A stretch of 64,000 bases of DNA from Lachnoclostridium sp. An181 (lineage in GTDB: Bacteria > Bacillota > Clostridia > Lachnospirales > Lachnospiraceae), in NCBI RefSeq assembly GCF_002160325.1, contig NZ_NFKJ01000011.1, forward strand, positions 1-64,000, written 5' to 3'. The position numbers and the translations under genes are program-made. Within the stretch, counting starts at the first letter, position 1; each line of letters begins with the position of its first letter. Of the stretch, positions 1 to 64,000 are shown one piece after another. Under the pieces are notes generated by a model. The model saw only the letters and a list, made by a program, of their open reading frames with translations. It had not been told where the DNA came from and ran no database searches.

Positions 1-104
1 TGGTAGGAGAAAAAAACCAATCCACAGTATCTCTAAACAGTATAGCATACAGACCTTGGAGAGGGTCTATAAATACTACTACTATATAATACGAGGAGAA
101 AAAC

Positions 105-3100
105 ATGAGAAAGAGGAAAAGAATGAAAAGATTTGCAGCAGTTTCCCTTGCAGCGGCAACTGTTTTGTCTATGAATGTGCCGGTCAGCTCTGCACAGGAA
201 GTAACTGCGCCAAAGCCATACGGGCCAACTCCAAGCGATGCTCAGATGAAATATTACAAAGATGAGCTTGCGATCTTCAACCATTTTGGCGTGAATACGT
301 ACACAGACAAAGAGTGGGGAGACGGAAAGGAAGACCCGGATATCTTCAATCCGGTGAATTTAGACACAGATCAATGGATAGAGGCGTTTAAAAATACGGG
401 ATTTAAACGCTGTCTGATCACGGCAAAGCACCACGATGGATTCAACCTGTACCCGACATCAGTGACAGATCATTCTGTGGAGAGCAGCTCTTGGAGGGAC
501 GGAAAAGGAGATGTGTTAAAAGAGTATTATGAGTCCTGTAAAAAATACGACATGGACATGGGCGTGTATCTCTCCCCTTGGGATCAGAACCTGCCAAGTT
601 ACTCCGTGGATGTTCCGCCGGATTACAATGATACGTATGTAAAACAGATTGAAGAGATTTTTGAAAACTACAGTGACCCGGAACATCCGATCGTAGAGTT
701 CTGGATGGACGGTGCGTGCGGAGATCCGGAGACAAGACCGGTCTATGATATCCAGCGCTGGTGGGACAAGCTGGAAGAACTGAATCCGGATATTGTGTAT
801 CAGCAGAATTATGGAGCACCGCTTCGCTGGGTAGGAAATGAATCCGGCTATGCGAGCAACACAAGCTGGCAGACAGCGGACGCAAAAAAACTGTGGGACG
901 ATTATTTTGTAAGAGGGATCGAGGACCAGAACTACCTGCATAATGGAGAGCCTTATATTGAGGGCAGCAGCACAGCGGACACACTTGTGTGGTCTATTCC
1001 AGAAGTGGATGTGCGCATCCGCGATGGATGGTTCTATCACGCAAATGAAAATCCAAAGACTCCGGAGGAACTGACAAAGATCTATTTTGACTCAGTGGGA
1101 AGGGGATCGCCGCTTCTGCTCAATGTAGCTCCGAACAGAGAAGGGCTCATTGATCAAAAGGACATTGATTCATTGGAAGGATTTCACGATATCCTTACCA
1201 ATACGTTTGATGTAAACTACGCAGAGGGCTCCGCAGCGGCAGCCACAAGTGTGCGGGGAAACCACAATGATTACAGTGCCGCAAAAGCAGTGGATGATGA
1301 CTATGACACTTACTGGACCATGGACGATGGGCAGACAACAGGCAGCATTACTGTAGAATTAGATAAACCTTCCTTGATCGACGTTGTGGAAATTCAGGAA
1401 TACATCCCTCTTGGACAGCGTATTTCTTCCTTTACAGTGGATGTAAGAGTGAACGGACGCTGGATGGAATACGGAGAGGGGGGAACCATTGGCTACAAAC
1501 GTCTGGTAAAAGGAACACCGATCAAGGCCGAGGCAGTGAGAGTCAACATCACAGGATCCTATGCAGTGCCATTGATCAATAATATCGCTGCATACAAAGC
1601 AGATGAGCGCATCGAAGAAGAAGGCGTACAAATTCCTGGAAGAATCCAGGCAGCCGAGTTTCAGGAGAAGTCAGGCGGTCTCATAGCAGAGAACAATGGG
1701 CCAAACGGTGCGTCCAACATCGGCGCGATCAAAGACGGTGACTGTGCTGTTTATAAAAATGTGCTGTTTACAAAGACACCTGAGAAATTCCTTTTAAACT
1801 GTGCAGGACCTGGAACTCCACAGATTACGCTGCGTCTGGACAGTGTGGACGGACCTGTGCTTGCGACTGTGGATGTAGAGCCTACAGGCGATTACTTTGC
1901 ATACCATACAATGGAAGCAGATGTTGTATATGAAGGAGATCTGACCGGATATCACGATATCTACCTGTGCCTGAATTCAGGATTGAATATTACCTGGTTT
2001 GAACTGACAGGAGCCAACAGTATGGGGTTTGCAGCAGATAAACTGACTGTGAATGAAGGAGAGAGTGTGGATGTGACTGTGACAAGGAGTGGAAAAGACC
2101 TTGACAACACAGCATCCGTAACTGTGACAACAGAACCGGACACGGCAGTACACGGCAGACATTTTGTACATAAGCAGGAAGTGGTGACATTTGCGCCTGG
2201 GGAAACAGAAAAAACAGTTACAATCGAGACAATCGACAATGAAGAGAAGAGCGGTACAGTATCCTTTAAAGCAGTATTGAGCAATCCGTCAGACAATGCG
2301 ACGATAGGTTCTGTGGATACGGTGACTATTTCCATTATGGACAATGATCTTGGCAGCGGCGTCAATGCACAGTGGAAGATGGACGAAGGAGAAGGGACTA
2401 CGATTACAGATACCGAAGGCCAGTATCAGGGTACATTAAGCGCTGGTGTTTCCTGGGCAGACGGAAGAGTTGGCGGCGGACTTTCCTTTGACGGGACAAG
2501 CGGCTATGTCAATCTTGGCATGGAAGATCTGGAAGGTCCATGGACAGTGGCTGTGTGGGTAAAACGTGCACAGGCATCCGGGGACAATGCAGTTCTTTTA
2601 AGCGGTACAGAAGGCGAGATCAAGCTGGAGCAGTATCAGAATACACAAAAAGTCGGAATCACAAAATTCGGAGTGGCTGACGAAGTATTTAATTACAGTA
2701 CGCCTGCCGGAACATGGACACATCTGGCATTGGTATGTGATGGGGAAAATTCGACTTCTCTGTATGCAAACGGAGAATTTGTGGGAACGATCGACATGGC
2801 TATCAAGTGTCCGGTGAGCAGGATCGGGGCCAATGACAAGGCTGGACTTGACAGTGCAGGTTATATGGCTGGAACTTTGGATGAACTGAAGATTTATGAC
2901 CATATGCTGAGCGCAGATCAGATCGCAGATATCGTAGAACATGAAGGCGGAAAACCGCTTGATAAAAATTTTGCAGAAGCACCTGAGTATGATGAAGAAA
3001 ACAATCAGCTGATCCTTCCAAAAGCAGAGGGATATGACATTGAAGTCTTTGGAAGCGACAATAAGGCAACAGTTTCCCTGGATGGAGAAGTTACAAGACC

Positions 3101-6100
3101 ATTGGAAACACAGACTGTGAAATTATTGTACAAGATTACAAATAAAGAAGACGGCTCCTCCTTTACAACAGAGAAAAATGCGGAAGTCACCATTCCTGCA
3201 AGAGAAAACAGTGTAGAGGGTGAGAATGAAAAACCAAATGTAATTCCGGAACTGCGCGAATGGGTTGGAGGGACTGGTGAAGTGGACCTTACAGATGCGC
3301 GTATTGTGCTGGGAGACGAGGAATTTAAAGCAGCAGCAGATACTCTGGAGGAAGATTACGAGGACATCACAGGAAGAAATATTGATGTGGTTTCCGGTGA
3401 CAAAGACAGTCTGCAGGCAGGCGATATTTTCCTTTCAAAAGCAGAAGGGGAAGATATGCTCGGCAGTGAAGGATACTATCTGAATATCGGCGGAGACAAT
3501 GCAGATGAAGATTATGTGGAGATCAAAGCTACCCACAACACAGGAAGTCTGTATGGAGGAATATCTATTCTGCAGATTTTAAAACAGGACGAAGACGGAC
3601 GGGATACACTTCCAAAAGGTCTTGTAAAAGATTATCCGGAATTTGAACAAAGAGGTATGCACCTTGACGTGGCGCGTAAATGGATCCCAATGGAATATCT
3701 TAAGGACCTGGCCAAACAGATGAGCTGGTACAAGCTGAATTTGTTTGCTATCCACCTGTCCGACAATGATATTTGGGAAGGATTGTCAACAGAAAACGGC
3801 AGCAACGGAGCAGCACAGGGATGGTTCAGACTGGAGAGCGAGACATTCCCGGAACTGACATCAAAGCAGCATTATACAAAAGAAGAGTTCAGAAACTTCC
3901 AGTATGAGAGTATGGATCTTGGAATCAATGTGATCCCGGAACTGGATACACCGGGTCATGCTCTTGCGTACACACAAGCATGGGGCGAGGACACAGCGCG
4001 TTACGATAATCCAAAATATCTGGATGTTTTGAATCCGCAGGTTCTGGAGAATACAAAGGCATTATTTGATGAATATATCAATGGTTACAATGGCGGTGAG
4101 CCGACTTTTGTGGGAGACTATGTCAACATCGGAACAGATGAATATAAGACAGACGGTCTGCCGTCAAATGAGCGGACACAGTACCGCGAGGGATTCCGTC
4201 AGTACTGCAATGATCTGCTTGAATATGTAAATTCAACAGGAAAAGAAGCAGTATTCTGGGGCTCCCTGACAGAGAACAGCGGAGAGACACCGGTTACAAC
4301 AGACGCTGTGATGTATGCGTGGTACCAGGGATATGCAAATGCAAAACAGTCTCTGGATGCAGGATACCGTGTGATTTCCATGGAAGATCAGGATATGTAT
4401 ATTGTTCCTGGCGGAAGCTCCTATCCAAATCAGTTTGGCCGTGCGGAACATCTGTACAACAACTGGCTGCCAAACAACAACTCAGGCTGGGCAGGCAATC
4501 CGGCTCCGGAAGGACATCCAAGAGTACTTGGCGGACAGTTCGCAGTGTGGAATGATTTCCACGGAAACGGTATTTCCGTCAATGATATCAGCTACCGTAT
4601 CCAGCACAATCTCTATGCAGTTGCAGAAAAGACATGGGCAGGAACCCAGGCAAATGAAGCAGGAAAAACCTATGAAGATGTCAAGAATCTGGCAGCAGAA
4701 CTTGGCGATGCTCCAAATGCAGATTTCATGTATGAAGTTGACAAAGAGGTTGTTGACAATGAACTTCTGAAACTGGACGGCAAAGCGGACAATGCAGCAC
4801 AGGCAGGAGCAGAAGTGACAGGAAATGAAAATGTCACAGAAAATGCAGCAGGCAAAAACGGAACAGCTATTCAGTTTAATGGCGGAGCAAGCTACATCAC
4901 TACAGATGTGAAATCTCCTGGATTTGACTGGACAGCAGCAATGTGGCTGAAACCGGAGGCAGACGGAGTTTTGATGGAAGGAAAGACAGGAACTCTTCGT
5001 CTGGAAGACGGCAAACTGAAATACGATGTAGAAGATTACACCCATACATTTGACTGTGATATCCAATACGGAGAGTGGACACATCTTGCACTTACCGGAA
5101 CATATGAAGGAGTCACTCTTTACATCAATGGCGAAAAATTCGCATCCCTGATCGGAACCCCGTTCCCGAACTGGAATGTGAACAGCGGATGTAACCTGGA
5201 TGACGGACGTGGATATCCGGTTAATGAAAAAGGTGAGCGTACTCAGCGGTATTACGAGACCTTGATGCTCCCTATGGAAGTGATCGGAAGTAAGGAAAAT
5301 GCAATGCAGGCATCTGTAGATGAGCTTTATATTTATGACAGAGTTTTAACTGAAAATGAGATCATCAAACTGTCAGGAGCAGAGATCCCATTCAATATTG
5401 CTTTGAACAAAGATGTCACAGTTGGAAATTATCACAGCGCAAGCACAGAGGCAGACCGCTCCGGCAGCAAAGCTGTAGACGGTGATCTGACAAGCCGCTG
5501 GGAATTTGACCTGAACAATACGGACACAAACTTTATCGAAATCCCGCTTAATGACAATGAGAGCGCCCAGAAAGTGATTATCAAACAGATGGTTTGGGGC
5601 GGACTGAACAGAATCACAGATATCCGCATCGTAGCGGTAAATGATGGTGTGGAAACAGATATCTTGCCGGAAACTGCATTTGACGGCGGAGAGATCGATG
5701 CAGCAAATCAGATCGCAACTGCAACATACGATCTCGGCCAGAGCGTAAAAGCAGATGCCATCAAGATTTATCTGACTCCTGCAGCAGCAGGTCCGGATGA
5801 CCTGGTAAATATCCGCGAATTGGAAGTTTACGGTATTGTATCCGATGAGCCTGCAGAAGAACTCTCTACAGCAGTTTTGGAATACGCACTGGAACTTGCG
5901 AAAAAGGCGGATACAACCGGTGTGGTGGAATCCGTTGTCAAGAAATTTGAGGAAGCCAGGACAAACACACAGGCAATCTTTGATGCAGCGAAAGCGGGAG
6001 ATGCATCTGTGACACAGGAAATGGTGGACAATGCATGGAGAGAATTGATCCATGTGATGCAGTATTTATCCTTCAAACAGGGAGACAAGACAGACCTTGA

Positions 6101-6725
6101 AAAGGTCATTGCCCTGGCAGCTGATATAGAAGGAAGACTTACATCCTATGTAGAAGAAGGACAGAAAGAATTTACAGATGCACTGACAGCTGCAAGAAAA
6201 GTTTATGACAGCAAAGACGCGATGCAGACGGAAGTGGATCAGGCCTGGAAAGACCTTCTTAGAGCAATGGCAAACCTTCGTCTGAAAGCAGATAAGGATG
6301 CGCTGGAAGAGCTTGTAAGTGGCGTGGAAGAAATGGACCTTAGCATGTATACAGAAGAAAGTGTACAGGTATTTAGAAGTGCTCTGGCTAATGCACAGCA
6401 AATACTGGCGGATGCAACTTTGTCTGAGGATGATCAGAGCACAGTGGATGCGGCAGAAGAAAAACTTGCATCTGCAAAAGCAGGTCTTGAGACAAAACAG
6501 GCGTCCGTTGGAACTGCAAGCAAGACAGATGACCAGAAAGGCAGCACAACAGGCAAAAATATAAACAATACAGAAGGAGGCAATCAGGATAAAGCAGCAA
6601 CATCAGTTGACAAGGCAACTGTAAAGAGTGCAAAGACAGGAGATGAAAGTGCGCTTTGGCTGATTGCAGCGGCAGGACTTGCAGCGCTTGCGGCAACATT
6701 GGCTGGGGCGAAGAAAAAAAGATAA
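105..6725 (+). CDS. Cell-wall-anchored GH29 alpha-L-fucosidase / GH20 lacto-N-biosidase or hexosaminidase fusion
   Basis: A 2206-residue secreted protein with two catalytic domains. Seen in order: signal peptide (1-30); GH29 (about 31-365) with the nucleophile-type motif EFWMDGA (D202); F5/8-type CBM32-like domain (370-495); CBM6-like domain (507-635); Calx-beta (640-755); LamG (750-945); GH20 N-terminal and catalytic domains (1045-1510) with the paired acidic residues D1345-E1346 in IGTDEY; second LamG (1580-1757); second F5/8 domain (1763-1914); helical FIVAR-like repeats (1920-2130); sorting signal SAKTGD (2175-2180), hydrophobic stretch and KKKR tail. GH29 of this type removes alpha-1,3/4-fucose, and GH20 removes beta-HexNAc or lacto-N-biose. 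From the locus I infer sequential attack on fucosylated type 1 glycans. The GH20 specificity cannot be read from sequence alone. GAGGAG lies 6 bases before the ATG. Confidence 0.93.
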   Translation: MRKRKRMKRFAAVSLAAATVLSMNVPVSSAQEVTAPKPYGPTPSDAQMKYYKDELAIFNHFGVNTYTDKEWGDGKEDPDIFNPVNLDTDQWIEAFKNTGFKRCLITAKHHDGFNLYPTSVTDHSVESSSWRDGKGDVLKEYYESCKKYDMDMGVYLSPWDQNLPSYSVDVPPDYNDTYVKQIEEIFENYSDPEHPIVEFWMDGACGDPETRPVYDIQRWWDKLEELNPDIVYQQNYGAPLRWVGNESGYASNTSWQTADAKKLWDDYFVRGIEDQNYLHNGEPYIEGSSTADTLVWSIPEVDVRIRDGWFYHANENPKTPEELTKIYFDSVGRGSPLLLNVAPNREGLIDQKDIDSLEGFHDILTNTFDVNYAEGSAAAATSVRGNHNDYSAAKAVDDDYDTYWTMDDGQTTGSITVELDKPSLIDVVEIQEYIPLGQRISSFTVDVRVNGRWMEYGEGGTIGYKRLVKGTPIKAEAVRVNITGSYAVPLINNIAAYKADERIEEEGVQIPGRIQAAEFQEKSGGLIAENNGPNGASNIGAIKDGDCAVYKNVLFTKTPEKFLLNCAGPGTPQITLRLDSVDGPVLATVDVEPTGDYFAYHTMEADVVYEGDLTGYHDIYLCLNSGLNITWFELTGANSMGFAADKLTVNEGESVDVTVTRSGKDLDNTASVTVTTEPDTAVHGRHFVHKQEVVTFAPGETEKTVTIETIDNEEKSGTVSFKAVLSNPSDNATIGSVDTVTISIMDNDLGSGVNAQWKMDEGEGTTITDTEGQYQGTLSAGVSWADGRVGGGLSFDGTSGYVNLGMEDLEGPWTVAVWVKRAQASGDNAVLLSGTEGEIKLEQYQNTQKVGITKFGVADEVFNYSTPAGTWTHLALVCDGENSTSLYANGEFVGTIDMAIKCPVSRIGANDKAGLDSAGYMAGTLDELKIYDHMLSADQIADIVEHEGGKPLDKNFAEAPEYDEENNQLILPKAEGYDIEVFGSDNKATVSLDGEVTRPLETQTVKLLYKITNKEDGSSFTTEKNAEVTIPARENSVEGENEKPNVIPELREWVGGTGEVDLTDARIVLGDEEFKAAADTLEEDYEDITGRNIDVVSGDKDSLQAGDIFLSKAEGEDMLGSEGYYLNIGGDNADEDYVEIKATHNTGSLYGGISILQILKQDEDGRDTLPKGLVKDYPEFEQRGMHLDVARKWIPMEYLKDLAKQMSWYKLNLFAIHLSDNDIWEGLSTENGSNGAAQGWFRLESETFPELTSKQHYTKEEFRNFQYESMDLGINVIPELDTPGHALAYTQAWGEDTARYDNPKYLDVLNPQVLENTKALFDEYINGYNGGEPTFVGDYVNIGTDEYKTDGLPSNERTQYREGFRQYCNDLLEYVNSTGKEAVFWGSLTENSGETPVTTDAVMYAWYQGYANAKQSLDAGYRVISMEDQDMYIVPGGSSYPNQFGRAEHLYNNWLPNNNSGWAGNPAPEGHPRVLGGQFAVWNDFHGNGISVNDISYRIQHNLYAVAEKTWAGTQANEAGKTYEDVKNLAAELGDAPNADFMYEVDKEVVDNELLKLDGKADNAAQAGAEVTGNENVTENAAGKNGTAIQFNGGASYITTDVKSPGFDWTAAMWLKPEADGVLMEGKTGTLRLEDGKLKYDVEDYTHTFDCDIQYGEWTHLALTGTYEGVTLYINGEKFASLIGTPFPNWNVNSGCNLDDGRGYPVNEKGERTQRYYETLMLPMEVIGSKENAMQASVDELYIYDRVLTENEIIKLSGAEIPFNIALNKDVTVGNYHSASTEADRSGSKAVDGDLTSRWEFDLNNTDTNFIEIPLNDNESAQKVIIKQMVWGGLNRITDIRIVAVNDGVETDILPETAFDGGEIDAANQIATATYDLGQSVKADAIKIYLTPAAAGPDDLVNIRELEVYGIVSDEPAEELSTAVLEYALELAKKADTTGVVESVVKKFEEARTNTQAIFDAAKAGDASVTQEMVDNAWRELIHVMQYLSFKQGDKTDLEKVIALAADIEGRLTSYVEEGQKEFTDALTAARKVYDSKDAMQTEVDQAWKDLLRAMANLRLKADKDALEELVSGVEEMDLSMYTEESVQVFRSALANAQQILADATLSEDDQSTVDAAEEKLASAKAGLETKQASVGTASKTDDQKGSTTGKNINNTEGGNQDKAATSVDKATVKSAKTGDESALWLIAAAGLAALAATLAGAKKKR

Positions 6726-6754
6726 TGTACAGAAATAAGTGTAAGTGAGAACAA

Positions 6755-6804
6755 CAGGAGTGCTTTTGGCAGCGTAAAGCTGCCGGAAGTACTCCTGTTT
6801 TTGG
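6755..6804 (+). terminator. Intrinsic terminator after the GH29-GH20 gene
   Basis: A 19-base stem beginning CAGGAGT and closing with ACTCCTG, capped by GGCAGC/GCTGCC around a short GTAAA loop and followed by TTTTTG. It ends the transcript of the giant glycosidase. Confidence 0.85.
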
Positions 6805-6914
6805 GCTAATGGGTGTCAAAGAAACAAAACAATTAGAATATAGTACAAAAGATATGATATACTTTAAAGAACAGAGAAAAATCTGCGGAAATAAGGCAGG
6901 AAGGGGAAAGACAG

Positions 6915-7787
6915 ATGAAAAAAGGAAAAATCAGACAGAGGCTGCGTGTTTTGGGAAAAGCGCTACATATGGAGTTAAGAGAACACAAAAGTTCGTTTCT
7001 TGTATACTGGATCCTGCGGGCAGCTGTCATCGTGACAATGATTTTGCAGATTCACAACCGAAATTATGAAAATGTGTTTTTATGTATTTTGACACTCATA
7101 CTTCTTGTTGCACCAAGCCTTGTCCAGTTGACGTTCAAGGTGGAACTGCCAAGTCCATTGGAGATTAGTATTCTTGTTTTTATTTTTGCTGCTGAAATAC
7201 TTGGAGAGATCAACCGGTTTTATGAGGTGTTCCCGCAGTGGGATATTGTACTGCACACGATCAACGGATTTTTGGCAGCTGCCATTGGGTTTTCCCTTGT
7301 GGATCTTCTCAACAGAAGTCCAAGAAAAACATTTCATCTCTCCCCGGCTTTCATGGCGCTTGTATCTTTTTCTTTCTCCATGACAATCGGTGTTTTATGG
7401 GAGTTTTTTGAGTTTGGGATGGATAAATTTTTTGGGCTGGATATGCAAAAAGACACGGTTGTGCACACCATACATTCGATGATGTTAAATGTTTCGGACA
7501 ACGTGGATCCCTCCACTATAAAAGGGATCCAGGAGGTAGTGGTAAATGGGAAAGAGCTTGGAGTGGGCGGTTATCTGGATATTGGACTGATAGATACGAT
7601 CATGGATCTGGGCGTTAATTTTATCGGCGCAGTTGTATTTTCCATCTGTGGATTTCTTTATGTGAGGAATAGGGGAAAGGGAATTGTAGTGAGCAAATTT
7701 ATCCCGCACGGAAAAGAAAAGACAAGAGATTTCCTTGCCATTGCCGCGGAGGAAGAAAAAAAGGAAGAAGAAAAAGAGGAGAAATAA
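6915..7787 (+). CDS. Multi-pass membrane protein, DUF2238/YjdF-like
   Basis: A 290-residue integral membrane protein of unknown function. Several hydrophobic segments are visible (about residues 30-50, 55-72, 85-100, 120-135, 150-170 and 235-252). Between them are conserved-looking polar residues, including WDIVLHTINGF and VLWEFFEFGMD, which resemble the YjdF/DUF2238 family. The C-terminus is a highly charged Glu/Lys tail after about residue 270. A short extended -10 (TGATATACT) lies just upstream at 6855-6863. The gene stands alone between two terminator-like regions, and the family assignment is tentative. No substrate or partner can be inferred. Confidence 0.7.
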   Translation: MKKGKIRQRLRVLGKALHMELREHKSSFLVYWILRAAVIVTMILQIHNRNYENVFLCILTLILLVAPSLVQLTFKVELPSPLEISILVFIFAAEILGEINRFYEVFPQWDIVLHTINGFLAAAIGFSLVDLLNRSPRKTFHLSPAFMALVSFSFSMTIGVLWEFFEFGMDKFFGLDMQKDTVVHTIHSMMLNVSDNVDPSTIKGIQEVVVNGKELGVGGYLDIGLIDTIMDLGVNFIGAVVFSICGFLYVRNRGKGIVVSKFIPHGKEKTRDFLAIAAEEEKKEEEKEEK

Positions 7788-7850
7788 TACTTGGATATTC
7801 AGGCTGCGGCTACATTAGATCACTGTATCCGCGGCCCGCTATTTTTGTAT

Positions 7851-8630
7851 CTACAGCATGGACAGAAGTTTTCTGAGTTCTTTTTGGACAGAGTCTGTCT
7901 GATGATCTGCATATTTTTCGATCCCGGGTGCACAGTTTGCCATGGCATAGCTCGTTCCGGCGAACTTGAGCATTTCCAGATCATTGTATTGGTCGCCGAA
8001 CGCTACACATTCGTGCCTGGAAATACCCAATTTTTTGCAGAGGACTTGAAGGGCGGCGGCTTTGTCCACGGTTGGCGCGATAAAGTCGATCCACACATTG
8101 CCGGATGTGACCACCTTGACACGGGAATCAAATTTTTTCTGATAATGATCAATATAAGACTCACTCCCGTCTGGAGCAAAGAGCGCGACTTTTAAGATAG
8201 GATCTTGAATCAGAAGAAGATTATCTGTCAAAGTCGTGTCGTACTGGACAGTGTTTTGCAGAAAATTCACGAAATCTGTGCGGGTGCGGTCCAGATATAC
8301 GGTATGCTTGCAGGAGAGCGCGATATCCCCGTGGCCGGATTTTTGGATTTCATCCATGATCTCTATGGCAGTATTGTGACAGATGCAGTCGCCCACTGTA
8401 AAACCGGTCGCATCATATGTGAGAGCGCCGTTTTCTGCGATATAAAAAATATCATCTTTTACAGGTGAAAAAAGTCTTTGCATATTCTGGAACTGCCGAC
8501 CGCTTGCAGCTACAAAGCGGACTCCTTTTTTCTTGAATTCTAAGATAAGTTCAAAAATTTCAGGGTCTGGTGATTGGCCATAAGCATCCAGAAGGGTGCC
8601 GTCCAAATCACTTGCAATTAATTTCAGCAT
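7851..8630 (-). CDS. Cof-type HAD-superfamily phosphatase
   Basis: A 259-residue cytosolic hydrolase of the HAD superfamily, Cof/YidA-like subfamily (C2B cap). Seen: motif I DLDGTLL with nucleophile D8 and acid/base D10, motif II in VAASGR, a motif III lysine region, and motif IV GDQYNDLEML, which supplies Mg2+ ligands. These enzymes dephosphorylate sugar phosphates or flavin/pyridoxal phosphates, and the specific substrate cannot be called. AAGGAG precedes the ATG. It is transcribed away from the sulfatase-maturase gene from a shared intergenic region of about 100 bases. Confidence 0.9.
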   Translation of the reverse strand: MLKLIASDLDGTLLDAYGQSPDPEIFELILEFKKKGVRFVAASGRQFQNMQRLFSPVKDDIFYIAENGALTYDATGFTVGDCICHNTAIEIMDEIQKSGHGDIALSCKHTVYLDRTRTDFVNFLQNTVQYDTTLTDNLLLIQDPILKVALFAPDGSESYIDHYQKKFDSRVKVVTSGNVWIDFIAPTVDKAAALQVLCKKLGISRHECVAFGDQYNDLEMLKFAGTSYAMANCAPGIEKYADHQTDSVQKELRKLLSML

Positions 8631-8729
8631 AAAAAGCTCCTTATATTCTATCTGTGATGTTTATTCGCGAAACAAAATCATTATAGAAGAATTAAAAAGG
8701 AAAAGCAATCTCATACGGAGGAAGAGAAG

Positions 8730-9848
8730 ATGGATCAATTACAATTGCTTATAAAACCAGTATCCGCAGCCTGTAATCTTCGGTGCAGGTACTGTTTTTA
8801 TCTGGATGAGTCAAAATACTGGAAGAACACGGATTTTGGTATGATGGATTTAGAAACCGCCGGGTGCCTGATACGCCGCGCGCTGGAGGAGGCAGAGGAG
8901 TGTACATTTGCCTTTCAGGGAGGAGAGCCAATGCTGGCAGGCCTTTCATTTTTTCGTTTTTTTACAGAAAAGGCGGAGGAATACAGGAAACCGGGGCAGA
9001 GGGTATTTTATACGCTCCAGACAAATGGGACACTGCTGACAAAAGAGTGGGTGGAATTTTTCAAAAAATGGAGATTCCTCCTTGGCGTTTCACTGGATGG
9101 GACGAGAAAACTTCATGATGAAAACAGGACGGATGCATCAGGGAATGGGAGTTTTTCCGGTGTCTTCAAAGGGATTCGGCTTTTACAGGAGGCGGCAGTG
9201 CCGTTCCATATCCTCTGTGTGCTCACCAATGATCACGCGGAGCGGATACAAAGCATTTACCGGTTCTTCCAGAACAAAGGGCTGCAAAGGCAGCAGTATA
9301 TTCCATGTCTTGATCCGATTGACGCAAAAAGGGGCAAGATGTCTTATTCTTTGACGGGTGAAAAATATGCACAGGCGCTGAAAACACTGTTTGATCTTTG
9401 GTATGCAGATGTGCTTGGGGGCAACCCTGTCTATATCAGGCAGTTTGACAATTACCTCTCCATGCTTCTTGGCGGACAGCCGGAGGCGTGCACTATGTAC
9501 GGCCGATGCACAATGCAGAATATTGTGGAGGCTGACGGAAGTGTGTATCCGTGTGACTTTTATGTGCAGGAGAAGTATTGCGTTGGAAATGTGAAGGAGG
9601 ACAGTTTTTTGGATCTTGCAAAGAAGGCCCAGGGTTCATCCTTTTTTGAGAAAGCGGAGAAACGCGATATACGGTGTGGTGATTGCAGATGGTATCCGCT
9701 TTGCAGAGGGGGCTGCAGACGGGACTGCGATGAAATGGCAGATGGCAGTTTCCGCAATTATTACTGTGAGGCATACCAGGAATTTTTCGGCTATGCAATC
9801 CGTAGGATGGAAATGCTGGCAGCCAGGATAGAAAGACGGCAGTTTTGA
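8730..9848 (+). CDS. Anaerobic sulfatase-maturating enzyme (radical SAM, SPASM domain)
   Basis: A 372-residue radical SAM enzyme that oxidises the active-site Cys (or Ser) of sulfatases to C-alpha-formylglycine in the cytosol without oxygen. Seen: the radical SAM cluster motif C15-x3-C19-x2-C22, a glycine-rich GGEP motif (FQGGEP), and a C-terminal SPASM-type cysteine set (CTMYGRC, YPCDFY, CGDCRWYPLC, GGCRRDC) for two auxiliary [4Fe-4S] clusters. Its likely client is the Cys-type sulfatase about 1.2 kb downstream on the opposite strand. A good Shine-Dalgarno (GGAGGAAG) precedes the ATG. The stop codon falls inside the terminator stem shared with the convergent CHR gene. Confidence 0.9.
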   Translation: MDQLQLLIKPVSAACNLRCRYCFYLDESKYWKNTDFGMMDLETAGCLIRRALEEAEECTFAFQGGEPMLAGLSFFRFFTEKAEEYRKPGQRVFYTLQTNGTLLTKEWVEFFKKWRFLLGVSLDGTRKLHDENRTDASGNGSFSGVFKGIRLLQEAAVPFHILCVLTNDHAERIQSIYRFFQNKGLQRQQYIPCLDPIDAKRGKMSYSLTGEKYAQALKTLFDLWYADVLGGNPVYIRQFDNYLSMLLGGQPEACTMYGRCTMQNIVEADGSVYPCDFYVQEKYCVGNVKEDSFLDLAKKAQGSSFFEKAEKRDIRCGDCRWYPLCRGGCRRDCDEMADGSFRNYYCEAYQEFFGYAIRRMEMLAARIERRQF

Positions 9849-9878
9849 CAAGCAAGTTTGTCAAAGCTGCCGTTTTTT
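9836..9878. terminator. Bidirectional terminator between the maturase and CHR genes
   Basis: Near-perfect hairpin: ACGGCAG and TTTGACAA pair with TTTGTCAAA and CTGCCGT around a GCAAG loop, followed by TTTTTT. It serves convergent genes and overlaps the stop codon of the plus-strand gene. Confidence 0.88.
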
Positions 9879-9882
9879 AAAA

Positions 9883-10464
9883 CTATTTTGCGATCGGAAG
9901 TCCTGTGATCAGATAAAGGATGGTTCCGATGATTCCGCTACCAAAAATAATAGGAATCGGTCCGACTTTAAATTTGCGGATCAAAAACAGGCTGATAACG
10001 AAAAGACCGCATTCAATCACTCGGAAGTCGGATAAATGTATATCTCCAAGGGAGGAGTTAAACAGGGCGAGCAAAAGAAGGGACAGAGCTGCGGAGGCTA
10101 TCATTGCGACGATAGCAGGACGAAGTCCTGTCAGGATTCCCTGCATGGTTTTCAAACTCCTGTATTTCATGTAAAAATAACTTAAGATCAGTACAATGAT
10201 AAAGGATGGAAGGATACAGCCTAATGTACTGACGATCGCGCCCGGCAGGCCGGCCAGCTGCTGGCCTACGAAAGTAGCGCTGTTGACTGCGATCGGTCCC
10301 GGCGTCATCTCTGCGATTGTGATCAAATCTGCAAACTGACTCATTTCCAGCCATTGGTTTTTCTCCACGATCAGATTCTGAATTAAAGGCACAGCGGCAT
10401 ATCCGCCCCCAAAACTAAAAAGACCGATTTGGAGAAATGCAGTGAATAATCTTAAATAAATCAT
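9883..10464 (-). CDS. CHR-family (chromate transporter) half-size subunit B
   Basis: A 193-residue membrane protein of the CHR superfamily, short form. Seen: the N-terminal signature FGGGYAAVPL followed by TPGPIAVNSATFVG and several hydrophobic helices. Short CHR proteins work as pairs, here with the upstream gene, whose stop overlaps this start by 4 bases (ATGA), which implies translational coupling. The family is known for chromate export, and chromate is a sulfate analogue. The third gene of this apparent operon is a sulfatase, so sulfate or another oxyanion is a plausible physiological substrate (inference). Confidence 0.88.
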   Translation of the reverse strand: MIYLRLFTAFLQIGLFSFGGGYAAVPLIQNLIVEKNQWLEMSQFADLITIAEMTPGPIAVNSATFVGQQLAGLPGAIVSTLGCILPSFIIVLILSYFYMKYRSLKTMQGILTGLRPAIVAMIASAALSLLLLALFNSSLGDIHLSDFRVIECGLFVISLFLIRKFKVGPIPIIFGSGIIGTILYLITGLPIAK

Positions 10465-11057
10465 GATTTTTTCTCCTTCCTGTCCTCAAACTGAACATTG
10501 ATCAGACCGATAAGTCCACAGACAATGATGATGACGATTGCGCTTACATTAAAGAAACAGGTTGCCACGAAAGCTGCGAACATCAATCCGATCCAGAGGA
10601 TGCTTTTTGTTTTGAATATGTTTTTTGCAAGGTCTATGACAACGCTGCAGATCACAGCTGCAACACCTGCTCTCATCACCTGAAGAGCAATGGCAATGTA
10701 TGTATTGTCTTTAAATTCATTGTAGAAAATAGAGATGAGCGAAATAATCACAAGCGGAGGAATGATAGCTCCCAGTGTGCACACAACTGCCCCGGCGATG
10801 CGTTTGATCCGGTATCCGACCACAATGGCGATATTGACGCCAAGAGCCCCGGGTGAGGACTGGGCAATGGCAGTCATATCCAGCATTTCCTCCTCCTCAA
10901 GCCAGCGCAATTTTTCTACAAATTTTTGCTGCATCATACTGATGATGACAAAGCCGCCGCCAAAAGTGCAGGCGCTCAAAGTCAATGTGATGGTAAACAG
11001 TTTCCAGTAGATCTCTCTGCTGCTAAGCTGCGATAATTTGGATGTTTGGTATCCCAT
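10461..11057 (-). CDS. CHR-family (chromate transporter) half-size subunit A
   Basis: A 198-residue membrane protein, partner of the adjacent short CHR gene. Seen: the signature FGGGFVIISMM near residues 33-43, SSPGALGVNIA, and about five hydrophobic segments. It begins 16 bases after the sulfatase stop, so the three genes are probably one transcript (sulfatase, CHR-A, CHR-B). The role of short CHR pairs in gut anaerobes is not established. Oxyanion transport is the family expectation. Confidence 0.88.
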   Translation of the reverse strand: MGYQTSKLSQLSSREIYWKLFTITLTLSACTFGGGFVIISMMQQKFVEKLRWLEEEEMLDMTAIAQSSPGALGVNIAIVVGYRIKRIAGAVVCTLGAIIPPLVIISLISIFYNEFKDNTYIAIALQVMRAGVAAVICSVVIDLAKNIFKTKSILWIGLMFAAFVATCFFNVSAIVIIIVCGLIGLINVQFEDRKEKKS

Positions 11058-11073
11058 GACAATTCTCCTTTAT

Positions 11074-12570
11074 TTATTTTTTCACAACAGTTTCCGGATG
11101 AGTGGTGTTTTGCCGGTAAAAAGGCTTTTCAAGATATTCCGGATACGGGCGTCCCGCGATGAGGGATGTGCCGTCCGTGAAACCTTCCGGACGTCCGTGA
11201 AGTTCCCGGATCAGGATTGTGCGCAATGCATGGATCCGTTCCTGACAGCTTTCGTTGTCAATTTCATCGTGAAGTTCATTAGGGTCCTTATCCAGGCAAA
11301 AATACTGTTCCCTTCCCGTTGCTGTATGCCAGATGTATTTGTCTTTTTCAGTTACGATCCAATGGTTGGAAAAATCGCCGTAGGAATGTTCTCCGTGCAG
11401 CCATTCACGGACCGTTTCATCAGTTTTTCCTGTCAATGGAACAAGGCTTTTTCCGTCCACATTTTTCGGAATAGAAACACCTGCGATGTCAAGAATGGTT
11501 GGCATGACATCCATAAGCTCTGTCACGGAATGGCAGATACTGTGAGGCGCAAATCCTTCGAGTACATTTGGGTTGGCCGAAATGATCATCGGGATCCGGC
11601 AGCTTCCTTCATATGGCCTGGATTTTCGGAACATGTGGTGGTCGCAGAGTTCCTCCCCATGGTCAGAAGTAAAAAGGATCACGGAATTGTCATACAGGCG
11701 GTGTTCCACAAGCGCTTGTATCAGCCGCCCGATCTGGTGGTCAAGGTGCGTGATGCACGCATAATAGCCAATCTGGGCCTGGCGGATGAGCTCAGGATCA
11801 TAAGGTCCCGATTTTGCGTCAAATGCATAACCATTTTGTTTCAGGTAGACATCATCCTCCCAGTCACCAATGTGAGGTGGAGTGAGAGCCTTGTCTTTGT
11901 AAAGGTCAAAATACCATTGCGGCGCATCAAAAGGAGGGTGCGGCCGAAGGTAAGAGGCCATCAGGAAAAACGGCTTGTCCGGGTCTCTTCTTCGGAGAAA
12001 GTCAATACTTCTATCTGTAACCCAGTTAGTCGGATGATATTTTTCCTCGTAAATCCATGGACGGGATAAAAAGCTGTTGCACTCCAGCCCGGTGTCTGTC
12101 ACATCAGCTGACACGCCAAGATTTTGTTTTAACCAATAAAAATAATCGTCTGCCACAAACTGGGATTCGTGGTAGGGTACGTCCTCGTACCGGGCACTGT
12201 GCAGATACCCGTCGTGCAGTTCCACGTTGTGGAATCCAAGGTAATTGCGCAGAGGGTGCACATGCATTTTTCCGACACACTGCGTATAATAACCGGCCTT
12301 GGACAGTTCTCCGGCAAGGGTGTGCGGATATTCCCAGCGGACATTATCCATGTAGCCGACACGCTGATGGTGTTCCGGGCTCATTCCGGTGTGGAGGCCC
12401 GCCCTGGCGGCAATACAGCTTGGACATGCGCTGTATGCCCGGTCAAAGACGACCCCCCTGCCTGCCAGGGTGTCAAGGTAAGGGGTTTTTACATCCGGAT
12501 GTCCAAGATATCCAAGACAATCTCCGCGCAGCTGGTCTGTCATGATGAGAATGATATTCGGCTGTTTCAT
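11074..12570 (-). CDS. Type I sulfatase with a Cys-type formylglycine motif
   Basis: A 498-residue sulfatase that hydrolyses sulfate esters. Seen: metal-binding start IMTDQLRGD (D12), modification motif C52-I-A-A-R56 followed by AGLHTG, a K/H motif near VGKMHVHP, and FTSDHGEELCDH for metal ligands. The Ala in the fourth position is less common than the usual CxPSR. No signal peptide is visible, so the enzyme would act in the cytosol on imported sulfated sugars. I start at ATG 12570, because AAGGAG sits 10 bases upstream and the match to sulfatases begins there. The longer frame back to 12777 is low-complexity and unsupported. The nearby radical SAM maturase is the expected activator. Confidence 0.9.
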   Translation of the reverse strand: MKQPNIILIMTDQLRGDCLGYLGHPDVKTPYLDTLAGRGVVFDRAYSACPSCIAARAGLHTGMSPEHHQRVGYMDNVRWEYPHTLAGELSKAGYYTQCVGKMHVHPLRNYLGFHNVELHDGYLHSARYEDVPYHESQFVADDYFYWLKQNLGVSADVTDTGLECNSFLSRPWIYEEKYHPTNWVTDRSIDFLRRRDPDKPFFLMASYLRPHPPFDAPQWYFDLYKDKALTPPHIGDWEDDVYLKQNGYAFDAKSGPYDPELIRQAQIGYYACITHLDHQIGRLIQALVEHRLYDNSVILFTSDHGEELCDHHMFRKSRPYEGSCRIPMIISANPNVLEGFAPHSICHSVTELMDVMPTILDIAGVSIPKNVDGKSLVPLTGKTDETVREWLHGEHSYGDFSNHWIVTEKDKYIWHTATGREQYFCLDKDPNELHDEIDNESCQERIHALRTILIRELHGRPEGFTDGTSLIAGRPYPEYLEKPFYRQNTTHPETVVKK

Positions 12571-12806
12571 AATTAAAGTCTCCTTAATGTTCGATAGATG
12601 ACTGCCCAAAGCAAAGGACAGCGGTATATTGTTTCTGAACCTTATAATAAGAGAAAAACAGGGGAAAAGCAAGGAGGAGGGAGGATGAGATAAGATAAGC
12701 GGATAAAACTGCAAAATGTCATCATAAAATGAGGATTCCGTTCGTATAATATTATACATATACCTGACAGGATACAAAGAAACGCAGGGATTTTTGTAAA
12801 TAATAT

Positions 12807-12878
12807 GGCGCAGTAGCCAAGCGGTAAGGCAATGGTCTGCAACACCAGTATGCGCCGGTTCAAATCCGGCCTGCGCCT
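12807..12878 (+). tRNA. tRNA-Cys (GCA)
   Basis: A 72-base cloverleaf. The acceptor GGCGCAG pairs with CTGCGCC, the D arm is GCC/GGC, the anticodon loop CTGCAAC carries GCA, and the T arm GCCGG-TTCAAAT-CCGGC is perfect. The discriminator is T and CCA is not encoded. The first pair of the anticodon stem (A-G) is mismatched. The gene stands alone upstream of the subtilisin-like gene. Confidence 0.93.
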
Positions 12879-12958
12879 TAAAAAGCCTGCAATCCCGGTT
12901 CTCAAAGTGGCTGCCCGTGAATAAGTTTGGAACAAAGCAGTTTTTAGGAAGATTGCAA

Positions 12959-14644
12959 ATGGCAGATTTATTACCGGCAATGGATGAAAATTATGCGGAT
13001 TACATTATCAAATACAGCGAGTATGTATACGGGGCACTTAATCATCTGGAAGGAAGAAATTTTCAGATCATCAATGAAAATTATGCAGTATTTTATTCAC
13101 CGCTGCAGGAGAGTGAACCTTTGATCCTTGATGAGAACAATTATGGTTCAGTTCCCAAATATTATGTACAGATGGATTTGGAAAGCCTCAATAATTCGGG
13201 GATCGCAAGGCTGCACAATCACCCGTATCTGATGCTGCGGGGCAGGGGCACCGCTGTGGCTGTGATCGATTCCGGCATTGATTATGAAAATGCGCTTTTT
13301 CGGAACTCAGACGGAAGTACGAGGATTGCGTTTTTGTGGGACCAGACGATCCAGGCTGATGAGTCGGCCACAGTACCGTACGGGAAAGAGTTCACAAGGG
13401 AGAGGATCAATGAGGCTCTGGCATCTGAGGATCCAAAAGAAATAGTTCCATCTGTGGATACGAACGGTCATGGTACGTTTCTTGCGGGTATTGCCGCTGG
13501 AGGCAGGGATATTGTGGATGATTTTTCGGGCACAGCTCCTGAGGCAACGCTGATCGTGGTCAAATTAAAACAGATCAAAAAGTACTTGAGAGACTTCTAT
13601 ATTCTTCCGGAGGAGAAGGATATTTATCAGGAAAATGATATTATGTTCGCTATTCAATATGCCATACGCTGTGCCGGGATTCTGGATATGCCGCTTTCCA
13701 TCTGTATTGGACTTGGAACAAGCCTTGGCTCCCATACCGGTGAAAGCCCGCTAAGCCAGTATCTGGACAATGTGAACCGTTATGCAAGAAATGTCACCAG
13801 CGTGGCTGCTGGAAATGAGGGAAACAGCAGGCATCATTTTTTTGGGGCTGTAATGGAAAGAGATGGATATGAGGAGGCGGAACTGAAGATCGGAGCCGGG
13901 GAAGAGGGGTTTTCCATGGAATTTTGGGGAGATTCTCCGAACAGGTTCTCTGTCACTGTCCAAACACCTTCCGGAGAACGGGCGGAGGTGGTATCAAGCA
14001 GAAATCAGCCTTTTCAGACATTTGAATTTGTTTTTATTAATACGAAGATTCAGGCCAGCTACATACCAATCGAGAGACAAACAGGGAAAACACTGTTGTT
14101 TTTTAGGATTCTTGATCCTGTGGAGGGGATCTGGAAATTTCAGGTATTCAGCGACGGGACAGGAGAGAGTGTGTTCAATATGTGGCTGCCTGTAAACGGC
14201 CTTGTAAATGAAGAGACATATTTTTTGGAGTCCACACCGGATATGACGATCACTACGCCTGGAGCTGCGGATGCTGCGCTGACTATGACGGCCTTTGATT
14301 ACCGGGATGAAAGTTTGTTTGTGGATGCAAGCCGTGGGTTTACGCCGGAAAATGTAGTGAAACCAGATCTTGCGGCGCCCGGCGTGCAGCTGGAAGGACC
14401 GGTGCCTGGAGGGAGGATGTCGGTGCGGTCCGGAACCAGCTTGGCAGCAGCATACACCTGCGGGGCAGCAGCCCTTCTTTTGGAGTGGGCGATCGTGAAG
14501 GGAAATGCGCCGTATTTTACAGGAGCGAGTGTGAAAAACTATTTTATCAGAGGTGCCAGAAGGAGTAAACTTGAAGAATATCCCAATCCGGAATGGGGAT
14601 ACGGCATCCTGGATTTATACCGTGTATTTGAGCTTTTGGAGTAG
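12959..14644 (+). CDS. S8 (subtilisin-like) serine protease, Csp-like architecture
   Basis: A 561-residue subtilase. The complete triad is visible: D104 in VIDSGID, H171 in NGHGTFLAG, S494 in SGTSLAAAY, with oxyanion Asn in AAGNEG. Between the oxyanion Asn and the Ser there are roughly 200 extra residues, predicted as a beta-rich insert like the jelly-roll of clostridial Csp germination proteases. An N-terminal prodomain-like stretch of about 85 residues precedes the catalytic core. No signal peptide is seen, so it is probably cytosolic or spore-associated. I use ATG 12959 with AGGAAG 6 bases upstream, not the GTG at 12917. The substrate is unknown; a role in germination is a family-based guess. 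Confidence 0.87.
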   Translation: MADLLPAMDENYADYIIKYSEYVYGALNHLEGRNFQIINENYAVFYSPLQESEPLILDENNYGSVPKYYVQMDLESLNNSGIARLHNHPYLMLRGRGTAVAVIDSGIDYENALFRNSDGSTRIAFLWDQTIQADESATVPYGKEFTRERINEALASEDPKEIVPSVDTNGHGTFLAGIAAGGRDIVDDFSGTAPEATLIVVKLKQIKKYLRDFYILPEEKDIYQENDIMFAIQYAIRCAGILDMPLSICIGLGTSLGSHTGESPLSQYLDNVNRYARNVTSVAAGNEGNSRHHFFGAVMERDGYEEAELKIGAGEEGFSMEFWGDSPNRFSVTVQTPSGERAEVVSSRNQPFQTFEFVFINTKIQASYIPIERQTGKTLLFFRILDPVEGIWKFQVFSDGTGESVFNMWLPVNGLVNEETYFLESTPDMTITTPGAADAALTMTAFDYRDESLFVDASRGFTPENVVKPDLAAPGVQLEGPVPGGRMSVRSGTSLAAAYTCGAAALLLEWAIVKGNAPYFTGASVKNYFIRGARRSKLEEYPNPEWGYGILDLYRVFELLE

Positions 14645-14665
14645 CCTCCAAAAGCAGGAGTTTTC

Positions 14666-14694
14666 TTGACATAAAAGGGAAAATTCAATATGAT
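14666..14694 (+). promoter_or_regulatory. Sigma-A promoter of the desulfidase-sortase operon
   Basis: Consensus -35 TTGACA (14666-14671), 17-base spacer, -10 TATGAT (14689-14694), about 40 bases before the start codon. Confidence 0.8.
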
Positions 14695-14732
14695 AAAAGA
14701 CAGGACACCACACAAGGAAAGAAGGGAAAAAG

Positions 14733-16007
14733 ATGCATAGACTTCTGGAACTTATAAAGTCAGATATGCGTCCGGCCTTTGGGGTGACAGAGCCGGGAGC
14801 CATTGCGTTTGCAGCGGCAAGGGCAAGAGAAGAGGTGGAAGGCAAAGTACGGAAAGTAAAAATATCCCTGAATTCAGGCATGTATAAAAATGCATATACA
14901 TGCGGTATTCCAAATTCCGACAAAATCGGCAACCGCGCTGCGGCTGCTCTCGGAATTGTGGCAGGGGACGCATCTCTTGGGCTTGAGGCATTGTCCCATG
15001 TGACGGAGGAGGACAACAAAAATGCGGATGCTCTGCTTAAGGAAGGTATTGTTGATGTGGAACTTTCTCATATGGGGTCAAAGATCTTCATCAATGCGCT
15101 TGTGAAAAGCGAGAAAGACTGGTGCCTTGTTGAGATCCGTGATTCGCATACCGATATCAGGCGTATCACAAAAAATGGAAAAATATTGTATGAGAAGCAG
15201 GAAAAGTGTGAAGAAGAAAAGTTGGAAAAACCGTTGATCCATGCGTACACATTGGCAGAGCTTGTAGAGATTGTGGAAACTGCAGACGAGGAAGACTTAA
15301 GTTTTATTAAAGAAGCATTTTACGTGAACCTGGCACTTCTGAAAGAGGGGTTGGATTCCGGAAAAGCGGTGTTTGCAGAACAGCTCTTGAAGGAGAATCA
15401 AAGCAGACTCATCTCAGACGATGAAAGGAGTACGGCGCAGCTTTTGTGCAATGGGGCTATTGAGGCCAGAGTGCAGGGCTGCGGCAGGGCAGCCATGAGT
15501 ATTACCGGCAGCGGTGCGCACGGCATCATTGCTGCGATGCCGCTGTACGGGTGGTATAAAATAAATGAAAAAGCAGTAAAAGAAATAAAATTATTGCGGG
15601 CGACAACTTTGAGTTTCTTGATCACGACATATATCAAAGAATATTCCGGTAAACTGTCCGCTTTCTGCGGGTGTGGAATTGCAGCGGGGACCGGGATGGC
15701 CTGTGGGCTTGCATACCTAAAAGGAGGCGGCATGCAGCAGATAAAGGGAGTTATCTGCAACATGGCTGCAGGCATTACGGGTATGATCTGCGATGGCGGA
15801 AATCACGGATGTGTGATGAAAGGGATCACGGCAGTGGATGCCGCTTTCCGCAGTGTGGATATGGCGATGAACGGGATTTTCATCCGTCCTCCACATGGGA
15901 TTGTGGGAAATACACCGGAAGATACGATGAAAAATATGGGAAGGATCGCATTTCCGGGCATGACGGCAACAGAAGAGACGATTGTAAAGATAATGGAGGA
16001 GAAGTAG
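14733..16007 (+). CDS. L-cysteine desulfidase / UPF0597 (YhaM, CyuA-like) protein
   Basis: A 424-residue cytosolic protein of the serine dehydratase-alpha-like UPF0597 family. Characterised members break L-cysteine down to pyruvate, ammonia and sulfide using a [4Fe-4S] cluster. Seen: an N-terminal FGVTEPGAIAFAAA motif, a glycine-rich TGSGAHGI motif, and C-terminal conserved cysteines in FCGCGIAAGTGMACG, VICNMAAG and MICDGGNHGCVMKG, expected to hold the cluster. AAGGAAAG precedes the ATG. It is followed after 3 bases by the sortase gene, so they are co-transcribed, but no functional link is obvious. Confidence 0.87.
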   Translation: MHRLLELIKSDMRPAFGVTEPGAIAFAAARAREEVEGKVRKVKISLNSGMYKNAYTCGIPNSDKIGNRAAAALGIVAGDASLGLEALSHVTEEDNKNADALLKEGIVDVELSHMGSKIFINALVKSEKDWCLVEIRDSHTDIRRITKNGKILYEKQEKCEEEKLEKPLIHAYTLAELVEIVETADEEDLSFIKEAFYVNLALLKEGLDSGKAVFAEQLLKENQSRLISDDERSTAQLLCNGAIEARVQGCGRAAMSITGSGAHGIIAAMPLYGWYKINEKAVKEIKLLRATTLSFLITTYIKEYSGKLSAFCGCGIAAGTGMACGLAYLKGGGMQQIKGVICNMAAGITGMICDGGNHGCVMKGITAVDAAFRSVDMAMNGIFIRPPHGIVGNTPEDTMKNMGRIAFPGMTATEETIVKIMEEK

Positions 16008-16010
16008 AAG

Positions 16011-16805
16011 GTGGCAGAAGAAAAGAAATCATATCATCGGGGACGAAGAGACAAAAAGAAAAAAGGCGGCATTTTAAGCACTCTTGTGCTTATTGTGGCC
16101 CTGGCTGTATTCCTGGTATCCGGGTTTCAGCTGTTCCAGATCTTTTCTGAGTACAGGGCAGGAGAAAAGGAATACGAAAAGATACAGCAGCTGGCGATCA
16201 CGCAGGAAGATCCGGATGCGGAAGGCGGTTTTAAGGTAGACTTTGATGCGCTCAAGGAAATCAATCCGGACACCGTGGCGTGGATCCGGTTTGATGAGCC
16301 AAGCATTATCAACTACCCTGTTGTGCACGGCACGGACAATGAAACTTATCTGACAAAGACATTTGAGGCAAACGACAATAAACTGGGCACTTTGTTTGTG
16401 GACAAGGACAACACCGGGACATTCAAGGATAAAAATACGTTTATCTATGGCCATAACATGAAGAACAAGACCATGTTTGCCAAACTTATGGAATATAAAG
16501 AGAAATCATACTGGGAAAAATACCCGTATTTCTATATTTATACACCGGACGGCCAGGAACATGTATATAAGATATACTCCGCGGGAATCGTAAAAGACAC
16601 TTCGGACAGTTATATCAAGGCGTACAACACGGATGAGGAGTTTGAGCAGTACATAGCGCTTACAAAAGAGGCGTCTTTGTATGATACTGGTGTGGAAGTG
16701 ACAAAGGATTCCAAGATCGTAAGCCTTTCCACCTGCACGAATGTGAGGGATGATGAAAGATTCCTTGTACACGGAGTGGAAGTGGAGACAAAAGAAACAA
16801 AATAG
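16011..16805 (+). CDS. Class B sortase
   Basis: A 264-residue membrane-anchored transpeptidase that cleaves sorting motifs and joins proteins to the cell wall. Seen: a basic N-terminus, one transmembrane helix (about 21-43), then the sortase beta-barrel with H148 in YGHNMKN, C242 in LSTCTN and R250 in DDERFLVHG. The length and order fit class B as found in Clostridia, where it often serves as the main sortase. The start is GTG 16011 with GGAGGAGAAG just upstream inside the previous gene. Three giant surface enzymes in this window end in SAKTGD, so they are candidate substrates (inference). Confidence 0.92.
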   Translation: MAEEKKSYHRGRRDKKKKGGILSTLVLIVALAVFLVSGFQLFQIFSEYRAGEKEYEKIQQLAITQEDPDAEGGFKVDFDALKEINPDTVAWIRFDEPSIINYPVVHGTDNETYLTKTFEANDNKLGTLFVDKDNTGTFKDKNTFIYGHNMKNKTMFAKLMEYKEKSYWEKYPYFYIYTPDGQEHVYKIYSAGIVKDTSDSYIKAYNTDEEFEQYIALTKEASLYDTGVEVTKDSKIVSLSTCTNVRDDERFLVHGVEVETKETK

Positions 16806-16822
16806 AACGAGAGGTAAAGGAT

Positions 16823-17011
16823 ATGGCGGCTGAGTATGAGGTTGGGGATATTGTCAGATTAAAGAAAAAACATCCTTGCGGGAGCTTTGAATGGGAGATT
16901 CTCCGCGTGGGAGCAGATTTTAGGCTAAAATGTTGCGGGTGCGCACATCAGATCATGATCCCGAGAAAGACGGTGGAGAAAAACACAAAAGAAATCAGAA
17001 AAAAAGCTTGA
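16823..17011 (+). CDS. DUF951 family small protein
   Basis: A 62-residue basic protein matching DUF951, a small conserved Firmicute family of unknown function often found near rpsF. Seen: the opening EVGDIVRLKKKHPCG and the conserved CCGCAHQIMIPR, with two or three cysteines that might bind metal. It lies 17 bases after the sortase gene and about 100 bases before rpsF. Confidence 0.85.
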   Translation: MAAEYEVGDIVRLKKKHPCGSFEWEILRVGADFRLKCCGCAHQIMIPRKTVEKNTKEIRKKA

Positions 17012-17045
17012 AAGGGCAATTGCGGTATGTTATCATAGATAACCG

Positions 17046-17088
17046 TGATATAATACATGTATCCTTGCTCCCGCTCATGTACGGGGGC
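17046..17088 (+). promoter_or_regulatory. rpsF promoter (extended -10) and hairpin leader
   Basis: Extended -10 TGATATAAT at 17046-17054. It is followed by a hairpin at 17067-17088 in which GCTCCCG pairs with CGGGGGC around an eight-base loop. The CCG in the stem and the position just before rpsF resemble the S6:S18-binding autoregulatory leader described upstream of rpsF in other bacteria. That identity is inference. Confidence 0.45.
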
Positions 17089-17112
17089 CAGAGACCATAA
17101 GGAGGTAAAAAG

Positions 17113-17400
17113 ATGAACAAATATGAGTTAGCAGTTGTTGTCAACGCTAAAATCGAAGATGACGCAAGAGCACAGGTAATCGAAAAAGTAAAAGAAGTAG
17201 TTGCTCGTTTTGGCGGAAACGTAACAGACGTTGATGAATGGGGTAAGAGAAGATTGGCTTACGAAATTCAGAAAATGAGAGAAGGATTTTACTACTTCAT
17301 TCATTTCGAAGCTGAAAGCACAGCTCCGGCTGAGATTGAACAGAGAATGCGTATTATGGATAATGTCATCAGATTTTTGTGCGTAAAACAGGAAGCATAA
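17113..17400 (+). CDS. rpsF: 30S ribosomal protein S6
   Basis: A 95-residue S6 protein, normal length. Seen: the opening MNKYELAVVVNA, DEWGKRRLAYEI and GFYYFIHFE, all typical of the family. It binds the central domain of 16S rRNA together with S18, encoded two genes on. The order rpsF-ssb-rpsR is the standard Firmicute arrangement. AAGGAGG precedes the ATG. Confidence 0.98.
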   Translation: MNKYELAVVVNAKIEDDARAQVIEKVKEVVARFGGNVTDVDEWGKRRLAYEIQKMREGFYYFIHFEAESTAPAEIEQRMRIMDNVIRFLCVKQEA

Positions 17401-17419
17401 GAAGAGAGGATAAAATCGT

Positions 17420-17869
17420 ATGAATAAAGTAATTTTGATGGGACGCCTGACAAGAGACCCTGAGATCAGATATTCACAGGGAGACAATGCCCTGGCAGTC
17501 GCAAGATACACATTAGCGGTGGACCGCAGATTTAAAAGGGACGGAGAGCCTTCCGCAGATTTTATCAACTGCGTGGCTTTTGGGAGACCCGCAGAATTTG
17601 CGGAGAGATATTTCCGTCAGGGGCTGAAAATCGTAGTGACCGGACGTATCCAAACGGGAAGTTATACGAACAGGGACGGTGTCAAGGTTTATACAACGGA
17701 TGTTGTGGTCGAAGAGCAGGAGTTTGCAGAGAGCAAAGCTGCCAGCGATCAGCATACCGGAGGATTCCATACGGCGGCTCCAGGACCAGCAGCAGCTCCA
17801 AGCGTGGATGCAGGAGACGGGTTCATGAATATTCCGGACGGAATTGATGAGGAATTACCATTTAACTAG
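17420..17869 (+). CDS. ssb: Single-stranded DNA-binding protein
   Basis: A 149-residue SSB. Seen: an N-terminal OB fold (about 1-105) beginning MNKVILMGRLTRDPE with the typical FINCVAFGRPAE, a flexible Ala/Pro/Gly linker, and the acidic tip DEELPFN that recruits replication and repair proteins. It lies between rpsF and rpsR in one operon, 19 bases after rpsF. Confidence 0.97.
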   Translation: MNKVILMGRLTRDPEIRYSQGDNALAVARYTLAVDRRFKRDGEPSADFINCVAFGRPAEFAERYFRQGLKIVVTGRIQTGSYTNRDGVKVYTTDVVVEEQEFAESKAASDQHTGGFHTAAPGPAAAPSVDAGDGFMNIPDGIDEELPFN

Positions 17870-17938
17870 TACGATGTTGAGATTGATAGTGTAGAAAACG
17901 GCCACCAGGCCGGAAGAGAAAAACAGGAGGTATATACC

Positions 17939-18202
17939 ATGGCTTACGAAAAAGGTAACAGACCGGATTCTCCGATGAAGAGAAGAGGCGGACGCAGAAG
18001 AAAAAAAGTTTGTGTATTCTGTGGAAAAGAGAACAATGAAATCGATTATAAAGATGTAGCAAAATTGAAAAAATATGTTTCTGAAAGAGGAAAGATCCTC
18101 CCAAGAAGAATCACAGGAAACTGTGCAAAACATCAGAGAGCTCTTACAGTGGCGATCAAGAGAGCAAGACATATCGCTTTGATGCCATACGTACAGGACT
18201 AA
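17939..18202 (+). CDS. rpsR: 30S ribosomal protein S18
   Basis: An 87-residue S18. Seen: a basic N-terminus [15 protein letters not shown] with two cysteines (zinc-type C+ form), [21 protein letters not shown], and [26 protein letters not shown]. It pairs with S6 on 16S rRNA. It is the last gene of the operon and is followed by a strong terminator. Confidence 0.98.
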
Positions 18203-18213
18203 TCGAAAGCTTT

Positions 18214-18242
18214 GACGCTGCGGATATCCGCAGCGTCTTTTT
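18214..18242 (+). terminator. Intrinsic terminator of rpsF-ssb-rpsR
   Basis: Perfect palindromic stem GACGCTGCGGAT / ATCCGCAGCGTC followed by TTTTTC. Confidence 0.92.
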
Positions 18243-18244
18243 CT

Positions 18245-18273
18245 TTGCCATAATTTGCCTTGTGTATTATACT
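18245..18273 (+). promoter_or_regulatory. Sigma-A promoter of glpK
   Basis: -35 TTGCCA (18245-18250), 17-base spacer, -10 TATACT (18268-18273), 37 bases before the glpK start codon and immediately after the rpsR terminator. Confidence 0.75.
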
Positions 18274-18310
18274 GGATGATAAAGGACAGTGATCGGAAAG
18301 GAGAAGATTC

Positions 18311-19819
18311 ATGGCAAAAGAAACCTATATCATGGCGTTGGATGCAGGAACGACGAGCAACCGGTGCATTTTGTTTAACCGAGCAGGGCAGATCGTGAGC
18401 ATGGCGCAAAAAGAATTTACCCAGTATTTCCCGAAACCAGGGTGGGTGGAGCAGGATGCGAATGAGATCTGGTCCTCGCAGCTTGGCGTGGCGGTGGAGG
18501 CTATGCAGAAGATCGGCGCTACGGCAAAGGATATTGCAGGCATTGGGATCACTAATCAAAGGGAAACCGCAATTGTGTGGGATAAGGAGACCGGAGAGCC
18601 CATCCATCCCGCAATCGTGTGGCAGTGCAGAAGGACTTCCGGGTACTGCGACAGATTAAAGGAGGAAGGGCTGCAGGAGACGATCCGACAAAAGACAGGA
18701 CTTATCATTGACGCATATTTTTCCGGGACGAAAATCCGCTGGATCCTGCGAAAGGTAGCGGGGGCTATGGAGAGGGCTAAAAGGGGAGAACTGCTTTTTG
18801 GGACAGTAGAGACATGGCTTATCTGGAAACTGACCAAAGGGAGAGTGCATGTGACAGACTACTCCAATGCGTCGCGGACCATGCTTTTTAATATCAATAC
18901 ACTTAAGTGGGACGATGAAATTCTTGCAAAGCTGGAGATCCCCAAATGCATGCTGCCGACACCGGTTCCAAGCAGCGGCATTTATGGAAAAACGGATGCA
19001 TCTTTCCTTGGAGGGGAAATTCCGATCGCAGGGGCAGCCGGAGATCAGCAGGCAGCGCTTTTTGGACAGGGTTGTTTTTTGGAAGGAGAGGCAAAGAATA
19101 CGTACGGGACGGGCTGTTTCCTTTTGATGAACACAGGGGAGAAACCGATGTTCTCAAAAAATGGTCTTGTCACCACTGTGGCGTGGGGAGTGCAGGGAAA
19201 GGTAGACTATGCGCTGGAAGGCTCTGTGTTTGTGGCAGGAGCAGCGATACAGTGGTTAAGGGATGATATGAAACTGATAGAAAGTGCGGAGGACTCCGGG
19301 TACATGGCGTCCAAAGTAAGCGATACTAAAGGGTGTTATGTTGTCCCGGCTTTTACAGGTCTTGGGGCACCGCACTGGGACCAGTATGCCAGGGGAACGA
19401 TCCTCGGAATCACAAGGGGCGTCAATAAATACCATATCATCAGGGCAACACTGGAATCGCTGGCATACCAGACCAATGACCTGATCCGGGCTATGCAGGA
19501 GGATTCGGGTATGGACATTTCGGTTTTAAAAGTGGACGGAGGCGCCAGTGCCAATGATTTTCTTATGCAGTTTCAGGCAGATGTGCTGAATGTTCCGGTG
19601 AGAAGGGCCGACTGCATTGAAACGACTGCGAGGGGAGCAGCCTATCTCGCGGGCCTGGCGGTTGGGTACTGGAAAGATATGAATGAAATCGTGGGAAACC
19701 ATGGAGAAATGAAAGTTTTTGAGCCATGTATGGATGAGGCGGAGAGAGAAAGAAAGATAAAGGGATGGCAAAAGGCTGTCCGCTACTGCCTTGGCTGGTC
19801 AAAGGACGAAGAAGACTAA
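18311..19819 (+). CDS. glpK: Glycerol kinase
   Basis: A 502-residue FGGY-family kinase that phosphorylates glycerol to glycerol-3-phosphate. Seen: the ATP-binding start [22 protein letters not shown], the substrate-region [18 protein letters not shown], the C-terminal signature [11 protein letters not shown] and [16 protein letters not shown]. The length is that of standard GlpK. No glycerol facilitator or glpO/glpF lies beside it. It is a single gene between the ribosomal operon and the GH112 gene. There is no clear T-run terminator after it, so some read-through into GH112 is possible. Confidence 0.95.
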
Positions 19820-19958
19820 AAAAAGTCAAGGAATTGTCAAAATATTAATCGAAAAGCAATATATTAAAAAAACAAAGCAATAAGTAAATAGACGTGGGCG
19901 AGAAAATCATTTATGCTAATGGTAATTTGGAATAGTATTAAAAAATGGAGGAACAAAG

Positions 19959-22115
19959 ATGAGCACAAAAGGTAGAGTAACCATCCCTACAGACGTAGAC
20001 GTAGTACCAGAGACACTTGAGCTGGTAGAACGTTGGGGAGCAGATGCAATCCGCGACTGCGACGGAACAGATTATCCGGAAGAATTAAGAAATGTGGATG
20101 CAAAAGTGTATTCCACATATTACACAACTAGAAAAGACAACGAATGGGCAAAGGCGAATCTGGACGAAGTGCAGCAGATGTACATCATGACGCCTTTTTA
20201 TACGGCGACATCCGATAAACTTAGCATTCATCTGATGAATCATCTGTATCCGGATATGCTGAAGGTGAATTCCCGCGATGATATCACCAGATGGTGGGAA
20301 GTGATCGATCGTACGACGGGAGAGGTTGTGCCGGTAGAGCAGTGGAGTTATGATGATGAAAGCGGAGACGTGACGATCACAGACGCAAAAGAATTCCACG
20401 ACTACACTGTAAGTTTTCTTGCCTATATTATGTGGGATCCGGTACATATGTACAATGCAGTGACAAACGACTGGAAAGATGTTGAAAAACAGATCACATT
20501 TGACGTGCGCCAGCCAAAGACAAGAGCGTATTCCATGGAACGTCTCAGAAAATACATCAAAGAACACCCATATATTGATGTTATCCGATATACAACATTC
20601 TTCCATCAGTTCACTCTCATTTTTGATGAACTGGCAAGGGAAAAGTATGTGGACTGGTATGGATATTCTGCATCTGTAAGCCCATATATCCTGGAGCGGT
20701 TTGAAAAAGAAGTCGGTTATAAATTCCGCCCTGAATTTATCATTGACCAGGGCTATATGAACAATACATACAGAATCCCGTCCAAAGAGTTTAAGGATTT
20801 CCAGGCATTCCAGAGAAGGGAAGTCACAAAACTTGCTAAAGAAATGGTAGATATCACACATGAATGTGGAAAAGAGGCAATGATGTTCCTTGGAGACCAC
20901 TGGATCGGAATGGAGCCTTTCATGGATGAATTCAAATCAGTAGGTCTTGACGCTGTTGTGGGAAGTGTAGGAAACGGTTCGACACTTCGTCTTATCAGCG
21001 ATATCGAGGGAGTGAAATATACAGAGGGAAGATTCCTTCCATACTTCTTCCCGGATACATTCCATGAGGGAGGAGACCCTGTAAAAGAAGCAAAAGTAAA
21101 CTGGGTGACAGCAAGACGTGCGATCCTGCGCAAGCCAATCGACCGTATCGGATACGGCGGATATCTGAAACTGGCAATGCAGTTCCCGGAATTCATTGAT
21201 TATGTGGAAAGTGTGTGCCAGGAGTTCCGTACTCTTTATGACAACATCAAAGGAACAACTCCGTACTGCATCAAAAAAGTAGCAGTATTAAACTGCTGGG
21301 GCAAGATGCGTGCATGGGGCAACCATATGGTGCACCACGCAATTTACTTCAAACAAAATTACTCTTACGCGGGAATCATTGAGGCTCTCAGCGGTGCTCC
21401 GTTTGATGTGAAATTTATCAGTTTTGATGATATCAGAAACAATCCGGAAATTCTGGATGACATCGATGTTATTTTAAATGTCGGAGATGCGGATACTGCA
21501 TATACAGGCGGAGATAACTGGACAGATGAAAAAATCGTCTCAGCGATCAAGAAATTCATCTACAATGGCGGTGGATTCATCGGTGTCGGCGAGCCTGCAG
21601 CACACCAGTATCAGGGTCATTTCTTCCAGCTTGCAACTGTAATGGGAGTTGAGAAGGAAACCGGATTTACATTAAATGTGGACAAGTACAATTGGGATGA
21701 GCATGAGCATTTCATCACAGAGGACTGCACAAAAGAGATTGATTTTGGCGAGGGCAAGAAAAACATCTATGCTCTTGACGGGACAACGATCATCAAGCAG
21801 ATTGATAAAGAAGTACAGCTTGCTGTCAATGAATTTGGTAAAGGACGCTGTGTATATATCAGCGGTCTTCCGTACAGCTTTGAGAACAGCCGTCTTCTGT
21901 ACCGTTCTATCATCTGGTCTTCTCACGATGAGGATGAACTTTATAAATGGTTTAGTACAAACTTCAACGTGGAAGTACACGCATATGTGAAGAACGGCAA
22001 ATACTGTGTTGTAAATAATACATATGAGCCGCAGAAATCTACGATCTACAAAGGGGATGGAACAAGTTTTGATGTCTCCCTTGATGCAAACGAAATCATA
22101 TGGTACGAAATTTAA
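19959..22115 (+). CDS. GH112 1,3-beta-galactosyl-N-acetylhexosamine phosphorylase
   Basis: A 718-residue cytosolic phosphorylase that splits lacto-N-biose or galacto-N-biose with phosphate into galactose-1-phosphate plus GlcNAc or GalNAc. Seen: the GH112 opening with AIRDCDGTDYPEEL, a TIM-barrel-like core, and GDHWIGMEPF, in which D313 has the same number as the proton donor of the Bifidobacterium longum enzyme (recalled, not searched). The C-terminal part contains a Rossmann-like glutaminase-type fold (VLNVGDADTAY, GGGFIGVGEP). A galactosyl-rhamnose phosphorylase is the alternative in this family, but nearby NahK, GalE and lacto-N-biosidase-type genes favour lacto-N-biose. GGAGG precedes the ATG. 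Confidence 0.92.
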   Translation: MSTKGRVTIPTDVDVVPETLELVERWGADAIRDCDGTDYPEELRNVDAKVYSTYYTTRKDNEWAKANLDEVQQMYIMTPFYTATSDKLSIHLMNHLYPDMLKVNSRDDITRWWEVIDRTTGEVVPVEQWSYDDESGDVTITDAKEFHDYTVSFLAYIMWDPVHMYNAVTNDWKDVEKQITFDVRQPKTRAYSMERLRKYIKEHPYIDVIRYTTFFHQFTLIFDELAREKYVDWYGYSASVSPYILERFEKEVGYKFRPEFIIDQGYMNNTYRIPSKEFKDFQAFQRREVTKLAKEMVDITHECGKEAMMFLGDHWIGMEPFMDEFKSVGLDAVVGSVGNGSTLRLISDIEGVKYTEGRFLPYFFPDTFHEGGDPVKEAKVNWVTARRAILRKPIDRIGYGGYLKLAMQFPEFIDYVESVCQEFRTLYDNIKGTTPYCIKKVAVLNCWGKMRAWGNHMVHHAIYFKQNYSYAGIIEALSGAPFDVKFISFDDIRNNPEILDDIDVILNVGDADTAYTGGDNWTDEKIVSAIKKFIYNGGGFIGVGEPAAHQYQGHFFQLATVMGVEKETGFTLNVDKYNWDEHEHFITEDCTKEIDFGEGKKNIYALDGTTIIKQIDKEVQLAVNEFGKGRCVYISGLPYSFENSRLLYRSIIWSSHDEDELYKWFSTNFNVEVHAYVKNGKYCVVNNTYEPQKSTIYKGDGTSFDVSLDANEIIWYEI

Positions 22116-22129
22116 AATTAAGAAATAAC

Positions 22130-22166
22130 AAATCCCCGGGAGCCGCATCACGGCTCTCGGGGATTT
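22130..22166. terminator. Bidirectional terminator between GH112 and the AraC regulator
   Basis: A 16-base stem AAATCCCCGGGAGCCG / CGGCTCTCGGGGATTT around CATCA, flanked by T-rich sequence on the plus side and A-rich on the other, serving convergent genes. Confidence 0.92.
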
Positions 22167-22168
22167 AT

Positions 22169-23041
22169 TTAGTTGCTGTTTTTAGAGACAATACGGGATT
22201 CGTATTTTTTCCGGTACTGGATAGGACTTAAGCCAGTTTCTTTGCGGAAGACCTGTGAAAAATAGGACTGCGAAGAAAAACCGATCGCCTGTGCGATCTT
22301 GGCTATAGAAAAATTACTCGTTTCAAGAAGAAGTTTGGCTTCCTGGATTCTCCTTGTGATGAGGTAATTGATGGGAGATACCCCTTTGTAATTTTTGAAA
22401 GCATGGACAAGATAATATTTGTTCATGTACGTCAAATTACTCAAAGTCTCAAGAGAAATATCTTCAGAAAAATGTTCATCAAGATACTGCTCAATAAAAC
22501 GGCATTCACGGGAAATCTTCTTAGCCGGGGCAAAGGAAAGTGTGTCGTTTGTCCTCCGCAGCAGATACAAGATCAAGACTTCCAGAAGGTTTTGGCAGAT
22601 TTCGCGGAAATTATCCTCTTTTTTCTGGACTTCATGAATGATGGTTTTCAGGATAAAGGTGATTTCCGCTTTATTTCCGTGAAAGTTGTGGATACTGTAG
22701 TCGTAATGGCTTTGATCCTCCTGCCGAAACTGCAGTCCGTCGATCCCCAGTACGATATATTCCATTTTTTGGTTCCCATCCCCGTACTCTGTGTGTGAGA
22801 CATTGGGATTGACGATGACAAGATCATCTTCCTGGACAGGAAATTGTTTTCCCTCTATAGAAAATGCGCCCTGACCGTTGAGAACGTAAAAAAGCTCGGT
22901 AAAATGATGCGTGTGCAATACACTTGGCCAGTCGTGGTCATAAGAGCTTTGAGATATATACAAAAGGTGTGCAGTGATCTGTGTCAAATCTCTGGAAGAT
23001 TCCGATTCTTTGTTTTCGAGTCTGTAACGTTGATAAGGCAA
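22169..23041 (-). CDS. AraC-family transcriptional regulator (cupin sensor)
   Basis: A roughly 290-residue regulator. Seen: an N-terminal cupin-like sugar-sensing domain (HTHHFTELFYVLNGQG, about 40-130) and a C-terminal pair of helix-turn-helix motifs ending IAQAIGFSSQSYFSQVFRKETGLSPIQYRKKY. It is transcribed divergently from the sugar ABC operon, so it probably controls that operon and perhaps GH112 (inference). Start choice: the GTG at 23050 overlaps its own Shine-Dalgarno, whereas TTG 23041 lies 8 bases after AGGAG. I prefer the TTG. Confidence 0.9.
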   Translation of the reverse strand: MPYQRYRLENKESESSRDLTQITAHLLYISQSSYDHDWPSVLHTHHFTELFYVLNGQGAFSIEGKQFPVQEDDLVIVNPNVSHTEYGDGNQKMEYIVLGIDGLQFRQEDQSHYDYSIHNFHGNKAEITFILKTIIHEVQKKEDNFREICQNLLEVLILYLLRRTNDTLSFAPAKKISRECRFIEQYLDEHFSEDISLETLSNLTYMNKYYLVHAFKNYKGVSPINYLITRRIQEAKLLLETSNFSIAKIAQAIGFSSQSYFSQVFRKETGLSPIQYRKKYESRIVSKNSN

Positions 23042-23349
23042 TAAAACCACTCCTATTCCGACATCTGAATGTCATAAAACAGTTATTGTATGTAATGACA
23101 ACTCCTGAATAAGAAATGAATTCTTTTTTATTCAGCATGCCATTTTGAAAAAAATGTCAAATTATATAATATGAATAAAAAACCAAAATAACAATAGCAG
23201 ATTCTGAAAAAAATGACAACGATTTTTGAAAAAAATAGCGATTTTATATAAAAATAGCAAGATATATAAAACTAAAGCCAATATCCGTATAGAAAAGCCG
23301 GGACAAGTAGGATATGATGTATATAATAAAAAGACAGGAGGAACCTATT
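23042..23349. promoter_or_regulatory. Divergent control region of the AraC regulator and sugar ABC operon
   Basis: A very AT-rich intergenic stretch of 308 bases. It holds spaced direct repeats of the form TTYTGAAAAAAATG (23143-23160, 23202-23220, and a partial copy at 23223-23240), which are plausible AraC-family operators. It also has a TATAAT-like box at 23164-23169. No gene is seen. Confidence 0.5.
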
Positions 23350-24738
23350 ATGAAGATGAAAATGGTGAAAAAACTTGTTGCATTATCTCTCGTATCTGCT
23401 ATGGCAGTGTCAGGTTTGGCAGCCTGCGGAAGCAGCAAAGATGATGACAGCAAGTCAGAAGGCGACGGAAAAGTATTAAAAGTTGCTGCTTTTGAAGGTG
23501 GTAATGGTACACAGATCTGGGAGGACATTAAAGAAGCTTTCGAAAAAGAAAATGAAGGCGTAACAGTAGAACTTGAAATGTCTTCTGAATTGGATCAGGA
23601 TCTGACAAAAGAAATCCAGAATGGAGATGTTCCGGATGTTGTATATTACAACCTGGGACAGGAGAGCGGTTTCACAGAAACAATGCTGAAAGAAGGCGCG
23701 ATCGCTGATATTTCAGATGTATTTGATGATGAGCTCAAGGGCAGACTCCTTGACGGAATTCTTGACGGAACAGATGCTCAGCCATATGGAGATGGAAAAA
23801 TCTATCTGGCACCTATCTTCTACACACCTACAGGATTCTGGTACAACAAGAACCTGTTTGAAGGACCAAATGCAAAATACACACTTCCAACAACTTGGGA
23901 AGAGTTCTTTGCTTTAGGAGATCAGGCTAAAAAAGATGGAGTTTCCTTGTTTACTTTCCCACAGGCTGGATACTTTGATGCAACAATGTACACAATGTTA
24001 GCTCAGTCCGGCGGAATGGATTTCTATAAGAAAGCATTACAGTATGATGCAGACACATGGACATCCGCTGAAGGAAAGAAAGTTCTCGATACGATCGGAA
24101 AATTAGTATCTAAAGATTATACACAGGCTGATACAGTTGCAAACGCAAACGCTGACGGTGGTTTCAAGATCAACCAGCAGAACGTTATCGACGGAAAAGC
24201 ATTGTTTATGCCAAACGGAAACTGGGTAATCTCTGAGATGGCAGCATCCACACCATCTGATTATGAATGGGGCATGATGCCGGCACCAAAATGGGACGGA
24301 GACACACAGCAGTCTGTTTACATGTTCACAGAGCAGATGTGGGTACCAGCAGATGCGCCAAACATGGATCTTGCAAAAGAATTTGTCAAATTCATGTACT
24401 CTGATACAGTTGTAGACATCCTTCTTGCAAACGAGACAACAAACAAAGAAACAGGAGAGACATCTCCTTCACCAGTTGTAGCGCCTGTTAAGGGAGCAGC
24501 TGAAAAATTGCCGGAAGGTGTATCTCAGACAACAAAAGACTGCTATGCAATCACAAATCAGGAAGGCGTAGTGAGTGTTACAGGTAAATGGGCTACTACA
24601 GAGCCGATCGAAGGTCTGAACATGAATGATGCGGTATACAAACCAATCGAATCCATCAACACAGGAGATATGACTGTAGATGATTGGCAGAAACAGCTTG
24701 TTGAGACATGGCAAAAATGTGCAGAAGCAGCAAAATAA
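23350..24738 (+). CDS. ABC sugar transporter, substrate-binding lipoprotein
   Basis: A 462-residue extracytoplasmic sugar-binding protein of the MalE/UgpB-like family 1. Seen: a lipoprotein signal peptide with lipobox GLAAC, then the alpha/beta two-lobe fold with typical stretches AFEKENEGVTVELE, PTGFWYNKNLF and LPTTWEEFFALGDQAKKDG. I start at ATG 23350, placed 7 bases after AGGAGG, rather than the in-frame ATG at 23314. It is the first gene of an importer operon with two permeases. No ATPase is encoded in the window, so a shared MsmX-type ATPase elsewhere is expected. Context suggests lacto-N-biose/galacto-N-biose or a fucosylated relative as ligand. Confidence 0.93.
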   Translation: MKMKMVKKLVALSLVSAMAVSGLAACGSSKDDDSKSEGDGKVLKVAAFEGGNGTQIWEDIKEAFEKENEGVTVELEMSSELDQDLTKEIQNGDVPDVVYYNLGQESGFTETMLKEGAIADISDVFDDELKGRLLDGILDGTDAQPYGDGKIYLAPIFYTPTGFWYNKNLFEGPNAKYTLPTTWEEFFALGDQAKKDGVSLFTFPQAGYFDATMYTMLAQSGGMDFYKKALQYDADTWTSAEGKKVLDTIGKLVSKDYTQADTVANANADGGFKINQQNVIDGKALFMPNGNWVISEMAASTPSDYEWGMMPAPKWDGDTQQSVYMFTEQMWVPADAPNMDLAKEFVKFMYSDTVVDILLANETTNKETGETSPSPVVAPVKGAAEKLPEGVSQTTKDCYAITNQEGVVSVTGKWATTEPIEGLNMNDAVYKPIESINTGDMTVDDWQKQLVETWQKCAEAAK

Positions 24739-24766
24739 GAGAATCAGTTATAAATCAACTGAAAAG

Positions 24767-24797
24767 AAACGGTGAGTTATAACAGCTCACCGTTTTT
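24767..24797 (+). terminator. Intercistronic hairpin between binding protein and permease genes
   Basis: AAACGGTGAGTT pairs with AGCTCACCGTTT around a short loop, followed by TTTTT. It sits between the binding-protein and permease genes, so it probably gives partial termination and a high binding-protein to permease ratio. Confidence 0.8.
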
Positions 24798-24820
24798 AAG
24801 AGGAAAAAAGGAGGAAAAAC

Positions 24821-25711
24821 ATGAATAGAGGTAAATCACAGCGGAGATTCGTGTTTGCGTGTCTGGCTCCTGCGGTTATTTTGGTTGTGCTGTTCATATT
24901 CGTTCCGACAATTAACGTTTTCAGAATGTCCCTGTACCGCATGGGAGGGATTACGAATAAGAAAAGTTTCGTAGGATTCAGTAACTTTATAAAATTGATG
25001 GATGATAAAAACTTCCTGGAAGCAATGCAGAACTCTATTGCGATCATTGTTTTGGTAACACTTTGTACGATTGTCATTGCAGTTCTTTTTGCAGCGCTTC
25101 TTTCCCGCGGAAAATTCAAAGGGAAAAATTTCTTCCGTATTATCTTTTACATACCAAACATCTTAAGTATTGTAGTTATCGCGGGTATTTTCGGAGCAAT
25201 TTATAATCCAAGCACAGGTCTTTTAAATACATTTTTAGAGGCTATCCATCTTGACGGATTAAAACACCAGTGGATGGGAGATCCGAAGATTGTATTATAT
25301 TCCGTAATTTTTGCACTGGTTTGGCAGGCGATCGGATACTATATGGTTATGTACATGGCCAGTATGGCAGCGATCCCGGAGGATCTTTACGAAGCTGCCT
25401 CTCTGGATGGTGCAACAGAAATCCAGATTTTCTTTAAGGTTACACTTCCGTTGATTTGGAGTAACATCCGTACAACACTTACATTCTATATTATCAGTAC
25501 CATTAACTTAAGTTTCCTGTTCGTCCAGATCATGACAAACGGTGGACCAAACGGAAAGACAGAAGTATTCCTGAACTATATGTACAAACAGGCATATGGA
25601 GCTGGGGTATACGGCTATGGTATGGCAATCGGCGTAGTAGTATTCATCTTCTCGTTCGTACTTGCGGCAATTGTAAACAAGATCACAGATCGAGAAGTAT
25701 TAGAATTCTAG
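24821..25711 (+). CDS. ABC sugar transporter permease (MalF/UgpA type)
   Basis: A 296-residue inner-membrane permease with about six transmembrane helices. Seen: the opening FVFACLAPAVILVVLFIFVPTI and the EAA-type loop YEAASLDGATEIQIFFKVTLPLI, which docks the ATPase. It is the partner of the permease 10 bases downstream. AAGGAGG precedes the ATG. Confidence 0.95.
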   Translation: MNRGKSQRRFVFACLAPAVILVVLFIFVPTINVFRMSLYRMGGITNKKSFVGFSNFIKLMDDKNFLEAMQNSIAIIVLVTLCTIVIAVLFAALLSRGKFKGKNFFRIIFYIPNILSIVVIAGIFGAIYNPSTGLLNTFLEAIHLDGLKHQWMGDPKIVLYSVIFALVWQAIGYYMVMYMASMAAIPEDLYEAASLDGATEIQIFFKVTLPLIWSNIRTTLTFYIISTINLSFLFVQIMTNGGPNGKTEVFLNYMYKQAYGAGVYGYGMAIGVVVFIFSFVLAAIVNKITDREVLEF

Positions 25712-25721
25712 AAAGGAGAGC

Positions 25722-26603
25722 ATGGAGAATATGAATAAAAAGCATAAACCTTCAAGTATTATTTATAAAGTATTTATCTATGTAGCTCTCATTGCTTTGG
25801 CAATTTCTATCATCGTACCGGTTGCATGGGTATTTATGGCGAGTGTTAAAACAAACTCTGAGTTTATCGGAGCGGGTACAAACCCGTGGGCACTCCCAAA
25901 AGAGTTCCACTATCAGAACTTTATCACCGCTTTTAGAGATGCACAGATGGGAGAGTTTTTCCTGAACTCTGTTATCGTTACGGCAGTGGCATTGATTCTT
26001 CTTCTGATCATTGCTCTTCCGGCATCCTATGCGATTTCAAGATTTGATTTTAAAGGGAGAAAATTTTTAAATGCTATGTTTATGGCAGGTCTGTTCATCA
26101 ACATCAACTACATTGTAGTTCCGATTTTCCTGATGCTGAGCGGTGCCAACAAAGCATTGCATGTTGAATTTTTCCTGGATAACCGTTTCATACTGTCGCT
26201 GATTTATGCATCGAGTGCGCTTCCGTTTACCATTTACCTGTTGAGCGGATATTTCAAGACTCTTCCAAAGGGATTTGAGGAAGCAGCGTATATTGATGGA
26301 TGCGGACACTTTAAGACCATGACAAAAATCATGATCCCTATGGCAAAACCAAGTATCCTGACTGTAATCATGTTCCAGTTCCTTGCATTTTGGAATGAGT
26401 ACATCATCGCGTATACATTGATGGATGACCACGGAACGCTGGCGATGGGACTTAAAAATCTGATGGCTGTTGAGAGAACGGCGACAAACTACGGTATCAT
26501 GTACGCAGGTCTTGTAATCGTTATGATTCCTGTACTGGTTCTTTATATCTGTGTACAGAAACAGTTGACACAAGGTATGACTCTTGGTGGATTGAAAGGT
26601 TAA
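25722..26603 (+). CDS. ABC sugar transporter permease (MalG/UgpE type)
   Basis: A 293-residue membrane permease. Seen: IVPVAWVFMASVKTN near the N-terminus, a core of six helices, and the EAA loop EEAAYIDGCGHFKTMTKIMIPMAKP. It forms the second half of the channel with the preceding gene. AAAGGAG lies 4-5 bases before ATG 25722; ATG 25731 is a possible alternative. Confidence 0.95.
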   Translation: MENMNKKHKPSSIIYKVFIYVALIALAISIIVPVAWVFMASVKTNSEFIGAGTNPWALPKEFHYQNFITAFRDAQMGEFFLNSVIVTAVALILLLIIALPASYAISRFDFKGRKFLNAMFMAGLFININYIVVPIFLMLSGANKALHVEFFLDNRFILSLIYASSALPFTIYLLSGYFKTLPKGFEEAAYIDGCGHFKTMTKIMIPMAKPSILTVIMFQFLAFWNEYIIAYTLMDDHGTLAMGLKNLMAVERTATNYGIMYAGLVIVMIPVLVLYICVQKQLTQGMTLGGLKG

Positions 26604-26617
26604 GGGGGTAAATAATA

Positions 26618-26785
26618 ATGAATAATGTAGTAAAAAATATTATTATGATTATTGTATTTGTTGTTTGCCTAGCTTTGATCATCATCGGCCAGAAGAATAT
26701 CAGCGCAACGGGACTTATCATGGAGCTTGTAGGGCTTGTAGGTCTGTTGACACTTTTGTTCATCTATAACAATAGATACAAATAG
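26618..26785 (+). CDS. Small two-helix membrane protein in the sugar ABC operon
   Basis: A 55-residue protein that is almost entirely hydrophobic. Helix 1 is about residues 8-23 (IIMIIVFVVCLALIII), then a short polar turn QKNISATG, then helix 2 about 32-50, ending NNRYK. An AGGGGG Shine-Dalgarno lies 8-13 bases before the ATG, and it follows the second permease by 14 bases just before a strong terminator. Similar small proteins occur after sugar ABC permeases in Lachnospiraceae (possibly DUF6903, from memory). Its function is unknown; an accessory role in the transporter is only suggested by position. Confidence 0.75.
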   Translation: MNNVVKNIIMIIVFVVCLALIIIGQKNISATGLIMELVGLVGLLTLLFIYNNRYK

Positions 26786-26812
26786 AGAAAGAACAGCCGG
26801 CATGGTATGAAT

Positions 26813-26857
26813 AACCCCCATAAGTTAGACTGAAGATCTGACTTGTGGGGGTTTTCT
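26813..26857. terminator. Terminator of the sugar ABC operon
   Basis: AACCCCCATAAGTTAGA pairs with TCTGACTTGTGGGGGTT (two G-U pairs), followed by TTTTC. The next gene is convergent, so it may act both ways. Confidence 0.88.
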
Positions 26858-26872
26858 TATTTATAATTTTTA

Positions 26873-27793
26873 TCATTGAAGACCAAAAAATTTGTCCTGA
26901 CATTCAATCATTTTCCGGTACTTGTGAGGGGTGATCCCGATAATCTTGTAAAAGAGCTTGGAAAAATGCTGGGAGTCTTTAAGTCCAATGGCAAGGGCGA
27001 TGTCGATAAGGGAATTGTCTGTGCTTGTCATCAGCTCAATGGCTTGATTGATCCGGTAGATATTAATATAATTGGCAAGGCTTAAGTTCATATGTTCGGA
27101 AAAGATTTTTCCAAGATATCTGCTGGAAATATTAAGTTTTCCGGAGATGTCCTCGATCAATATTTTTTCATTGTAATGCATGGAAATATACTGCAGGGTA
27201 AATGCAATATATCCGTTCTGAGTTCGGAGAGTGGAGCCTGGCGGATTTTCGCGCGTGACAGATTCTAAAACATACAGCATAATCTGCGAGAGGAGCAGGT
27301 TTGCTGAAACAGTAGAAAAAGAGGCGTCATTCGCTCCGAAAGAAGAGACGATGGTGTTCACCATGTATGTAAGCTGGCAGTCCGCATTCTTCTTATAGAA
27401 GAACTTACAGTGAAAAAGCAATGAATCTGTGAGAGAGATGGAAAAACCGTCGCCTTCGCTGATAATGAAATGGGAAAACAATTCCGGGTGAAAATGAATG
27501 TGCTGAAACTTGCATTCTGAATCGTGATCCAGAAAAAAGGAGTGCACGGTATTAGGTAGTATCATGACAAAGTCATTTGCTTTACAGCAAATCTCTTTTC
27601 CGGAAATATTCATCCTGCATCTCCCGGAAGTGATCAGATAAATTTCCACTGTTGTGTGCAGATGGCTTGGAAATTGATATCCTGCCGTGCGGGTTTGGTG
27701 GACGGCCCCGCAAAGAGACGGGGAAGACAAAACAAGAGTGTTCTGAGTGTCAAAATTCATAGTAGAATCAAATTTTGGAAGATAATCAGTCAT
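26873..27793 (-). CDS. AraC-family transcriptional regulator
   Basis: A 306-residue regulator with an N-terminal cupin-like ligand domain (HLHTTVEIYLITSGRC) and C-terminal double helix-turn-helix (ISSRYLGKIFSEHMNLS, IDIALAIGLKDSQHFSKLFYK, ITPHKYRKM). It is divergent from the GH136 pair, which it probably controls (inference). I start at ATG 27793, 6-7 bases after AAGGAG. The frame extends upstream to 27901 but has no ribosome-binding site there. Confidence 0.9.
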   Translation of the reverse strand: MTDYLPKFDSTMNFDTQNTLVLSSPSLCGAVHQTRTAGYQFPSHLHTTVEIYLITSGRCRMNISGKEICCKANDFVMILPNTVHSFFLDHDSECKFQHIHFHPELFSHFIISEGDGFSISLTDSLLFHCKFFYKKNADCQLTYMVNTIVSSFGANDASFSTVSANLLLSQIMLYVLESVTRENPPGSTLRTQNGYIAFTLQYISMHYNEKILIEDISGKLNISSRYLGKIFSEHMNLSLANYINIYRINQAIELMTSTDNSLIDIALAIGLKDSQHFSKLFYKIIGITPHKYRKMIECQDKFFGLQ

Positions 27794-27950
27794 GGTTTTC
27801 TCCTTTGCCGACGAAAAATTCTGTGTTGTTCTCCTACTAGTATAGCTTCTTAAGACAGAGCGTGTAAATATAAAATTTGGGATGAGTTCCGGATTATACA
27901 AAAATCAGAGGAAAGAGGAGGGGATTTTGCAAGAAAAATGTAAATGAAGA

Positions 27951-27959
27951 TGATATAAT
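27951..27959 (+). promoter_or_regulatory. Extended -10 of the GH136 operon
   Basis: TGATATAAT, 27 bases before the start codon of the GH136 partner gene. A TTGCAA lies upstream but with a 21-base spacer, so the extended -10 is the main evidence. Confidence 0.5.
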
Positions 27960-27985
27960 GGAGCTCAAAGAAAGGATTGTAAAAT

Positions 27986-28747
27986 ATGAACATAAAAAAA
28001 AGATTAAAAAGTAAGAAGGTATTAATTTTACTCATATTAATAATTCTTGGTTTAGTTTTGGCCTCTTCTGTATTGGTTATTTTGTATAGTAGAGATAGTG
28101 ATATACAATTGAAAATCAACGGGGAAAGTGTGTCAAAAGAAGAATACGTTCAGACAATGAAAGAAAAGCAATATGATGTCACAGTGTATTTTAAGCAAAA
28201 CTATGATGCGCAGGTGGATAAAAAGTTTTGGGAAACATCGTTTGACGGTGAAGTTCCATATAAAAAGCTGGCAGATGAAACTTTGGAAGAATTGAAATAT
28301 CGCCATGCAATATTCGACATTGCAGAAGAAAAAGGATACATCGATGACGCGGATTTTGTTTCTTTGAAACGACAGATGGAGGAAGAGAATCAGGAAAGAG
28401 AAGAAAAAAAAGAAAGAGGCGAGCCTGTTTACGGCCTTTCTGAATATACGATGGACTTGTATCTGGAATATGAAATAAGCAGTATAAAAGAGCAGTACTG
28501 CAATGATGAGGGAAATGAGGATATGGAAATATCCACCGAAGAATTGCAGGATTATTACAACAGCAGGGAATGGCTTGTGGGCGAGGATGGAAAAAAGGCA
28601 GAGTTTGAAGAAATCAGGTCTGTGTTAGAAAAGGATATCAGAGAAATGCGGTATGAGGAAATGGTGAAAAAAGCAGCCGGTGATTCTTCGGTGGATGTGA
28701 AAAAGGACTCACTTTATACATTCACTTTAAAGAATATAAAAAAATAA
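27986..28747 (+). CDS. GH136 partner / chaperone subunit (LnbY-like membrane protein)
   Basis: A 253-residue protein with an N-terminal membrane anchor (about 13-32) and a charged, helical external part resembling the SurA/PrsA N-terminal region (KINGESVSKEEYVQTMKEKQY). GH136 lacto-N-biosidases are known to need a dedicated partner (LnbY in Bifidobacterium longum, the GH136 I subunit in Eubacterium/Roseburia). This gene lies only 18 bases before the GH136 gene and shows the expected size and type, so I call it that partner. Sequence similarity to LnbY itself could not be tested. No prolyl isomerase domain is obvious. Confidence 0.72.
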   Translation: MNIKKRLKSKKVLILLILIILGLVLASSVLVILYSRDSDIQLKINGESVSKEEYVQTMKEKQYDVTVYFKQNYDAQVDKKFWETSFDGEVPYKKLADETLEELKYRHAIFDIAEEKGYIDDADFVSLKRQMEEENQEREEKKERGEPVYGLSEYTMDLYLEYEISSIKEQYCNDEGNEDMEISTEELQDYYNSREWLVGEDGKKAEFEEIRSVLEKDIREMRYEEMVKKAAGDSSVDVKKDSLYTFTLKNIKK

Positions 28748-28765
28748 AGAATAGGAGGACAATCT

Positions 28766-31700
28766 ATGAAAAGGAAAATTTTGGCGGGCTTGTTGGCCTT
28801 GGCACTGACGTGCACGTCAGCAATGCAGTTCCTTCCGGGAGACGTACGTGCCGAGGATCAAAAAGATGATGTTGGAACAACATATTATGTGAGTTCTCGC
28901 AATGGGGACGACTTGAACAAGGGGACGTCTGAAGATGAGGCATTTGCAACCCTGGACAAGATCAATGAGATCACATTGCAGCCTGGGGATGAAGTGCTTT
29001 TGGAAAGAGGTTCTGTATTTGAAGATCAATATCTTCACGTAAAAGGCAGTGGGGATGCAAAAGACCCAATCATTATCTCCGCCTATGGAGAGGGAGATAT
29101 GCCGCAGATCAATGCAAACGGAAAAGGTGTTTGGTATCAGGATTTTGGGAAACCTTTGGACAATGCAAATCACAAGTACAAAGGAAATGTTTCCACAGCC
29201 CTTCTTCTTAACGATGTAGAATACATTGAGATCAGCGACCTGGAGATCACCAATGACAGGGACAAAGGAATCGATGACGCGGACAAAGGCTTAGCTTACA
29301 ATGACCAGAATGTTATGGACAGAACAGGCGTGGCGTCCTGTACAAGTAATATCGGAACCGCGGATCACATTGTACTGGATAACTTGTATATCCACGATGT
29401 AGATGGAAATGTCTACAATAAGCATATGCTCAACGGCGGTATTTATTTTATCACTGCTCTGCCTAAGAATGAGGAAGAGACGGGAATTTCAAGATACAAT
29501 GATATTCAAATCAAAAACTGCCGCGTCGACACAGTCAATCGATGGGGAATCGCGCTGTCTTATACAGCATATTGGGATAAATTTAAGACAAAAGCAATCT
29601 CTGATGAAATCTGCCAGAAATACGGAGCTACAAATGTACTGGTAGAAAATAACTATATCAAAGATGCAGGGGGAGACTCCATCACAACTATGTACTGCTA
29701 CAGACCAATGGTACAGAATAATGTATCCGAAGGTGCGGCAAGACAGATCAACACGACAGATTATTCGCAGACATCATTCGGACGAGTTGCTGCCGCGATC
29801 TGGCCGTGGAAATGTAAAGATGCAGTGTTCCAGTACAATGAATGTTTCAACACACTGAATGCTGCAAGCGGAAACGGAGACGGACAGGCATGGGATGCAG
29901 ACTGGGGCGATGGAACGTTGTACCAGTACAATTACAGCCATGGAAACACAGGTGGAGCGGTGATGTTCTGCGGAGAGCAGGCGTACAGAAACACATTCCG
30001 CTACAATATCAGTCAGGAAGACTTACTTGGTGTGCTCAACCTTCCAAGCCAGCCGGATGCTCATGTGTACAACAACACATTTTATATGAAGGAGAATGTA
30101 AACTTTATCCGTCAGTCAGGTATGGCAAGCAATGGAAAGACAACGCTGGAAAACAACATCATTTATTACAGCGGTGAGACTCCTAGGACAGAGAACTGGA
30201 ATCCGGGCGGACGCAGTACATACGACAATAACCTTTACTACAATTATGCAAATGTACCTTCTTCCGACAAAAATGCTATCCAGGCTGCAAAAGGGACTCA
30301 GGTGATGGCTGATCCGGGAACAGCTCCGACAAGTACGGAAGGAAAGGCGCAATCCCACAATAATCCGGATGAGAAAACCGTGTTTGACGGATACAAACTT
30401 GTAGAGGATTCTTTGGCAGTGAATGCAGGAAAGATCATCAAAGATGAGAGCGGTAAAGCAGTGGAAAAAGATTTCTTTGGAAAGAACATAGGGGCAATCC
30501 CGGAAATCGGGGCTGCCGAGAGTGATGCTGTGACATTGGCAATCCGCTCAGATGTGTATGACATTGCGGATGGAGAGATCAGCGGCCTGGTAAAAGGAAC
30601 GACCGTAGAGCAATTCCTTGCAAATCTCATTTATGATGACGGTGTGACGATTGTTGTGAAAAATGCGTCAGGAGATACTTTGCACGCAGATGATGTTGTA
30701 AAGGGCGGAATGAGTGTGGAACTGACCTTTGAAAATGACAGTGCAACCTACAGTATCGCAGCAAACAAAGACAATAAACTAAAATCAAGTATCTTTATGG
30801 TAGAGGGAAGTACGATCTACGTTCCTTCCACACAAAAGAATCCGATGTCAGTGGAAGAAGTAAAAGCAGGCGTTACTGTGCATGAAACAGCGACTGTATC
30901 TGTGAGAAACAATGATACTGAAGTGACAGAAGGAAATGCGACAGAGGGAATGACACTTAGGATCACCGCAGAGAACGGCGATATGAATGACTTCAATATT
31001 TCGGTTAAAAACGATTATCAGTGGGCCCTGGATTACGCAGGAAATGTGCAGGGAAATGTATGGTTTGCACAGATGCGTACATCTGATACTGATTATAAAA
31101 ATCTGACAGATTATGATCCTCAGTACCCGAACTGGGTAGTAGACCAGTGGTATGGACCTGGAGTGGACCTTCCGAACCATACAACACCTACTGATGAGAA
31201 TACTCATGGGCTTTTGTCAGACACAACCGGCCCAACCGTTTCAGAAGGAATGGCAATGACATTCCGTGCGCCAAAAGATGGCTATGTCTCTTTTAATGTA
31301 AAAGATGATGAGCCGTATTTGAGACAGAGTGGGAATGCCGGAGGTTCCGTAGAGCTGAAACTGACGGTAAACGGAGAGACGATACAAAGCTGCGTACTTG
31401 AGGAGAGCAAAGTACAGGGGGACTTCCCTGCTGTTGAAAAACTGAAAGTGGAAAAAGGCGACTTTATCCGTGTGGAGGCAAAGAACAACGGAAAACCAAC
31501 CAAACCATCTATCCATGTGACACCTGAAATTCAGTATCTCAATGAGTCAATCGAAGAAGAGACTGAGACATTAAGACCAGCCGTTCTTGCTTATCTTGTA
31601 GAACTGGCAAAAGAGCAGAAAGAAAACGGAGCGTTAGAAGGTGTTGTGGAGAGTGTAGTTGAGATATTTGAAACAAGACTTGAATATGCGGAATCTCTTC

Positions 31701-32413
31701 TTGCAAAAGTAGAACAGGGAGAAACAGGTGTAACACAAAGTGACCTTGACAAAGCAACAGAAGAACTTCTGGAGGCAATGCACTATCTTTCCTTCAAAGC
31801 GGATAAGACAGATCTTTTGACAGTGATAGGGATGGCTGAGGATCTGACTGCAAATAAAGAGGAGTACATTGCATCTACATATGAGCCTTTTGAAAAAGCA
31901 CTTAAGAGCGCAAAGGCGGTTGCAGAGGATAAGAGCGCCCTTCAGGATGAGATTGATGAAAGCTGGCATCAGCTGCTTACGGCAATGGCAAATTTAAGAT
32001 TCCAGCCGGATAAGTCTAAATTGGAAGAACTTCTGGCGGCTGTCAAGGATATTGACACAAGGCTCTATACAAAGGAAACCGTGCAGACATTCGCGAAAGC
32101 CTATGCATATGCAGAGGATATATATGAGAAAGAAGACGCAGATACAGAGGAAGTAACGGCGGCATATGACGGATTAAAAGAAGCTTATGCAGCTTTGAAA
32201 AAGACAGACAAAAGAGCTGCTGTGGAGAAAGTGCAGGCAAATGCGGGCAGTGGTAATAGTGCAGGCACAGCATCAAAAACCAATACGGCTACTGGGACAA
32301 AAAAAGTAAAAGCATCTGCAAAGACAGGAGATACAGGTGTCTGGTTCCCTGTAGGAGTTATGTTTACAGCTGCTTTGACCGGTGCAGCCATGGTGTTGAA
32401 AAAAAGAAAATAA
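28766..32413 (+). CDS. Cell-wall-anchored GH136-type lacto-N-biosidase
   Basis: A 1215-residue secreted protein with a signal peptide (1-29). Its catalytic region is a right-handed beta-helix (about 35-585) that opens YYVSSRNGDD and is rich in rungs such as NNYIKDAGGDSI. The motif DGQAWDADWGDG holds D372 and D379, seven residues apart, the same spacing as the catalytic pair of B. longum LnbX (Asp411/Asp418, recalled). Two small beta-domains (about 590-735), a carbohydrate-binding-like domain (745-925) and FIVAR-like helical repeats (930-1150) follow, then SAKTGD (1184-1189), a hydrophobic stretch and a basic tail. It should release lacto-N-biose from type 1 chains outside the cell. It is co-transcribed with the partner gene just upstream. 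Confidence 0.85.
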   Translation: MKRKILAGLLALALTCTSAMQFLPGDVRAEDQKDDVGTTYYVSSRNGDDLNKGTSEDEAFATLDKINEITLQPGDEVLLERGSVFEDQYLHVKGSGDAKDPIIISAYGEGDMPQINANGKGVWYQDFGKPLDNANHKYKGNVSTALLLNDVEYIEISDLEITNDRDKGIDDADKGLAYNDQNVMDRTGVASCTSNIGTADHIVLDNLYIHDVDGNVYNKHMLNGGIYFITALPKNEEETGISRYNDIQIKNCRVDTVNRWGIALSYTAYWDKFKTKAISDEICQKYGATNVLVENNYIKDAGGDSITTMYCYRPMVQNNVSEGAARQINTTDYSQTSFGRVAAAIWPWKCKDAVFQYNECFNTLNAASGNGDGQAWDADWGDGTLYQYNYSHGNTGGAVMFCGEQAYRNTFRYNISQEDLLGVLNLPSQPDAHVYNNTFYMKENVNFIRQSGMASNGKTTLENNIIYYSGETPRTENWNPGGRSTYDNNLYYNYANVPSSDKNAIQAAKGTQVMADPGTAPTSTEGKAQSHNNPDEKTVFDGYKLVEDSLAVNAGKIIKDESGKAVEKDFFGKNIGAIPEIGAAESDAVTLAIRSDVYDIADGEISGLVKGTTVEQFLANLIYDDGVTIVVKNASGDTLHADDVVKGGMSVELTFENDSATYSIAANKDNKLKSSIFMVEGSTIYVPSTQKNPMSVEEVKAGVTVHETATVSVRNNDTEVTEGNATEGMTLRITAENGDMNDFNISVKNDYQWALDYAGNVQGNVWFAQMRTSDTDYKNLTDYDPQYPNWVVDQWYGPGVDLPNHTTPTDENTHGLLSDTTGPTVSEGMAMTFRAPKDGYVSFNVKDDEPYLRQSGNAGGSVELKLTVNGETIQSCVLEESKVQGDFPAVEKLKVEKGDFIRVEAKNNGKPTKPSIHVTPEIQYLNESIEEETETLRPAVLAYLVELAKEQKENGALEGVVESVVEIFETRLEYAESLLAKVEQGETGVTQSDLDKATEELLEAMHYLSFKADKTDLLTVIGMAEDLTANKEEYIASTYEPFEKALKSAKAVAEDKSALQDEIDESWHQLLTAMANLRFQPDKSKLEELLAAVKDIDTRLYTKETVQTFAKAYAYAEDIYEKEDADTEEVTAAYDGLKEAYAALKKTDKRAAVEKVQANAGSGNSAGTASKTNTATGTKKVKASAKTGDTGVWFPVGVMFTAALTGAAMVLKKRK

Positions 32414-32424
32414 AAAATGGATAT

Positions 32425-32441
32425 GTCTCATAAATTGAGAC
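32425..32441 (+). terminator. Small hairpin after the GH136 gene
   Basis: Perfect 6-base stem GTCTCA / TGAGAC with no T-run, 11 bases after the stop. It is a weak terminator or a transcript-stabilising hairpin. Confidence 0.35.
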
Positions 32442-32454
32442 GGCCATAAATAAT

Positions 32455-32577
32455 AAAGGAAACCGTTTGGAATATTATTGGCATACCCGCCTGTATGTTC
32501 AATATACCAAAAATTGTATTTTGCAGATGAATTTCTATGTAAAATATGATAAAATATATACCAACGGTTTCCTTTTG
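32455..32577 (+). promoter_or_regulatory. GH29 promoter flanked by two AAACSGTTT-type operators
   Basis: Operator 1 GGAAACCGTTTGG (32459-32471) and operator 2 CCAACGGTTTCC (32561-32572) are inverted copies about 100 bases apart. Between them is a promoter with TTGCAG (32521-32526), 18-base spacer and TATGAT (32545-32550). Operator 2 overlaps the expected transcription start. The layout fits repression by looping by a LacI-type protein (inference). Confidence 0.55.
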
Positions 32578-32629
32578 CCTTATATAAAATTGGGCAAATT
32601 GACAAAAAAAGAAAAAAGGAGATGGAAAG

Positions 32630-35600
32630 ATGAAAAAGAAAAAAGCAGCAGCATTGTTGTTGGCAGCAGCTATGACAGTTGGCGCTCTGCCTGGATGGGC
32701 AGTTCCGACTGTGCAGGCAGCAGAGGTTTCTGCCGGGGATCTGACTGATACGGATACAGAAGCGCCTGCAGCATGGGGAGCACTTCCGAATGCGAACCAG
32801 TACAAATATCAAAAAGATGAGCTGGCAGCATTTTGTCATTTCGGAATGAATACGTACACTGGTTCTGAGTGGGGAAATGGAAAGGAAAACCCAAGCCAGT
32901 TTGCATTAAAGAATGATTTTGATGCAGCAACACTTGTGAAACTGATCCATGATGCTGGATTTAAAAAGCTGATCATCACGGCAAAACATCATGATGGATT
33001 CTGTATCTGGCCAAGTGCATATACAGAGCATGATACAGAAACAGCTGGATATGACGGCGATATTCTGGCTGAGATTTCAGCGGAGTGTACAAAGTATGAC
33101 ATCGATATGGGACTTTACCTGTCCCCATGGGATGAGAATGCCCCAAGTTATGGATACTATGACGAGAATGGGAATGCACTTTGTGGATCTAACGGACAGC
33201 CTTTAAATGGTATGACGTGGGAAGAGGTGTATGAAAAAGACGCCAAGGATTACAATGAGTACTATGATAATCAGTTGAGAGAAATTCTCGGAAATCCAAA
33301 ATATGGAAACGATGGAACGTTTGTGGAAGTATGGATGGACGGTGCAAAAGGCGGCGGAGCAGATGCACAGACTTATGATTTTCAAAGATGGTTCTCCACA
33401 ATCCAGGAATTGCAAGGCAAAGCAGCAGGAAAACCAGCAGATTGTATGCTCTTTGGAGCGGAAGCCTATACAACGGTTCGCTGGATCGGGAATGAGGATG
33501 GACTTGCCAATGAGGAGACATGGTCAAAATCAAACGTGAACTATGAAAATAATACGATTGACAGCAACAAAAAAGGTTCATACTACATTGGATATGAGGA
33601 TGGAAATCAGTGGACTGTCCCGGAATGCGACGGACGACTGACATCAGGTTGGTTCTGGGGAAATAACAAGAAGACCCCGAAAACAATTGAGCAGCTGGCA
33701 ACCATGTATTTTGGCTCTGTCGGACACAATGGTACCATGCTTTTGAATATTCCTCCAAATACGGAAGGAACGATCGACCAGGCGATGATCGAAAGAATCC
33801 AGGAATTCGGAGAAAATATCCGGCAGACATTTGACAGCAACATGGCAGCAGGGGATGATGTGTCAATCACAGCATCTGAGGTTAGAGGAAATGATATCGA
33901 CTTTTCACCGGCAAATGTTTTGGATGGAAATGATGATACTTACTGGACAACAAACGATGGAACCAACACGGGCAGCATTACGATCGACCTTGGAAAGACA
34001 AGGACGTTTGATGTTGTATCCATTGAAGAGGCCATTCAGTTGGGCCAGAGGATCAAATCCTTTAAAGTAGAATATAAAAATGGAGACGGTGAGTGGAAGA
34101 CCTTCCAGGAGGGAACAACTATCGGAGCAAAACGCCTTTGCAGAAATTCCTCTGTAAAAGCGGACAAAGTAAGAATTACGGTGACAACGTCAGAGGCAGT
34201 GCCGATCTTAAGTGAAGTGGGAATCTACAAAGCAAGCGATGACTTTGCACTTGCAGGCGGGATCCCGGACGGTATGGTGACGGTGGACAATACGGATAAG
34301 GATACGCAGGATGGTTATGGTTTTACATACAGTGGCTGGACTCAGGAAACCGGAACACAGTATATCAACGGAACCAATATGTGGGCAAATGCAGGCGCAT
34401 CCTTAAAACTGGAATTTACTGGCACAAAAGTATATTTGATGGGAACAAAGGATCCGAACCATGGAACCGCAGATATTTATATTGACGGTGACAAGGTGGC
34501 AACCATTGATACAAATGCAACGGCAAGATCCTTAGGCCAAATGATCTTCCAATCAGATGATCTGGCAGATGGAAAACATACACTGGAGCTGAGAGTGACA
34601 AACAAAGCGATCGGAATTGAAGCGGCAGCAGTGCTGGACAATGGCGGCAAGGGTATGTTTGAGATTGAAAACCCTGAGTACACAATGAATGAAGATTCAG
34701 AGATGCAGCTAAAGATCAAACGTATCGGAGGCAGCGAGGGAGAGGTTTCTGTAAAAGTAAACAAAGAGCCGGGAAGCGCTGTTCAGGGGGACTTTGATAC
34801 TACAGTGATTCCGGATGTTGTGTTTGGAGACGGCGAGACAGAAAAGGAAGTCACGATCAGAACAACAAGAAACCAAAAGGTTACCGGAGACCAGTACTTT
34901 ACAGTGACATTGTCTGATACGACAAACGATGCAGTGCTCGGATTTAATGACAGTGCGAAAATTATCATTAAAGACGCGGACTCCATCACAAAAGAAAAGC
35001 TGCAGACCCTGACGGAGGAGGTGAAGAAACTTCAAAAAGATCATTATGTATCCGGATGGGAGGAGCTGCAGGACGCTCTTGCTGAGGCAGAGTCTGTACT
35101 TGCACAGGAAAACCCGAACAATACAGCAGTGATCAATGCATATACTGCACTCGAAAGTGCAAAAAATGCTTTGGAGAAACGGACATCTTATACAGAGGAG
35201 GACCCTCTTGTATTGCCAGGAACAAAGAGTGAATCTGTGCTTGCAGAGGCTGAGTTCTTTACTCTGGACAGCTCAGATGCAGAGGCGGGAAAAGAAGTCC
35301 GCATCGTGAAAAGCGAAGAGGACAGCAATGGCGCACATGTAGGATGGTTTGAACAGGGGAATAAGATCATGATCAATTATGATGCGCCAAAGACCGGAAC
35401 CTATAATGTGAATATGACATATGTGAGCGGAAGACCGGAGAATAATGCAAATGATATTCATTGGACAGAGAAAGACGGAAAAATAAAGGATGGAAGTATC
35501 GAAGTATACCGAGCATCCGCATCTGATCAGGGCACTGTTGTACAGAATATTGACTTTGAAATTGAAGTGACGAAGGCAGGAGCCGGAACACTGACATTAA

Positions 35601-37420
35601 CGACAAACAACGGTGGACCAAACCTGGATAAATTTGTCATTGAGCCAAAAGAGCTTGACTGGGATACATACAAGATCACCGCTACAGCAGGCAAAGGTGG
35701 TTCCATCAGTGAGGAAGGTGAGACAGAGGTAGTGGAGGGTGACAGCAAGACCTACACGATCACTCCTGACGAAGGATATGCGGTAAAAGATGTGCTTGTA
35801 AACGGAAAATCTGTCGGAGCAGTGACTGAGTATACATTTGAAAACCTGACTGCCGATGCAACCATTGAGGCAACATTTGAACTGAAAAATTATACAGAGG
35901 CAAATCCTTTCGCATTCCCTGAAAAAGAAGGTGAAACGAAGACGTTGGAAGCAGAGTATGCAATCCTTCACAATACAGGTGAAAACGAAGACTGGCCATT
36001 GGAAGTGGCAAAGGCAGACTGGGCAAGCAATGGAAAATTTGTAAATTCTCTCAACAGCAATGATTCTATTACTTACCATTATTCAGCTGTAGCTGGTGTC
36101 TATACAGTGAAAGCAGATTACAGAAGCGGTGATCCGAACAACTCTCTTGCATGGGCAGAAAAAGATGGCAAGATCACAGAAGGAACGGTAAGTGCAGGTG
36201 CATCTGACAGCGCAGCTGCAACACACAGCGTAGAATTCGAAATCACCGTAAATGAGGATGGAACAGGTGAGTGGACATTTACCGGACCGGCAAAGAAATC
36301 ACCTCAACTTGACAAATTCGAGATTACGCTGAAAGAAGCAAAAGAACCGGAACAGCCGGAGGAGCCAACAGAAATTTCCACAGCAGTCTTGGAGTATGCG
36401 ATCAGTCTTGCGGGAAAAGCACAGACAGAGGATGTCATTCCGATGATCGTAAAAGAGTTTGAGACAAGACTTGCAGATGCAGAAGATATCCTTGCAAAAG
36501 TGAAAGAAGGAGACAAGGATGTCACACAGGAGATGGTGGATAACAGCTGGAAAGCGCTCATTGACATCATGCAGTATCTGGAATTCAAACAGGGAGACAA
36601 GACAGATCTTGAGAAAGCCATTGACTTTGCGGAAAGTCTGGACATGAACGACTATGAAGACAATGAGAAGATGGATGCATTCCTTGAGGCCCTGGATGCG
36701 GCGAAAGATGTAAGAGACGATGAGAATGCAATGCAGGATGAAATTGACGAAGCATGGAAAGCGCTCATCAAGGCAACCGCAGAGCTGAACCGCAAGATGG
36801 CGGATATGACAGATCTCAACAAGGTGATCGAGTGGACAAGTGCTCTGGATCTTAATAAATATCTGGAAGAAGGACAGGATGAATTTAAGGCAGCACTTGA
36901 GGCAGCAAAGAGTGTCGCAGGAGATATCTTCTCCACACAAAAAGAGGTTGACAATGCATGGAAAGCACTCATGGATGCAGCAAGTGCATTGAGACTGAAA
37001 CCAGACAAGAGTGCGCTTGATGAACTGTTGAAGACAGCTGAAAGTTACATTGCAAAGGAAGGCGAGTATGAAGCAGCGGCATTTGCGGCATTCCAAACTG
37101 CATATGCAGACGCGACAGCAGTATTTGAAAATGAGCAGGCAACCGGTGATGAAGTAAGAGCAGCCGAAAAGAGCCTTGGCGATGCGATCGCAAAACTGGA
37201 TAGCAGCACAGGAACAGCAGATGAAAAAGCAGAAGTTGTGGCAAATGCAGGCGCATCCACAACAAATAATGTGTCAGATAAATCTGATACAGCAAAAAAA
37301 GAGACGGCTCCGGCAGCAAAATCTGCAAAAACAGGAGATACCGTTAATGTAGTAATCCCTTCACTTGCAGCATTGGCAGCGGCAGCAGTGGCATTGGCAG
37401 CAAGAAGAAAGAGAAGATAA
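32630..37420 (+). CDS. Cell-wall-anchored GH29 alpha-L-fucosidase with multiple binding modules
   Basis: A 1596-residue secreted fucosidase. Seen: signal peptide (1-32); GH29 (about 45-405) with nucleophile motif EVWMDGA (D237) and AKHHDGFCIW; F5/8-type domain (410-535); beta-sandwich (540-675); Calx-beta (675-782); one FIVAR (785-848); CBM6-like domain (852-1007); InlB-type repeat (1010-1085); second CBM6-like domain (1087-1235); several FIVAR repeats (1247-1524); SAKTGD (1565-1570) with hydrophobic stretch and RRKRR tail. The GH29 and F5/8 pair is clearly related to the first half of the GH29-GH20 protein, indicating duplication. Activity on alpha-1,3/4-fucose of Lewis structures is the family expectation. 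AAAAGGAG precedes the ATG. Confidence 0.92.
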   Translation: MKKKKAAALLLAAAMTVGALPGWAVPTVQAAEVSAGDLTDTDTEAPAAWGALPNANQYKYQKDELAAFCHFGMNTYTGSEWGNGKENPSQFALKNDFDAATLVKLIHDAGFKKLIITAKHHDGFCIWPSAYTEHDTETAGYDGDILAEISAECTKYDIDMGLYLSPWDENAPSYGYYDENGNALCGSNGQPLNGMTWEEVYEKDAKDYNEYYDNQLREILGNPKYGNDGTFVEVWMDGAKGGGADAQTYDFQRWFSTIQELQGKAAGKPADCMLFGAEAYTTVRWIGNEDGLANEETWSKSNVNYENNTIDSNKKGSYYIGYEDGNQWTVPECDGRLTSGWFWGNNKKTPKTIEQLATMYFGSVGHNGTMLLNIPPNTEGTIDQAMIERIQEFGENIRQTFDSNMAAGDDVSITASEVRGNDIDFSPANVLDGNDDTYWTTNDGTNTGSITIDLGKTRTFDVVSIEEAIQLGQRIKSFKVEYKNGDGEWKTFQEGTTIGAKRLCRNSSVKADKVRITVTTSEAVPILSEVGIYKASDDFALAGGIPDGMVTVDNTDKDTQDGYGFTYSGWTQETGTQYINGTNMWANAGASLKLEFTGTKVYLMGTKDPNHGTADIYIDGDKVATIDTNATARSLGQMIFQSDDLADGKHTLELRVTNKAIGIEAAAVLDNGGKGMFEIENPEYTMNEDSEMQLKIKRIGGSEGEVSVKVNKEPGSAVQGDFDTTVIPDVVFGDGETEKEVTIRTTRNQKVTGDQYFTVTLSDTTNDAVLGFNDSAKIIIKDADSITKEKLQTLTEEVKKLQKDHYVSGWEELQDALAEAESVLAQENPNNTAVINAYTALESAKNALEKRTSYTEEDPLVLPGTKSESVLAEAEFFTLDSSDAEAGKEVRIVKSEEDSNGAHVGWFEQGNKIMINYDAPKTGTYNVNMTYVSGRPENNANDIHWTEKDGKIKDGSIEVYRASASDQGTVVQNIDFEIEVTKAGAGTLTLTTNNGGPNLDKFVIEPKELDWDTYKITATAGKGGSISEEGETEVVEGDSKTYTITPDEGYAVKDVLVNGKSVGAVTEYTFENLTADATIEATFELKNYTEANPFAFPEKEGETKTLEAEYAILHNTGENEDWPLEVAKADWASNGKFVNSLNSNDSITYHYSAVAGVYTVKADYRSGDPNNSLAWAEKDGKITEGTVSAGASDSAAATHSVEFEITVNEDGTGEWTFTGPAKKSPQLDKFEITLKEAKEPEQPEEPTEISTAVLEYAISLAGKAQTEDVIPMIVKEFETRLADAEDILAKVKEGDKDVTQEMVDNSWKALIDIMQYLEFKQGDKTDLEKAIDFAESLDMNDYEDNEKMDAFLEALDAAKDVRDDENAMQDEIDEAWKALIKATAELNRKMADMTDLNKVIEWTSALDLNKYLEEGQDEFKAALEAAKSVAGDIFSTQKEVDNAWKALMDAASALRLKPDKSALDELLKTAESYIAKEGEYEAAAFAAFQTAYADATAVFENEQATGDEVRAAEKSLGDAIAKLDSSTGTADEKAEVVANAGASTTNNVSDKSDTAKKETAPAAKSAKTGDTVNVVIPSLAALAAAAVALAARRKRR

Positions 37421-37434
37421 TCCATGAAAAGAGA

Positions 37435-37475
37435 GTGCCCCCAAAGTCATGAAATGACTTTGGGGGCACCCCTTT
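37435..37475. terminator. Bidirectional terminator after the GH29 gene
   Basis: Perfect 16-base stem GTGCCCCCAAAGTCAT / ATGACTTTGGGGGCAC with a GAA loop, then CCCTTTTTC. It serves convergent genes. Confidence 0.93.
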
Positions 37476-37486
37476 TTCTAAAAGGA

Positions 37487-38407
37487 TCATTTATGTGTTT
37501 CTGTGTCAAATGCCGACCTCTCTGACAATGCTTTGACGGATGATGCATATTCCGAAGGAGTCATATTTGTAATTTTTTTGAATTGCCTTGAAAAATAGTG
37601 GATGGAAGAATATCCAAGATACTCGGAAATCTGTGTGAAGTTCATATGGCTGTCACGTATAAGCTGCTTTGCCACATTAATCTTCATGTTAGAGAAATAT
37701 TCGATCACACCGAGGCTGCTCTTGGATCGAAAGAGCGCTTGCAGCTGAGAACGGCCGATCAGGTTATTCTTACAGATTTCATCTACCGTGACATGTGAGG
37801 TGATGTTATTTTCCAGATACGCGACAATATGGTTAAACAGATCACTGTCGCTTTTTATTTTGGTGGATTTCTGCGGTCCTGCATCAGCCAGAGTACAGTA
37901 GCGGTATCTTCGGATCAGGTTGATAAGAAACTGCTCAAGATAGAGCTCGATCAACTGCTCACATGCAAAAAATGGTTCCTCTTTTTCTGTGAGTTTCTGG
38001 AGATAAGGGTCATTGAGCGGGCAGGAGAATGCGTTTCTCGACTCTGTGATAAGTTCGCCCAAAAGATTGCGTTCCTTACTGTCCAGTTTTAACAGCTTGT
38101 TTTCAAAAAAGTTCATGGCAGGACTTGAGCAGGAAAAGGAGGCAACCACAAGATTTGGAGCGATCTTTCCGTTTGCTTTCAGCATATGAAATTCATTAGG
38201 CTTGTGGAAAATGCAGTCTCCTTTTTTCAGCACATAGCGCTGGTCATCTGCCTGCACTTCAATCTCACCTTTATCGATATAGCAGAACTCCCAAAAATCG
38301 TGGGACTCCCCTTCAAAAAAGAAATCTTTCATGTATTCAAAATAGTGTACAGTATAAAGTTTTTCAATATGGATTTCCTTTTGCAGGAATGTTGGTTGAT
38401 ATGCCAT
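37487..38407 (-). CDS. AraC-family transcriptional regulator
   Basis: A 306-residue regulator with an N-terminal cupin domain (FWEFCYIDKGEIEVQ, VLKKGDCIFHKPNEFH) and a C-terminal HTH pair (LIGRSQLQALFRSKSSLG, ISEYLGYSSIHYFSRQFKKITNMTPSEYA). It is divergent from the nucleotidyltransferase-NahK-GalE operon, its likely target (inference). AGGAGGGG precedes the ATG. It is the third AraC regulator in 16 kb. Confidence 0.92.
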   Translation of the reverse strand: MAYQPTFLQKEIHIEKLYTVHYFEYMKDFFFEGESHDFWEFCYIDKGEIEVQADDQRYVLKKGDCIFHKPNEFHMLKANGKIAPNLVVASFSCSSPAMNFFENKLLKLDSKERNLLGELITESRNAFSCPLNDPYLQKLTEKEEPFFACEQLIELYLEQFLINLIRRYRYCTLADAGPQKSTKIKSDSDLFNHIVAYLENNITSHVTVDEICKNNLIGRSQLQALFRSKSSLGVIEYFSNMKINVAKQLIRDSHMNFTQISEYLGYSSIHYFSRQFKKITNMTPSEYASSVKALSERSAFDTETHK

Positions 38408-38601
38408 AAAAGCACCCCTCCTTTGCCGGAATGCTGCCCTAATTCGACAGTTTTTTCGTCTAGTCCTATCATAGCGTATTTAAGGCAAAAAATCAAAAGA
38501 AAAAGTGTGTATAATGCAAACATCGAACCTTATAGTACAAAGATTTTTAAATGTCCGTGTACTAAAATAGAGTTTAGTGAAGCAGTCAGGAGGTTAGGAT
38601 T

Positions 38602-39525
38602 ATGAAAAAACCAGTATTAGTGATTATGGCAGCAGGAATGGGCAGTCGTTACGGCGGGCTCAAACAGATCGACCCGGTGGATGAGCAGGGCCATATTATC
38701 ATGGACTTTTCAATCTTTGACGCAAAGCGCGCAGGATTTGAGAAGGTAGTATTTATCATTAAGAAAGAGATTGAAGAAGACTTTAAAGAAAGTATTGGAA
38801 AGCGTATGGAAAAAGTCATGGATGTGGCATATGCATATCAAGATCTGCATAACATTCCAGAGGGATTTGAAGTTCCGGAAGGAAGGGTAAAACCTTGGGG
38901 AACCGCACATGCAGTGCTGAGCGCCATTGATGACATTGATGGACCGTTTGCGGTTATCAATGCAGATGATTATTATGGAAAAGATGCATTCCAGGAAATC
39001 TATGATTATCTGTCCACCCATGAGGATGACGACAAATACCGTTACACCATGGTAGGATATCAGTTGAAAAATACGGTTACAGACAATGGACATGTGGCAA
39101 GAGGAATCTGCGAGATTGATGAGAACGGAAAACTCGTCTCTATCACAGAGAGAACAAAAATCCAGAAATTTGAAGACAGGATCGCATTTACAGAAGACGA
39201 TGGACAGACATGGACAGATGTGGACAAAGACACTTTGGTTTCCATGAACATGTGGGGATTCACAAGAAGTATTTTGGAAGAGATCAAAAAGGAATTCCCG
39301 GCATTCCTGGAAAAAGGCTTGAAAGAAAATCCTATGAAATGTGAGTATTTCCTTCCAAGTGTAGTCAGCGACCTCCTGGCACAGGATAAGGCGACGGTGG
39401 AAGTACTTTCATCAAAAGATAAATGGTATGGTGTGACCTACAAGGAGGACAAGCCAGTTGTGGTTGCAGCTATCAAAAAACTGAAAGAAGAAGGATTATA
39501 TCCGGAAAAATTATGGGAGGAATAA
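38602..39525 (+). CDS. Sugar-phosphate nucleotidyltransferase
   Basis: A 307-residue cytosolic nucleotidyltransferase that transfers a nucleotidyl group from NTP to a sugar-1-phosphate. Seen: the signature MAAGMGSRYGGLKQIDPV (GxGxR with a basic residue), the acidic VINADDYYG that binds metal, and a sugar-binding region near EGRVKPWGTAHAV. Placed before nahK and galE, it could make UDP-GlcNAc/UDP-GalNAc or UDP-Gal. It may replace the GalT/LnpC uridylyltransferase of the bifidobacterial pathway, which is not encoded here (inference). AGGAGG precedes the ATG. Confidence 0.87.
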   Translation: MKKPVLVIMAAGMGSRYGGLKQIDPVDEQGHIIMDFSIFDAKRAGFEKVVFIIKKEIEEDFKESIGKRMEKVMDVAYAYQDLHNIPEGFEVPEGRVKPWGTAHAVLSAIDDIDGPFAVINADDYYGKDAFQEIYDYLSTHEDDDKYRYTMVGYQLKNTVTDNGHVARGICEIDENGKLVSITERTKIQKFEDRIAFTEDDGQTWTDVDKDTLVSMNMWGFTRSILEEIKKEFPAFLEKGLKENPMKCEYFLPSVVSDLLAQDKATVEVLSSKDKWYGVTYKEDKPVVVAAIKKLKEEGLYPEKLWEE

Positions 39526-39535
39526 AAAAGGTACT

Positions 39536-40636
39536 ATGAAAAAGGGATTAAACGAAGCAATCGGAAATTTTCAATACAAAGGAATTCTTGTAAACGAACA
39601 GCCTTATGGCAGCGGACACATCAACGATACATATCTTCTGGAATTTGATGTACCGGAAGAGGGAAGAGTGAAAGTGATCCTTCAGAAGATGAACAAGAGT
39701 ATTTTTACAAAACCGGTAGAGCTGATGGAAAACATTATGAATGTGACATCCTACTTAAGAAAAGTGATCATCAAAAACGGAGGAGATCCGGACAGAGAGA
39801 CGTTGAACGTGATTCCTACAGTGGACGGAAAACCATATTTTGTCGACTCAGAGGGAGAATACTGGCGTTCCTACAAATTCATCACAGGGGCAACCTGCTA
39901 TGATGCAGTGGAAAAACCGGATGATTTCTATCAGAGTGCGCTGGCTTTTGGAAATTTCCAAAGACTTCTTGCCGATTATCCGGCAGAGACACTTCATGAG
40001 ACGATTGAAGGATTCCACGACACAAAAGCACGTTTCCGGACATTCAAAAATGCAGTGGAAAAAGACGTTTGCGGACGTGCGGCAAGCGTACAAAAAGAGA
40101 TTGACTTTGTATTAAGCCATGAAGATGTGGCAAACGTACTTGGCGACCTTCAGGCAAAAGGAGAGCTGCCGCTGCGTGTTACACATAATGATACAAAACT
40201 GAACAATATCATGATCGACGATGAGACTGGAAAAGGAATCTGTGTCATTGACCTGGACACTGTTATGCCGGGACTTGCAGTCAATGATTTTGGTGATTCC
40301 ATCCGTTTTGGTGCAAGCACAGCTGCTGAGGATGAGCAGGATCTTAGCAAAGTATCCTGTGACCTTTCCCTCTATGAACTTTACGTAAAAGGATTCATCG
40401 AAGGATGTGCAGGAAGCCTTACAGCAAAAGAGCTGGAGATGCTGCCGATGGGAGCAAAGGTTATGACATACGAATGTGGTATGAGATTCCTCACAGACTA
40501 TCTGGAGGGAGACCACTACTTTAAGATCCACAGAGAGGGACATAACCTTGACAGATGCCGTACACAGTTCAAACTTGTGGAAGACATGGAGAAAAAATGG
40601 GACGAAATGGCCGAGATCGTAAAGAAATATTGCTAG
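39536..40636 (+). CDS. nahK: N-acetylhexosamine 1-kinase (APH-fold)
   Basis: A 366-residue kinase of the aminoglycoside phosphotransferase fold, matching NahK/LnpB in size and order. It phosphorylates the anomeric position of GlcNAc/GalNAc released by GH112. Seen: the catalytic loop THNDTKLNNIM (D219), the Mg-binding motif VIDLDTVMPGLAVNDFGD, and an N-terminal ATP lobe (GHINDTYLLEF). It lies 10 bases after the nucleotidyltransferase and 54 bases before galE. The identification leans on both motif and context; a related kinase specificity cannot be excluded. Confidence 0.88.
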   Translation: MKKGLNEAIGNFQYKGILVNEQPYGSGHINDTYLLEFDVPEEGRVKVILQKMNKSIFTKPVELMENIMNVTSYLRKVIIKNGGDPDRETLNVIPTVDGKPYFVDSEGEYWRSYKFITGATCYDAVEKPDDFYQSALAFGNFQRLLADYPAETLHETIEGFHDTKARFRTFKNAVEKDVCGRAASVQKEIDFVLSHEDVANVLGDLQAKGELPLRVTHNDTKLNNIMIDDETGKGICVIDLDTVMPGLAVNDFGDSIRFGASTAAEDEQDLSKVSCDLSLYELYVKGFIEGCAGSLTAKELEMLPMGAKVMTYECGMRFLTDYLEGDHYFKIHREGHNLDRCRTQFKLVEDMEKKWDEMAEIVKKYC

Positions 40637-40690
40637 TATGTATAGACAGATGTAAAACCTTAAGGGTTCAAAAATAAGGAGGAGTTTGAT

Positions 40691-41707
40691 ATGGCAATTT
40701 TAGTAACAGGCGGAGCCGGATATATTGGCAGCCACACATGTATTGAGCTTTTGAATGCAGGATATGAAGTAGTAGTGGCAGATAATCTTTGCAATTCCTG
40801 TGAGGAATCTTTGAAAAGAGTAGAAGAGATCACAGGAAAAACAGTAAAATTTTATGAGGCTGATATCCGCGACAAAGAAGCAATGAACAAAATTTTTGAT
40901 AACGAGAAGATTGAGTCTGTGATTCATTTTGCAGGATTGAAAGCAGTAGGAGAGTCCGTGGCGAAACCATTGGAGTATTACGACAACAATATTGCCGGAA
41001 CCCTGGTACTGTGCGATGTAATGAGAAATCACGGAGTAAAAAATATTGTATTCAGCTCTTCCGCAACCGTATACGGAGATCCTGCGATCATCCCGATCAC
41101 AGAGGAGTGTCCAAAAGGAACATGTACAAACCCATATGGATGGACAAAATCCATGCTGGAGCAGATCCTTACAGATTTACATACAGCGGATGAAGAATGG
41201 AATGTTGTACTTCTTCGTTACTTCAACCCAATTGGGGCACACAAGAGCGGTAGAATTGGAGAAAATCCAAAAGGTATCCCGAACAACCTCATGCCATACA
41301 TCACACAAGTTGCAATCGGAAAATTGGAATGCTTAAGCGTATTTGGCGATGATTATGACACACCGGACGGAACCGGAGTGCGTGACTACATCCATGTCGT
41401 AGACCTTGCGATCGGACATGTAAAAGCCATTGAAAAACTGAACGACAAAGAGGGTGTATCTATCTACAACCTTGGAACAGGAAACGGATATTCTGTTTTG
41501 GAAATGGTGAAGGCATTTGAAAAAGCATCCGGAAAGAAAGTAAACTACAAGATCGCTCCTAGAAGACCTGGCGATATTGCAGTGTGCTACGCAGACCCTT
41601 CAAAAGCAAAGAGAGAGCTTGGATGGGTTGCAGAGCGCGGACTGGAAGAAATGTGCGAGGACTCCTGGAGATGGCAGTCAGGCAATCCAAACGGATACGA
41701 GGCATAG
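40691..41707 (+). CDS. galE: UDP-glucose 4-epimerase
   Basis: A 338-residue short-chain dehydrogenase-type epimerase interconverting UDP-Gal/UDP-Glc, and possibly the N-acetyl forms. Seen: the NAD-binding GGAGYIGS, catalytic SSSATVYG with YGWTK (YxxxK), [17 protein letters not shown] and [20 protein letters not shown] precedes the ATG. It ends the nucleotidyltransferase-nahK operon and would feed galactose into central metabolism. Confidence 0.96.
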
Positions 41708-41779
41708 TAGGAAGTTCGCGAAAACCATTAAAAATGGCGGGGACTCCGAAGAGAGTTTGAAAGATTAAGAGATAATATA

Positions 41780-41832
41780 AAAATCCAGAGGGAATCTTGA
41801 TCAGAGTGAGAGGATTCTCTCTGGATTTTTTT
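41780..41832 (+). terminator. Intrinsic terminator after galE
   Basis: AAAATCCAGAGGGAATC pairs with GGATTCTCTCTGGATTTT around a loop of about 15 bases, followed by TTTTT. Confidence 0.88.
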
Positions 41833-41898
41833 ACTCTGATACTGACATCATTTATGGAACATATGAATCTATTTATGTTACTAAAAATGGAATAAAGT

Positions 41899-41927
41899 TT
41901 GTATTCATGTCCATGATAGTGCATAAT
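41899..41927 (+). promoter_or_regulatory. Sigma-A promoter of the M18 aminopeptidase
   Basis: -35 TTGTAT (41899-41904), 17-base spacer, -10 CATAAT (41922-41927), 39 bases before the ATG. Confidence 0.6.
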
Positions 41928-41966
41928 AGAAAATGAAAAATCCATACAGACGGAGGGTGATAGATC

Positions 41967-43355
41967 ATGGAAAGAAAGAACTTGTGGACCACTTATTCAC
42001 CGGACGAGATCCGCAAGGTGGAGAGTGTCAGTGAATGGTATAAAGATTGTTTGAATAAAGGGAAGACAGAGAGAGAATGCGTGCGGCTTACAGTTGGCAT
42101 GGCCAAGGAGGCAGGCTACAAGGACTTAAGTCAGGTGATCGAGAAAAAAGAAAACCTGAAGGCCGGGGATAAAGTGTACGCGGCGTACGGGGAAAAATCG
42201 ATTGCGCTGTTCCAAATCGGGACATTGCCGCTCGAGAAGGGGATGAACATCCTGGGTGCGCATATTGATTCCCCGAGGATTGATCTGAAACAGAATGCTC
42301 TTTATGAGGCAGATGGATTCGCTTATTTTGATACGCATTACTATGGAGGAATCAAAAAGTATCAGTGGCTTGCAAAACCTCTGGCGCTACACGGAGTTGT
42401 CGTAAAAAAAGAGGGAACAAAGATCAATATCTCCATCGGAGAAGAGGACGGGGAACCGGTGATGGTCATCACAGACCTTCTGCCGCATCTGGCAGCAGGG
42501 GAGAGAAAAAAGACAGCAGGTGAATTTGTTGATGCTGAAAATATGGACCTGCTCATCGCAAACCGCGCTCTGGAGGGAGAGGAAAAGGATGCGGTGAAAA
42601 AATATGTGATAAAACTTTTGCAGGAGAAATATAATGTGGAGGAAGAAGACTTTGTTTCCGCGGAGCTGGAGATTGTACCGGCTGGAAAGGCAAAAGACTG
42701 TGGGCTTGACAGAAGTATGATCCTTGCATATGGACAGGATGACCGGGTGTGCGCATTTACCTCTTTGCGGGCAATGTTAATGGAGCGCACGCCGAAACGT
42801 ACTTCCTGCTGTATCCTTGTGGACAAAGAGGAGATCGGAAGTGTGGGGGCAAGCGGAATGTCCTCCAAAGTGTTTGAAAATATGGTTGCAGAGCTTATTT
42901 TTCTTACAGGCGATTACAGTGAGCTGAAAGTAAGACGCGCGCTGGCAAATTCTAAAATGCTCTCTTCCGATGTAAGTGCAGCGTATGATCCGATGTACGC
43001 GTGTGTGTATGAGAAACGAAATTCCGCGTATCTGGCAAATGGGATGGTATTTAACAAATATACAGGCAGTGGTGGAAAGCGGGGGTCCAATGACGCCAAC
43101 CCGGAATACATTGCATGCCTTAGGAAGATCATGGACGACCGAAACGTTGCATACCAGACAGCGGAACTTGGCAGGGTCGATGCCGGCGGAGGCGGCACCA
43201 TTGCCTATATCATGGCGCTGTACGGAATGGAAGTGATCGACAGCGGCGTGGCAGTGCTGTCCATGCACGCGCCGTGGGAAGTTACGAGTAAGGCGGATAT
43301 TTATGAGGCAGTGAAAGGATACGCTGCGTTTCTTGATGCAGAGTTTGAAGAGTAG
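41967..43355 (+). CDS. M18-family zinc aminopeptidase
   Basis: A 462-residue cytosolic aminopeptidase. Seen: the zinc-binding GAHIDSPRIDLK, the general-base region VDKEEIGSVGASGM, and the C-terminal metal ligand SMHAPWEV, with the order and length normal for M18 (aspartyl aminopeptidase/ApeA type). It trims N-terminal residues from peptides. It is a single gene between terminator and gdpP, and GGAGGG lies before the ATG. Confidence 0.93.
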   Translation: MERKNLWTTYSPDEIRKVESVSEWYKDCLNKGKTERECVRLTVGMAKEAGYKDLSQVIEKKENLKAGDKVYAAYGEKSIALFQIGTLPLEKGMNILGAHIDSPRIDLKQNALYEADGFAYFDTHYYGGIKKYQWLAKPLALHGVVVKKEGTKINISIGEEDGEPVMVITDLLPHLAAGERKKTAGEFVDAENMDLLIANRALEGEEKDAVKKYVIKLLQEKYNVEEEDFVSAELEIVPAGKAKDCGLDRSMILAYGQDDRVCAFTSLRAMLMERTPKRTSCCILVDKEEIGSVGASGMSSKVFENMVAELIFLTGDYSELKVRRALANSKMLSSDVSAAYDPMYACVYEKRNSAYLANGMVFNKYTGSGGKRGSNDANPEYIACLRKIMDDRNVAYQTAELGRVDAGGGGTIAYIMALYGMEVIDSGVAVLSMHAPWEVTSKADIYEAVKGYAAFLDAEFEE

Positions 43356-43407
43356 AAGATGCGCGAAATAACGGGAAAAACTAGCTCTACCATATTTGTG
43401 GAAAAGA

Positions 43408-43416
43408 TGCTATAAT
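43408..43416 (+). promoter_or_regulatory. Extended -10 before gdpP
   Basis: TGCTATAAT, 35 bases before the gdpP start. No good -35 is visible at 17 bases. Confidence 0.5.
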
Positions 43417-43450
43417 AGAGAAAGTAACTGTAGATTTTGAGGATGAAAAA

Positions 43451-45499
43451 ATGAAACAAAAAGTAGAGTTGAAGGGCCAGTTGAGACTGTATATGCAGTG
43501 GCCCGTAGTTATGACAATCCTGCTGATTGCGATGAATCTATGGGTATACAGCGCTGACCGCAAGGCTGGGCTGATGATGTCGGTTTTTGTGGTCATATAC
43601 GTTGTAATTGTATCGGTCTTCTATTTTTATACAAAGTCGCGCATTCTGGCCGATTTAGTAGAATTTGGAGCTCAGTACGGCATTGTTCAGAACCGGCTTT
43701 TGAAGGAGCTGACGCTCCCGTATGCGATTCTGATGGAGGATGGCAAGATCATTTGGTACAATGACATGTTTGAAAATGTGATTGCCAAGAAACCATTTAA
43801 GGATGCATATATCAAACAATTTGTCCCGGATTTAAACAAAGGTGAACTTCCCAAGGACGGAGAAAAACAAAAATGCAGGGAAGTAAAATGCAATGGACGG
43901 GATTATGTAGCGGAGCTTAAGCGCGTTTCCGTGGAAGGGTTTACGGAGACAGAGCAGCTGTTTCGGCTCCCGCAGAAAAAAGAGTATTTTATCGCGCTTT
44001 GTCTGAGCGATGTGACGGATATGAATGAGCTGTCCAGAGAGAATGAGAATCAGCGCCTTGTGGCAGGACTCATTTATATCGATAACTATGACGAGGTTAT
44101 GGAGAGCGTGGAGGAGGTTAGACAGTCTCTTCTGCTTGCCCTGATAGACAGAAAAGTCAACCAGTACATCGCTGAGGTAGACGGGATTGTAAAAAAACTG
44201 GAAAAGGATAAATATTTTATTGCAATACAAAAGGAGCATTTCCGGGAGATTGCGGAGGATAAATTCTCTCTTCTGGAGGATGTAAAGAGCGTTAATATCG
44301 GAAATACCATGCCTGCGACTTTGAGCATTGGGCTTGGATACAGCAAAAACGTTTATTCCCAAAGTTACAATTATGCCCGCGTGGCTATCGACCTGGCGCT
44401 TGCAAGAGGCGGTGACCAGGCAGTCATCAAAGACCAGAAAGGCATCACGTACTACGGAGGCAAAAGAGAACAGACTTCCAAAAACACCCGCGTGAAGGCA
44501 AGGGTGAAGGCTGAGGCTATGAGGGAGTTTATCACTGCCAAGGACAAAGTGATCGTCATGGGTCATAAGCTGACGGATGTGGATGCCTTTGGAGCTGCCA
44601 TTGGTATTTACCGCGCGGCTGCGGATCTGGAAAAGAAGGCGCATATTGTCATCAATGATATTACAGTGTCCGTAAGGCCTCTTTATGATGCCTTCATGAA
44701 TGACAGCAGATACCCGGACGATATGTTCATCACATCTGAGGATGTGAGAAGATATGTGGATGACAATACCATGGCTGTTGTTGTGGACACAAACAAACCG
44801 GAGATGACAGAGTGTGAGGAACTTTTGAAACTGGTAAAAACGGTAGTGGTATTAGACCATCACCGCCAGAGCAGCACGATCATTGAAAATGCAGTGTTGT
44901 CCTACATTGAAACGTATGCATCCTCGACCTGTGAGATGGTGGCGGAAGTGCTTCAATATATTGTAGATGATATCAATCTGACATCCCTGGAGGCGAACAG
45001 CATCTATGCGGGAATCATGATCGACACGAACAATTTCATGAACCGGACCGGGGTTCGCACGTTTGAGGCAGCGGCCTTTATGAGAAGGTGCGGTGCAGAT
45101 ATCACGTATGTGAGAAAGTTGTTCCGGGATGATATGCCGTCTTATAAGGCAAAGGCTGAGATTTTACAGAGCGCTGAGATTTTCCGGGGAGAATATGCGA
45201 TCGCAACCTATGAGAACGCCAAAGTGCCAAGCCCGACGATCATAGGGGCACAGGCTGCGAATGAGCTTTTGAACATAGCGGGGATCAAGGCGTCATTTGT
45301 ATTGACAGCCTACAATGGCAAGATTTACGTCAGCGCAAGGGCGATTGACGAAGTAAATGTACAGGTCATCATGGAGAAGATCGGCGGCGGAGGCCATATC
45401 AATATTGCAGGTGCACAGTTTGCTGACACGGATATGGAGAATGCTGTCTCTACTCTGAAGGCCGTGATTGACAAGATGATTGTGGAAGGAGACATATAG
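43451..45499 (+). CDS. gdpP: Membrane-bound cyclic-di-AMP phosphodiesterase GdpP
   Basis: A 682-residue signalling enzyme that hydrolyses c-di-AMP. Seen: two transmembrane helices (about 15-62), a PAS-like domain (about 75-170), a degenerate GGDEF domain (about 175-310), then DHH and DHHA1 domains. The metal motifs GHKLTDVDAFG and VVLDHHRQSS and the DHHA1 signature GGGGHINIAGAQ are intact. It starts an operon with rplI (3 bases later) and dnaB, the usual Firmicute order. The linkage puts osmotic and cell-wall signalling next to replication genes. Confidence 0.95.
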   Translation: MKQKVELKGQLRLYMQWPVVMTILLIAMNLWVYSADRKAGLMMSVFVVIYVVIVSVFYFYTKSRILADLVEFGAQYGIVQNRLLKELTLPYAILMEDGKIIWYNDMFENVIAKKPFKDAYIKQFVPDLNKGELPKDGEKQKCREVKCNGRDYVAELKRVSVEGFTETEQLFRLPQKKEYFIALCLSDVTDMNELSRENENQRLVAGLIYIDNYDEVMESVEEVRQSLLLALIDRKVNQYIAEVDGIVKKLEKDKYFIAIQKEHFREIAEDKFSLLEDVKSVNIGNTMPATLSIGLGYSKNVYSQSYNYARVAIDLALARGGDQAVIKDQKGITYYGGKREQTSKNTRVKARVKAEAMREFITAKDKVIVMGHKLTDVDAFGAAIGIYRAAADLEKKAHIVINDITVSVRPLYDAFMNDSRYPDDMFITSEDVRRYVDDNTMAVVVDTNKPEMTECEELLKLVKTVVVLDHHRQSSTIIENAVLSYIETYASSTCEMVAEVLQYIVDDINLTSLEANSIYAGIMIDTNNFMNRTGVRTFEAAAFMRRCGADITYVRKLFRDDMPSYKAKAEILQSAEIFRGEYAIATYENAKVPSPTIIGAQAANELLNIAGIKASFVLTAYNGKIYVSARAIDEVNVQVIMEKIGGGGHINIAGAQFADTDMENAVSTLKAVIDKMIVEGDI

Positions 45500-45502
45500 A
45501 AG

Positions 45503-45949
45503 ATGAAAGTAATTTTACTGGAAGATGTGAAGACACTTGGGAAAAAGGGAGAGATCGTAAATGTCAGCGACGGATATGCGAGAAATTTTATACTCCCGAA
45601 AAAATTGGGGCTTGAAGCGAACACCAAAAATTTGAATGATCTGAAACTGCAGAAGGCAAATGCAGATAAAGTGGCAAAGGAGCAGCTTGAGGCTGCAAAA
45701 GAGCTGGCAGGAAAATTGGAAGCAGGCAAAGTGGAGCTGTCTATCAAGACAGGGGAAGGCGGAAAAGCATTTGGGTCTGTCTCCTCAAAAGAGATTGCCG
45801 CTGCGGTGAAAGAACAGATGGGTTACGATGTGGATAAAAAGAAGATTCAACTTAAGGAGTCCATCAAGACGCTTGGAACACATGATGTTCCGGTGAAACT
45901 GCACGCAAAGGTTACGGCAAGCCTCAAGGTGGTCGTAACAGAAGCTTAG
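45503..45949 (+). CDS. rplI: 50S ribosomal protein L9
   Basis: A 148-residue L9 of standard length. Seen: the opening [33 protein letters not shown], a long central helix, and the C-terminal domain with [13 protein letters not shown]. It binds 23S rRNA near L1. It lies between gdpP and dnaB with very short spacers (3 and 12 bases). Confidence 0.98.
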
Positions 45950-45961
45950 GAGGAATTACGG

Positions 45962-47302
45962 ATGGAAGAGGCACTCATCAAACGAGTACCGCCGCACAGC
46001 ATAGAGGCTGAGCAATCTGTCATCGGTGCCATGCTGATGGATAAAGAGGCGATCATGACGGCTGCGGAGATCATTCAGGGAGAGGATTTCTACCAGAGTG
46101 CATACGGAGTCGTCTTTGACGCGATCGTGGAGCTTTATAATCAGGGGAACCCGGTAGATCTGATCACTCTTCAGGACCGTCTAAGGGAGAAGGATGTACC
46201 GCCGGAAATCAGCAGCCTGGAGTTCGCAAAAGACCTCCTGGCTGCTGTTCCTACGTCCGCAAATATCAAGTATTACGCAAGGATCGTAGCGGAAAAGGCG
46301 ACACTGCGGCGGATGATAAAATTAAACGAAGAGATTGCCAATACCTGCTATCTTGGAAAGGAACCTCTGGAGGCAGTTCTTGAGACAGCGGAAAAAAAGG
46401 TATTTGAACTGACACAAAAGGGCAGAAACGCCGGGGATTTTGTGCCCATTCAGCAGGTTGTCCTAAATGCACTTGAGAGGATAGAGAAAGCATCAAAAAA
46501 CAAGGGGACTGTGACCGGGATTCCAACCGGATTTATTGATCTGGATTACAAAACTTCGGGACTTCAGCCTTCTGATTTTATTTTGGTGGCAGCAAGGCCT
46601 TCCATGGGAAAGACCGCGTTTGTGCTGAATATTGCGCAGCATGTGGCGTTCAAACAGAACAAGGCTGTGGCAATCTTCAGCCTTGAGATGTCAAAAGAGC
46701 AGCTTGTGAACCGTCTGTTTTCCCTGGAATCCCAGGTAGATGCCCAGGCATTGAGGACAGGAAACTTAAAGGATGCGGATTGGGAAAAGCTGATCGAGGG
46801 AGCAGGGACTGTAGGCCAGTCAAAACTTATCATAGACGATACGCCGGGAATTTCAATTTCTGAATTGCGCTCAAAATGCAGAAAATATAAGATGGAGCAG
46901 GGGCTGGATCTGATCATCATTGACTATCTTCAGCTGATGTCAGGGAGAGCAGGAGGAAAAAGTGAATCCCGTCAGCAGGAGATTTCAGAAATTTCCCGTG
47001 CCCTCAAAGGGGTTGCCAGGGAGCTGAATGTACCGGTCATTTCCCTTTCTCAGTTAAGCCGTGCAGTAGAGCAAAGACCGGACCACAGACCAATGCTCTC
47101 CGATCTGCGTGAATCCGGTGCCATTGAACAGGACGCGGACGTTGTGATGTTCATCTACAGGGATGACTACTATCACAAAGATACAGATACGCCGAATATG
47201 GCGGAGATCATCATTGCAAAGCAGAGAAACGGTCCGATTGGAACCGTGAATCTGACATGGCTGCCAAATTATACAAAATTTGCCAATGCGGTAAGGGAAT
47301 AA
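45962..47302 (+). CDS. dnaB: Replicative DNA helicase
   Basis: A 446-residue hexameric helicase that unwinds DNA at the fork. Seen: an N-terminal DnaB domain (PHSIEAEQSVIGAMLMD), a linker, and the RecA-like C-terminal domain with Walker A ARPSMGKTAF, Walker B LIIIDYLQLM, and ISLSQLSRAVEQR. No intein or insertion is seen. GGAGG precedes the ATG; it is the last gene of the gdpP-rplI-dnaB operon. Confidence 0.98.
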   Translation: MEEALIKRVPPHSIEAEQSVIGAMLMDKEAIMTAAEIIQGEDFYQSAYGVVFDAIVELYNQGNPVDLITLQDRLREKDVPPEISSLEFAKDLLAAVPTSANIKYYARIVAEKATLRRMIKLNEEIANTCYLGKEPLEAVLETAEKKVFELTQKGRNAGDFVPIQQVVLNALERIEKASKNKGTVTGIPTGFIDLDYKTSGLQPSDFILVAARPSMGKTAFVLNIAQHVAFKQNKAVAIFSLEMSKEQLVNRLFSLESQVDAQALRTGNLKDADWEKLIEGAGTVGQSKLIIDDTPGISISELRSKCRKYKMEQGLDLIIIDYLQLMSGRAGGKSESRQQEISEISRALKGVARELNVPVISLSQLSRAVEQRPDHRPMLSDLRESGAIEQDADVVMFIYRDDYYHKDTDTPNMAEIIIAKQRNGPIGTVNLTWLPNYTKFANAVRE

Positions 47303-47337
47303 ATTGCAAGAATTTGACGAAGGAAACTTGCGCTTAG

Positions 47338-47383
47338 AATGCCTGTGTTATGGTATGATATACCTGTGACACAGGCATTTTTA
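47338..47383 (+). terminator. Terminator after dnaB
   Basis: AATGCCTGTG pairs with CACAGGCATT around a loop of about 22 bases and is followed by TTTA. The long loop makes it weaker than the others in the window. Confidence 0.65.
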
Positions 47384-47426
47384 TGATATTAGAAAAGTCC
47401 AAAATAATACAGGGGGTGTGTCAGTG

Positions 47427-48029
47427 ATGGGAGAAGTCCACTATATGATTTCAGAGGCGGCCAGGCGTGTCAATGTGGAGGCGCATGTGCTCAGATACTG
47501 GGAAGAAGAACTGGAACTTCCGATTGAACGGACAGAATTGGGACATCGGTATTATACGGAAGAGAACATACAGCTGTTTCACTGTATTAAGAACTTAAAG
47601 GAGCAGGGGATGCTTTTGAAAGAGCTAAAAGAGATCATTCCTGACTTACTTAAGACAAAGGCCAAGGTGAAAAAGCAGGAGATTGTGAAGGCGGTTCCTG
47701 AAGTGGTTGAAAAACAGGAGCTAAAGGCGGAAGAGAATCCAAAAGAAGTGCAGGACAAGCTTGCCAAGGTGCAGGAGGTTTTCCAGTCATTTATGAAAAC
47801 TGCCCTGGAGGAAAACAACCAGGTGCTTGAAAAGGCTGTCGGAGACTATGTGTCAGAGAAGGTGATAAAAGAGATGGACTATCTGATGCAGGCGAAGGAG
47901 AGGCAGGAAGAAGAGCGGTTCCAGAAACTGGATCATCTTATCCGGCAACAGCAGACACTCCGAAAAGAGTCCGCTCGTTTTGGAGCGGGAAAAAGACTAA
48001 AGAAGATGCTTGGGACAAGCTGGACATAA
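47427..48029 (+). CDS. MerR-type regulator with coiled-coil tail
   Basis: A roughly 200-residue regulator. Seen: a MerR-like winged helix at the N-terminus (MISEAARRVNVEAHVLRYWEEELELPIERTELGHRYYTEENI), then a Glu/Lys-rich coiled coil and a C-terminal region like DUF3967-type MerR proteins. No metal-binding cysteines are seen, so the signal is unknown. Start choice: AGGGGG ends at 47416, which favours GTG 47424 or ATG 47427 over GTG 47418. It is a single gene between two terminators. Confidence 0.82.
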   Translation: MGEVHYMISEAARRVNVEAHVLRYWEEELELPIERTELGHRYYTEENIQLFHCIKNLKEQGMLLKELKEIIPDLLKTKAKVKKQEIVKAVPEVVEKQELKAEENPKEVQDKLAKVQEVFQSFMKTALEENNQVLEKAVGDYVSEKVIKEMDYLMQAKERQEEERFQKLDHLIRQQQTLRKESARFGAGKRLKKMLGTSWT

Positions 48030-48064
48030 AAAGGAGTGGGATCGTCTTGTATCCCACTCCTTTT
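48029..48064. terminator. Bidirectional terminator between the MerR and ferredoxin genes
   Basis: Perfect stem AAAAGGAGTGGGAT / ATCCCACTCCTTTT around CGTCTTGT, symmetrical, serving convergent genes. Confidence 0.9.
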
Positions 48065-48093
48065 GCCTGTGTACACCTGCATATGTTTATAAA

Positions 48094-48264
48094 TTACTCA
48101 GCAGAAATAGCTCCTGTTGGACATTGAGCTGCGCAAGCGCCGCAGTCAACACAAGCTGCTGGGTCGATTTCATAGTGATCAGCGCCCTGGCTGATAGCTC
48201 CTACTGGACATTCAGCTTCACAAGCTCCACAGCTTACACATGAATCGTTAATTACGTGTGCCAT
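48094..48264 (-). CDS. 2[4Fe-4S] ferredoxin
   Basis: A 56-residue bacterial-type ferredoxin that carries electrons in the cytosol. Seen: two full cluster motifs, CVSCGACEAECP and CVDCGACAAQCP (CxxCxxCxxxCP). I start at ATG 48264 with AAGGAGG 9 bases upstream. An in-frame ATG at 48273 abuts the Shine-Dalgarno and is unlikely, and the longer frame to 48342 is unsupported. It is a single gene. Confidence 0.95.
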   Translation of the reverse strand: MAHVINDSCVSCGACEAECPVGAISQGADHYEIDPAACVDCGACAAQCPTGAISAE

Positions 48265-48488
48265 AACTTTCATCCTCCTTTTCGTGTATTGTGAAAACTT
48301 TATTTCAATGATAATTTTAATACAAACAGTAGGAAGATACAAGAAAATTTATGGTTTTAATTCAGTACAATTTTCAATAAGGAAGGAATGTGGTAATCCG
48401 AAAAATTAAGAAAATATTTATGTTTTCCAATGAAAATTAGTGTATAGTATAGGTGTTAAATTTTCTTAAAATCAGGAGTGATCAAAGC

Positions 48489-49685
48489 ATGAAGTTATAT
48501 AAACGGATAACGGCACTGGCGCTGTGCGCGGCACTTGTGTTTGGTGGGTGTACATCAAAGCCTGAGAAAGAAACATCACAGGATGGCAGTGCCAAGGCAG
48601 AAGAAAATGAAGAGAAGAGCAGACAGCAGGCATATTTAGATATGCTGCGCCCCCTTGCCTACGGAAATGCAGAGGGGCTCAAACTTGAAAAGGGCACATA
48701 CATATCCATTATCGGAAAAGGAGAGAAGTCAGAGTTTTGGAAGACAGTAAAAGAGGGCGCGGCTGCGGCTGCGGACGATCTCAATACGATACTTGGATAT
48801 AAGGGAAATGACAAGATCAAAGTCGTTTACGGTGGACCTGCAAATGACGGCGATGCGGAAGAACAGATCAATATTCTGGATGAAGAGCTTGACCGTTATC
48901 CGGCGGCTCTGGGAATTGCGGTGATCGACGAGCAGTCCTGCGCAGTTCAGTTTGATCTGGCGGCGGAAAATGACATTCCTATAGTTGCTTTTGATTCCGG
49001 AACAGATTACCAGGGAATCGAGGCTATGTGTTCCACGAACAATGAGGAGGCTGCAAAGACAGCCGCCGGAAAACTTAGCGATGCACTGGGAGGACAAGGA
49101 GAGGTAGTGATTTTTGCCGAGAGCTCCACATCAGCATCTACAAGACAGAGAGTGGACGGTTTTCGAAATGAGCTAAAGGCAAACAGCCCGGAAATAAATG
49201 TGGTCAATGTATATTACATGGATCAGTCTGCAAACCTTGCCAAGAGCATTGCTGAGGAAGAGGCAAAGAAACAGGCAGGGGAAGGCGGAGCCGTGATGAC
49301 TGAAGAAGAGATTCAGGCGAAAGCAGATGCCATGACATGGGAGGAAATCGTAAAATGCATGATGGAAGCTCATCCGGATGCAAAGGGCTATTTTGGAACA
49401 AATGCAGATGTTTGTCAGGCAATTTTAAAAGGTGCGGATGAGTTGGAAAAAAAAGATATCAAAATTGTGGGATTTGATGGAGGCGAAGAGCAGATCAAAA
49501 GCCTGGACGACGACAGGGTGGTAGGACTGATACTCCAAAATCCATTTGCCATGGGGTACGCCACAGTCATCGCAGCGGCAAGGGCGGCTCTTGGTATGGG
49601 AAATGAAGCCTTTGTGGACAGCGGATACACATGGGTGACAAAAGATAATGTGGATAAAAAGACGATACAGAATATGCTGTATTAA
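48489..49685 (+). CDS. Orphan sugar-binding lipoprotein (type 1 periplasmic-binding fold)
   Basis: A 398-residue lipoprotein with signal peptide and lipobox FGGC, then a type 1 periplasmic-binding fold of the ribose/rhizopine family (PIVAFDSGTDYQGIEAMCSTNNEEAAKTAA, SSTSASTRQRVDGFRNEL, KIVGFDGGEEQIKSL, VGLILQNPFAMGYA). No permease or ATPase lies beside it. It converges on a two-component system, so a sensing role or an importer encoded elsewhere is possible. I start at ATG 48489 after AGGAG; the frame extends to 48453 without a ribosome-binding site. Confidence 0.9.
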   Translation: MKLYKRITALALCAALVFGGCTSKPEKETSQDGSAKAEENEEKSRQQAYLDMLRPLAYGNAEGLKLEKGTYISIIGKGEKSEFWKTVKEGAAAAADDLNTILGYKGNDKIKVVYGGPANDGDAEEQINILDEELDRYPAALGIAVIDEQSCAVQFDLAAENDIPIVAFDSGTDYQGIEAMCSTNNEEAAKTAAGKLSDALGGQGEVVIFAESSTSASTRQRVDGFRNELKANSPEINVVNVYYMDQSANLAKSIAEEEAKKQAGEGGAVMTEEEIQAKADAMTWEEIVKCMMEAHPDAKGYFGTNADVCQAILKGADELEKKDIKIVGFDGGEEQIKSLDDDRVVGLILQNPFAMGYATVIAAARAALGMGNEAFVDSGYTWVTKDNVDKKTIQNMLY

Positions 49686-49729
49686 AAAAGGATACTGCAG
49701 AAACGAAATATTTTCTGCAGTATCCTTTT
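49686..49729. terminator. Bidirectional terminator
   Basis: Perfect 18-base stem AAAAGGATACTGCAGAAA / TTTCTGCAGTATCCTTTT around an eight-base loop, between the convergent binding-protein and histidine kinase genes. Confidence 0.92.
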
Positions 49730-49761
49730 GTCATATGGGAAAAGTTTTGGGCAAAAGACTC

Positions 49762-51174
49762 TCAGAATTGCCTTTCTTTTGGAAGGGAGAAGGTAAATTC
49801 TGTTCCAACACCCTCTGTACTGATAACATTGATATTTTCATTATGTGCCTGCAGGATTTCCTTGACAATGGCAAGGCCAAGTCCTGTACCCTTTTTGTCC
49901 TTTCCGCGCGACTGGTCTGTCTTGTAAAAGCGTTCCCAGATTTTTCCAAGACTTGACTTTGGAATGCCGATTCCATGGTCTTTGACGCAGATAGATACCT
50001 TTCCGGACCGCTCCGTAGTCTCCACAGTGATGGAGGAGCCCTCGGGACTGAATTTGAGCGCATTGTCAATCAGGTTGTAGAGTACCTGCTGGATTTTTCG
50101 CTGGTCCGCGTACACAGTAAGTGTCTTGGAAGCAAAGAGAAGTTCAATGGACAGCTTTCTTGATGTACAGCGGCCCTCAAAACTTTCCGCTGTCATTTTG
50201 ATAACCTCGTGGATATCAAAAGAAGATTTGTTGAGAAGGAGCTCTTTTGTATCAAATTCATTCAGGGTCAGCAGATCTTTTGTCAGGTCTGTCAGTCTCT
50301 CGGTCTCAAAGAGAATGATCTTTAAATATTTCTCCTGCATCTGGGGCGGGATCGTTCCGTCTGCCATTGCCTCCACATATCCCTTGATCGAGGTCAGAGG
50401 AGAGCGGAAATCGTGCGAAACATTTCCGATAAATTTTTTTTGATAATCCTCCATATCCTTCAATTGTCTGGACATGTAGTTTAGGGATGCGGAGAGAAAG
50501 CCGATTTCATCGCTTGAGCTGACGGGAATCTCGTAGTCCAGATTGCCAAGAGCATACTGTTTGGCGGCCTCCGTGATCTCCGTAAGTGGAATATAGATAA
50601 AAAGATGGATTCCAAGCAGTATCAAAAACGTAAAAATATAGATAACTGTAAAGGTAATGTACACATTGAGGAGAAGGCTGGATTTTGCCTCCTCGATATC
50701 TGCCAGAGGCCGGTGCAGCAAAAGATACCCTTTTGTCGAAAAGTCATGTGTCACAGGCACAATGACACTGATCACGTCCTCGGCAAGAAGATTGTGATAG
50801 TTTCCTACCTGATACTGGTCAGAGCCGTTTTCCAGGGGGTCAAAGTCCGGGATGGATTCCGGTGCCTGCTGTCCGAATACGGACACGTACTCGATAAAAT
50901 TTCCGTTTTTGTCCACAAACCATGCGCTTGCATGCATGGATGCGCACAAGCCCGACAGCTGAAGATTCAAATCTTCTTTGGATATTTGCTCCACAAAATA
51001 AGAGGAAAGGTATTTGGAAGAAAATGAAGTTGCTTCCGTGTACAGAACTTTCCCACTGTTTTTTATGAGCGAATCCTTGATCAACTGGGACGACAGTGTA
51101 GCGATTGTAAAGATACTTAAGAAACCCAGGATCAAATAGATAATGATAAATTTCAGGTAAAGTGTACTTTTCAT
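49762..51174 (-). CDS. Sensor histidine kinase
   Basis: A 470-residue membrane kinase. Seen: transmembrane helix 1 (about 8-30), an extracytoplasmic sensor domain (about 31-165), helix 2 (about 168-192), HAMP (about 193-245), the phospho-acceptor box NVSHDFRSPLTSIKGY, and the ATPase domain with N box LYNLIDNALKF, G1 KDHGIGIP and G2 GTGLGLAIV. It pairs with the response regulator one base upstream. The signal is unknown; the neighbouring sugar-binding lipoprotein is one candidate partner (inference). Confidence 0.95.
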   Translation of the reverse strand: MKSTLYLKFIIIYLILGFLSIFTIATLSSQLIKDSLIKNSGKVLYTEATSFSSKYLSSYFVEQISKEDLNLQLSGLCASMHASAWFVDKNGNFIEYVSVFGQQAPESIPDFDPLENGSDQYQVGNYHNLLAEDVISVIVPVTHDFSTKGYLLLHRPLADIEEAKSSLLLNVYITFTVIYIFTFLILLGIHLFIYIPLTEITEAAKQYALGNLDYEIPVSSSDEIGFLSASLNYMSRQLKDMEDYQKKFIGNVSHDFRSPLTSIKGYVEAMADGTIPPQMQEKYLKIILFETERLTDLTKDLLTLNEFDTKELLLNKSSFDIHEVIKMTAESFEGRCTSRKLSIELLFASKTLTVYADQRKIQQVLYNLIDNALKFSPEGSSITVETTERSGKVSICVKDHGIGIPKSSLGKIWERFYKTDQSRGKDKKGTGLGLAIVKEILQAHNENINVISTEGVGTEFTFSLPKERQF

Positions 51175-51175
51175 A

Positions 51176-51877
51176 TTACTTTACCTCAAACTTGTATCCG
51201 ATTCCCCACACTGTGCTCAACTTCCAGCTCTCATGATCTTTAATTTTCTCGCGGAGACGCTTGATATGCACGTCTACGGTTCGTGTGTCTCCAATGTATT
51301 CATATCCCCATATCTGGTCGAGGAGCTGTTCCCTTGTAAACACCTGATTCGGAGAGGAAGCAAGGAAATAAAGCAGCTCCAATTCCTTTGGCGGCATATC
51401 CACCTGGTTGCCGTCCACGAGAACAGAATAGTTAGTAAGATTAATGATAAGACCAGGATATTCGACACATTTGCTTTTTTCGGAGGAAACACTTTCGGAT
51501 TTGACCGGCTGGTATCTGCGCAGCACGGCCCTCACTCTGGCAACCATTTCCTTTGAATCAAAAGGCTTGATGATATAGTCGTCTGCACCAAGCTCAAGTC
51601 CCAGTACCTTGTCAAACACTTCTCCCTTTGCAGAGAGCATAATGATCGGAATCTGCGACTTGGAGCGGATCTCCCGGCAGACCTGGTAACCGTCCATGCC
51701 CGGAAGCATCAGGTCCAAGAGAACAAGGTTTGGGCCGTATTCATCGAAAGCGGTCAGCGCATCCTCTCCGTCGTGGACAATCTTTGTGTCAAAGCATTCC
51801 TTAGTAAGATAAAGAGAAATCAGCTCTGCAATGTTTTCGTCATCGTCTACAATTAAAATTTTCTGTTTTGCTATCAT
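51176..51877 (-). CDS. OmpR/PhoB-family response regulator
   Basis: A 233-residue regulator. Seen: a receiver domain with acidic pocket VDDDEN, phospho-acceptor LLDLMLPGMDGYQ, conserved K in DYIIKPFDSKE, and a C-terminal winged helix (FTREQLLDQIWGYEYIGDTRTVDVHIKRLREKI). It precedes its kinase by one base and follows mutS2 by 15 bases, so the three genes are probably co-transcribed. Confidence 0.96.
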   Translation of the reverse strand: MIAKQKILIVDDDENIAELISLYLTKECFDTKIVHDGEDALTAFDEYGPNLVLLDLMLPGMDGYQVCREIRSKSQIPIIMLSAKGEVFDKVLGLELGADDYIIKPFDSKEMVARVRAVLRRYQPVKSESVSSEKSKCVEYPGLIINLTNYSVLVDGNQVDMPPKELELLYFLASSPNQVFTREQLLDQIWGYEYIGDTRTVDVHIKRLREKIKDHESWKLSTVWGIGYKFEVK

Positions 51878-51892
51878 TCAAAAATTCCCCCC

Positions 51893-54265
51893 TTATTTGA
51901 ATTCAACGATCGTAACTCCGGCATCTCCCTCGCCAAACTCTCCAAGGCGGAAAGATTTGATGTGTTTCTGGCGGCGCAGGTAATTGTGGATTCCTTTCCT
52001 TAACGCTCCGGTGCCTTTTCCATGCACGATCCGTACAGGATTTACATGGGAAAGATATGCGTCATCCAGATATTTGTCAAGCTCCGCAATGGCCTCGTCC
52101 ACAGTTTTTCCAAGAAGATTGATCTCCGGTCTTACGGACATTGTTTTGGACATTTTCATCTTCCCGGATGAGGTGCGCGGCATAAACTTGTGTGTGACGG
52201 TCGGTTCTTCGATGATCTCCAGGTCGGAAATATTTACCTGGGAGCGGAGAATCCCCATCTGCACAAACAGATTTCCTTTTGCATCCGGCTTTGAACTTAC
52301 GGTTCCGGTCAAATTCATGCTAAGGACCTTGACGGATTCTCCGAGTTTAAAGTCAGAAGGCTTATATTGTTTTTTCGGTTTCGTGGTGCCAAGTTTTACT
52401 TCAGGGCGATTTTTTTCCATTTGCCTGCGGATCCGCTCGCGCTCTTTTTCCATTTCAGCAGCTGATACGTTGGCCTTTCCGAATTTCCGGAAATTTTTCA
52501 TGGTCTCGTCCGCAAAATCTTTTGCATCTTTCAAGATAGAGCTTGCCTGCTCTTTTGCTTCGTTGAGGATGCGTTCTCTCTGCGCATCAATCTTTTCCTG
52601 TTTTATCTGGGCCTGCTGTTTCAGTTTTTCGATTTCCTGCTTATAACTTTTGATTTCAGCCTGTTCTTTTTCAATGGTACGCTTGCTGTTCTCCAAATCC
52701 GTCAGGAGATCTTCAAAGGATTCATCCTGCTCGGACAGGTGAGTCTTGGCGCTGTCGATAATGAAGTCTGGAAGACCAAGTCTTTTGGAGATTGCAAAAG
52801 CATTGCTTTTTCCCGGTATGCCTAGAAGAAGGCGGTAAGTCGGGCGAAGAGTCTGTACATCAAACTCGCAGCAAGCATTTTCTACGCCCGGGGTTGAGAG
52901 GGCGTAAACTTTCAGCTCGCTGTAGTGTGTTGTCGCCATGGTACGGATCCCTCTTTTGTGGAGGTAGTCCAGAATGGCGATGGCCAAAGCGGCTCCCTCG
53001 GTCGGATCGGTGCCTGCCCCGAGTTCATCAAAGAGGACAAGTGATTGCTCGTCCACTTTTTTTAGAAAATGTACAATATTTGTCATGTGGGAGGAGAAGG
53101 TACTCAAACTTTGTTCAATGCTCTGCTCATCTCCGATATCCGCGTACACGTCCCGGAAGATGGAAAGCTCACTTCGGTCAAGAGCAGGGATGTGAAGACC
53201 TGCCTGCCCCATGAGCGTGAACAATCCCACGGTTTTTAAAGACACAGTTTTTCCGCCCGTGTTCGGCCCGGTAATGACAAGAAGGTCAAAATCTCCCCCC
53301 AAGGTTATTGTGATCGGGACAACCGACCTCTTGTCGAGAAGAGGGTGACGGCCTTCGCGGATGTGAATGCGTCTTTCTTCGTTGAACAAAGGCTTGCTGG
53401 CATTCATGGACAGAGCCAGGGAGCCTTTTGCAAAAATAAAATCCAGCTCTGTGAGCACATGGTAATCCGTGCGGATTTCTGATACATATTCGGCGGTTTC
53501 ATTGCTTAAGTTGGCCAGAATGACCTGGATTTCTTCCTGTTCTTTTCCATAAAGCTCTTTTAGGTCATTGTTCAGTTTTACGACCGCCATGGGCTCAATG
53601 AAAAGTGTGGAGCCTGTGGAGGACTGGTCGTGGATCATTCCGCCAACCTGGCTGCGGTATTCTGCCTTTACCGGAAGACAGTAACGGTCCCCCCGCATGG
53701 TGATGATGGCGTCCTGCAGATAATTCCGGTAAGAGCCATTGACAAGGCTGTTCAGGGTGCTGTGCACCTTGTCGTTCAGCATGTGGATGTTTCTGCGGAT
53801 ATGTTTTAAAGTGCTGCTGGCATCATCGCTGATCTCATCCTCTTCGATGATGCACTGGCGGATCCGCGCTGAGATTGGATGCAAAGGCTCCAGCTGTTCA
53901 AAATAGGTGTCCAGACAGTCAGAATTGTCATCTGCTGTCTCATGCCGGCCGAATGCTTTGAGTTTTCCGGCAGTCTCCAAAAGAGCGGCGATGCGAAGAA
54001 GTTCTCCACAGCCTAAGGCCGCTCCGATCTCCAATCGTTTCAAAGATTCTTCCACAGGTTTGACGCTGCCAAAGGATGGGCGGCTTTTTCGGACAATACG
54101 GTCAAAAGCAGCTTTTGTCTGCTCCTGGGCAGTCTCAATCTGTGAGAGATCTGTCATAGGACGGAGTGTGCGGCACAGTTCCTTCCCACCCATGGAGGAG
54201 GCCTGTTCCACTAATAATTCTATAATCTTATTGTATTCAAGTTTTCCTAAAGTTTTTCTGTTCAT
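51893..54265 (-). CDS. mutS2: MutS2 endonuclease / ribosome-rescue ATPase
   Basis: A 790-residue MutS2. Seen: core and lever regions, Walker A TGPNTGGKTVSLKT, Walker B LVLFDELGAGTDP, a coiled coil (about 515-620), and the C-terminal Smr domain with LLGKTVDEAIAELDKYLD and the catalytic-type VHGKGTGALRKGI. MutS2 suppresses recombination and, in Bacillus subtilis, splits collided ribosomes. It lacks the MutS mismatch-recognition domain, as expected. It begins a minus-strand operon with the two-component system. Confidence 0.96.
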   Translation of the reverse strand: MNRKTLGKLEYNKIIELLVEQASSMGGKELCRTLRPMTDLSQIETAQEQTKAAFDRIVRKSRPSFGSVKPVEESLKRLEIGAALGCGELLRIAALLETAGKLKAFGRHETADDNSDCLDTYFEQLEPLHPISARIRQCIIEEDEISDDASSTLKHIRRNIHMLNDKVHSTLNSLVNGSYRNYLQDAIITMRGDRYCLPVKAEYRSQVGGMIHDQSSTGSTLFIEPMAVVKLNNDLKELYGKEQEEIQVILANLSNETAEYVSEIRTDYHVLTELDFIFAKGSLALSMNASKPLFNEERRIHIREGRHPLLDKRSVVPITITLGGDFDLLVITGPNTGGKTVSLKTVGLFTLMGQAGLHIPALDRSELSIFRDVYADIGDEQSIEQSLSTFSSHMTNIVHFLKKVDEQSLVLFDELGAGTDPTEGAALAIAILDYLHKRGIRTMATTHYSELKVYALSTPGVENACCEFDVQTLRPTYRLLLGIPGKSNAFAISKRLGLPDFIIDSAKTHLSEQDESFEDLLTDLENSKRTIEKEQAEIKSYKQEIEKLKQQAQIKQEKIDAQRERILNEAKEQASSILKDAKDFADETMKNFRKFGKANVSAAEMEKERERIRRQMEKNRPEVKLGTTKPKKQYKPSDFKLGESVKVLSMNLTGTVSSKPDAKGNLFVQMGILRSQVNISDLEIIEEPTVTHKFMPRTSSGKMKMSKTMSVRPEINLLGKTVDEAIAELDKYLDDAYLSHVNPVRIVHGKGTGALRKGIHNYLRRQKHIKSFRLGEFGEGDAGVTIVEFK

Positions 54266-54341
54266 ATTGATTCCCCTTATTTATCTAGATTCATTTTACA
54301 TGATTTATATTATAAAGAAAAGGAAAAAATTCGATAGTGAG

Positions 54342-54370
54342 TTGAACATCCAAGTTGAATCATGTATACT
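54342..54370 (+). promoter_or_regulatory. Sigma-A promoter of the HtrA-like gene
   Basis: -35 TTGAAC (54342-54347), 17-base spacer, -10 TATACT (54365-54370), about 32 bases before the start codon. Confidence 0.75.
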
Positions 54371-54401
54371 TATGAGCAGAATAAAAGGAGTTAATTCACC
54401 T

Positions 54402-55646
54402 ATGGGATACGAACAAGAACCAAAAAAGCCATCGGAAGAAGAAAAGGAATCCTATCCATTTCTTCAGGAGACAATCAAGGCTGAGCCTTGGAGTTTGAAG
54501 AAAATGTTCAAAAAGGCAGGAAAAATAGCGGCGGGCGGGCTTGTTTTTGGGCTGACAGCGTGCGTGGGGTTTACTGTGGTCTATCCTTGGATGTCGGACA
54601 GATTCAAGAGCAATCCAAAGGAAGTTACCATCCCAAAAGATGAGGAAAAATTAGAAGATACACAGGATCCTGCAAAGGAAGAGGGTACCTCTGCTGTCAC
54701 TTTGGAGCACTATAAAGAAATGCACAAGGTGCTGTGTCAATGTGCGAGTGCGGCCGGCAAAGGAATCGTAACTCTTCAGACAATGAACTGGGATGAAACG
54801 TCCGAAGGAGGACAGGTTTCAGGGGCAGTTATGGCAGACAATGGCAATGAACTTTTGCTCATATCCGACAACAGTATCGCAACCACAGAGGAACCTGTAC
54901 TTGTCAGTTTCAGTGACGGGGAATTTTACCCTGTATCCTTGAAAAAGCAGGACGGCAATTTGGGAATTGCTGTGTACGGGGTGGAAAAATCCATTTTGAA
55001 AGATTCCACGATGAACAACACAAGTGTGCTGAAACTTGGAAATTCCAATGCAGTTGAGAAAGGGGATCCGGTCATTGCAATAGGATGCTGCATGGGGAAT
55101 TCGGATGGAGCCGGATATGGTGTGATAAGTTCCATAAAAGGGACGAAGACGGAAGCTGACGGAGAGTACGGACTTCTTACAACAGATATTGCCGGATCAG
55201 AAGGGCAGACGGGATTTCTTGTCAACCTTGAGGGTGAGATCATCGGGATTACGCTCAAGGACATGAATGGAACCGGAAACTTAATTTCAGCTTACGCAAT
55301 CTCAGGGCTCAAAAGTGAGATTGAATTTCTTTCAAACGGAAAAAGCGTTCCTTATATTGGGATTATTCCTGCGGAAGTGCCGGAAGAGACAAGGGAGACA
55401 ACGACCATTCCTGATGGGATCTATGTGAAACGTGTGGAGGAGGATTCCCCGGCTATGCGCGCAGGAATACAAAGCGGTGATATTCTGTCTGAGGTGGATG
55501 GGCGTGCCCTTACCTATATTGGTATTTACCACAATATTTTAATGGAAAAAGAAAAAGGCGATACTGTGGATATTTTAGTAAAACGAAGCGGTAACGGAGG
55601 GTACGAGGATCTTTCGTTTAAAGTAGAGATAGGAAGTAAAGAATAG
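54402..55646 (+). CDS. HtrA-like PDZ membrane protein lacking the catalytic triad (pseudoprotease)
   Basis: A 414-residue membrane-anchored protein. Seen: a charged cytosolic N-terminus, one helix (about 41-62), a trypsin-like domain (about 105-305) and a PDZ domain (about 315-410) with AMRAGIQSGDILSEVDG. Compared with HtrA/DegP, the His position reads Ser (ISDNSI, S158), the Asp position Asn (GNLGIAV, N186) and the GNSGG serine Thr (GQTGFLVN, T270). The spacings (28 and 84 residues) match DegP, so protease activity is very unlikely. A scaffold or chaperone role is inference. The start is ATG 54402 after AAAAGGAG and the promoter above; the open frame runs further upstream antisense to mutS2 and is not coding. 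Confidence 0.88.
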   Translation: MGYEQEPKKPSEEEKESYPFLQETIKAEPWSLKKMFKKAGKIAAGGLVFGLTACVGFTVVYPWMSDRFKSNPKEVTIPKDEEKLEDTQDPAKEEGTSAVTLEHYKEMHKVLCQCASAAGKGIVTLQTMNWDETSEGGQVSGAVMADNGNELLLISDNSIATTEEPVLVSFSDGEFYPVSLKKQDGNLGIAVYGVEKSILKDSTMNNTSVLKLGNSNAVEKGDPVIAIGCCMGNSDGAGYGVISSIKGTKTEADGEYGLLTTDIAGSEGQTGFLVNLEGEIIGITLKDMNGTGNLISAYAISGLKSEIEFLSNGKSVPYIGIIPAEVPEETRETTTIPDGIYVKRVEEDSPAMRAGIQSGDILSEVDGRALTYIGIYHNILMEKEKGDTVDILVKRSGNGGYEDLSFKVEIGSKE

Positions 55647-55659
55647 AAAGAGGATGAAT

Positions 55660-56604
55660 ATGAGATATATCAATACTCTCCGCGAAGGAGAGACTATTAG
55701 AAATGTATATTTATGCAAGGGAAAACGCTCTGCGGAGACAAGAAACGGCAAACCGTACGACAATCTGATCCTTCAGGATAAGACGGGAACTTTGGACGGA
55801 AAAGTTTGGGATCCGAATTCCCAGGGGATTGCGGAGTACGAGGAAATGGATTTTATCGAAGTATACGGGGAGGTAACCAGCTACAATGGAAATCTGCAGA
55901 TGAACATCCGTCAGATAAGGAAAGCGGAGGAAAGCGAGTACGCGCCGGCGGATTATATGCCGGTCAGCGAAAAAAGCGTGGACGGAATGTACGAGATGCT
56001 GTTGTCTTATGTACGGCAGATTGAAAATCCGTATCTGAAGAAAGCGGTAGAGTACTATTTTGTGGATGATCCGGAGTTTATCAAACGGTTTCAGGCACAT
56101 TCCGCGGCAAAAAGTGTGCATCATGGATTTTCCGGAGGACTTTTAGAGCACACGCTCAGCGTTGTAAAGATGTGCGAGTACTTTGTAAATGCTTATACGA
56201 TTTTTAACAAAGATCTGCTCTATGCAGCAGCGCTGTTCCATGATATCGGCAAGACAAAAGAGCTGTCTCCTTTTCCGGAAAATGATTACACGGATGACGG
56301 ACAGCTGCTTGGACACATTGTCATTGGCGTGGAGATGGCAGATGAGGCGATCCGCTCTGTGGAAGGATTTCCGCCAAAGCTTGCAAGCGAGCTGAAACAC
56401 TGTATTATCGCACATCACGGAGAGTTGGAATACGGTTCACCCAAAAAACCCGCACTGGCAGAAGCGTTGGCGCTCAACCATGCGGACTGCGCGGACGCAA
56501 GATTCCAGACACTCAAAGAAGTGTTTAAGGATAAGAACAGCAAAGACTGGCTTGGCTACAACAGACTGTTTGAATCTAATCTAAGAAAAACAAGCATTTC
56601 ATAA
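55660..56604 (+). CDS. HD-domain 3'-5' exoribonuclease, YhaM-like
   Basis: A 314-residue cytosolic nuclease. Seen: an N-terminal OB-fold (TLREGETIRNVYLCKGKRSAET, about 1-100) and a C-terminal HD domain with HHGFSGGLLEHTLSV, LFHDIGKTKEL and the metal-binding IIAHHGELEYGS. Members of this family (YhaM/CBF1) degrade RNA or DNA 3'-5'. I start at ATG 55660, since ATG 55654 abuts the Shine-Dalgarno AGAGG. It lies 13 bases after the HtrA-like gene, so it is probably in one transcript. Confidence 0.9.
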   Translation: MRYINTLREGETIRNVYLCKGKRSAETRNGKPYDNLILQDKTGTLDGKVWDPNSQGIAEYEEMDFIEVYGEVTSYNGNLQMNIRQIRKAEESEYAPADYMPVSEKSVDGMYEMLLSYVRQIENPYLKKAVEYYFVDDPEFIKRFQAHSAAKSVHHGFSGGLLEHTLSVVKMCEYFVNAYTIFNKDLLYAAALFHDIGKTKELSPFPENDYTDDGQLLGHIVIGVEMADEAIRSVEGFPPKLASELKHCIIAHHGELEYGSPKKPALAEALALNHADCADARFQTLKEVFKDKNSKDWLGYNRLFESNLRKTSIS

Positions 56605-56612
56605 AAAAGCAG

Positions 56613-56643
56613 GACGGGGTATCGTGTATATTCCGTCTTTTTC
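56613..56643 (+). terminator. Terminator after the HD nuclease
   Basis: GACGGGGTAT / ATATTCCGTC (two G-U pairs) with a five-base loop, followed by TTTTTC. Confidence 0.8.
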
Positions 56644-56673
56644 TTTCAAAAAAACAATGACGGAGGAAGACTT

Positions 56674-58047
56674 ATGCAGAAAAATGATACTGCGGTTGTG
56701 ACAATTGAGGATATCGGAGTAAATGGCGAAGGAATCGGAAAGGTGGACGGCTATACGCTTTTTATCAAGGATGCGGTCATCGGAGATACGGTGGAAGCAA
56801 AAGTGATGAAGGCAAAGAAAAATTACGGTTACGCAAAACTGTTGAAAGTCATAGACCCATCCCCTGCAAGAGTACGGCCGGCCTGTCCGATTGCAAGGCA
56901 GTGCGGCGGATGCCAGATCCAGGAGATGGATTATGAAAAACAGCTCTGGTTTAAGGAGGAGAAGATCAAAAATAACCTGGAGAGGATTGGCGGCTTTGAC
57001 AGGGATCTGATCGAGTCTGTCACAGAGGAAATCTGCGGCATGGAAAGTCCGTACCGTTACCGAAATAAAGCACAATTCCCGATCGGAAGGAACAAGGAAG
57101 GGCATATCATCGCAGGATTTTATGCGGGCAGAACGCACCATATCATTGCGCAGGATGACTGTATGCTCGGAGTGCAGGTAAATAAAGAAATACTGGAAAT
57201 CATTGTCCGCTATATGGAGGAATGTCAGGTGGAGCCGTATGACGAGGAAAAACATAATGGGCTTGTACGCCATGTGCTCATCCGCTATGGATTTATCACA
57301 AAAGAGATCATGGTCTGTCTTGTCATAAACGGAGAACGTGTTCCAAATGCAGAAGTCTTGACAGAGCGCCTTGGCAGAATCTTAGGCATGACAAGCATTA
57401 CCCTAAGTGTCAACAAAGAAAAGACAAATGTGATCATGGGGAAGGAGATCAAGTCTTTGTGGGGACAGGATTACATCACGGACTATATCGGGGATGTGCA
57501 GTACCGTATTTCACCGCTTTCTTTTTATCAGGTAAATCCGGTGCAGACAGAAGTACTGTATAATCTGGCTCTTTCCTATGCAGGACTTTCCGGAGGTGAG
57601 ACGGTATGGGATCTGTACTGCGGAATCGGGACCATTTCCCTTTTCCTGGCAAAGAAAGCAAAGATGGTGTACGGCGTGGAGATCATTCCGCAGGCGATTG
57701 AGGATGCAAGGGACAATGCAAGAAGAAATGGAATTGAAAACGCAAAATTTTTCGTTGGGAAAGCAGAGGAAGTGCTGCCAAGAGAGTATGAGAAGAATCA
57801 GGTGTACGCGGATGTCATTGTGGTGGATCCTCCGAGAAAAGGGTGCGATGAGAGCCTGCTGGACACGATGCTTAGAATGCAGCCAAAAAGAATTGTGTAT
57901 GTGAGCTGCGACAGTGCGACACTTGCGAGAGATTTGAAGATCTTGTGTGAGGGCGGATATGAGATTGTGAAGGTAAGAGGAGTGGACCAGTTTCCGCACA
58001 CGGTGCATGTGGAGACGGTTGCTCTACTCATACGAAATGCTGTATAA
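56674..58047 (+). CDS. 23S rRNA (uracil-5-)-methyltransferase, RlmD/RlmCD-like
   Basis: A 457-residue SAM-dependent RNA methyltransferase. Seen: an N-terminal TRAM domain (about 1-60), [4Fe-4S] ligands CPIARQCGGCQIQ plus DDCMLG, SAM motif DLYCGIGTISLFL, catalytic VDPPRKGCD and the nucleophile Cys in VSCDSATLARD. It makes m5U in 23S rRNA (sites such as U747 or U1939 in other bacteria). A related gene without the TRAM domain lies 2.7 kb downstream. GGAGG precedes the ATG. Confidence 0.94.
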   Translation: MQKNDTAVVTIEDIGVNGEGIGKVDGYTLFIKDAVIGDTVEAKVMKAKKNYGYAKLLKVIDPSPARVRPACPIARQCGGCQIQEMDYEKQLWFKEEKIKNNLERIGGFDRDLIESVTEEICGMESPYRYRNKAQFPIGRNKEGHIIAGFYAGRTHHIIAQDDCMLGVQVNKEILEIIVRYMEECQVEPYDEEKHNGLVRHVLIRYGFITKEIMVCLVINGERVPNAEVLTERLGRILGMTSITLSVNKEKTNVIMGKEIKSLWGQDYITDYIGDVQYRISPLSFYQVNPVQTEVLYNLALSYAGLSGGETVWDLYCGIGTISLFLAKKAKMVYGVEIIPQAIEDARDNARRNGIENAKFFVGKAEEVLPREYEKNQVYADVIVVDPPRKGCDESLLDTMLRMQPKRIVYVSCDSATLARDLKILCEGGYEIVKVRGVDQFPHTVHVETVALLIRNAV

Positions 58048-58481
58048 ATAAAATGAAAAATCAGATAAATACCACGAGATATAGTTATTTCTCCTTTGGG
58101 AGGAAAGCTCAAGGATGTGTCTTTGTACATCATTCTCACCGATCTTTTGATTTGATAATAAGCTTATAAAGAATCCGTATCGTTCTGATGTCAATTCTCC
58201 TATACTTGCCAAAGCAATCATTGTATCTAGTATTTTCTTATCTTCAATTTGTTTATAGGAGTATGGAAATACTATGTGTGGCAGATGCTTTTATGGATTT
58301 TGAAATAGCAATCAGGACAGAAAGCGTATATAATTTTGAAGGGGGCTAAAGTTGTCAAAATAGCATGATGGGAGAGAAGTATTTCTTTCCGATTGGAATT
58401 TTCCGGGATGTTGTCTTTAGTTGTCAGATTGCCAACAATAGTTGGTTGCCTATCAATTGGAAACTTTTGAGGTGTTTAGTT
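58048..58481. other. AT-rich region, possible gene remnant
   Basis: No intact gene is seen. On the minus strand a frame is open from about 58290 to 58024 and overlaps the methyltransferase 3' end. It reads like a real protein tail (YSYKQIEDKKILDTMIALA, GELTSERYGFF), but I do not recognise it, and it has no convincing start or ribosome-binding site. It could be a decayed gene. Confidence 0.3.
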
Positions 58482-58901
58482 ATGTATGAGAGAGAAAAAA
58501 TAATCCGGTTATGGTTTAGTATGTGGCTTACACAACAGGATTTTGGCATTGATGATATTTTCGCAGAAGATGTGGTTTATATAGAGAGCTGGGGGCCAAA
58601 ATATGATAACCGCAAAACAGTAAAACACTGGTTTGATGAATGGAATACGCGTGGTAAGGTCATCAGTTGGGATATTAAACAATTTATTCATAAAGACAAT
58701 CAAACTGTTGTAGTGTGGTATTTCAAAAACGAAATGTACAATGGTAAAATAGAAGAATTTGACGGAATTTCTATGATTGAATGGGCAGCAGATAATAAGA
58801 TAAAGTTATTAAAAGAATTTGGCTGTAATCGGAATAACTATAATCCTTATGAAAATGGGGACAAACCTCAATTTAGAGATGAAAAGGCAAGTTGGTTTTA
58901 A
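58482..58901 (+). CDS. SnoaL/NTF2-like protein
   Basis: A 139-residue protein with an NTF2-like fold. It opens MYEREKIIRLWFSMWLTQQD, then has DIFAEDVVYIESWGPKY, HWFDEWNTRGKVISWDI, TVVVWYFKNEM and EEFDGISMIEW, all typical of SnoaL-like ligand-binding or isomerase-like domains. The substrate is unknown. I start at ATG 58482 with GAGG 9 bases upstream rather than ATG 58365. Codon use is more AT-rich than its neighbours, which suggests recent acquisition. Confidence 0.78.
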   Translation: MYEREKIIRLWFSMWLTQQDFGIDDIFAEDVVYIESWGPKYDNRKTVKHWFDEWNTRGKVISWDIKQFIHKDNQTVVVWYFKNEMYNGKIEEFDGISMIEWAADNKIKLLKEFGCNRNNYNPYENGDKPQFRDEKASWF

Positions 58902-59105
58902 TAGTTGAATCGTCCTTGTAACTATCGAAAAACCAATAGCGGCGCATGAAGATAATGCAGTTTTGGCGGGTCAGCGTGTTCAACGGTTTTCTGATCTGCG
59001 ATACAGGTCCGATTTCCTGTAAAGCAATCGCATAGTAGCTGCTTTGTTTGGCTGCTCCCTTTCGCCAATAGATTTTCCGTAAAATGTTCCGAACAAGTAT
59101 CCTTA
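58902..59105. other. Region without a supported gene before the MATE leader
   Basis: Partial open frames occur on the minus strand (58873-59112 and 58922-59119), but neither resembles a family I know and they overlap each other in different frames. It could be the scar of a mobile or horizontally acquired segment. No insertion sequence ends or repeats are seen. Confidence 0.3.
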
Positions 59106-59134
59106 TTGACAAACCCCATAAAAATTTCTATAAT
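59106..59134 (+). promoter_or_regulatory. Consensus sigma-A promoter of the MATE gene
   Basis: -35 TTGACA (59106-59111), 17-base spacer, -10 TATAAT (59129-59134). It is the best promoter match in the window. The transcript would start near 59141, 120 bases before the coding start. Confidence 0.88.
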
Positions 59135-59140
59135 ACTAAT

Positions 59141-59233
59141 GCTTGCTCGGAGGGCAGATCATTCGTTGGAAATGATTGGCTGGATAAGGCACAGGCTGAA
59201 ATGTCTGTTCTTTATCCGGCTTTTTTTGTTTTT
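59141..59233 (+). promoter_or_regulatory. Terminator-containing leader (attenuator) before the MATE gene
   Basis: Hairpin 1 (59158-59176): ATCATT / AATGAT. Hairpin 2 (59179-59220): GCTGGATAAGGCACAG pairs with CTGTTCTTTATCCGGC and is followed by TTTTTTTG, a strong intrinsic terminator lying between promoter and gene. A GGAGGG (59149-59154) is followed by TTG 59166 and ATG 59172, opening a frame of about 23-25 codons across the terminator to TAA 59241-59243. Conditional termination is inferred. Confidence 0.65.
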
Positions 59234-59262
59234 AACAATATAAGCGGAGGTGTGAAAAAAGA

Positions 59263-60633
59263 ATGGATTTTCTAAACGAAAAAATTAAAAAGATTTACTT
59301 TAAATATTTAGCGGCAGCTTTTGGGAGTGCCTTGATCACGGCGATTTATTCCATAGTAGATATGGCGATGGTCGGTCAGTATCATGGACCAGAAGGGTCG
59401 GCAGCTCTGGCAGTGGTTGCTCCTATATGGAATATCATCTACAGTTTTGGCCTTTTGATGGGCATCGGTGGGTCAGTGCTTTTTAGTATTATCCGCGGCA
59501 AATCAGAGGGTGACCAGAAGAAATCAAACGAATATTTTACGGCCTCAGTGATCGGCTCTCTTATTCTTACTGCGATTATTTGGCTTGTGATCGTATTTTT
59601 TGATGAGAAACTGCTGTTGATTTTTGGGGCAAAGGACAACACGCTGGTACTGGCAAAAGAATATGTTGCTCCGATCAAGTTTGCAATCCCGTGTTTCCTG
59701 TTCAATCAGATGTTGGCAGCATATTTGCGAAACGATAAGAATCCGGCTCTTGCAACAGGAGCTGTTTTGACAGGTGGAATCTTTAATATATTTGGAGACT
59801 ATTTCTTTGTGTTTACCTGTGATATGGGTGCATATGGAGCAGGGCTTGCCACAGCCATTGGTTCGGCCATCAGTTTTGTTGTCATGATGTCCCATTTCTT
59901 TCAGAAGAAAAATTCCCTGCATCTGGTCAGGCCGACTCATTTATTCAAAAAATTGAAAGAGATTTTTGTCACAGGGTTTTCGACCTTTTTTATCGATGTG
60001 GCAATGGGGATCCTTACGATCCTGTTTAACAGACAGATCATGAAGTATCTGGGAACAAATGCCTTGGCTGTGTACGGGATAATCGTTAATATCAGTACAT
60101 TTGTACAGTGCTGTGCTTACAGTGTCGGGCAGGCTGCTCAGCCGATCATTTCCACAAATTTTGGCGCAGGAAAGGGCAAAAGAATCAGAGAGACATTGAA
60201 ATATGCATTGGGGACAACCGCATTTTTCAGCGTTCTGTGGACAGTGTTGAGTTTGGCGGTCCCAAATATGTTTATCCGCATTTTTATGGCCCCTACGCAA
60301 GAGGTGCTGCAAATAGCACCGGCAATCTTCAGGTACTATGGAATTTCTTTCCTTTTGTTGCCGCTGAACATTTTTTCGACTTATTATTTCCAGGCTTTGA
60401 TGCAGCCGAAAGCGGCATTTGTTGTTTCTGTGAGCAGGGGATTGATCATCAGCGGAATTTTTATATATTTGCTGCCGTCAATTGTTGGGGCCGATTTCAT
60501 TTGGTTCGCTATGCCGGTGACAGAAATGATCGTCGCAGTTTATGTCATAAAAGAGATGGTAAAATATACAAAACAGTTGAAAAATGAAAACAGCAGTGAT
60601 GTTGATTGTAAATGTGAGAATGGCTTGCTATAA
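59263..60633 (+). CDS. MATE-family efflux transporter
   Basis: A 456-residue membrane protein with about 12 helices. Seen: the N-terminal AFGSALITAIYSIVDMAMVGQY, GIGGSVLFSIIRGKSEGD and a second half with CAYSVGQAAQPIISTNFGAGKGKR, typical of MATE Na+- or H+-coupled exporters of drugs or metabolites. GGAGGTG precedes the ATG. It is preceded by an attenuator-like leader, so expression is probably induced. The substrate cannot be inferred. Confidence 0.93.
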   Translation: MDFLNEKIKKIYFKYLAAAFGSALITAIYSIVDMAMVGQYHGPEGSAALAVVAPIWNIIYSFGLLMGIGGSVLFSIIRGKSEGDQKKSNEYFTASVIGSLILTAIIWLVIVFFDEKLLLIFGAKDNTLVLAKEYVAPIKFAIPCFLFNQMLAAYLRNDKNPALATGAVLTGGIFNIFGDYFFVFTCDMGAYGAGLATAIGSAISFVVMMSHFFQKKNSLHLVRPTHLFKKLKEIFVTGFSTFFIDVAMGILTILFNRQIMKYLGTNALAVYGIIVNISTFVQCCAYSVGQAAQPIISTNFGAGKGKRIRETLKYALGTTAFFSVLWTVLSLAVPNMFIRIFMAPTQEVLQIAPAIFRYYGISFLLLPLNIFSTYYFQALMQPKAAFVVSVSRGLIISGIFIYLLPSIVGADFIWFAMPVTEMIVAVYVIKEMVKYTKQLKNENSSDVDCKCENGLL

Positions 60634-60746
60634 TGTGGTTAGTTTTACGTTTGTTTTGGCTGGTGAACACCTGCTGGAAGGAAAATGATATCAATGGAGA
60701 GGCACATTGATAAAAGGCTATGGAAAGGAACCGTATATAAAAGACA

Positions 60747-61889
60747 ATGGATTGTAAATTGAAAGAAAAAGGCTGCGGCGGATGTCCGATGCTTCTGATG
60801 CCGTATGAAGAACAGTTGAAAAAGAAACAAAAATATGTAAAAAAGCTGCTGGGATGCTTTGCAAAAGTGCAGCCCGTAAAAGGCATGGAACATCCATGGC
60901 ATTACAGGAACAAAGCAATCTCCACCTTTGCCGAAATCCAAGGAAGGCAGCTGATCAGCGGTATTTATGCATCGGGCAGCCATTATGTTCTGCCTGTGGA
61001 TACGTGTTTTTTGCATCACCCCGCGCTTGACGAGGCCATAAAGGCAGTGCGGAAAGCAGCGCGGGAATGCCGTTACCGGGCGTATGATGAGGATAAAAAA
61101 ACAGGACTGATACGCCATGTTCTTGTGCGGCACAGCCTGAAGACAGATGAGCTTCTCGTGGTTTTGGTAACTTCAGAAAAAGTACTGCCCGGGGCAAAAG
61201 ATTTTGTAAAAAGAGTAAGACAAAAGTGCCCGAAAATCACCACCATTGTCCAGAATATCAATCCGCGCTCTACGAGCGCAGTGCTGGGATTTTCCGAGAG
61301 AGTGCTTTATGGGAGAGGATTTATTGAGGACTGTCTGGGCGGAGTGGATTTTAGGATTTCTGCATCAAGCTTTTATCAGGTGAATCCTGTACAGACAGAA
61401 GTTTTGTACAAGACAGCCATTGAGATGGCAGCGCTAGACGGGACACAGAGTGTTTTGGACGCCTACTGTGGAGTGGGGACGATTGGATTGGTGGCAGCAG
61501 GACACGCAAAAAGTGTGATTGGGATTGAAAGAAATGGACAGGCCGTCAAATGTGCAGTGGAAAATGCGAAAATCAATGGGATTCAAAATGTCCGTTTCGT
61601 AAATGCAGATGCAAGTGATGCCATACAGCGCATGGCGGCAAGAGGTGAATGCGTGGACGTGGTATTTATGGATCCGCCAAGAGCCGGGAGTACTCCGCAA
61701 TTTTTGGCGGCAGTAAACCTGATGGCCCCGAAAAAACTGGTGTATATTTCCTGCAATCCGGAAACCCAGAAAAGAGATTTGGAGATTTTGAGAAAAATGG
61801 GATGGAAGGTGCGGCGCATACAGCCGGTGGATATGTTTCCGCACACGGATCATGTGGAGACGGTTGTACTCCTGGAGCGGAAATCTTAA
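60747..61889 (+). CDS. 23S rRNA (uracil-5-)-methyltransferase-like, TRAM-less
   Basis: A 380-residue RlmD-family methyltransferase. Seen: [4Fe-4S] ligands CKLKEKGCGGCP plus DTCFLHH, SAM motif DAYCGVGTIGLVA, catalytic MDPPRAGSTP and ISCNPETQKRD with the nucleophile Cys, and the C-terminal VDMFPHTDHVETVVLL. It starts directly at the cluster region and lacks the TRAM domain of the paralogue at 56.7 kb. It probably methylates a different 23S uridine. Confidence 0.92.
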   Translation: MDCKLKEKGCGGCPMLLMPYEEQLKKKQKYVKKLLGCFAKVQPVKGMEHPWHYRNKAISTFAEIQGRQLISGIYASGSHYVLPVDTCFLHHPALDEAIKAVRKAARECRYRAYDEDKKTGLIRHVLVRHSLKTDELLVVLVTSEKVLPGAKDFVKRVRQKCPKITTIVQNINPRSTSAVLGFSERVLYGRGFIEDCLGGVDFRISASSFYQVNPVQTEVLYKTAIEMAALDGTQSVLDAYCGVGTIGLVAAGHAKSVIGIERNGQAVKCAVENAKINGIQNVRFVNADASDAIQRMAARGECVDVVFMDPPRAGSTPQFLAAVNLMAPKKLVYISCNPETQKRDLEILRKMGWKVRRIQPVDMFPHTDHVETVVLLERKS

Positions 61890-61913
61890 TCTATGAATAG
61901 ATAATTCTACCGG

Positions 61914-61956
61914 TACTCTGCCGGGATCGCAAAGCATCGAAGGATCCCGGCAGGTA
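61914..61956. terminator. Hairpin between convergent methyltransferase and asnB genes
   Basis: CTGCCGGGATC pairs with GATCCCGGCAG around a loop of about 13 bases, without a T-run. It is probably a transcript end for both genes. Confidence 0.5.
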
Positions 61957-61985
61957 CGGTGGGTGATCTTCTTTATTTGGAAAAT

Positions 61986-63839
61986 TTATTGTACGATTTG
62001 AATGTGGTATTTTTCCAGCCAATAATTTACCTGCAGCATATAGGCAAGCATTTGCGGTCCGGCCATCAGCTGTCCGTACCATGGTTTTCCATAATCGGAC
62101 GGACTGTTTAAGAATGCGTGGACTTTTTTATCGTCCAATAATGGCCGGATCGGTGCGGAGGGGTCAAAAAGAACTTCCTTCAGCTGGTTTCCCAGCATTT
62201 TTTCATAGGCAGGATCATAAGTTTTGGGATATGGACTCTTTCGCCTCCAAAGGATGTCATCTGGCAGCATTCCTTCCCCAACGTGCCGCAGCAGCCCCTT
62301 TACAATGCCATTCGGGCATTTGATGTGCCATGGTATATTGAAAACATATTCCACGATCCGGTGGTCAGCAAGAGGCACTCTTGCCTCCAATCCGTTGTAC
62401 ATACTGGTGCGGTCCATCCGGTCCAGAAGCGTGACCATAAACCAGCGCAGATTCAGATATGCAATTTCCCGTCTCCGTTTCTCTTCCGGAGTGTCTTCGG
62501 GCAGGAGAGGGGTTTCGTGAATGGTTTGTTCATAAGCTGCGCGGGCATATTCCTCCATGTGCAGGGCTTGAATGACATCATCGCTTAAAAGTGCCTGCCT
62601 GGGTTCCATACTCATGGACCATGGAAATGCATCTGTTTGAAATGCTTTTGCATCGTGGAACCACGGATAACCGCCAAAGATTTCATCTGCACACTCACCG
62701 GTCAATGTGACCTTATTGTAATCCGTAACCTTTGAACAAAAATACAGCATGGAGGACTCTACATCAGCCATGCAGGGGAGATCTCTGGCATCCACTGCTT
62801 TATAGAGACACTCCAGCTGATCCTGGTTGCTGCATTCCAGAAAATGGTGGTTTGTGCCGGCAAAGGCAACCATTTGTTCCACATATGGCCGGTCCTGGCT
62901 GGGTTGGAAAGAATTTGACTCAAAATATTTGTTGTTATCCTGAAAATCAAAGGAAAATGTATTCAGTACTTTTCCCTGCTTTTTTAGCTCTCTGGCGCAG
63001 ATTGCTGTGACAAGACTGCTGTCCAGGCCGCCGGAAAGAAAGGTACTGATTGGAATATCCGAAAGCATTTGCTTTTTTACAGCATCTTCCACAAGCCATG
63101 CGGTCTTTTCAATGGTTTCTTCCATGGAATCTTCATGAGGACGGCTTTCCAGTTTCCAGTAGGGTTCAATGGTACAGGATTCATGATTAAAGATAAGGCA
63201 GTGGCCCGGGAGGACTTCCTTGATATTTTTAAAAACACCTTTTCCATAAGTTTTTGCAGGGCCAAGTGCAAAAATTTCACAAAGTCCGCTGCTATCCAGA
63301 ACGGGATTGATACCCGGATAGGCGAACAGACCTTTAATCTCAGAGGAGAAAACAAGTGTTTTGTTTATCATCGTATAGAACAGGGGTTTCACACCAAGGC
63401 GGTCCCGGAACAGATAAATCTGACCAGGTATGGAATCCCAAAGTGCAATCGCAAAAATTCCATTCAGTTTTTTGATATAGTCTTTACCGTGCAGCATATA
63501 TCCGGCCAGTATCACTTCCGTATCACTGGTGGTATGGAATGTAGCTCCTTCCGACAAAAGTTCTGTTTTCAATTCTTGCATATTATAGATTTCACCGTTA
63601 AAGACAATCGCACATTCTCTGCCTGACTGTTTTCTTACCATGGGCTGCTGCCCGGTGAGCAGGTCAATGATTTCCAGCCGCACATGGGCCAGACCGCACA
63701 GAGGACTTAGATAAGTCCCCTCATCGTCAGGGCCTCTGCGTTTTTGCGCACGGTTCATATCATCCAGGATTTGCTCCCATTTGTCTTTTTTTGCGGTGTA
63801 ATTTTCATTAGCATTATAAAAACCTGCAATTCCACACAT
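61986..63839 (-). CDS. asnB: Glutamine-hydrolysing asparagine synthetase
   Basis: A 617-residue enzyme making asparagine from aspartate, glutamine and ATP. Seen: N-terminal class II glutaminase with catalytic Cys2 (MCGIAGF), RLGVKPLFY, and the synthetase domain with PP-loop FLSGGLDSSLVTA and EARVPLADHRIVEY. It begins 14 bases after the end of a dipicolinate synthase gene and is preceded by AAAAGGAG, so the two are probably co-transcribed, possibly during sporulation (inference). Confidence 0.95.
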   Translation of the reverse strand: MCGIAGFYNANENYTAKKDKWEQILDDMNRAQKRRGPDDEGTYLSPLCGLAHVRLEIIDLLTGQQPMVRKQSGRECAIVFNGEIYNMQELKTELLSEGATFHTTSDTEVILAGYMLHGKDYIKKLNGIFAIALWDSIPGQIYLFRDRLGVKPLFYTMINKTLVFSSEIKGLFAYPGINPVLDSSGLCEIFALGPAKTYGKGVFKNIKEVLPGHCLIFNHESCTIEPYWKLESRPHEDSMEETIEKTAWLVEDAVKKQMLSDIPISTFLSGGLDSSLVTAICARELKKQGKVLNTFSFDFQDNNKYFESNSFQPSQDRPYVEQMVAFAGTNHHFLECSNQDQLECLYKAVDARDLPCMADVESSMLYFCSKVTDYNKVTLTGECADEIFGGYPWFHDAKAFQTDAFPWSMSMEPRQALLSDDVIQALHMEEYARAAYEQTIHETPLLPEDTPEEKRRREIAYLNLRWFMVTLLDRMDRTSMYNGLEARVPLADHRIVEYVFNIPWHIKCPNGIVKGLLRHVGEGMLPDDILWRRKSPYPKTYDPAYEKMLGNQLKEVLFDPSAPIRPLLDDKKVHAFLNSPSDYGKPWYGQLMAGPQMLAYMLQVNYWLEKYHIQIVQ

Positions 63840-63853
63840 CTTTTACACTCCTT

Positions 63854-64000
63854 TTAACATATGATAGGCTGATACTGTCTGCCCTCCAGAGCAGTTTCCA
63901 GGGAAGGGATCAAAAGCTCTGTATGCGCGATCATGGAATTTGGCTTTTTCTCCGGGTTATCCTGGCCAAAAGGAATAAAGTAAATATTTTTTGCATTCAG
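63854..64000 (-). CDS. Dipicolinate synthase subunit B, C-terminal end (5' part outside the window)
   Basis: The last 48 codons of a minus-strand gene. They read NIYFIPFGQDNPEKKPNSM and end with ALEGRQYQPIIC. This matches the C-terminus of DpaB/SpoVFB, a flavoprotein that with DpaA makes dipicolinic acid for spores. Because only a fragment is present, identity rests on this tail. It supports a spore-forming host. Confidence 0.78.
   Translation of the reverse strand: MNAKNIYFIPFGQDNPEKKPNSMIAHTELLIPSLETALEGRQYQPIIC

Follow-up and report, generated by a model that had tools for sequence, protein, structure and literature searches.

There are precedents for a single chain that houses two cooperating glycosidases. 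SiaBb3 of Bifidobacterium bifidum is a bifunctional GH33-GH123 enzyme whose steps on the Sda antigen are directly dependent (PMC12856340), and EndoE of Enterococcus faecalis joins GH18 to GH20, its covalent linkage releasing the second glycan about tenfold faster (PMC8894350). SpGH29 of Streptococcus pneumoniae TIGR4 (PDB 6ORG/6OR4/6ORF), with catalytic and contact residues D171, E215, W211 and D257 (PMC10154630), has a solved chain of 452 residues with one beta-sandwich and no GH20, LamG or anchor. Am2136 of Akkermansia muciniphila (PDB 6JQF/7EZT) has one catalytic domain only; it is an exo-GlcNAcase on mucin and on GlcNAc beta-1,3, beta-1,6 and beta-1,2 linkages, and prefers GlcNAc ~100-fold. 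LnbB of B. bifidum (PDB 4H04) is a membrane-anchored milk-glycan enzyme, a GH20b-GH20 pair followed by a lectin-like domain, which releases a disaccharide; it has Gln190 where SpHex and HexA have a subsite -1 arginine (Arg162 and Arg178) (PMC4449183).

Here, one gene of the window (the whole 64,000-nucleotide stretch analyzed) joins a GH29 and a GH20 domain (Table 1). The two-enzyme fusion is real, and its ORF contains no internal stop. A preliminary description had proposed GH29 (D202) and GH20 (D1345-E1346) catalytic domains in one protein, with CBM32-like, CBM6-like, Calx-beta and LamG modules between them; a Pfam search, in which all listed domains exceeded their gathering cut-offs, places both catalytic domains and agrees on the modules. 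It had also called the protein wall-anchored, which is borne out by a signal peptide (by inspection), a SAKTGD signal, a hydrophobic stretch, a positively charged tail and four sortases in the genome, one of them inside the window. The sorting motif is a KSAKTGD-type variant rather than a canonical LPXTG, followed by the hydrophobic stretch and KKR, and the same type of signal is found on many other giant surface enzymes of this genome. Together, these are the features of a sortase-anchored surface protein.

Table 1. Features of the fusion gene and of its neighbours, in nucleotide positions of the window, with Pfam residue ranges where assigned
Feature	Position	Strand	Evidence
Whole gene, predicted bifunctional wall-anchored glycosidase, 2206 aa	105..6725	+	One ORF, ATG start
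Signal peptide MRKRKRMKRFAAVSLAAATVLSMNVPVSSA	105..194	+	Inspection of sequence
GH29 catalytic domain, subfamily-B type	210..1214	+	PF01120 (Alpha_L_fucos 77-360, 5.7e-28), SpGH29 alignment
CBM32-like (F5/8 type C) domain 1	1215..1619	+	Pfam (F5_F8_type_C 379-484), SpGH29 alignment
CBM6	1647..2009	+	PF03422 1.2e-15 (CBM_6 515-635)
Calx-beta domain	2016..2348	+	PF03160 (Calx-beta 638-748)
LamG domain 1, opening module of GH20 half	2490..2927	+	PF13385 5.5e-29 (Laminin_G_3 796-941)
GH20b domain	3231..3635	+	PF02838 3.1e-18 (Glyco_hydro_20b 1043-1177)
GH20 catalytic domain, D1345-E1346, R1191	3642..4643	+	PF00728 2.4e-35 (Glyco_hydro_20 1180-1513), alignment
LamG domain 2, approximate limits	4842..5384	+	Second Laminin_G_3 stretch; relatives align to ~1765
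CBM32-like domain 2, approximate limits	5412..5819	+	Second F5_F8_type_C stretch
FIVAR-type helical stalk, approximate limits	5841..6500	+	PF07554 (FIVAR 2063-2128 and a second stretch); genome-wide matches to residues ~1905-2206
SAKTGD sorting signal, hydrophobic stretch, KKR tail	6627..6722	+	Sequence; sortases in genome
Context: sortase	16011..16805	+	PF04203
Context: lacto-N-biose phosphorylase	19959..22115	+	PF09508/PF17385/PF17386
Context: ABC sugar importer (binding protein, two permeases)	23314..26603	+	
Context: LnbY-like lacto-N-biosidase chaperone	27986..28747	+	NF047894 2.8e-51, below curated cut-off
Context: GH136 LnbX-type lacto-N-biosidase	28766..32413	+	NF047897 1.9e-242, below full-length cut-off
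Context: second GH29, R. gnavus E1_10125-type, sialyl-Lewis tolerant, with CBM32 and Calx-beta	32630..37420	+	
Context: nucleotidyltransferase, APH-type sugar kinase, NAD-dependent epimerase	38602..41707	+	

It is very improbable that the fusion is an assembly chimera of two genes joined at a repeated LamG module. The gene does lie at the edge of its contig, in a genome rich in LamG copies. However, a copy search with the junction region (window 2000-3300) spoke against a repeat artefact, returning no other copy above 69% identity save one 42-bp stretch at 90%; because no other near-identical copy of this region exists, read confusion at the junction is hardly possible. A chimera is further opposed by a GC content that is even along the gene, except for one short stretch at 41%, and by the single signal peptide and single anchor that serve the whole chain.

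The nearest solved structures settle the folds of both halves. PF01120 scores 98.8 bits (cut-off 25.2), and the GH29 half matches SpGH29 at 3.4e-125, with 44.8% identity across 444 aligned positions (45% over the catalytic and beta-sandwich domains). D202, in the motif WMDGACG, aligns with the nucleophile D171; the acid/base E246 (GNE motif) is conserved, as are W242 and D302, which contact the Lewis galactose, and the CBM32-like beta-sandwich that follows the catalytic domain occupies the same place in SpGH29. The GH29 half is therefore predicted to be an SpGH29-type subfamily-B alpha-1,3/4-fucosidase. In relatives (L060/L073, L061/L074 and L046/L075), alignment to this half stops at residue ~748-750, and the common unit ends after the Calx-beta domain.

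The GH20b and GH20 domains score 67.2 and 122.9 bits, both above curated Pfam cut-offs. D1345-E1346, the DE of IGTDEYK, aligns with D412/E413 of Am2136, the nearest solved GH20 (1.9e-67, 231 bits), in an alignment that includes ~75 preceding residues and the arginine of the DxxR motif. The preliminary description had one protein defucosylate Lewis a/b and then free the Gal-GlcNAc disaccharide, with the GH20 half as a lacto-N-biosidase; this is quite unlikely. Such a reading can draw on the fact that lacto-N-biosidases are GH20 enzymes and the next-best solved relatives of this half (8hvb, 1.1e-26; 4h04, 4.7e-26), on a locus devoted to lacto-N-biose, and on the LamG domain after GH20, which recalls the lectin-like domain of LnbB. 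However, the best lacto-N-biosidase scores only 97 bits against the 231 bits of Am2136. The subsite -1 arginine is kept as R1191 (in LDVAR), a position aligned with Gln in 4h04 (Gln190 of LnbB) and 9fyn and with Tyr in 8hvb. Like Am2136, this half has a long loop 2, whereas LnbB combines a short loop 2 with an active site completed by its lectin domain. A GH136 biosidase is also already present in the locus. We consequently predict that the GH20 half is an exo-beta-N-acetylglucosaminidase and not a lacto-N-biosidase. What stands of the earlier interpretation is a GH29 of alpha-1,3/4 (Lewis) type with a GH20 in one anchored protein, together with its alternative wording, hexosaminidases, which fits an enzyme closest to an exo-GlcNAcase; defucosylation followed by disaccharide release finds no support in this chain.

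GH20 enzymes differ in their preference for GlcNAc, GalNAc or 6-sulfo-GlcNAc, and the GH20 half could instead act on another terminal HexNAc, either beta-GalNAc (LacdiNAc, Sda-like) or 6-sulfo-GlcNAc; on a substrate such as fucosylated LacdiNAc, the GH29 and GH20 steps would then follow directly on each other. Pocket residues that are unlike those of Am2136 and a sulfatase inside the window are compatible with such a substrate. One pocket residue, Y415 of Am2136, is K1348 here, a position at which other family members also differ. However, no residue of the GH20 half points to GalNAc or sulfo-GlcNAc, and Am2136 itself strongly favours GlcNAc, which leaves this substrate unlikely and an exo-GlcNAcase preferred.

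The lacto-N-biosidase role in this locus is predicted to be filled by a separate LnbX/LnbY pair (27986-32413), whose GH136 member matches PDB entries 7v6m (1.5e-217) and 5gqc (7e-163). The nucleotidyltransferase, kinase and epimerase genes are presumably the set of an lnp-type pathway. A sulfatase also lies within the window. The host is a mucus-feeding gut bacterium, and its predicted proteome is one of mucin degradation. The genome encodes nine GH20 and two GH29 proteins, among which the fusion is unique, and 15 GH2 matches over the cut-off. The giant proteins scanned include GH101 (four), GH84 (two) and GH95 (one), which have the SAKTGD-type sorting signal in common, and the FIVAR-type stalk recurs in dozens of surface proteins. 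No second catalytic domain was found in the other large surface enzymes scanned; fusion is therefore not the default in this genome.

The sequence itself shows the one ORF, its domains and catalytic residues, the anchor signal and the gene neighbourhood. We conclude that the protein is probably a bifunctional exo-glycosidase, secreted and anchored by a sortase, that acts on fucosylated glycans of mucin or milk; for substrate specificity, step order and any gain from tethering, we infer the following. The GH29 domain would take alpha-1,3/4-linked fucose off Lewis-type termini capped by Gal, and the GH20 domain, ~1000 residues downstream, would remove terminal beta-linked GlcNAc after galactose loss, while the CBM32, CBM6 and LamG modules would keep the protein on the glycan. 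An exo-hexosaminidase cannot directly follow Lewis defucosylation because galactose still caps the GlcNAc; therefore, a beta-galactosidase is needed between the two steps, and separate surface GH2 proteins may provide it. The fusion would then hold two of the three exo-steps (removal of fucose, galactose and GlcNAc) needed to trim mucin and milk glycans that carry fucosylated N-acetyllactosamine or type-1 chains. Lacto-N-biose release by the neighbouring GH136 may offer an alternative route. The order may also be reversed, with GH20 acting first on a GlcNAc-terminated internal Lewis x and exposing a galactose-ended Lewis unit for GH29. Direct substrate channelling is doubtful, since on a Lewis terminus neither predicted reaction immediately follows the other.

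The preliminary description suggested that few enzymes combine GH29 and GH20, and no second fusion was found among about 1,100 genomes of relatives, which agrees with its apparent rarity. None is described in the open-access literature searched, an absence that is not proof; GH20 goes unmentioned in a survey of GH29 and in a review of fucosidases, as does GH29 in a survey of GH20 domains. Two candidates for a second case were rejected: L010 ends after CBM6/Calx-beta modules, without GH20, and the N-terminal half of L048 is GH136-like. The Bacteroidota GH29 proteins are short ORFs of about 510-690 aa (GH29 loci surveyed, where the ORF was read). The fusion is real and apparently rare, but each half is apparently an ordinary enzyme of known type.

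There is a substantial possibility, somewhat short of even, that domain shuffling placed two independent enzymes under one signal peptide and one anchor with no kinetic gain, a reading that is compatible with the same fucosidase and exo-GlcNAcase activities. Relatives carry the GH29 and GH20 halves as separate modular enzymes with interchangeable C-termini, the same LamG/CBM/FIVAR modules are used throughout the genome, the two predicted steps do not adjoin one another, and the fusion was found in one genome only, so that conservation gives no ground for inferring selection for coupling. Against shuffling, a pair of catalytic domains is absent from every other large surface enzyme scanned in this genome, and the same GH20 clade has been independently fused in G178, a distant relative of another genus, which hints that the clade is preferentially joined to enzymes of type-1 chains. 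In that protein (L048), the GH20 half is 51% identical and sister in the tree (support 1.0), but it is joined to a divergent GH136-like beta-helix, not to GH29. A more tentative extension is that this clade is a plug-in exo-GlcNAcase, fused to varied type-1/Lewis front-end enzymes (GH29-B here, GH136-like in G178) in Lachnospiraceae-like gut bacteria, with tethered stepwise trimming yielding kinetic synergy as in EndoE.

To degrade mucin in the gut, many exo-enzymes must act in sequence. The GH29-GH20 fusion offers a natural way to ask whether two steps that do not adjoin gain from being tethered when the substrate is a dense glycoprotein, and it might also be put to practical use in trimming Lewis antigens. 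That one GH20 clade is paired with GH29 here and with a GH136-like domain in another genus gives a guilt-by-fusion hint to the function of an uncharacterised clade. One chain carries both catalytic domains, and the catalytic residues of each are intact, as expected of a coupled bifunctional glycosidase. Like SiaBb3, it unites a capping-sugar enzyme and a HexNAc enzyme for mucin glycans in one chain, but the families are others, and one SiaBb3 step directly depends on the other. Like EndoE, it ties a GH20 exo-GlcNAcase covalently to a second glycosidase, a linkage that raises the rate in EndoE, where the partner is a GH18 endoglycosidase and the substrate an N-glycan.

We examined a single open reading frame of 2206 aa with zero internal stops, in which a GH29 half and a GH20 half share one chain; the feature coordinates are collected in the table. 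By inspection, the N-terminus is a signal peptide, while the C-terminus consists of SAKTGD, a hydrophobic stretch and KKR, an ending common to many other giant proteins of this genome, which encodes four sortases. Nearly all giant surface enzymes read in the genome, for example at the C-termini of loci L092–L111, carry the same FIVAR stalk and end in KSAKTGD, a degenerate sorting signal that differs from LPXTG; the stalk is matched at dozens of loci genome-wide. The preliminary description had placed the catalytic residues at D202 and D1345-E1346, and both positions are right when checked in the sequence.

Features of the fusion protein and its surroundings
Feature	Window (nt)	Residues	Source
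Fusion protein, + strand	105-6725		
GH29		77-360	Pfam
F5/8 type C/CBM32		379-484	Pfam
CBM6		515-635	Pfam
Calx-beta		638-748	Pfam
LamG (first)		796-941	Pfam
GH20b		1043-1177	Pfam
GH20		1180-1513	Pfam
Second LamG, second CBM32-like stretch, FIVAR repeats		C-terminal to GH20	Pfam
Radical SAM/SPASM protein and sulfatase	8730-9848 and 11074-12777		
Sortase (one of four)	16011-16805		
Lacto-N-biose phosphorylase	19959-22115		
ABC sugar importer	23314-26603		
LnbY-like chaperone	27986-28747		
LnbX-type GH136 lacto-N-biosidase	28766-32413		
Second GH29	32630-37420		
Nucleotidyltransferase-kinase-epimerase set	38602-41707		

The top solved relative of the GH29 half is SpGH29 of S. pneumoniae (3.4e-125); over 444 aligned positions 199 are identical, and identity in the first part is 48%. 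SpGH29 uses nucleophile D171 and acid/base E215, and contacts galactose through W211 and D257 (PMC10154630); the aligned equivalents are D202, E246, W242 and D302. The GH29 half is predicted from its sequence to be a subfamily-B, Lewis-type alpha-1,3/4-fucosidase. The only other GH29 protein found in the genome, unlike this domain, is nearest to R. gnavus E1_10125 (6tr3, 1e-215), which accepts sialyl-Lewis x (PMC7872956); consequently, the two enzymes, complementary in type, may divide plain and sialylated Lewis caps between them.

For the GH20 half, the top solved relative is Akkermansia muciniphila Am2136 (1.9e-67, 231 bits), an exo-beta-N-acetylglucosaminidase that accepts mucin as well as GlcNAc-beta1-3Gal, beta1-6 and beta1-2 substrates, whereas lacto-N-biosidases score at most 97 bits. 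An arginine conserved among GH20 hexosaminidases (Arg162 in SpHex, Arg178 in HexA) is Gln190 in the lacto-N-biosidase LnbB, where loop 2 is short (PMC4449183). In our alignment this position is R1191 (LDVAR) in the fusion protein, Q in 4h04 (LnbB) and 9fyn, and Y in 8hvb, and loop 2 is long. Counting along the 4h04 chain verified the position, as a 19-residue offset turns the aligned Q into Q190 and the DE pair into D320/E321, which we take to be the catalytic pair of LnbB. The retained R1191, the long loop 2 and the nearness to Am2136 lead us to predict that the GH20 half removes terminal GlcNAc, not a disaccharide, and they make the earlier proposal of disaccharide release by this protein unlikely. 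Another GH20 (L064, contig C7) has LnbB as its best solved match (1.6e-38), yet retains the DxxR arginine. Since an LnbX-type GH136 lies within the window, with an LnbY-like chaperone directly upstream, lacto-N-biose release is most likely the job of that pair; together with the phosphorylase, importer, kinase, uridylyltransferase-like and epimerase genes, the locus looks like a complete lacto-N-biose pathway. GH101 (n = 4), GH2, GH84 and GH95 domains are carried by other giant surface proteins, and the organism looks like a specialist on mucin and milk glycans. The four GH101 endo-alpha-N-acetylgalactosaminidase proteins (L094, L096, L097, L105) are distinct, in a genome of 2.77 Mb. A Radical SAM/SPASM protein, by its looks an anaerobic sulfatase maturase, is close to an opposite-strand sulfatase.

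We consider it probable, for the two predicted activities, that the fusion protein is a bifunctional anchored exo-glycosidase: on fucosylated chains of mucin or milk it would remove both fucose and GlcNAc, and galactosidases would work between these two steps. The GH29 half would strip fucose from a Lewis terminus; galactose would still cap the GlcNAc, so a galactosidase would have to remove it before the GH20 half could take the exposed GlcNAc. The genome has 15 GH2 matches over the cut-off, many within giant surface proteins. Plain domain shuffling, with GH29 and GH20 uncoupled, fits the same two activities and is a serious rival, at somewhat less than an even chance: in relatives, the GH29-CBM32-Calx-beta unit bears other C-termini (L073–L076) and the GH20b-GH20-LamG unit bears CBM32 N-termini. 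The nearest GH20 is 51% identical and groups as sister to this one with support 1.0; it belongs to G178, a genome of another genus, in a 2529-aa protein with CBM32 (L048:4243-11829). Residues ~187-744 of that protein resemble GH136 lacto-N-biosidases (7v6m, 6e-28; 6kqs, 8e-26), as a divergent beta-helix in which the known catalytic aspartates and surrounding region are only partly conserved. One GH20 clade has thus been fused with enzymes of two types that belong to a single glycan pathway, which is suggestive, from two cases, of shared substrates. Tethering may bring synergy to such a bifunctional exo-glycosidase.

The genome holds nine GH20 and two GH29 proteins, and the other large surface proteins checked by Pfam (GH20, GH84, largest ORFs) have one catalytic domain each. 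No second GH29-GH20 chain was found at E <= 1e-100 in family, order, phylum and relatives samples (~1,100 distinct genomes), where the best two candidates per genome were scored and a weaker fusion could escape. The two halves meet around residue 750, after Calx-beta and before LamG. Mis-assembly there is argued against, as nothing nearly identical to the junction DNA exists elsewhere (the best other copy is at 69%, and 42 bp are at 90%). The pairing was not found in the searched genomes and open-access literature, which is not proof of absence. The GH29 and GH20 families are already known, as are the two activities and the idea of a bifunctional glycosidase, and cooperation of two domains in one chain has been shown by EndoE (GH18-GH20; PMC8894350) and SiaBb3 (GH33-GH123; PMC12856340).
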